A stretch of 28,806 bases of DNA from Methylosinus sp. LW4 (GTDB lineage Bacteria > Pseudomonadota > Alphaproteobacteria > Rhizobiales > Beijerinckiaceae), in NCBI RefSeq assembly GCF_000379125.1, contig NZ_KB900627.1, positions 233,896-262,701 of the forward strand. The letters are read 5' to 3'. Each line of letters begins with the position of its first letter. Within the stretch, counting starts at the first letter, position 1. The notes beneath the pieces are model-generated. The model worked only from the letters and a program-made list of their open reading frames with translations. It ran no database searches and was not told the origin of the DNA. The translations under genes and the position numbers were made by a program. Positions 1 to 28,806 of this stretch are shown here, piece after piece.

Positions 1-1
1 T

Positions 2-2535
<2,534 letters not shown>

Positions 2536-2775
2536 TGGTCGCATGGGCCAACGACAGCCCGCGCCGCCATCATTTCCACGAGGTCTCGGAAGCGGAGCAT
2601 GTATCGCAGATACCAACGCACGCAGAGGACGATGATTTCTCGCGGGCAAAATGGCGTCCTTTGAAAAGATCGTCCACGCTCGACATCACTCATAACCCCC
2701 GCGTCCGATTGTGCTCACGCAAGGATTATGTCCTGTTCATGCCGTTCGCACCAGAACCAACAGGTTACCTCTTAA

Positions 2776-3534
2776 TCAGGTTCTTGCCGGCAGTGCACGA
2801 AATGCGATCATAAACTCGTTGAACCCGGGCTGTGTCAATTGCGTAGCAAAAATCTCCAAATCAGGGAACAGGCCGTCGGCTGCGAGCCTTTCCATTTGGC
2901 GGAAGAATTCTTCATCCGTCCAAACATGGCAATGTGCGTCGGCGTGGCCGGACGCAAGATAGGCCGTGGCCCAATTGTAATACTCCAGAGTAGAACGCTC
3001 GCTCATGGCGGCGAGTTCCGGCGACCACGCGCGACTGAATTCCATGACGTGTTCCATGGTCGGCGCGCGACAATTATCGTGATGGTCCATCAAAAGATGT
3101 TCCAACCTCGTTGAGGAGCGGGACACGTCGGCAGTGTGCCTTTTGTCTGGCACAGCGAGAATGATTATACCGCCCTCTCTCGGGTCGAGCAGTTTCTGTA
3201 GGTCTTGTATATAACCGATAGGATTCGGAATATGTTCGATGACATGGCAGGCAATGACATAGTCAAAGCGCTTGTCGACTTGGGAGCTGACTAAGTCTTC
3301 GCGATTAAGCAGATAGGTGACCGGGACAACGGTCTCTGGCGACAGCTTCCACAGCTCAATCATCTCCTCCGCAGTTCGGAAATCGGCGAACTCGCAGGCT
3401 CCGAGATATTTCGGAATGCTGGGAAGATCGCAGGCCCCAATTTCAAGTCCGCTGCAGGGCGTCAGGTCGAGAATCGATCTGACGAATTCGAGCCGCTTAG
3501 CCTGATAATGTTCGCGTGTGATGACTTCGTCCAT
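2776..3534 (-). CDS. class I SAM-dependent methyltransferase
   Basis: Protein of about 252 residues with a class I methyltransferase fold. The SAM-binding motif I is GLEIGACDLPSIP, and a later DYVIACHVIEHIPNP segment is the motif II-III region typical of Methyltransf_11/23 proteins, followed by a GGIIILAVPD strand. It probably methylates a sugar or glycan substituent; the substrate cannot be read from sequence. Translation may begin at ATG 3534 (GGGGGC upstream) or at ATG 3549, which has no visible ribosome site. It lies 17-32 bp downstream of the large glycosyltransferase on the same strand, so the two are probably co-transcribed. The gene ends only 18 bp from the probable IS6 boundary, so more of the operon may have been removed by the IS. 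Confidence 0.8.
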   Translation of the reverse strand: MDEVITREHYQAKRLEFVRSILDLTPCSGLEIGACDLPSIPKYLGACEFADFRTAEEMIELWKLSPETVVPVTYLLNREDLVSSQVDKRFDYVIACHVIEHIPNPIGYIQDLQKLLDPREGGIIILAVPDKRHTADVSRSSTRLEHLLMDHHDNCRAPTMEHVMEFSRAWSPELAAMSERSTLEYYNWATAYLASGHADAHCHVWTDEEFFRQMERLAADGLFPDLEIFATQLTQPGFNEFMIAFRALPART

Positions 3535-3565
3535 GGAGCTTGCCCCCATTGTTGCGGGTGAATTT

Positions 3566-6500
3566 CTATGCGGGCGCGAGCGACCCGGTTTTCGCTATGT
3601 CAGCAGAAAGAATGCTGTCATCGATGCAGCGCTCGAAAGATTCACACATATTCTTTTCTGTCAGCTGCTGCGCGAAGGCATACCCGGCATCGGCAATGCG
3701 TCTACGCAAATCCGCGTCTTTCGTCAAAGCATCCAGCGCCTTAAATGCACCGTCCTCGGGAGCGCCCAATAGGCAGTTTACGCCGTCCAGCACCATGGCG
3801 CGCACCGAGGGAACGTCGGCTTCGATGCAGGCGCAACCACAGGCCATCGCCTCAAAAATCACCGTACTGATGTTGGTAAGCGAGAAGGACAAATGAATAT
3901 CGACGGTCACCATATACCCCGCGAGCTTTTCCTGAGAAATTTTTCCAAGATCCTCGTAAGGGAAAGGTAGATCAAGCCTGTGATCCAGGCCATACAGCGC
4001 GATCTTAACCGTATCGCGATACTTAGAATTAAGCCGCGCCAAAGCGGCAACGCCGGCGGAAAAATTGCGCCGTTCGATTCCAGGACGGGCGAAAAACAAA
4101 ACGACGCAACGCTCCTTGCCTCCCACTCCGCGTCCCGTGCGACGCGCTCGCCCAGCTTCGTGGAAATGACGGTCGACGGCGAAGGGTATAGCGCGAATCC
4201 ATTTACGCCGGTCTGCGAGGCGCCGCGCAAGATAATCGCCTATTGTGATAAAAGCCAGCTTCTCATCGTAGGTCTTTTCTGCAGACAGATAGTCTGGCGA
4301 CCCGGCTGGATAGAAATCCGGCTCGTAATCTTGAATAAAATAGGCTTTAAATTTAGCGTTGTGCAGTTTAGCAACCGTCGAGGCTGTCGGCCAATTGGTA
4401 GCGATCGCGACGTCGACCGGCCCAATTAGGCTATGACCGACCCGAATTATTTCAGCATCTATCCCAAAATTGACGTGACAAAACTGCTTGATCTGCGCAT
4501 CTGTTTTGTCGGCAAGATGAGCGATGGCCTCAACATGAACTCGTACGTCATAGCCTTTGTCGGCAAGATGCTTGGCTAGAATGAATATCTTCTTGTAGCC
4601 GCCGCCAGTTTCAGCGATCGGCGCCCGGGTGACGAAAGCGACGCGGAGCCCGTAGCAAGACCCACGCGACGTCTGCCGCGCGCAGGCTCCCCGCCAACGT
4701 TCGTACACGAGTTCGGGAGTGCTGAGGGTCGTGGATCGCGCCATCACTTCCTCTTGCGCACGGAGGCCAATCGAGCGCCGGTAATCAGAGTCTGAAACCA
4801 GCTTAGAGAGCCCTTCACGCCATTCTCTCTCATCGGCGCATAAGACACCGTCGACTCCGTTCTGGATGAATACGCGGAAGGCGCCGAGGTCACAAGCGAC
4901 GGTCGGCACACCCAGGAGAGCTGCCTCGAGATATTTCAGCTCACTTTTTGCTTCTGTAAATTCATTATCATATTCAAGCGGAGCTAGGCTGATATCCGAA
5001 AGGTGATAGACTTTTGGTAGATCAGACCATGGCATGAATTCATATCTTTTGATACGATCAGAAAATCCGTCCAGCTGCTGAGGTAGCGTTAAATGCCCAA
5101 CAATCAGCAGTTGCGTCTGGGGATATTGCTGCATTATCCATACGAGAGCGCCAGCGCATTCGGAAAAGTCTTTGCTATGTGTTTTCGACCCGCTAAAATA
5201 GGCGATAACAACGTGATCTGTATTTTCCCTACTAGTCTTACACGCCTCCACCGCGCCTTCGATCATAGCTTGGCTGACCTTGTTACGTATAACAAAGGCG
5301 AGCTTGTCTGGAAAAAGCTCTCCAACAACCTTGTGCAATTTTTCAGTCGAGACGGAAACATAGCCGCAACGGCTCATCGCGGCATTGTATCTCGTAACCC
5401 CATTTAGATAGAGGGACTTTTCCGCATTGTTCATCGAATTGTAAGCATCAATTTGTGTGACGCGGGCCGGATCGAAGATAAGGTCATCTACGTCATAAAC
5501 GAGCATGACGCCTCGCTCCAAAGCCTGCTTGGCGAAGCTCTGGAAAGCGCCATCATCGGGCACGCGGTGGGCTACGATGATCGAGTAATTTTTTAACAAT
5601 TGCTCATAAGGAAAATCGTGCGGCTGGAAGACATCAACTGAATAGCCACAGTTTTGTAACGACTCGGCTTGGTGCTCGCAACGGTAGCGAAAGGCGTCGC
5701 CTGGGCAACCGCTTATGAAGGCAAAGGTCTTATGCGCCTCTCTCGGCGGCGCGAGATTGAATTCAAGAGCAAAGACCATACTTTCATTAGCTGAAAAAAT
5801 CGGGAAACAGGCAGCGCGGTAACTCGGCTGGCGTCCGGCGATAGTAAACTGGCTACCTTGCTTGAGCGTGAGAACCTTCACATCCAGCTGCAAAACCACA
5901 TTTTTTATGTAGACGGGCGCCTTCGGCCAAACCGTGAAAGAGTGGCCATCTGAGATCATTTCCGGAGAAACAACCTCTTCGTGTAGTAAAGCTTTTTTAT
6001 TTTCATCGTCCATCAGCGCATAAAGGGATATTTTGATTTTCGCTCCATTTGGCTGGCAATATGTGAAGAAGAACATATTGAAGGAGTGAATGAAATCCAC
6101 CGGGGCAACAAAAAATTGTGAAACCTGATCGTTCTGCGCGATGGGCTCGAAGGCTTGCAACGCGCGTGAACTTTGCTTGAAGGGGGCGCAGAAGCGCTGA
6201 CCTATCCGCTCCTCGATACGCTCGACGCGGACGTCGAGCGTCTCATCGCTCTTGTCGAGATAAGCCAAATAATCTTCGTAGGTGACGACGTTTCTCTCTG
6301 GAACTCGCTCTTTTTTTCGCGCCGTGACAGCTTTTTTTCGCGCCAGGACAGCTTGGGTCGCAACAGGAAAATGATAATGCCGCGGGCGCGGCTCGCGCCC
6401 CTCTTGCGCACCGTATTGTAAGTAATGGACCAACGGGTTGATGCGGGCAAGAGCAACGTCTGGATTGGTTTCAAGGTACCATTCGGTATGAAAATCGGGA

Positions 6501-7006
6501 CAAGGGTTATATTTGAGCTGCCAGCCGATGCGGATGAAGTGCTCGATCGGATCGCCGACGACATTTTCGTGGACCGTGCGATAATAGGCCGGATTGAGGA
6601 GCCGCGAATTCAAGATAAAAGCATATTCTGACGCGTATGCACGAATCGCCTGCGGAAGCTTCTCGTTGGCGGCTGCAGCACGGATCCAGTCGATTCCGGC
6701 GCGTGGACCAGGGACCGTGTCGACGCCTGCCACCGCGCCGTTGCGGACGTGATGACTAAGCGGATCGATACCGGAGCCATCGGCGCCAGTGACCATTTGA
6801 AGATACCATAAACTGTTGAAATCGGCGCGGGGATTTCGCCCTTCCCGCCAGCCCTCGTGAAAATAATGAGCGAAAGGCTCGATCTGCGCCTCGGCCACAT
6901 CCAGATAGCAGCGGAGGTAATAATCTGGATCGAAATAGCGTCTCGCCTTAGAGATCCGGCAGAAGAATCCGCCCAGTCTCTTTTCCAATGAATGAATTAA
7001 TGACAA
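3566..7006 (-). CDS. large glycosyltransferase: N-terminal repeat array plus two GT-B domains
   Basis: A 1146-residue soluble-looking protein. Residues about 25-206 contain four copies of a roughly 33-residue module with the pattern F-x-P-x-Y-Y-L ... P-x-x-H-Y-x-x-x-G-x-x-E-G-R-x-P (about 25-59, 63-97, 138-169, 172-206; the second and third are divergent). A linker of mostly beta character follows (about 240-425). The first GT4-like domain is at about 427-765 (ISGCPGDAFRYR; VYDVDDLIFDP; EFTEAKSELKYLEAALLGVP). The second, at about 770-1135, resembles the WsaF rhamnosyltransferase type (YFIQDYEPDFYPAG; FEAMACGCACIEAD). The start is TTG 7006, supported by GAGGAA seven bases upstream. It likely adds one or two sugars to a surface glycan. 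Base composition is more AT-rich than the adjoining IS elements. Confidence 0.85.
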   Translation of the reverse strand: MSLIHSLEKRLGGFFCRISKARRYFDPDYYLRCYLDVAEAQIEPFAHYFHEGWREGRNPRADFNSLWYLQMVTGADGSGIDPLSHHVRNGAVAGVDTVPGPRAGIDWIRAAAANEKLPQAIRAYASEYAFILNSRLLNPAYYRTVHENVVGDPIEHFIRIGWQLKYNPCPDFHTEWYLETNPDVALARINPLVHYLQYGAQEGREPRPRHYHFPVATQAVLARKKAVTARKKERVPERNVVTYEDYLAYLDKSDETLDVRVERIEERIGQRFCAPFKQSSRALQAFEPIAQNDQVSQFFVAPVDFIHSFNMFFFTYCQPNGAKIKISLYALMDDENKKALLHEEVVSPEMISDGHSFTVWPKAPVYIKNVVLQLDVKVLTLKQGSQFTIAGRQPSYRAACFPIFSANESMVFALEFNLAPPREAHKTFAFISGCPGDAFRYRCEHQAESLQNCGYSVDVFQPHDFPYEQLLKNYSIIVAHRVPDDGAFQSFAKQALERGVMLVYDVDDLIFDPARVTQIDAYNSMNNAEKSLYLNGVTRYNAAMSRCGYVSVSTEKLHKVVGELFPDKLAFVIRNKVSQAMIEGAVEACKTSRENTDHVVIAYFSGSKTHSKDFSECAGALVWIMQQYPQTQLLIVGHLTLPQQLDGFSDRIKRYEFMPWSDLPKVYHLSDISLAPLEYDNEFTEAKSELKYLEAALLGVPTVACDLGAFRVFIQNGVDGVLCADEREWREGLSKLVSDSDYRRSIGLRAQEEVMARSTTLSTPELVYERWRGACARQTSRGSCYGLRVAFVTRAPIAETGGGYKKIFILAKHLADKGYDVRVHVEAIAHLADKTDAQIKQFCHVNFGIDAEIIRVGHSLIGPVDVAIATNWPTASTVAKLHNAKFKAYFIQDYEPDFYPAGSPDYLSAEKTYDEKLAFITIGDYLARRLADRRKWIRAIPFAVDRHFHEAGRARRTGRGVGGKERCVVLFFARPGIERRNFSAGVAALARLNSKYRDTVKIALYGLDHRLDLPFPYEDLGKISQEKLAGYMVTVDIHLSFSLTNISTVIFEAMACGCACIEADVPSVRAMVLDGVNCLLGAPEDGAFKALDALTKDADLRRRIADAGYAFAQQLTEKNMCESFERCIDDSILSADIAKTGSLAPA

Positions 7007-7053
7007 CGTTTAGTTCCTCGGCTGCCCCGCTTCAGCATGCTATCAAGGGGGGA

Positions 7054-7458
7054 TTACGTCAAGTGCTGCGTGAGAAGCTCGTGCGCCGCCCGATGTGACG
7101 CCTGATATCCGTCGAGCGTAATTTTGCGCGGCAGCCGCCCGTGGCTCGCGAACGCACGACGGAAAAACGCTTTGGCGGCGGAGACATCTCGCTTCGCGCG
7201 CAGCAAAAAATCCACTGTTTTTCCCGTCTTGTCGACCGCGCGGTAGAGATAGACCCAGCGCCCCTTGATCTTGACACAGGTCTCATCGACGCGCCACGAT
7301 TCGCCGACTTGGCGCGCCAAACGGTTCCACCGCTTTTTGAACTCCGGGAATGTTAGCATTGAACCCAGCGGATGATGGTCGCATGGGCCAATGACAGCCC
7401 GCGCCGCCATCATTTCCACGAGATCTCGGAAGCTGAGCTTGTATCGCAAATACCAGCG
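7054..7458 (-). pseudogene. IS6-family transposase, truncated copy 2
   Basis: A minus-strand fragment with the catalytic core of an IS6/IS240 transposase: [60 protein letters not shown] and KITLDGYQASHRAAHELL. It carries the DDE region's first two acidic residues. The C-terminus, including the last catalytic Glu region, is missing: homology ends near 7080 and the frame stops at 7054. The N-terminus is fused near 7458 to an unrelated IS256 tail. The HTH segment is frameshifted exactly as in the copy at 2477-2693. It cannot make a working transposase. Confidence 0.8.
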
Positions 7459-7673
7459 CGCCATCACCCGTCTCGTCGGCGCGATCCTGCTCGAGACCAA
7501 CGATGAATGGGCCGTGCAGCGCGGTCGCTACATGACGCTGGCAACCATCGCGCCTTTGAGCGATGATCCGATCGTCAGACTGTCCGCCGTGACCGCCTGA
7601 CCATTCCGGCCAAAGCTGGAAATCCCGGTGTCCGCCTCGATCCAGCTACACCACGCCCTGGGGCACGATCTAG
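7459..7673 (+). pseudogene. IS256 (mutator)-family transposase C-terminal tail and right end
   Basis: The plus strand encodes QRAITRLVGAILLETNDEW followed by AVQRGRYMTLATIAPLSDDP, the characteristic C-terminus of an IS256-family transposase, stopping at 7600. The following bases to about 7673 (ending near 'cagctacaccacgccctggg', 'gcacgatct') resemble the end of such an element. Everything upstream of the last ~45 codons is replaced by IS6 sequence, so this is a remnant left by a deletion or IS-mediated rearrangement. Confidence 0.65.
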
Positions 7674-7719
7674 GGAAAATCGCTTGCGTCGACTCCGCGC
7701 TGACAAAGAGAGCGTGTGA

Positions 7720-7950
7720 CTCGGCGCGCCGAAATGCAGCGCCTCCTCCTTACGCAACCGCTCCGAAGCTGGTCTCGTGACCGACGGTCCCGCGGAGTTC
7801 GTGGAGATCGAGCTCGAGCAGACGGCCGTTCGTAATGAGAGCGATGCGAAGATCGAGATCGTCGTCGGCAAGGTCGTGCTACGATTGGAGCAGGACACCG
7901 CGTCGACTCGCATCGCCGAGATCATGACGGCGCTGGAGCGCGGCGCGTGA
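7720..7950 (+). pseudogene. tnpA: IS66 accessory protein TnpA, 3' fragment
   Basis: The frame ending at the TGA at 7948-7950 encodes the C-terminal half of an IS66 OrfA protein (LVTDGPAEFVEIELEQ, then AKIEIVVGKVVLRLEQD and IAEIMTALERGA). An in-frame TGA at 7717-7719 and the missing N-terminal helix-turn-helix show that the 5' part is lost. GTG 7777 could in principle restart translation, but this is probably inert. The stop overlaps the tnpB start by 4 bp (GTGA). Confidence 0.65.
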
Positions 7951-8300
7951 TCATTCCGTCGCAAGGGTTGCGGATCGTGCTCGCCGTGCGCCCCGTCGAT
8001 TTTCGCTGCGGGCACGATGCGCTGGCCGCTCTGGTGCAAAACAAGCTCGGACTCGATCCGCATTCCGGCCTCATCGTCGTGTTCCGCTCGAAGCGAAGGG
8101 ATCGCTTGAAGATTTTGTTGTGGGACGGAACCGGACTCGTGCTGATCTACAAGCGTCTTGGCGATAACGGTTTTTCTTGGCCGCAGGTCAGCGACGGCGT
8201 CCTGCAATTGAGCCGAGTGCAGTTCGAAGCTCTATTCGACGGGCTCAACTGGAAGCGCGTCGGCGAGCGGATCGTGGCGACGCCGACCGCGGCGAACTGA
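7947..8300 (+). CDS. tnpB: IS66-family accessory protein TnpB
   Basis: Complete 117-residue member of the IS66 Orf2 (TnpB) family, with the signatures VRPVDFRCGHDALAALVQ, LGLDPHSG, VFRSKRRDRLKILLWDGTGL, VLIYKRL and QFEALFDGLNWKRV. It starts at GTG 7947 overlapping the tnpA stop. The biochemical role of TnpB in IS66 transposition is not well established. It is the only undamaged frame of this element. Confidence 0.9.
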   Translation: MIIPSQGLRIVLAVRPVDFRCGHDALAALVQNKLGLDPHSGLIVVFRSKRRDRLKILLWDGTGLVLIYKRLGDNGFSWPQVSDGVLQLSRVQFEALFDGLNWKRVGERIVATPTAAN

Positions 8301-8349
8301 TCGCAACTTCGGCTTCATTCGGCGCCTCGCTTGCGATAGATTCGCCGAC

Positions 8350-9997
8350 ATGACGCCGAGCTTCGATCCCGCCAGACTCGCAGAGCTGCCTGCCGATCTG
8401 CGCGCCGAGCTGCGCGCATTGTTCGAAGCTCAGCGCGCCATGCTCGAAGCCTAACGCATCCGCGCTGATCATGAGCTCGCCGCGCGCCTTCACACCGAGA
8501 GCGAGCTCGCAGCGTCGAAAGAGACGGTCAAACGTCTGCAATTGCTCGTCAAGGAATATGAACGCGCGCGCTTCGGCAAGCGTTCGGAGAAGCTCGATCC
8601 CGATCAGTTGCAGCTCGTGCTGGAAGATATCGAGATCGCGATCGCCGAAGTCGAGGAGCGCGAGGACGATCGCGCGCGCCGCTCGGGGCGCCCGGCGACC
8701 AGGGAGCGCGCCGGCCGCGCCGCGCGCGCTTTTCCTGCTCATCTGCCGCGCGTCGAGCGCGTGATCGAGCCTGCGAGCCTCGCCTGTCCCTGTGGCTGCG
8801 GCCTGATGGTTCGGATCGGCGAGGACCGCTCTAGCCGCCTCGACGTGACGCCGGCGCAATATCGCGTCATAGAGACCGTGCGGCCTCGCTACGCCTGTCC
8901 GAAAGGATGCGCGGGCGTCGCCCAGGCGCCGGCTCCCGCGCATCTGATCGAGGGCGGCGTCCCCACCGAGGCGCTGCTGGCGCAAGTGGCGGTCGCCAAG
9001 TTCAGCGAGCACATGCCGCTCTACCGTCAATCGCAGGTCTTCGCGCGCCATGGGATCATGCTCGACCGCGCCGTTCTGGCCGATTGGATGAGAACGACGG
9101 CCTTCCACCTCGCGCCGATCGTCGAGCGCATGAGCGTGCTGATGAAGCTGTCGGGCCGTCTATTCATGGACGAGACTCGGGCGCCGGTTCTCGATCCCGG
9201 CCACGGCCGGACGAAGACGGGATATCTGTGGGCCGTTCTGCGCGACGACCGCGGGCACGGCGGCGCCGATCCGCCGATCGTGGTCTATCATTACGCGCCG
9301 GGTCGCAGCGGCGAGCACGCCGAGCGGATGCTCGAAGATTCGACGGCGTCCTCCAGGTCGACGGCTATGGCGGCTATCATCGTCTGGCTCGCTCCGAACG
9401 CAAAGGCGGCGCGCCGTTGCGGCTCGCCTGGTGTTGGAGCCATGGCAGGCGCGAGATCTCGCCGCCACGCCGAAAGCGGGCTCGCCCATCGCCGAAGCGA
9501 TCCTGGCGCGCATCGCCGCGCTCTATGCGATCGAGGCGGAGATCAGGGGCAAAGAGGCGCCGCTCCGGCAGAGCGTTCGCGCCGAGCGGTCGCGGCCTCT
9601 CGTCGTCGAGCTCGAAGACTTTTTGCGCGCCCAGGCCGCTCGCCTGTCCGGCCGCAGCGACATGGGCAAGGCCGTCGCCTATCTTCTGAACCATTGGGTC
9701 GGGCTGACCCTGTTCCTCGACGATGGTCGCGTCGAGATGGACACGAACCTCGTCGAAAATCAGATTCGGCCGCTGACTCTCACGCGCAAGAATGCGTTAT
9801 TCGCGGGGCACGACGAAGGTGGACGTTCCTGGTCGCGTTTGGCTTCGCTCATCGCGACATGCAAGCTGAACAGCGTCGATCCCTATGCCTGGATGAAGGC
9901 GACGCTCGAGGCGATCGCCGACGGTCACCCGCAGTCGCGCATCGACGAGCTGATGCCCTGGGCCTTCAAATCTTCGCCGCCGGCGCCGGCCGCCTGA
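8350..9997 (+). pseudogene. tnpC: IS66-family transposase TnpC, disrupted
   Basis: The frame starts at ATG 8350 (MTPSFDPARL) and hits a TAA at codon 35 (8452-8454). It then continues in the same frame with the leucine-zipper-like and zinc-binding regions (KRLQLLVKEYERARFGKRSE; CPCGCG; CPKGC) and the start of the DDE core (FMDETRAPVLDPG). Near 9339-9341 one base is missing (GATTC for GATTTC), moving the match to another frame (FDGVLQVDGYGGYHRLARS, LAWCWSHGRRE). Near 9450 two extra bases move it again (AGSPIAEAILARIAALYAIE ... TNLVENQIRPLTLTRKNALF). One nonsense codon and two frameshifts make this a pseudogene. Confidence 0.85.
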
Positions 9998-10063
9998 TCG
10001 CTCGCCAGCGTGCCGACCAATCGCTGGCAAAGCATTGCGCCAAAGGCTTGCAATGCCTTGTCA

Positions 10064-11213
10064 TACGGTTTCCGGCTGATTGACTCGGCGAGGGGATTCC
10101 CGGGACGAATCGAAGCAGCTAAGCTGTGTCGCTATGAATCGCGGGAGGCGGGTCATGGCGACGATAGCTGCACATTTGAGCGTCGATGCGTTGCGTGAAC
10201 GGTATGTTTCGAGTTCGAACGCGCGCGAGGCGCGGCATTTCCATGCGATCTGGCTGCTCGCCAAGGGCCACACGCTCGGCGAAGTCGCCGAGATGACGTC
10301 CTTTGCCCAGCGCTGGATCGAGCAGCTCGCGGCGCGCTACAACGCAGAAGGGCCGGAGGCTCTCGGCGACTTGCGCCGGGGCAACGGCTCGACGGCGACG
10401 GTGTTGAAGCCCGATCTGCTCGCCGAGCTGCGCGTTCGGCTGAAGGAGCCGCCCGGGACGGAGGCTTGTGGACGAGCGCGAAAGTCGTGGCTTTTCTCGC
10501 GCGCGAATTGGGGCTGGAGAAAGTTGCGGTTCAGCGCGGCTGGGAGGCGCTGAAAGCCTGCGGCATGGCGATCCAGGCTCCACGCCCCAAAAATCCGAAG
10601 TCGGCTTCGCCCGAGGAGGCGGCGGCGTTCAAAAAACCTCGAAGACGCCGTCGCGGAGGAAGCCGCGAAGCATCCAGAGCGATCGGTCGAGGTCTTCGCC
10701 AGCGACGAGCACAGGCTCGGCCTGAAACCGGTCACGCGGCGCGTCTTGGGCGCCCGTCGGCGAGCGGCCGATCGCGCATGGCCATCATCGCTTCGACTGG
10801 CTCTACGTGACCGCCTTCGTCTCGCCGGCGAGCGGCGAGACCTTCTGGTATATGCACGACGGCGTCTCGAAGCCGTTTTTCACGGCGCTGCTCAAGACCT
10901 TCGCGCATGAAGCCGCGGCCGGCGTCAATCGCACGATCGTGCTCGTCATCGACAACGCCGGCTGGCACGGCGAGGCCGGTCTGAGCGTGCCGGATGCGTG
11001 CGACTCGTTTTTCTGCCGCCCTATACGCCGGAGCTGCAACCCGCCGAGATCTTATGGGCTCTCGTCGACGAGCCCATCGTCAACAAGCACGTCGGAACGA
11101 TAGAGGAACTCGACGCGATGCGCCGCGCTCGCAAACGAGCGCGACAAAAGCCGCGCCGGCTTCCATTGGTGGCCGAAAATCGCCAAGCCGAAGTAATCAG
11201 CCGGAAACCGTAT
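10064..11213 (+). mobile_element. IS630-family element, complete ends, decayed transposase
   Basis: Perfect inverted repeats bound the element: 10061-10081 reads TCATACGGTTTCCGGCTGAT(T), and its reverse complement lies at 11195-11215. IS630 elements duplicate TA, so the TA at 10064-10065 and 11212-11213 is the likely duplication. The flanking bases make an empty site of GTCATATGAC, a palindrome, which lengthens the apparent repeat beyond the element. It sits between the IS66 tail and the 3' end of the oxidoreductase gene at 11264. Confidence 0.85.
10155..11196 (+). pseudogene. IS630-family transposase, multiple frameshifts
   Basis: Transposase-like sequence is spread over three frames. The N-terminal HTH region (LSVDALRERYVSSSNAREAR; HAIWLLAKGHTLGEVAEM) begins at ATG 10155. 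The match shifts near 10455 to MWTSAKVVAFLARELGLEKV. It shifts again at the A6 run at 10631-10636 to LEDAVAEEAAKHPERSVEVF and SDEHRLG, near 10731 (extra T) to DWLYVTAFVSPASGETFWY and VIDNAGWHGEA, and near 10992 (missing G) to RLVFLPPYTPELQPAEILW. A last shift near 11120-11135 restores FHWWPKIAKPK with stop 11194-11196. The DDE residues are all recognisable. About five indels argue for decay rather than programmed frameshifting. Confidence 0.85.
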
Positions 11214-11263
11214 GACTTCTCGAAGCGGAGTCACGCCTCACTCGAAATTAATAGATCCTGAGC

Positions 11264-12346
11264 CTAGGCGCATCTTCCTGCAGTTTTTGCGAAAATAATT
11301 ATGTTGGGATCGATAGAGCCTATGCCTATAATTTTAGACTCTTGAATATGAGACTGCAGCATCGCAAATGTGATCAGCTGAGCATCAATTATATCTTGCT
11401 TTAGCAAGGTATTTTCATGAATACTTTTCTCTTCTCCTTCCAGGCAGCGAACCAATTGCCGAATGGGACTGAGCGACCCCTGTGGACGCTCGACTTGCTC
11501 GAGTTCCAAATCCGCGAAGCTCGCATATACACCGCCATCTTTCACCGAATAAACATCCAGCCCCGCACCATTGGCGCGAACTGTGATTTCGCCCTGCTCG
11601 CAGGAAAGGATGAAATCGTGACCCAACGCCTGGGTGATATGACCGACCAAGCCTCCTTCGAAATATACGCTCGCTGAAATCACCCGAGGATCGGACGTCA
11701 CCGACGTGGCGGGGCCATCTCTTACCACATTGTCCAGCACGGCGTGAACTCCAGCGACGCGGCGACCGAAAGCAGCGAACAGCAATAGATCTACGGAATG
11801 AGAGTGAGTCCAATAGAGCGGCGCCGAGCCGAAAGTGACCCGCACCTCCCGCAAGGCTCCGTATCGCCCTGATCTCGCCAGCGCCAAGGCTTGTCTGTAG
11901 ACGTCAAGATGCCGCCGGATCGCTCCCCAGGTTACGAAAAGCTCCTTCGATGCAAACAGTGTCCGCAACTTCTCGAGTTCAGCCATGCTGTTGCAAAGCG
12001 GTTTTTCCGCGTGAATCGCTCTGGTTCCCGAATCCACGGCCTCGTGGATCAAAGCCGCTCGCCCGAATGTTCGCGTGGCAAGGCCAAGCAGAGCGGGTTT
12101 TTCCGCTTTGAGCAAGTCCCTGGGATTAGCGTAGCGACGCTGCACGCCGAACTTCTCGCCGGCCCGGTTCAGGGCCTCGAGGCTAGTGTCGCACAAGGCC
12201 TTTAGCTTCAAGCGAGGGTGGGACAAAATGGCTTCCGCATGGCTCAGCGGAAGCCAGCAGGGCGGCCCGTGCGCAATCATGGTTTCACTGGTAAAGGCGC
12301 CCATGCGCCCGCATCCAATAACCGCGGCGTCGAAGTAATGCTCCAT
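11264..12346 (-). CDS. Gfo/Idh/MocA-family oxidoreductase
   Basis: A 360-residue NAD(P)-dependent dehydrogenase family member. The N-terminal Rossmann motif is AVIGCGRMG, the family lysine is in HAEKPLCNS, and a C-terminal sheet domain includes YWTHSHSVDLLLF, with the histidine and aspartate expected near the active site. Such enzymes oxidise, reduce or dehydrate sugar substrates in glycan pathways; the exact substrate is unknown. I prefer ATG 12346 (GGAG about 11 bases upstream), two bases after the stop of the preceding MDR gene; ATG 12364 would overlap that gene by 16 bp. The tight spacing implies a two-gene unit with the MDR protein. The stop lies 50 bp from the IS630 right end, so the IS insertions separate this gene from the glycosyltransferase farther along the strand. 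Confidence 0.85.
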   Translation of the reverse strand: MEHYFDAAVIGCGRMGAFTSETMIAHGPPCWLPLSHAEAILSHPRLKLKALCDTSLEALNRAGEKFGVQRRYANPRDLLKAEKPALLGLATRTFGRAALIHEAVDSGTRAIHAEKPLCNSMAELEKLRTLFASKELFVTWGAIRRHLDVYRQALALARSGRYGALREVRVTFGSAPLYWTHSHSVDLLLFAAFGRRVAGVHAVLDNVVRDGPATSVTSDPRVISASVYFEGGLVGHITQALGHDFILSCEQGEITVRANGAGLDVYSVKDGGVYASFADLELEQVERPQGSLSPIRQLVRCLEGEEKSIHENTLLKQDIIDAQLITFAMLQSHIQESKIIGIGSIDPNIIIFAKTAGRCA

Positions 12347-12348
12347 TT

Positions 12349-13362
12349 TCAGACGGCGCTCCATCGTAGAAGATACGTGGTCGGAGACGAACGTCGGGAA
12401 TCCAAGTCTCGGTATGCCGAACGGATATCCAAACCTTCATAGGCGCCCGACACAAGTAGCGAAGACCTCAAGTTGCCGCTCGAGATTTGTCTCGCCAAAT
12501 AGTCCAGATTGGATCTTACGTTGAACCGACTGAAGCCTCGACTGTCGGGATGCTCAGGAGACAGGCCAACAGCTTCGATACGAAGCTGCTTCATGTAAAA
12601 GTACTGACTAGCCAACGGATTGATGGTGGGTGCAGGCTCTCCGCGGCCCGGAAATCCCAAGACGCCGATAATCCCCATTTTTCCAGCCGCCGCTAGCGCC
12701 GTCTCCCAATCATTCCATCCGTTGGTGGTCGAAACGACCAAATCTGCCAGATCTGACCCGAGCGCCTCGATCATTGCGGCGCGCTCATGTCGAGCAAAGA
12801 CTGCCTCCGCCCCGAATTCTCGGGCGATCGCCGCCGGTCCGCCTTGATCGGACAGAGCGTAGACCTGCGCTCCCGCGACCGAAGCCATCGCGACCGTAGT
12901 CAAGCCCAAAGGGCCAAGTCCGATGACCAAAACACGACTTCCGGCCCGCGCATTCCCTCTCAACACCGCATTGTAGCCCAGGTGGAACAAATAAGCGCAA
13001 ACAATGTCATCCGCCGACGCCGATTCGGGCAACCGATAGAGAACCTCGTCTTCCGCGACAACAAAGGCGCTGCGATGCGACGTGAATGTGAGCACGCGAT
13101 CGCCGGTTCTGAAGCGGGTCACGTGGTTTCCCGTCTCGAGCACTCGAGCAACATTGCAGTAACCGACCAAGCGCGGATAGTTCGGCCCAGAGCGCAGCGG
13201 GGGCAGCCCTTTATACGCAGCGAGTTCGGTGCCCGGGGAGATTGCGGAAACAATCGTTTGACAAAGCAGATCCTTGTCGTCCGGCGCTCTCAAAGCTTCG
13301 GTCCGTATTTCCAGTTCGCCCGGAGCGTTGACCCAAACGACCGAGGCTTCAGCGGGCGCCAT
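12349..13362 (-). CDS. MDR-family (zinc-type alcohol dehydrogenase-like) oxidoreductase
   Basis: A 337-residue medium-chain dehydrogenase/reductase. The N-terminal GroES-like domain has SAISPGTELAAYKG, YPRLVGYCNVARV and TGDRVLTF; the Rossmann domain has VLVIGLGPLGLTTVAMA. The usual zinc-ligand cysteine near the N-terminus (the GICGTD-type position) is replaced by the SPGTE motif, so it may be zinc-free; BchC-like and some sugar-cluster MDR proteins share this trait. It starts at ATG 13362, preceded by GAGGGA with good spacing; an in-frame start at 13392 is less well supported. It precedes and nearly overlaps the Gfo/Idh/MocA gene, suggesting consecutive redox steps on one substrate. Confidence 0.85.
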   Translation of the reverse strand: MAPAEASVVWVNAPGELEIRTEALRAPDDKDLLCQTIVSAISPGTELAAYKGLPPLRSGPNYPRLVGYCNVARVLETGNHVTRFRTGDRVLTFTSHRSAFVVAEDEVLYRLPESASADDIVCAYLFHLGYNAVLRGNARAGSRVLVIGLGPLGLTTVAMASVAGAQVYALSDQGGPAAIAREFGAEAVFARHERAAMIEALGSDLADLVVSTTNGWNDWETALAAAGKMGIIGVLGFPGRGEPAPTINPLASQYFYMKQLRIEAVGLSPEHPDSRGFSRFNVRSNLDYLARQISSGNLRSSLLVSGAYEGLDIRSAYRDLDSRRSSPTTYLLRWSAV

Positions 13363-13401
13363 GTCGGATTTCCCTCGCCGATTGCGATACACTCATATCG
13401 C

Positions 13402-14676
13402 TCACGATTGTTCAATTCTGTCGGCGCGTGAAGATCGACACGTCGCCTTCGGGCTTTTCCAAACAAATGTCTTCGATTCGTGTTGAAGTGAGATCCCTGG
13501 GCCTCGGTAGGCGGCGCCATCGACAATGACGTCGGACGCCTCGGTCGCCAAGAATTCGAGAAGAGACGCCTTATCGAGAGTCACATTAGCGGAATCAAAC
13601 ATTTCTGAAACAAAGTAGTCTGGCAGTAGCCGCAACGCTGTCTTGAACAGAAATATCTTCTTTCCAAAAATATGAGCGACGAATAGGGCCGTGCTGTAGT
13701 GGCCAACCAACACCCTACAGGAGTTGACATGCTCTCGAAAACGTCCAATTTGAATATTATACGGGATATGATTTGAAACATCTGAATAAATATCAGGATG
13801 CGGGCAATATATTACGTTAATATTGTTGTCTTGGCAAAATTCGATCAAAGCCTTGTCTTCGACAAACTGTTCGGTATCCCAGTAGCTTTTACCCGCGACC
13901 GCGCTCCCGACGATCAGCACATCTGTTCGTTTTTCTTCAGAGCGTGGGCTCCACGGCGCCTCATTCTGATAGAAAACTTCCAACGAATTATGCCACAGAA
14001 GATGATCACGGATAATGGCAGGTTGCGGCAGTTTTGGCACCATATTAACATAGCTAATTTGTCCATCTGCTGCCATACTGTGTAATAGTAAATAGTAACT
14101 CGCAAAAATATCAGAACATATTCCGTGCAAATATTCAGTAATTTGTAGGCCATCTGTAATAGCTGCGATTCGTAATAACTCAATCGAGCGGCTGTTGGAC
14201 GAAAACAATTCCAGCTTCGAGATCTCATGCACGCGAAACACAGTTTGATAGACGCTTATCAGTCCGGCGGCGAGGCAACGACCGGACAACAGCCCCGACA
14301 CGAAACTTGGAAAGTGTTTCAGGACCCAAATCAACGTCGCGCGACGGAGAGAAAACCGATTTCCAGCATATTTGTCAATCCTAACGTCCGCGAAGATGAA
14401 ACGGCTCGCCGACACGTCTTCTCCCGCGAGAAAATGCCGCCGCATCGACACGGAGCGAAGGAGATCCGTGTCGGCCAATCGGCCTGAATTAAATACGGCT
14501 AGCAGATTGCCGGAGACAGACGTGTAAGCCGCGGGCTTCAGAGACCCGAGCGTCGCCGCCAGGGCGCTCGTGTCGACCGACTTTCCACGTTGGATTTCCA
14601 CATAGGCGTTCCAAAAATCGCGATAGACTTTAGCGCTCATCTTTTCAATTCGCTTGTCTGGCTTGCCATCCGGCAT
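13402..14676 (-). CDS. putative GT-B-like glycan transferase with HP and serine motifs
   Basis: A protein of about 424 residues without close family recognition. The C-terminal half has an alternating alpha/beta pattern: DVLIVGSAVAGKSYWDTEQF, then NINVIYCPHPDIYSDVSNHI, then SCRVLVGHYSTALFVAHIFG and KKIFLFKTALRLLPDYF. An HP dipeptide followed about 45 residues later by a GHYST segment recalls the HP and S/T motifs of bacterial sialyltransferase/polysialyltransferase and CDP-glycerol transferase GT-B folds. This is a motif-level resemblance only. Starts at GTG 14691, ATG 14676 and ATG 14640 are all possible; none has a strong ribosome site. The gene follows the amidase by about 30-45 bp. It is notably AT-rich compared with its neighbours. 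Confidence 0.6.
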   Translation of the reverse strand: MPDGKPDKRIEKMSAKVYRDFWNAYVEIQRGKSVDTSALAATLGSLKPAAYTSVSGNLLAVFNSGRLADTDLLRSVSMRRHFLAGEDVSASRFIFADVRIDKYAGNRFSLRRATLIWVLKHFPSFVSGLLSGRCLAAGLISVYQTVFRVHEISKLELFSSNSRSIELLRIAAITDGLQITEYLHGICSDIFASYYLLLHSMAADGQISYVNMVPKLPQPAIIRDHLLWHNSLEVFYQNEAPWSPRSEEKRTDVLIVGSAVAGKSYWDTEQFVEDKALIEFCQDNNINVIYCPHPDIYSDVSNHIPYNIQIGRFREHVNSCRVLVGHYSTALFVAHIFGKKIFLFKTALRLLPDYFVSEMFDSANVTLDKASLLEFLATEASDVIVDGAAYRGPGISLQHESKTFVWKSPKATCRSSRADRIEQS

Positions 14677-14719
14677 GCGCGCCACAACCACCTCGCAGGA
14701 GGAACCGGGACCGCGTCGT

Positions 14720-16072
14720 TTACCAGAACGACAGCAGAGGAGACGGACCGGCCGGCACCACGCCGCTCATCCAAAGATCGTCGATCAAGTTCAGCAGCAG
14801 ATGATCATTGTATTTTCTAGCCGCGATCTGAAGACCGAACGGCGCGCCTTGTGGCGACTGGAAGGCGGGAACGCTGATGGCGGGGAGATGCGTCAACGTC
14901 CACATCAGAGCCGGATCGGGCTCCTCGAGCACGTGACGCTTGGGGGCGGCGCCAGCCGTGGACAAGGAGATGATGGCATCGGTATCCGACAGGAATCGAT
15001 CCATCTCAGCGATCAGTCTATTCTGCATTTCGAGCGCTGCATGAAATTGACCGCCCGTGATTTGCTCACCTCTAGCGATCATATTCCGCATAACTTCCGA
15101 TATCCGGCCCAGAGCTTTATACTCTTCCCTGAAGTAGTAAGATAGGCACTTATCGTAAATGACCGAATGAACCTGATGAGCCTGCTCCATTTCGGCTGGA
15201 AGCTCCCGTTCGAACATATGCACTCCGTGCTCGCCCAACTTCGTGGCGAAGCTCAGTAGCGCGTCTTTGGCGTAATCTGGGGCATGCCGCCATGTATGCG
15301 TCTTTACCAAAGCCACACGCCACGGTCGCTCCTTGGGCTTGTTTTGCCTTTTATCGTCTTTGAGCGCGGAATAGCTGAACGGGAAGTTCGGGCCGTGCAC
15401 CCGGGAGACTTCCAACACGCGCCGAAGATCAGATGGGTGCGACACGAAGAATCCGATCGTGTCGAGACTGTCCGTCGTTTTCAAGGCCCCAGTCCTGGGA
15501 AGCAACCCAAAAGACGGCTTGAAGCCGTAAATCCCGCAGAAACTCGCCGGACGGATGATGGACCCGCCGGTCTGTGTGCCGAACGCCACGGGAACCATGC
15601 CGAGGGCGATCCCTACCGCCGAGCCGCTGGACGACGTGCCCGGTGTCAGTTCGACATTGTGAGGATTGAGTGTCTCATTGAGAGCATGCACCGCGAACTC
15701 GGCGGTCACCGTCTTTCCGGCGATCAATCCGCCCGCCATCCTCAAGTAGTAAACCACTCGAGCGTCGTTGCCGGGAGTAAAGCCCCGCCAAATCTCGCTG
15801 CCCATTTCGGTCGGGAAGTCCGACGTGTTGAACACGTCCTTTATTCCTAACGGGATACCCTCCAAGCTACGTAGGGGCTGCTTTGACGCCAGCCTCTCCT
15901 CGACGGCGTCTGCGCCTCGCCGGAGCGCCTCGGGATCGAAGCAGACCCAGGGCCGGTAATCACGATCGAATCGTTCGACGCGGGAGATACATTCCTCCGC
16001 GACATCGATGGGATGCAACCTGCCCGTTTCCATCTGGCTATGAATTTCAGAAATCGAAAACCGCCTGAACAT
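14720..16072 (-). CDS. amidase-signature family amidohydrolase (GatA-like)
   Basis: A 450-residue amidase-signature enzyme with a complete Ser-cisSer-Lys triad: K78 in GIPLGIKDVF, the cis-serine S147 in TPGTSSSGS and the nucleophile S171 in GTQTGGSIIRPAS. The 24-residue serine spacing matches GatA and FAAH. It would hydrolyse an amide, releasing ammonia or an amine. I chose ATG 16072 because GAAGAGG lies nine bases upstream and the codon is four bases past the stop of the N-acetyl sugar amidotransferase gene; a GTG at 16090 would overlap that gene by 14 bp. This spacing suggests translational coupling, so the amidase may feed ammonia to that amidotransferase or remove an amide group from the sugar product. 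The role is inferred from context, not family. Confidence 0.85.
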   Translation of the reverse strand: MFRRFSISEIHSQMETGRLHPIDVAEECISRVERFDRDYRPWVCFDPEALRRGADAVEERLASKQPLRSLEGIPLGIKDVFNTSDFPTEMGSEIWRGFTPGNDARVVYYLRMAGGLIAGKTVTAEFAVHALNETLNPHNVELTPGTSSSGSAVGIALGMVPVAFGTQTGGSIIRPASFCGIYGFKPSFGLLPRTGALKTTDSLDTIGFFVSHPSDLRRVLEVSRVHGPNFPFSYSALKDDKRQNKPKERPWRVALVKTHTWRHAPDYAKDALLSFATKLGEHGVHMFERELPAEMEQAHQVHSVIYDKCLSYYFREEYKALGRISEVMRNMIARGEQITGGQFHAALEMQNRLIAEMDRFLSDTDAIISLSTAGAAPKRHVLEEPDPALMWTLTHLPAISVPAFQSPQGAPFGLQIAARKYNDHLLLNLIDDLWMSGVVPAGPSPLLSFW

Positions 16073-16076
16073 GCGT

Positions 16077-17279
16077 CTAGGCCTCTTCACGTGGGTCTTG
16101 ACGGTAGCGGTGCTTAGCGATCAATTGCTCGAAGAATGGCACGGTCACTTCCCGGTTCTGGCGCTGCTTGGGGTGAACGGGCGGATTAATGTCGATCAGC
16201 TTGAGATGTTTGAGCTGCCGCATCGTCTCGTAAAACTCGCTCTCGGAAAGATCGGTGATTTTCAAGTAATAGTCCAAAGCGCCGGGACGCTCCGAATCGA
16301 TCGCCTGGGCGATCTTGAAACCCTCTTCGCGCGTCATGAGACCGTTGCGCACATCGACGCACGCCTGGAATGTCGCACGGCCATAACCGCGCTTGAGATA
16401 GCAGGTGAAGTCGTGAACGCCGGCCATGATGCATTCCGCGCTCTTGTAGCCTTTGTAAGCACCCTCCATCTCCGTTTCCTTCCAACCGTATTCCTGGCAA
16501 ATAAATTCGGTCTGGCGCTCCTCGTCCCAAAATATATAGTCGCCAAGGTGAATGCCGTGGATGCCCACCCGTTCAACGTCTTCGAGAGACGGCACGTTGA
16601 AAGGATACAGATCGCGTTCGGAAAGGGCGCCGCAGGTCATTTCCTTCGGCGATCGTTTGGCTGAAACCTTTGTAAAATACTCGCGATCGAACTTGTGAAC
16701 CGGATCTTCATATGAGGCTCTTCCAGAGGATTCCGCGACGGACTCGCCCCAGATGAGTAACGGAATATTGAAACGAACAGCGGCCTGCAGAGGAAAGGCC
16801 CCGACGCCGGCGTGGCAATGCCAACAGGCGTCGCCGATCATTCCCAGCGACCGACGAGCGAGCCGGTTCACCAAGCTTCGGTTCGGGGTGAACATGACGT
16901 GGTCGACGTCGAACTGCTGCAGCGCGTTCTGAAGATTGTACCAACCCGTCTCGCTGTACCAGTTGTGGCTGAACGTGACCGTCAAAGGCTTCATGCCATA
17001 AACTTTGACCAGCACGTGCAATTGGAAGACGCTGTCCTTACCGCCGCTGATCGGGACGATGCAATCGTAATTGTTCCCGGCCTTCGTCTTCGCGTTTTCA
17101 AGTAAATTCCGAAGGCGCTTTTCGCGTTCGACCCAATTGATATGGATTTTCTGTTCAGATGACTGACAAGCTTGGCAGATGCCCTGGTCGTCGAATTTTA
17201 CGCCTTCTTGGGTTTCAGGCATGCAGCAACGCACGCAGTAGCGAAGGCTCTCAAAAGGCGTGGAGGTCGCTGTCTGCAT
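16077..17279 (-). CDS. N-acetyl sugar amidotransferase (WbpG/PseA-type PP-loop enzyme)
   Basis: A 400-residue member of the N-acetyl sugar amidotransferase family. An N-terminal Cys cluster (YCVRCCMP with C15, C18, C19; CQAC with C35, C38) probably binds zinc. The PP-loop ATP pyrophosphatase motif SGGKDS is at residues 78-83, followed by GDACWHCHAGV. Family members adenylate an N-acetyl group and use ammonia to make an acetamidino sugar, as WbpG does in Pseudomonas LPS and PseA in Campylobacter flagellin glycosylation. WbpG normally works with HisH/HisF-like glutaminase partners; none is encoded in this window, and the adjacent downstream gene is an amidase. It begins 51 bp downstream of the GT-B-like gene on the same strand. 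Confidence 0.9.
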   Translation of the reverse strand: MQTATSTPFESLRYCVRCCMPETQEGVKFDDQGICQACQSSEQKIHINWVEREKRLRNLLENAKTKAGNNYDCIVPISGGKDSVFQLHVLVKVYGMKPLTVTFSHNWYSETGWYNLQNALQQFDVDHVMFTPNRSLVNRLARRSLGMIGDACWHCHAGVGAFPLQAAVRFNIPLLIWGESVAESSGRASYEDPVHKFDREYFTKVSAKRSPKEMTCGALSERDLYPFNVPSLEDVERVGIHGIHLGDYIFWDEERQTEFICQEYGWKETEMEGAYKGYKSAECIMAGVHDFTCYLKRGYGRATFQACVDVRNGLMTREEGFKIAQAIDSERPGALDYYLKITDLSESEFYETMRQLKHLKLIDINPPVHPKQRQNREVTVPFFEQLIAKHRYRQDPREEA

Positions 17280-17330
17280 AGAACTTGCTCCTCGTCAATC
17301 GCGCGGGCAAAATGCCCCACGCATAGAAAT

Positions 17331-18212
17331 TTACTCCTGGGGCAGGTGCCTGATTTGGATTATGCCCTGATGAGGTAAGCGCAGCGGCGGCGCCCAAGGC
17401 GGCAGCGTGCTGAACACTCGCCGACCTGCTCCGAGCGCCAGCGTCAGAGCAAACGATTCAACGCCGATCACTATATCGGCATCTGAAATGGCGGCCGACA
17501 AGTCCGGCGCACGGTCGAAACGAATGTATGGATGCCGGTCCGCATACGCTTGGTACTTCTCCGCGGACTCCGAGGGATGGGGCCGCAAGGTGAGAATCGC
17601 GTTGGAAGCGGGGGCGAGCAGGGTGAGGCGCGACAAGGCGTAATCGAGCGCCTGGAATTCGCCGGGCGTTCCGTGGCCCCAGTCGCTGCGAACAGGCTCC
17701 AGCACGTAAAGGATTCGTTCCTTTCCGGGAGGCGGACCGATACGCGAGAGCTGCTCCCTGACATAGAGATTGGGCCGCCGGAACACTCGCGTTTGCGGAA
17801 AAGTTCGCCGCGCAAGCGCCTCCGCTTGGACGTCGGCGACCCATATTTCATTGGGCAACTGACGGAAGCCGTTCCATTCAAATCGCGCCGCGTAGTTGGC
17901 CCAATGATCGATGACGCCAATGCTGTGGATTCCCAGGCGCGCGGCCTCGATACGGGCGAGATGCTCGATATCGCTGGCCCAGCCCGTGCCGCTCAACAGC
18001 GCGGCGGCGCCGAGCAAAGCAGTCGGCATGTCATCCTGCAAAGGCCGTTCTTGGAAGTAGTTCGCCCACAGCCTGCTGGCAGGTCCGAACATGCAAGCGC
18101 GCAGCTCTCCACGCCAGTCCTTGATCCAAGGCAAGATCAGATTGGCCGCGCCGGCGTCATGGCACACCACGGCGAGCGGAGATGGAAGGTCAGGCGTCTT
18201 TGAATCGGCCAT
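17331..18212 (-). CDS. GT-B-like protein of polysaccharide loci
   Basis: A 293-residue soluble protein. It begins with a nucleotide-fold-like strand and turn (AVVCHDAGAANLILPWI), then SGTGWASDIEHLARIEAARL and VIDHWANYAARF. The C-terminal half has ILYVLEP, LTLRPHPSES with an HP dipeptide, and ADIVIGVESFALTLALGAG. The layout resembles the C-terminal domain of GT-B glycosyl- or polyol-phosphate transferases, but I cannot assign a donor. It starts at ATG 18212, 23 bp inside the end of the GNAT gene, so the two are translationally coupled. That pairing, with the amidotransferase next, suggests the three act on the same N-acylated sugar. Confidence 0.65.
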   Translation of the reverse strand: MADSKTPDLPSPLAVVCHDAGAANLILPWIKDWRGELRACMFGPASRLWANYFQERPLQDDMPTALLGAAALLSGTGWASDIEHLARIEAARLGIHSIGVIDHWANYAARFEWNGFRQLPNEIWVADVQAEALARRTFPQTRVFRRPNLYVREQLSRIGPPPGKERILYVLEPVRSDWGHGTPGEFQALDYALSRLTLLAPASNAILTLRPHPSESAEKYQAYADRHPYIRFDRAPDLSAAISDADIVIGVESFALTLALGAGRRVFSTLPPWAPPLRLPHQGIIQIRHLPQE

Positions 18213-18756
18213 AGTAGACGATATCCGCGGGCTGCCCCTCGAGCAGTTCCTGCGCCCGGCGGGTCGCCTCCAGGCGCAGACCGGCGCGCTCCATGACCCG
18301 AATCATGCCGATGTTGCGCGTGAGCGTGCCGGCTGTGACTTTGCGGATATCCGATCGGGCCAGCAACCAGTTCAGAACCAGCGAGAACGCCTCCAGCCCG
18401 AAACCGTTGCCCCAAGCTTCGCGTGCGCCCAGCATCACGCCGACGTCGGCGGTCTGGTGATGTTCGTTACAATACGCCGTCATTGTGCCGATCAAGCGTC
18501 CGCTTTCCCGTAGGACGATGGCCAGGAAGTAATTGCTCGAACCTTCAAAGCTCGACAGATAGGTTTGGCAGGTTTCCTCGTCGTGCCGACGAAACCTTTG
18601 ATTGCTGAACCGAACGACCTCAGGGTCGTTCAGCCAAGCTACATAGGTCGGCTGAATGTCGTCGACCGTGAAGCTCCGCACGAGCAATCGAGGCCCCTCT
18701 AGACGCAAGGGAGAAGCGCCGTTGGCGGCGACCGCTCGTTCGACTTCGCGGCTCAC
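18190..18756 (-). CDS. GNAT-family N-acetyltransferase (RimJ/RimL-like)
   Basis: An acetyltransferase of about 188 residues. It has the GNAT core: RLLVRSFTVDDIQPTYVAWL at the N-terminus, GRLIGTMTAY, the acetyl-CoA loop GAREAWGNGFGLEAF and the C-terminal NIGMIRVMERAGLR. In sugar loci such enzymes (PseH-like) acetylate an amino sugar nucleotide, here plausibly making the N-acetyl group the amidotransferase uses; that link is inference. I favour GTG 18756 because GAGG lies seven bases upstream; an in-frame ATG at 18792 lacks a ribosome site. The end overlaps the next gene by 23 bp. The region upstream contains no gene, so this may begin a transcript or be a re-entry point of a longer one. Confidence 0.8.
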   Translation of the reverse strand: MSREVERAVAANGASPLRLEGPRLLVRSFTVDDIQPTYVAWLNDPEVVRFSNQRFRRHDEETCQTYLSSFEGSSNYFLAIVLRESGRLIGTMTAYCNEHHQTADVGVMLGAREAWGNGFGLEAFSLVLNWLLARSDIRKVTAGTLTRNIGMIRVMERAGLRLEATRRAQELLEGQPADIVYYGRFKDA

Positions 18757-19153
18757 GTCATTACCTCGAGCTGGGCACGTCACGACGGCCATTCGAGCCG
18801 TCGAAAATTTTCTTCGCTGCGGGCGCGAGACGCTTCCAAGCTACCGCACAACGGGTGAGCATGGGCTCGATCCGTCGAGGACGAGACCCCGCAGGCGTGG
18901 TGTTAAAATAGCCTGGCCTCGGATCGCGCATCTATCCGTTAATACCCGTATCGGATGCGGAGCAAATTTTGGGGATGGCCGCGTGAAGGAGTTCTGGTGC
19001 AAACAGCGTGAGCAGGCCATGATCCGTGGGCGAAACCAAACGCTAGGTTGATGGGTCAACGGATATCAGGCTGTTGATTTCCACTGAGAGCTGACCGAGA
19101 CAGAACCCGATCGAAAGTGCATTCGCGACGGTGCGGCCTTATAATTTTTTAGC
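18757..19153. other. gene-free interval with an IS21 end scar
   Basis: About 400 bases between the GNAT start and the stop of the sugar-phosphate transferase gene. I see no convincing coding region; the plus-strand frame ending VKEFWCKQREQAMIRGRNQ at 19051 has no recognisable homology. The interval contains a 26-bp IS21 terminus at 19071-19096 and the short palindrome GTTGATGGGTCAAC at 19047-19060. It may hold the promoter for the GNAT-to-oxidoreductase genes, but no clear -35/-10 pair stands out. Confidence 0.5.
19071..19096 (+). repeat. orphan IS21-family terminus (26 bp)
   Basis: Twenty-six bases here, beginning CTGTTGATTTCCACTGAGAG, are identical to the left end of the IS21 element at 27210-27235. 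Identity stops at the next base. No istA or istB sequence follows, so this is a scar of a lost or deleted copy of that element, or a site where two copies recombined. Confidence 0.7.
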
Positions 19154-19861
19154 TCAGAGAAATCGGCGGAGCCCCTCCGGCGGCGGCGGAAGGCGAATAA
19201 GCAATCTTCGATGATAGCCCCTCCGGGGACAAAGCACGACCAGCAAAGTCGAGAATATCAGTTCGAAATACAGAGATACTGACTGGTTACAAACGAACCA
19301 ACGTTCGATCCGCCCCTTATAGGGCATGATGACCTCCTCGTCGAAGCGAATGGGATCGGCCACTTCGGAGAGGAGCTTTTCCTCGTCGCGAAACAGTACC
19401 GAGCCGACCCCCGAAAGACCCGGGCGGACCATCGACACATAGACCCGATCCTCCGGTCGATAAGAATTGTAAAATCTCGACGTTTGCGGCCGCGGTCCGA
19501 TAATGCTCAAGTCGCCCTTGAGAATATTGAGGAGTTGCGGCAATTCGTTGAGCTTGGTGCGACGTAGGAAACGACCGAGCGGGAGAACCCTGGGGTCGTC
19601 GGCCAATGTCAGTTCGCCTGCACCGATGCTCGGACTGTCCTTCAGCATCGTCGCAAATTTAAACAGTTCGAACTCTCGGCCTCTCTTTCCAATGCGTCGC
19701 TGCCGGAAAAAGACATCGCCCTCTCCCGTAAGCCGCAACGCCAGCATGATCAGCGCCAACAGCGGAGCGAGCAATAGCAGCGCCGAGCCGGAAAGCAGGA
19801 TGTCCGTCGCTCGGATGAGAACGCGAGTTTGAATTGAGATCTGCGAAACTTTGTGCGTCAC
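19154..19861 (-). CDS. undecaprenyl-phosphate sugar phosphotransferase (monotopic PGT)
   Basis: A 235-residue bacterial sugar transferase of the PglC/WcaJ-catalytic-domain type. One hydrophobic N-terminal segment (about 21-45, ILLSGSALLLLAPLLALIML) anchors it in the inner membrane. It is followed by VFFRQRRIGKRGREFELFKF, LADDPRVLPLGRFLRRTKL, NELPQLLNILKGDLSIIGPR and VRPGLSGVGS. It would transfer a phospho-sugar from a UDP-sugar to undecaprenyl phosphate, starting the repeat unit. The length fits the short PglC-like class rather than the longer WbaP class. The GTG start overlaps the aldolase stop (GTGA), so its translation is probably coupled to the aldolase. Confidence 0.9.
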   Translation of the reverse strand: MTHKVSQISIQTRVLIRATDILLSGSALLLLAPLLALIMLALRLTGEGDVFFRQRRIGKRGREFELFKFATMLKDSPSIGAGELTLADDPRVLPLGRFLRRTKLNELPQLLNILKGDLSIIGPRPQTSRFYNSYRPEDRVYVSMVRPGLSGVGSVLFRDEEKLLSEVADPIRFDEEVIMPYKGRIERWFVCNQSVSLYFELIFSTLLVVLCPRRGYHRRLLIRLPPPPEGLRRFL

Positions 19862-20688
19862 GGACGCTCCGAAAGCGAGTCGAGCACCGTTCGAACGTCG
19901 CGCTGTACCTGCAATCGGTTGAATTCAAAGAACGCTGCATCTTGATCGGCGAGCCACGATTCCGTTGCGCGTATCGCACGCACACCGTCGGCGAAATGTA
20001 CCGCGAACTCTGCGTTCTGATCGCCTATAGGCGATGAACAAAAGCTACGCGCGAGGATTACGCCAACGGATCCCAACCGATAGTGTTCAGCGAGAATATG
20101 CTCGGCAGGCGGAATGAGCTCGCCGATGCGCGCCATCCCGCCAATTCCGAAGGCCACTCCTGTCGCCTGGATCTCGCGCGCCAATGCATCCATGGAGCCG
20201 TCGGCGAGAAATTCGAACATGAATCGTGTCTTGCGCTCGATGTGCAAATCGTTGAGCCCGACATGGACGTAGTCGACACCCGGCGCCTGCAGAATTTTGT
20301 CTACGTCCCGGACAGCGTCCACCGTTTCGAGCAACAACCAAGCCTCGACGCGACCGCCGACGAGTCCGACGAAACGACAGACCTCATCTTTCGTCTTGAA
20401 AAACGGCAGCATCACCGCGTCCGCCCCGGCGGCGATCGCGCTGTCGACTTCACCTTCGCTCCACTCGCCGAGCGGGTTGACGCGGACGAGCAACCTCGAT
20501 CTCGTCAGCACCTGTCGAATCCCCTCGATGTCTTCGATTGTGTGCGCCGAAATGACGGTATTCCGACCGATCTGACGGAGATTCTTGCCGCGATATTCGA
20601 GGTCGACGAAAATCCAATCCACGCCCGCCGCTTCTGCGATCAGGGCGACACGGGGGTCTTTGGTGATATAGAGCAATCGGATCGACAT
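19858..20688 (-). CDS. HpcH/HpaI-family aldolase-like enzyme
   Basis: A 276-residue TIM-barrel protein of the HpcH/HpaI aldolase/citrate-lyase family. Metal ligands are present: E121 in LLETVDAV and D147 in GLNDLH; the substrate-binding Arg is probably R69 in LLVRVNP, and GADAVMLPFFK supplies the usual loop. The catalytic-base histidine of HpaI (DGEH) is a tyrosine here (VDLEY, Y32). I believe this variant recurs in polysaccharide-locus members of the family, so the reaction may differ from pyruvate aldol chemistry. The gene starts at ATG 20688 with no good ribosome site: an IS630 remnant ends about 4 bp upstream of the start codon. It overlaps the sugar-phosphate transferase by 4 bp. Confidence 0.8.
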   Translation of the reverse strand: MSIRLLYITKDPRVALIAEAAGVDWIFVDLEYRGKNLRQIGRNTVISAHTIEDIEGIRQVLTRSRLLVRVNPLGEWSEGEVDSAIAAGADAVMLPFFKTKDEVCRFVGLVGGRVEAWLLLETVDAVRDVDKILQAPGVDYVHVGLNDLHIERKTRFMFEFLADGSMDALAREIQATGVAFGIGGMARIGELIPPAEHILAEHYRLGSVGVILARSFCSSPIGDQNAEFAVHFADGVRAIRATESWLADQDAAFFEFNRLQVQRDVRTVLDSLSERP

Positions 20689-20692
20689 GTAA

Positions 20693-20891
20693 TACGTTTT
20701 TCGGGCTGATTGACTCGGGCGAGAGGATTCCCGGGACGAATCGAAAGCAATTAGGCTGTGTCGCTATGAATCGCTGGAGGCGGGTCATGGCGACGATAGC
20801 TGCGCATTTGAGCGTCGATGTGTTGCGTGAACGGTAACAACGCAGAGCTGGCCAAAAATCGCCAAGCCGAAGTAATCAGCCGGTAACCGTA
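20693..20891 (+). mobile_element. internally deleted IS630 derivative (MITE-like, 199 bp)
   Basis: Both ends match the IS630 element at 10064-11213. The left 145 bp (20693 to about 20837) match its first bases through GCGTGAACGGTA. A few bases match the internal ACAACGCAGA near 10340. The last ~40 bp (CGCCAAGCCGAAGTAATCAG and onward) match its right end. Ends are TACG... and ...CGTA with TA at each side. About 950 bp of transposase are absent. Terminal bases have drifted (for example cgtttttcgggctgatt for cggtttccggctgatt). It lacks any coding capacity but could be mobilised in trans. Confidence 0.85.
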
Positions 20892-20923
20892 CAAGAACCA
20901 CCGCGCGAGATGTCGCGATCGAG

Positions 20924-20962
20924 CGTCGTCTCCTCGGCCTCGAGAGGCCAAGGGCGACGACG
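20924..20962 (-). terminator. strong hairpin after the PLP decarboxylase-like gene
   Basis: Nested complementary arms: CGTCGTC (20924-20930) with GACGACG (20956-20962), a short TCCT/AGGG step, and GGCCTC (20936-20941) with GAGGCC (20944-20949) around a 2-base loop. It begins 21 bp after the gene's stop codon. There is no T-run on the minus strand after it, so it is not a textbook intrinsic terminator; it could stabilise the 3' end of the message or slow RNA polymerase. Confidence 0.35.
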
Positions 20963-20982
20963 CTAATGGAACACCACAGCCT

Positions 20983-22227
20983 TCATGCGAAGGCATATGA
21001 CTGAAATACGTCTTCGTACGTTTCTCGTCGCTTTATGATCCGGTATGAAACTCCGTCTGGATCAGGCTCCAGGATCGCGACATTCGGCAGAATAAACGGC
21101 GGCTTCATCACAACGGAGTAGGAGCCGACGTCCTCGAACACCACATAATCGCCCACAGACAGCCGTCCGGTGTAGCCTTTGTAGAGATAGTCACCTTCGA
21201 TACATGTATAGCCCGCAAAATTCGCTCTCTCCACCAAGTGCTCGCCCTCGGTGGCGGAGAATACCGTGATCGGCACGTTCTTACGATTCGGCGTCGGATT
21301 AATGTTGTACAAGCTTCCGCTGAGCGTCACGATGGATTGGCCGCGAACGTCCTTTATACTATTGACAGCGCAAACGAACCTCATAGCATCCGCGACCAGA
21401 GCGGTGCCAGGCTCGACCATCAGAACCGGAGAAGGGTTTTTGCCCAGACCGCGTAAGAACTCTGCGAAGGGCTTCGCCGCTGCGACGGCGTAGTCGTCGA
21501 ACTCCGGAATGGGGACCGGAAACTGCGCCATCATCTCCGGCGGCATTCGCCCATACATTCCGCCGCCGAGGCTGACGAATTCGAAGCTCGCCACGCGGTT
21601 ACGAAAGAGTCGATCGATGACGCCGATCATGCCTTTCGTTCGGTTCTCCCAGCACGCCAGGCTGCGGGTCGCGAAATGACACTGAAGACCCGTCAACGCG
21701 AGCGACGGATTGGCGTCGATGAGCGAAATCGCGTCCGTGAACGCCGCTCCATGCACATCGAAACCCAAACGTGAAAGGACACCATCCTGGACGTCGAAGT
21801 TGCAGCGCAGACCGAGCTTGAATGGCGCCCCACGGATTCCATCCGTCATTCGACGGATCGCACATAACTCGTCCCAGGAATCAACATTGACGATTCCGCC
21901 GCCTTCGAGCAATGATTTCACATAGGCCAGCTCTTTGTAGGGGCCGTTGAAGAATATTTTCTCATCGGGAACGCCGATCTGTCGAGCTAAAGTCAGCTCC
22001 ATGCTGGAGACGACCTCGGCGAAGCCGCCCAACTGATCGATGATCTGGCAAAACCTCGGCACATAGTTGGTCTTGTAGGAGTAGGCGACCCTCGTGCTAG
22101 GATAGTAGCTGCGAAAGGCCGCGCTGAGAGCTTCGAAATTTTGGCGGAAGCGCGAAGAATCCAGAAGATAGAAAGTCGACCCATGCTCTGCCGCTATGCG
22201 ATCCAAAAGCTCATAGGACAATTTCAT
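20983..22227 (-). CDS. fold-type III PLP enzyme (diaminopimelate/ornithine decarboxylase-like)
   Basis: A 414-residue alanine-racemase-fold PLP enzyme with the decarboxylase C-terminal domain. The Schiff-base lysine is K52 in VAYSYKTNY, LQCHFAT matches the cofactor-stacking His segment, the phosphate loop is SLGGGMYG (about 219-226) and VEPGTALVADA follows. A cysteine equivalent to the decarboxylase catalytic Cys is in TCIEGDYLYKG (C342), followed by VFEDVGSYS. It probably decarboxylates an amino acid; the specificity residues differ from LysA (for example PPFI after SYSVVMK), so the substrate is open. Its start overlaps the stop of the aminotransferase by 4 bp (ATGA), implying consecutive steps. 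The AT-rich IS630 scar lies downstream. Confidence 0.8.
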   Translation of the reverse strand: MKLSYELLDRIAAEHGSTFYLLDSSRFRQNFEALSAAFRSYYPSTRVAYSYKTNYVPRFCQIIDQLGGFAEVVSSMELTLARQIGVPDEKIFFNGPYKELAYVKSLLEGGGIVNVDSWDELCAIRRMTDGIRGAPFKLGLRCNFDVQDGVLSRLGFDVHGAAFTDAISLIDANPSLALTGLQCHFATRSLACWENRTKGMIGVIDRLFRNRVASFEFVSLGGGMYGRMPPEMMAQFPVPIPEFDDYAVAAAKPFAEFLRGLGKNPSPVLMVEPGTALVADAMRFVCAVNSIKDVRGQSIVTLSGSLYNINPTPNRKNVPITVFSATEGEHLVERANFAGYTCIEGDYLYKGYTGRLSVGDYVVFEDVGSYSVVMKPPFILPNVAILEPDPDGVSYRIIKRRETYEDVFQSYAFA

Positions 22228-23186
22228 CGGCCGCGCGCCTCCAGCTCGTTTTGACTGCGGGAACCGGCTTTCGTGCGGTTCACTGCCGTTCGCCAGTCCG
22301 GGTAGCGCCCGTCCGCGCCCGAAGCCACCGCGAGATAGCGGCGCAGCATATCGACCGTGAGAGGCCCCGGCTCGCCTCGACCCACTTCGAAGCGGTCGAC
22401 AGATACGATCGGGGAAATTTCGGCGGCGCTTCCACAGAGAAAGATCTCATCGGCGAGATAGAGCTCCGTGCGATCGATCGTTCGTTCTCGCACCCCGATT
22501 CCGATATCGCGAGCCATGCGGATTACCGTGTCACGTGTGATGCTGTCGAGAACGGAGGAGGTAGTCGGCGGAGTGATCAGCTCGCCTGACCGGACCATGA
22601 AGAGACAGGCGCCGGCGCCTTCGGCAACCTTGCGATCCGCTCCGAGAAAAATCGGAAGATCGTAGCCGTCCCGACGCGCCTGCAGATGAGCGAAGCGCCC
22701 ATTTATATAGTTTGCGCCGACCTTTGCGCGGGGGGGAAGCACATTGTCGTTGATCCGTTCCCAGGACGACACGCATGCTGCGAATTTCGGGATTTTGCGC
22801 AGGTCGGTGCGCGCCCTGGGCATTGGAGCGATAAACATCGAAATCGGCTCGCAAGAGCTCCAAGAGCCTTCGCCATCGCCAAATAGCGTAAGTCGTACCG
22901 CTGTGTCGCAGAGAAAGTCATTCGCCTCGATCGCATGTCTGAAGCTGCGTTCGATTTCCGCCACGGAGTAAGGCGATTTGAAACTCACTATGCGTGAAGA
23001 CTGCAACAGGCGATGCAAGTGATCCCGCAGCCTGAAGGCGTAGAGCACGCCATCTTCTGCGTTCCAATAGCAACGGATGCCTTCGAAAACGTTCAATCCG
23101 AACTGCGCCGCGGGAGACAGAACATTCACGAACGCCTGGCTCTGCCGAACGATCTCTCCGCGCAGCCAGATGAAGTTGTCCGCCAT
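22224..23186 (-). CDS. class IV aminotransferase (branched-chain aminotransferase-like)
   Basis: A 320-residue fold-type IV PLP aminotransferase close to IlvE in length and motifs: FGLNVFEGIRCY near the N-terminus, the PLP lysine K155 in RAKVGANYINGR, VAEGAGACLFMV with E189, SITRDTVIRMA and ADEIFLCGSAAEISPI. It would transfer an amino group from glutamate or a branched-chain amino acid to a 2-oxo acid. I chose ATG 23186 (MADNFIWLRG) because AGAGGA lies five bases upstream and family proteins begin there; the open frame extends to 23297, but that stretch has no family match. Location among glycan genes argues against a housekeeping role, and coupling to the PLP decarboxylase suggests a two-step amino-acid route. 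Confidence 0.85.
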   Translation of the reverse strand: MADNFIWLRGEIVRQSQAFVNVLSPAAQFGLNVFEGIRCYWNAEDGVLYAFRLRDHLHRLLQSSRIVSFKSPYSVAEIERSFRHAIEANDFLCDTAVRLTLFGDGEGSWSSCEPISMFIAPMPRARTDLRKIPKFAACVSSWERINDNVLPPRAKVGANYINGRFAHLQARRDGYDLPIFLGADRKVAEGAGACLFMVRSGELITPPTTSSVLDSITRDTVIRMARDIGIGVRERTIDRTELYLADEIFLCGSAAEISPIVSVDRFEVGRGEPGPLTVDMLRRYLAVASGADGRYPDWRTAVNRTKAGSRSQNELEARGR

Positions 23187-23272
23187 CACATTCCTCTGCA
23201 ATTTTGTGGGCGCGCCGCCCCAGATCGCCTCTGCCCTCCAGAGGACGCCGCGACATCCGCCACACACATCGG

Positions 23273-24076
23273 TCAGCCCTTCGTGAGCGTCAACCAAGTG
23301 TGCGTCGTCCTCAAATCCTCAGGGGAGAAGCGCGCAAATTGCTCGGCGATTTGAAAGGGCGGCGGCGTTGTGAAACTCGTCTGCCTTTCGATCACAAATC
23401 CATAACGAGCGAATATTTCGACGTATTGACTGCTGAGGAGACGATTTTGGTGGAGCAGTGGCGGGTTGAAACGCCTCCATCTGCGTTCGTCGTATCTCAG
23501 ATAGTTGAGGTCATGTAATGATGCGTCGGAATCGGACCAGTGATCCTTATGTGCGATATGATGGGTCGAAACCCCACCATGGCGCAAAACTCTGTGCAAC
23601 TCCGACGCCAATCGTTCGACTTGCCCCGAGGGCACGTGCTCGAGCACGGACGTCGATGTAATCAAATCGAAGGAGTTGTCCTGAAAGGGAAGGTCCGGTG
23701 GATCGTAAACAATGTATTCGACGCCAAGCTCGGACAAGGAGCCTGCGTCGACACGAAGCAATATATCATTTTGCAGTCGCTCGGAGGCGAGCGGCTTGAT
23801 GTCCGCGGCCGTCACTGCTCTCCCTCTGGCCGCCATCAGAATTGGGATGGCCAAGTCCGATCCAGACCCTAGGTCCAATACTGCAACGGGAGGGCGTCCG
23901 ACGATCCTTATGTATGATGAGAGGTGCTTTTGCGCGATCGCTCTGCGCGCTGCAAGCTGGGTGTCCGAGATCGGAAGAGACTTGGTGACATAGAGTTGCA
24001 TGTAGCGATTTAGCTCGACCGAGCCAGGCGTCATGGACAAGGCCCACTGAACAGCGCTCTTGAGCTTGAAATTCAT
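23273..24076 (-). CDS. class I SAM-dependent methyltransferase
   Basis: A 267-residue methyltransferase. Motif I is AVLDLGSGSDLAIPIL, the acidic end of strand 2 is VTAADIKPLA, and FDLITSTSVLEHVPSGQVER is the motif IV-V region of Methyltransf_11 proteins; a HHIAHKDHW segment follows, as in some sugar-cluster methyltransferases. Substrate unknown, likely a glycan or its substituent. It starts at ATG 24076 with AGGT eight bases upstream, 15 bp after the preceding methyltransferase gene stops. An 86-bp gap separates it from the aminotransferase. Confidence 0.8.
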   Translation of the reverse strand: MNFKLKSAVQWALSMTPGSVELNRYMQLYVTKSLPISDTQLAARRAIAQKHLSSYIRIVGRPPVAVLDLGSGSDLAIPILMAARGRAVTAADIKPLASERLQNDILLRVDAGSLSELGVEYIVYDPPDLPFQDNSFDLITSTSVLEHVPSGQVERLASELHRVLRHGGVSTHHIAHKDHWSDSDASLHDLNYLRYDERRWRRFNPPLLHQNRLLSSQYVEIFARYGFVIERQTSFTTPPPFQIAEQFARFSPEDLRTTHTWLTLTKG

Positions 24077-24091
24077 GAGGCGACCTATCGA

Positions 24092-24751
24092 TCATAAACC
24101 GGAACGAGCAGATGCGTTTTTAGACTTCCACACTCGCAATAGGTTTCCACGATATGGGCACATCTCATCTATGAACAAATCGAACATAGCGCTACTGCTT
24201 ATCGCCTCCATGTTAGAAGCTCCGTAACACAAAAGCCAAACCGGCCTCTCTTCATGCTCCCGCGATTTCATCGTATTAAATATATTTTCCAAGACGGAAG
24301 CATATATGTCTAGATCAAACGGATTGAATAAAAAGAAGAAATTGAAATTTTCATACCTGTCAAATTCCACCGCATCCTGATGTATAATTTCTACACGATG
24401 CTCCAGATTCAGAGTTGTTACATTTTTCCGCGCAATATCGACGAGCCACGACTCGACTTCGACGCCTGCGATCTTCTTGAACGGGAAATCCGCCGCATAA
24501 CACACAACGCCGCCTTTCCCGCATCCAATATCCAAGAATTCATCCTCGGGCGAGATCGGAATCCGTCGTAGGATATTCGTCAGCGCATTTCGCGACGTCA
24601 ATGCGTAACCATGGTTCCCCGGCGCCATGATCCTCGTCGTTTTAGCACGCATCGAAAAGTCCAGACCTCGAGGCTTTTCGAGGAACGCCCATGTCAAAAA
24701 ATACTCCAAGTAACGGAGAAATCGTTTGGACAAACGAATTGCTCTTCGCAT
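24092..24751 (-). CDS. class I methyltransferase (small, AT-rich gene)
   Basis: A 219-residue protein with a clear SAM-binding core: DEFLDIGCGKGGVVCYAADF, then IAGVEVESWLVDIARKN, VEIIHQDAVEFDRYENFNFF and an FNPFD tetrapeptide in the position where N-methyltransferases often carry (D/N)PP(F/Y). The N-terminus is basic with a short hydrophobic stretch (YLEYFLTWAF), which could associate with the membrane. It may methylate an amino or carboxyl group on a sugar substituent; that is a guess. The gene starts at ATG 24751 and is lower in GC than its neighbours. It lies between a GT2 gene and another methyltransferase. Confidence 0.7.
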   Translation of the reverse strand: MRRAIRLSKRFLRYLEYFLTWAFLEKPRGLDFSMRAKTTRIMAPGNHGYALTSRNALTNILRRIPISPEDEFLDIGCGKGGVVCYAADFPFKKIAGVEVESWLVDIARKNVTTLNLEHRVEIIHQDAVEFDRYENFNFFFLFNPFDLDIYASVLENIFNTMKSREHEERPVWLLCYGASNMEAISSSAMFDLFIDEMCPYRGNLLRVWKSKNASARSGL

Positions 24752-24858
24752 CCGTCTGGCTCCTTTGGACCAATGCCACGCCGGTATTCTCGTTCATCGC
24801 GATCGCCACTCGTGCGATGAAATATTATTCGTGTGGATCAGCGAACTCTATTGTATTT

Positions 24859-25632
24859 TCAACCTGAAGATCGATTCCGCAGGCCGCAGAGGAAAGGTCT
24901 CAAATAGTGGTTGGCGACGCCAGCAAGTACATAGCTGGACAGAACCCTGCACCGCGGAACGAAGGATACCTCGTTGAGGGAAAGCACTTTGTTCAAATAG
25001 TTCAATTGAACCCACTTGTTTTTTGTGGATCCCCCGGTCGAATAGACAACCAACGGAGTGCTTATCGAAAGGAAGCGGAAATCAGGAGACTTGGTCAGTC
25101 GATGCCAAAAATCGATATCTTGAGCAAATCGGATATTCCTGAAGCGGTGCGAACCGAGAAGCTCGCGGGTGATCAGAATCGTCGACGTCCCCAAGCCTCG
25201 CTTTAGAAATACGTCGTGTTGACCGTCGGAGAGCGACGCTGGCGGCCGAATGACGACCCTCCCCTTGTCGAACGTGTAGCCGGTCGCGATAAAGGTGGCG
25301 CCGGCGCGCACGGCGGCGACCTGAACCGCTAGCTTTCCTGGAAGCCAAAAATCGTCCGCATCGAGAAAGGCGATGAGTTCTCCATCCGCCATATCGAGCC
25401 CGATGTTGCGCGCGCCGCCCGGCCCTTTGGACCCGACATTCGGGACGACAAGCACACGTCCACCGTCCTTCCGCCCGAGCTGCGCATAAATTTCGGCCTC
25501 TTGAAACGGTCCATCGTTACAGATTACGACCGACAGGTCGTCCACAGCGTTTGCATTCGCAAACACGGAATTGACTGCTCGAGCAATCAACGCGATTTCT
25601 TTATGAAACGGGACAACGACGGTCAATCGCAC
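24859..25632 (-). CDS. family 2 glycosyltransferase (GT-A fold)
   Basis: A 257-residue inverting glycosyltransferase of family GT2. Motifs: LTVVVPFHKE, VVICNDGP, GPGGARNIGLDMADGELIAF followed by the metal-binding LDADDFW (DxD-type), and AQDIDFW, which supplies the acidic catalytic base region. No transmembrane segment is evident. It would add one sugar to the lipid-linked repeat at the cytoplasmic membrane face. The start is GTG 25632 with GAGGA about eight bases upstream; it begins 10 bp after the flippase-like gene stops, so the two are co-transcribed. Confidence 0.9.
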   Translation of the reverse strand: MRLTVVVPFHKEIALIARAVNSVFANANAVDDLSVVICNDGPFQEAEIYAQLGRKDGGRVLVVPNVGSKGPGGARNIGLDMADGELIAFLDADDFWLPGKLAVQVAAVRAGATFIATGYTFDKGRVVIRPPASLSDGQHDVFLKRGLGTSTILITRELLGSHRFRNIRFAQDIDFWHRLTKSPDFRFLSISTPLVVYSTGGSTKNKWVQLNYLNKVLSLNEVSFVPRCRVLSSYVLAGVANHYLRPFLCGLRNRSSG

Positions 25633-25642
25633 AATTCGATCC

Positions 25643-26863
25643 TCACCAACGCGTCGCGCGAACCGTCAGGGCGCTCAGGAGCGCAAACCGCCCGACGAAC
25701 AAGGCTGACAAGACACCGAGGGCGGCAATATAATCCGCACCAATGACACGCAGGCCCGTTAGGATAGCGAGCACTGCAATGACGAATGCGGCCTCCCATA
25801 GGGTCAATTGCAAAATGTCGTGATTCCAGAAAATGATCTCCCTGATGACCATGCAAAAGGCCAGACTGAGCTGACAGATCAGAATGAATGGAATCAGCCC
25901 GTATTTGTCGATCGACCGTCCTGAGTATTGATCTAGAACTACAAAACAGAGCGTGACGCCGACGAAGGAGCTCACACCGACAATTGCATACATATTCCGG
26001 CTGAAAACAAGCTCTTGAATTTTAAATTTAGATTGAAGTATATCTCTGCGTCGTAGGCTATAAAAAAAGTACTCAACTGCATTTTGTACAATAGACAGAC
26101 ATGACACCAGCAACACGAACAACGCCATATCCGACTGATTATAGATCATCACCACGATCCGATCCATGTATGCAATCGGCGCAGTGACTGCGGACAATAT
26201 CCAGAAATTCGTCTGTTCGCGGCTCGCTCGCCAACCGTCGAGCAGCATCGACCATCGGCTGGGAAAATACAGCCACCGAAAGTGTCCTCCATATGGAATT
26301 AGATTGCCGAGCGCTAGCGCCGCCACGGCGCCGGTCGCCGCTCGCTCGTTTGAGGCCACGGCGCAGACGACCCCCACTCCGAGCACCTGAATGAGGGCTT
26401 TGAACAAAATCTTGCGCCCCCATTCCGCGCGCGCGCCAGAGAAAATCAGGAATCTTTGCGATTCATCGGCGAGACGTTCCGAGGCGAAATAGGCTACGAC
26501 GACGCACGCCAGAAGAAACTGGCCGTTCTGCCAACGCATATATAAACTTATCGGAATTGCAGCTAAGACTATCTGACATACGACTGCATTTACATAAGAA
26601 CGATAGCTTAGTTTTAGACCTGGCTGCTTTCGCTCGCCGAAGTATAGCTTATAGAAAACACGATGGCTATTGAATCCAGAAGCCGCCATGGCGAGATTGA
26701 CGACGACAAGCACCACGGCGATGAGCGATGCTGTCGAATTGCCGATCAGTTGATTGACGACCAGCAATATTGCCGGCTTAGAGCCTAGCGCCGCTGTGCG
26801 CCCCAGAACATAGCTCCCCTCCACCTCAAGCTTGGAGATGATCGCAGGAAAAGCAATGTTCAT
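25643..26863 (-). CDS. polytopic membrane protein, putative Wzx-type flippase
   Basis: A 406-residue protein with roughly 10-12 hydrophobic segments (for example SLIAVVLVVVNLAMAASGF, AVVCQIVLAAIPISLYM, ALFVLLVSCLSIVQNAVEYF, FVGVTLCFVVL, AAFVIAVLAILTGL). Size, topology and the position at the head of a glycan gene run fit the polysaccharide flippase (Wzx/MOP) group, which moves undecaprenyl-linked repeats across the inner membrane. There is no sharply diagnostic motif, so a related membrane transporter remains possible. It starts at ATG 26863. Upstream there is a gene remnant and an IS21 element, so the native promoter may have been displaced. Confidence 0.65.
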   Translation of the reverse strand: MNIAFPAIISKLEVEGSYVLGRTAALGSKPAILLVVNQLIGNSTASLIAVVLVVVNLAMAASGFNSHRVFYKLYFGERKQPGLKLSYRSYVNAVVCQIVLAAIPISLYMRWQNGQFLLACVVVAYFASERLADESQRFLIFSGARAEWGRKILFKALIQVLGVGVVCAVASNERAATGAVAALALGNLIPYGGHFRWLYFPSRWSMLLDGWRASREQTNFWILSAVTAPIAYMDRIVVMIYNQSDMALFVLLVSCLSIVQNAVEYFFYSLRRRDILQSKFKIQELVFSRNMYAIVGVSSFVGVTLCFVVLDQYSGRSIDKYGLIPFILICQLSLAFCMVIREIIFWNHDILQLTLWEAAFVIAVLAILTGLRVIGADYIAALGVLSALFVGRFALLSALTVRATRW

Positions 26864-27000
26864 GAATCAAAGGCCTCGCCGCCACGCCAAGATCGACCAT
26901 CACAAACGAACGCATCTCTCAGCGCAAGGGATTCCCGCCCGGTAATTCGCGTCAGATCGCGAGTCCGACTTCGCGACACGATCAAAGGTCCGAATGGCTT
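26864..27000. other. short non-coding interval
   Basis: I see no gene or strong structure between the flippase start and the truncated frame at 27001. The promoter of the minus-strand cluster would be expected here, but no clear -35/-10 pair is visible. Confidence 0.4.
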
Positions 27001-27210
27001 TCAAATTACCTTGGCGCGAAGTCGCTCGACATCCTCTGCATCGCGTCGGACATCCGGCGCCGCTTCTCTCGAACCATATCCCAAAGCCACCCATCCGATG
27101 GCGGTGACAACCATTGGATCGAAAATCAACAAAAAATCCACGGGCGAATCGAAAAAAATCGACGTGAATTCGAGCAGCACGGACTCGCCCACCCAGCTCA
27201 GCCGCCCTGC
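27001..27210 (-). pseudogene. 3' remnant of an unidentified gene, truncated by IS21
   Basis: The minus-strand frame ending at 27001 encodes about 70 residues before it meets the IS21 end at 27211. It reads LSWVGESVLLEFTSIFF, DSPVDFLLIFDP, VVTAIGWVALGYG, then a charged tail DVRRDAEDVERLRAKVI. The amphipathic/hydrophobic start and charged tail suggest the C-terminus of a membrane-associated protein, perhaps from the same glycan locus. The frame's apparent continuation beyond 27211 is antisense IS21. I cannot assign a family; an intergenic false frame is possible. Confidence 0.35.
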
Positions 27211-28806
27211 TGTTGATTTCCACTGAGAGCTGACCCAGGCAGCACGGGTTTTTCCACCGAGAACTGACCCATGTTCGAACCTTTCCCCCTCGACCGTCGC
27301 GGGGGACCTGGGAGTGATCGACATGGAGTTATTGAGCGTCATCCGACGCTGGCGATATCGGCAGGAGTTCTCGATCCGAGAGATCGCGCGACGCACGGGG
27401 CTGTCGCGCAATACCGTGCGCAAATACCTGCGCTCGGACAGCGTCGAGCCGCGGTTCGCCACGCCCGATCGACCGAGCCGGCTCGACCCGTTCGCCGACA
27501 AGCTGGCGCACATGCTGCGTCACGAGGCCGCAAAGTCGCGCAAGCAGAAGCGGACGGTCAAACAGTTGCACGCGGATCTGGTCGCCCTCGGCTACGACGG
27601 CTCCTACAATCGCGTGGCGGCCTTCGCGCGGGAGTGGAGGGCGGCGCGGCATCGGGAGCAGCAGACCTGCGGGCGCGGCGCGTTCGTGCCGCTGACGTTT
27701 CTACCCGGCGAGGCGTTCCAGTTCGACTGGTCGGAGGATTGGGCGATCATCGCGGGCGAGCGGACGAAGTTGCAGGTCGCCCAGTTCAAGCTCTCCTACA
27801 GCCGCGCGTTCTTCCTCCGCGCCTACCCGCAACAGACGCATGAGATGCTGTTCGACGCTCACAATCACGCCTTCCGCGTGCTGGGCGGCGTGCCCCGGCG
27901 AGGCATTTACGACAATATGAGCACGGCGATCGACAAGGTCGGGCGCGGCAAAGAGCGCCAGGTCAACGCCCGCTTCGCCGCCATGGTCAGCCATTTCCTG
28001 TTCGAGGCCGCATTCTGCAATCCGGCCTCCGGCTGGGAAAAGGGGCAAATCGAGAAGAACGTTCAGGACGCTCGTCACCGCCTCTGGCAGCCGATCCCGA
28101 GCTTTCCGTCGCTGGCGGCGCTCAACGACTGGCTGGAGGCGCGATGCCGCGAGCTGTGGGCCGAGATTCCGCACAGCGCGCAGCCGGGGACGATCGCGGA
28201 CGCTTGGCGCGAGGAGGTTCCGCAGCTGATGCAGCCTCCGCGGCCATTCGACGGCTTCGTCGAACACACCAAGCGGGTCACGCCGACGTGCCTGATCCAT
28301 CTGGAGCGCAATCGCTACAGCGTGCCGGCCTCGTTCGCCAATCGCCCCGTCAGCGTGCGGGTCTACCCCGAGCGCGTCGTCGTCGCCGCCGAGGGGCAGA
28401 TCGTGTGCGAGCACGCCCGCGTCTTCGCCCGTTCGCATAACGACAAGAGCGTGACGGTCTACGACTGGCGGCATTATCTCTCCGTCATCCAGCGCAAGCC
28501 GGGCGCGCTGCGCAACGGCGCGCCCTTCGCCGAACTGCCGGTCGCCTTACGGACGCTGCAACAGCGCATGCTCGAGAAGCCGGGCGGCGACCGTGAGATG
28601 GTCGAGATTTTGGCTCTGGTCCTACAGCACGACGAGCAGGCCGTGCTGACCGCCGTCGAACTGGCGTTGGCGGCCGGCGCGCCGACCAAGACGCACATCT
28701 TGAACCTGTTGCATCGCCTGGTGGACGGCAAGCCGGTCGACGCGCCGCCCGTGAAGCCGCCCAATGCGCTGACGCTCACCACCGAGCCGCAGGCCAATGT
28801 CGAGCG
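27211..28806 (+). mobile_element. second IS21-family element (left part; runs off the window)
   Basis: The left end begins TGTTGATTTCCACTGAGAG. Two tandem 20-bp binding-site-like repeats lie inside it, TTTCCACTGAGAGCTGACCC at 27217-27236 and TTTCCACCGAGAACTGACCC at 27251-27270 (18 of 20 identical, 34 bp apart), the multiple terminal repeats typical of IS21. This element differs in ends and IstA sequence from the one at 52-2476. The same terminus occurs alone at 19071-19096. Confidence 0.85.
27323..28806 (+). CDS. istA: IS21-family transposase IstA (partial, no stop in window)
   Basis: About 494 codons of an IstA protein continuing past the window. The N-terminal HTH is FSIREIARRTGLSRNTVRKY. 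The catalytic acids are D in FQFDWSEDW, D in YDNMSTAID and E in GWEKGQIEKNVQDARHR. A later segment, HLERNRYSVPASFANRPVSV, is the family's post-core beta region. It starts at ATG 27323 with GGGAG about eight bases upstream. No internal stop is seen. It belongs to the classical IS21 IstA subgroup, distinct from the shorter IstA at 149-1657; istB is expected just beyond the window. Confidence 0.9.
   Translation, partial: MELLSVIRRWRYRQEFSIREIARRTGLSRNTVRKYLRSDSVEPRFATPDRPSRLDPFADKLAHMLRHEAAKSRKQKRTVKQLHADLVALGYDGSYNRVAAFAREWRAARHREQQTCGRGAFVPLTFLPGEAFQFDWSEDWAIIAGERTKLQVAQFKLSYSRAFFLRAYPQQTHEMLFDAHNHAFRVLGGVPRRGIYDNMSTAIDKVGRGKERQVNARFAAMVSHFLFEAAFCNPASGWEKGQIEKNVQDARHRLWQPIPSFPSLAALNDWLEARCRELWAEIPHSAQPGTIADAWREEVPQLMQPPRPFDGFVEHTKRVTPTCLIHLERNRYSVPASFANRPVSVRVYPERVVVAAEGQIVCEHARVFARSHNDKSVTVYDWRHYLSVIQRKPGALRNGAPFAELPVALRTLQQRMLEKPGGDREMVEILALVLQHDEQAVLTAVELALAAGAPTKTHILNLLHRLVDGKPVDAPPVKPPNALTLTTEPQANVE

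Follow-up and report, generated by a model that had tools for sequence, protein, structure and literature searches.

An amidase encoded directly downstream of a WbuX/PseA/WbpG-type N-acetyl sugar amidotransferase (hereafter WbuX) in Methylosinus sp. LW4 probably serves this WbuX clade as a dedicated source of ammonia, standing in for the two proteins HisH and HisF. Acetamidino sugars give flagella and O-antigens a positive charge, and their synthesis is thought to need ammonia partners of the HisH/HisF type. We favor a replacement of these partners because the amidase and HisH/HisF exclude one another beside WbuX, the WbuX proteins concerned form a single clade, the two proteins are fused in many relatives and are predicted to dock in such a fusion, and no extra HisH was found in the genome. 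The gene pair lies in a stretch of 28,806 nucleotides, which we analyzed as a whole and refer to as the window.

The WbuX gene (positions 16077..17279, minus strand) encodes a protein of 400 aa, a PP-loop ATP pyrophosphatase which, judged by its profile match (349.8 bits, with the cut-off at 203.2), is a member of the TIGR03573 family of N-acetyl sugar amidotransferases. Its PP-loop motif SGGKDS spans residues 78-83 (17031..17048, minus strand), and two CxxC pairs, Cys15/18 and Cys35/38, make up a tetracysteine (zinc) motif (17166..17237, minus strand). Across 60 aligned WbuX-amidase fusions, SGGKDS is invariant (60/60), as are Cys35/38, and Cys15/18 are kept in at least 90%. The sole solved relative of this WbuX by sequence is LpNASAT (PDB 8wex), whose tetracysteine motif binds zinc and whose chemistry is described as the ligation of ammonia to an N-acetyl group; neither HisH nor the string "glutamin" occurs in the main text of that description (PMC10607449).

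The WbuX stop codon TAG is followed by four bases, acgc, and then by the ATG of the proposed ammonia supplier at 16072. This amidase (14720..16072, minus strand; 450 aa) matches PF01425 with 243.2 bits and, from its sequence, is a member of the amidase signature family with an intact catalytic triad: Lys78 (15839..15841), the cis-Ser147 (15632..15634) and the nucleophile Ser171 (15560..15562), all on the minus strand and each kept in 130 of 130 aligned relatives. A possible ribosome-binding site, gaagag (16083..16088, minus strand), lies within the 3' end of WbuX, and an alternative GTG start at 16090 would make the amidase 6 aa longer and overlap WbuX. The pair, its four-base gap, the PP-loop and cysteine cluster, the triad and a ribosome site inside the upstream gene had all been described in the initial annotation, and sequence and profile matches agree with that description; gaagag could serve as the site. 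The nearest amidase by identity among the matches listed, at 96%, is an entry named from Methylosinus sp. C49.

HisH or HisF homologues at the same locus had been named as evidence that would speak against a replacement, and profiles run over the whole window found neither. The genome as a whole (4.8 Mb, rated 100% complete) carries a single HisH, located on contig 1, the window being on contig 2, and no second HisH was found there at profile level. The only full-length HisA and HisF matches adjoin this HisH, and the three genes read as part of an apparent hisB-H-A-F-E operon, in which hisB and hisE were recognized by eye. PF00977 has five matches in the genome: two correspond to the operon's full-length HisF and HisA, another two are partial matches (37.8 and 24.5 bits, both above the Pfam cut-off) that share one frame of 234 aa (C1:2638035-2638697), and the fifth is below the cut-off.

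Genome-wide counts of HisH cover the seven amidase-type genomes. One HisH above the cut-off was detected in each of G000, G006, G450 (a Desulfovibrionaceae record) and G086, the last with one additional weak match. G448 and G961 have two each above the cut-off, G961 with a further weak one, and in both genomes one of the HisH genes adjoins a second WbuX that has HisH and HisF beside it. We infer that the leftover HisH copies in genomes other than that of the window are histidine-operon genes. The strongest genome-wide case is G449, a 0.9 Mb Babeliales record that carries the pair and in which no HisH was found genome-wide, with the caveat that this genome may be incomplete.

Conservation of the pairing, previously proposed as a check, is extensive. 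Taking identical contig size as a proxy for the same contig, we compared the top 120 relatives of the amidase with the top 120 of WbuX: of 119 distinct contig sizes, 38 occur in both lists, compared with a mean of 0.6 and a maximum of 4 shared sizes in 2000 draws of jittered sizes. The pair recurs in four phyla, and in many relatives the two domains are fused; at L015/L180, for example, both reside in one protein of 875 aa. In a search with this fusion, in which 120 proteins were listed (query included) and assigned domains by our own procedure, 69 were WbuX-amidase, 8 WbuX-WbuX'-amidase, 23 WbuX'-WbuX and 6 GNAT-WbuX, and in 14 nothing besides WbuX was recognized. WbuX and the amidase thus occur in one chain in 77 of the 120 listed proteins, always in the order WbuX then amidase. 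The extra WbuX' domain looks degenerate, since the eight three-domain proteins and the tandem WbuX proteins contain at most one SGGKDS each. HisF-WbuX fusions, with HisF at the N end, occur at four loci of the HisHF type (L152, L154, L225 and L291), so that WbuX has become fused to partners of either kind. An AlphaFold model of a natural WbuX-amidase fusion (P0241; pLDDT 89.5, pTM 0.87) predicts that the two domains dock confidently, even though the linker between them (residues 391-410) is disordered. P0251 of Solidesulfovibrio alcoholivorans is also a natural fusion.

The two genes might also be chance or hitchhiking neighbors with no functional link, a reading in keeping with the IS elements around the cluster; however, 38 shared contig sizes where 0.6 were expected, the 77 WbuX-amidase fusions among the 120 proteins listed and the presence of the pair in four phyla make it extremely improbable. 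We rejected chance adjacency on the conservation, the fusions, the shared contigs and the partner census described below.

The reach of the pairing was also followed into particular groups of records. Among 101 genomes of the phylum of G449, a fusion-profile search recovered the pair only in G449 itself; G1360, of the same phylum, has a WbuX-like match with no adjoining amidase match, and the remaining matches of the search are GatA-like in length. Phage records gave no match and viral contigs no relative, and a phage origin was rejected on these grounds. Plasmid records with WbuX matches numbered 20, all below 60% identity.

To compare partners across WbuX proteins, we sampled TIGR03573 members from 60 relatives and from 398 genomes of the window's phylum, 297 genomes from the phylum of G450, 296 from that of G451 (a Bacteroidales record) and 244 from that of G454 (Chamaesiphon), with 13 more genomes reached via loci of the amidase scan. 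Flanks extended up to 10 kb for most WbuX matches and 1.5 kb for some; profiles for WbuX, HisH, HisF and the amidase were built from the matches and run on all frames, and a partner was counted when it lay within 10 kb of WbuX or within the available stretch around it. Fragmented above-cut-off matches (G071:C2, G465 and G669) were left out, and a few below-cut-off matches were taken in (G353, the second copy in G080, G549:C65, G623 and the second in G667).

The resulting 179 distinct WbuX proteins comprise 145 with HisH and/or HisF nearby (136 with both), 7 with the amidase and 27 with neither, and in none of the 179 do the amidase and HisH/HisF stand beside the same WbuX. Where at least 8 kb was available on both sides (n = 91), the corresponding counts are 70, 5 and 16. 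For the full table of 179 the exclusion has a Fisher p of 5.2e-6, a value that does not count independent events, because the switch of partner looks like one event (see below). An anticorrelation between the amidase and HisH/HisF, which the initial annotation had suggested looking for, is thus borne out, at 7 against 145 WbuX and never together.

The seven amidase loci are the window, L173 (from the same genus, with a 98% identical WbuX), L178, L179, L180, L143 and L296. The genomes of L178-L180 were chosen via matches of the amidase scan, so that five of the seven are not blind; the blind ones are L143, from the sample of the window's phylum, and L296, from the phylum of G451. In L143, two other frames (2.1 kb) lie between WbuX and the amidase, and in the other six loci WbuX and the amidase are either fused or have reading frames with an overlap of between a few and 76 bases.

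Phylogenetic trees place these WbuX proteins together. An IQ-TREE analysis of 72 WbuX sequences included all 24 rows of the amidase type and related fusions, 40 of the HisHF type and 8 without a partner drawn at random, and in it a branch with SH-aLRT 100 separated these 24 from every other row. The same set of 24 was recovered with support 100 by FastTree from 196 rows, comprising all 145 HisHF and 27 no-partner proteins, and also by an earlier FastTree of 170 rows. Nine of the 24 are GNAT-, formyltransferase-, APS-kinase- or tandem-WbuX proteins, of which two (three-domain) carry the amidase and seven are without it in the chain. From these trees, the switch from HisH/HisF to an amidase appears to have happened once and to have spread afterwards.

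The initial annotation had further proposed that the amidase is a GatA-like ammonia donor, by analogy with the GatCAB complex. We rejected its identity as a true GatA: it scores 201.6 bits on the GatA equivalog TIGR00132, far under the cut-off of 481.1, the genome has a separate true GatA (531.2 bits), and GatA residues are missing. In S. aureus GatA, these residues are Tyr309, Arg358 and Asp425, which we take to be those that recognize glutamine. All 130 aligned amidases have a gap at the columns of Tyr309 and Asp425, the loop of the Asp being deleted, and Arg358 is not conserved among them, in an alignment that is uncertain near Tyr309 and Arg358. The likeness to GatA holds for the fold and for the proposed role, and does not extend to family membership or to the donor. 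The broader proposal of a HisH/HisF replacement keeps the support of a locus free of HisH/HisF, conserved adjacency and fusion, and mutual exclusion, and loses that of a literal GatA analogy.

The closest solved relative of the amidase is malonamidase E2 of Bradyrhizobium, which to our knowledge is a stand-alone hydrolase and is not known to feed a synthetase. Amidase Arg174, three residues past Ser171 and unchanged across all 130 aligned sequences, aligns with Arg158 of malonamidase E2, a residue that presumably binds a carboxylate and may not be specific to malonamidase. In addition, the family has near-invariant residues of its own (H299, H302, Y306, Y312, Y313, F314, E317, D386 and W391). 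With the GatA glutamine residues missing and malonamidase E2 as the nearest solved relative, glutamine as the donor is an assumption; it is our default guess despite the absent GatA pocket. A generator that draws its ammonia from an amide different from glutamine, such as asparagine, a malonamate-like monoamide or a sugar-borne amide, is a tentative suggestion that we consider less probable than not by some distance.

The same features could also suit a hydrolase with a tailoring or proofreading function in this sugar pathway, which would remove an N-acyl group or amide from a precursor or product and leave WbuX to draw on free ammonia or on that of the housekeeping HisH/HisF. The closest solved relative being malonamidase E2 and not GatA accords with such a role, as do the absence of the GatA glutamine residues and a near-invariant residue set that points to a substrate of its own. 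Moreover, a WbuX that lacks HisH/HisF does not necessarily require a substitute, because 16 of the 91 well-flanked WbuX have neither partner. This explanation nevertheless leaves unaccounted for why the amidase and HisH/HisF are never beside the same WbuX, why the amidase is fused to WbuX itself, and why the pair is found in G449, where no HisH was found in the genome, and we judge it quite unlikely.

The genes around the pair are in line with a surface-sugar pathway. Upstream of WbuX on the minus strand lie a surface-carbohydrate-like protein (17331..18212; weak match to TIGR04396, 20.9 vs 125 bits; family F2) and a GNAT N-acyltransferase (18190..18792; PF13302, 88.6 bits), and downstream of the amidase, also on the minus strand, is a Gfo/Idh/MocA dehydrogenase (11264..12364; PF01408; family F1). 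Each of the three has a relative in all seven amidase-type loci, F1 and F2 being single-linkage phmmer groups across these loci and the GNAT count including a relative in L143 that came from one of two comparisons only (43 bits). A zinc-type alcohol dehydrogenase-like oxidoreductase (12349..13392, minus strand; PF00107) and a 429-aa protein unmatched in Pfam and NCBIfam at E 0.001 (13402..14691, minus strand) also occur in the same-genus locus L173. With further same-strand neighbors that include a sugar transferase, glycosyltransferases and methyltransferases, the gene content looks like that of a surface-polysaccharide cluster. IS elements flank the cluster on the surrounding DNA.

Pseudaminic and legionaminic acid are described as occurring on flagella in acetamidino forms (PMC3958885). 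Two of the amidase loci carry recognizable pseudaminic-type genes: L296 has PseI (498.4 bits) and PseG (333.2 bits) above the cut-off together with PseF- and PseC-like matches below it, and L179 has PseG above the cut-off (206.7 bits) and PseH below it. Unlike in L296, no Pse gene and no DegT/sugar aminotransferase was recognized by profiles in the window. The N-acyl group converted to an amidine by WbuX may come from the GNAT.

It is also conceivable that the WbuX of this clade makes another product (formimidoyl, another amidine or a carboxamide), with the amidase being part of that chemistry. P0325, which the trees place closest among WbuX proteins from beyond the genus, bears a partial formyltransferase domain, because of which the amidine of the window type might be formimidoyl and not acetamidino; further WbuX proteins carry a fused APS kinase (P0335) or GNAT domain, and the window's lack of a recognized sugar aminotransferase or Pse gene, unlike L296, tends the same way. 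Against this, the protein belongs to TIGR03573 with its PP-loop and zinc motif intact, and a GNAT relative in 7/7 loci fits an N-acyl substrate. We consider a different product unlikely; it overlaps with our preferred explanation on the ammonia source, and the likelihoods assigned to the two are not exclusive.

Under the preferred explanation of a dedicated ammonia supply, WbuX and the amidase would form a complex, which in many relatives is one polypeptide and may be assembled from two in the unfused pair of the window. The amidase would hydrolyze a small amide through Ser171, Ser147 and Lys78, the ammonia released would pass to the PP-loop site of WbuX, and WbuX would convert the ATP-activated N-acyl carbonyl of an amino sugar to an amidine, with release of AMP and PPi.

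The window enzyme has the PP-loop, the zinc tetracysteine and the surface-sugar neighborhood in common with WbuX/WbpG/PseA proteins partnered by HisH2/HisF2, and differs from them in lacking HisH/HisF, in its adjacent or fused amidase and in its separate clade. The partner of GatA in GatCAB is GatB, whereas that of the window-type amidase is a PP-loop enzyme. The coupling of an ammonia-releasing hydrolase to a PP-loop ATP pyrophosphatase, as proposed here, is familiar from GMP, NAD and asparagine synthetases, whose hydrolases are of the class I triad, nitrilase or Ntn type. A described Sphingomonas cluster carries WbuX, HisF2 and HisH, the standard set (PMC11340318). The initial annotation did not recall the present pairing as described, and we likewise found no description of an amidase-signature protein paired with a PP-loop sugar amidotransferase in open-licence literature, where texts naming both acetamidino and amidase use the terms in unrelated places.

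These results suggest that a clade of WbuX found in at least four phyla uses an unrelated amidase in place of two proteins, which would constitute an unrecognized ammonia feed. The fusion of about 870 residues should be directly expressible, so that the supply of ammonia could be tested within one polypeptide. If the donor were an amide other than glutamine, the system would be a sugar amidotransferase that does not rely on glutamine. In either case, an amidase-signature protein would be added to the partners of PP-loop enzymes.

Fusions of the N-acetyl sugar amidotransferase WbuX extend beyond its joining to the amidase. Among the 120 proteins listed from a homology search with the WbuX-amidase fusion, domain assignment revealed 23 tandem proteins (within P0315-P0360) in which a WbuX-like domain without the PP-loop motif SGGKDS is fused ahead of WbuX, and 8 three-domain proteins (P0271, P0274, P0278, P0281, P0283, P0289, P0290 and P0294) in which such a domain sits between WbuX and the amidase. 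This SGGKDS-less domain is possibly a pseudo-enzyme scaffold or a substrate-binding part.

Regarding the usual ammonia-supplying partners, a single frame carrying both HisF and HisH adjoins WbuX in three loci sampled from the phylum of a Chamaesiphon record (L276, L277 and L313), with L276 and L313 belonging to one and the same genome. In 16 WbuX loci flanked by at least 8 kb on each side (L140, L153, L156, L165, L170, L235, L240, L298, L300, L302, L306, L308, L309, L312, L334 and L335), neither HisH/HisF nor an amidase was found within reach (up to 10 kb or the sequence retrieved).

The polysaccharide cluster of the window also contains HpcH/HpaI aldolase, LysA/N-citrylornithine-decarboxylase-like and class IV aminotransferase genes (19858-23297, minus strand). 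It is flanked by IS21 istA/istB-like and IS66 tnpB and tnpC genes and by a right-end frame that resembles the istA-like one (38-2535, 7947-10083 and 27314-28806); tnpC seems frame-shifted. Two direct repeats, of 143 nt (at 2477/7317) and 92 nt (at 10113/20745), look like IS remnants.

Within the amidase-type clade, WbuX is additionally fused to a partial formyltransferase domain (P0325), an APS kinase domain (P0335) or a GNAT acyltransferase (P0322, P0328-P0330, P0334 and P0339), fusions that hint at different N-acyl groups.
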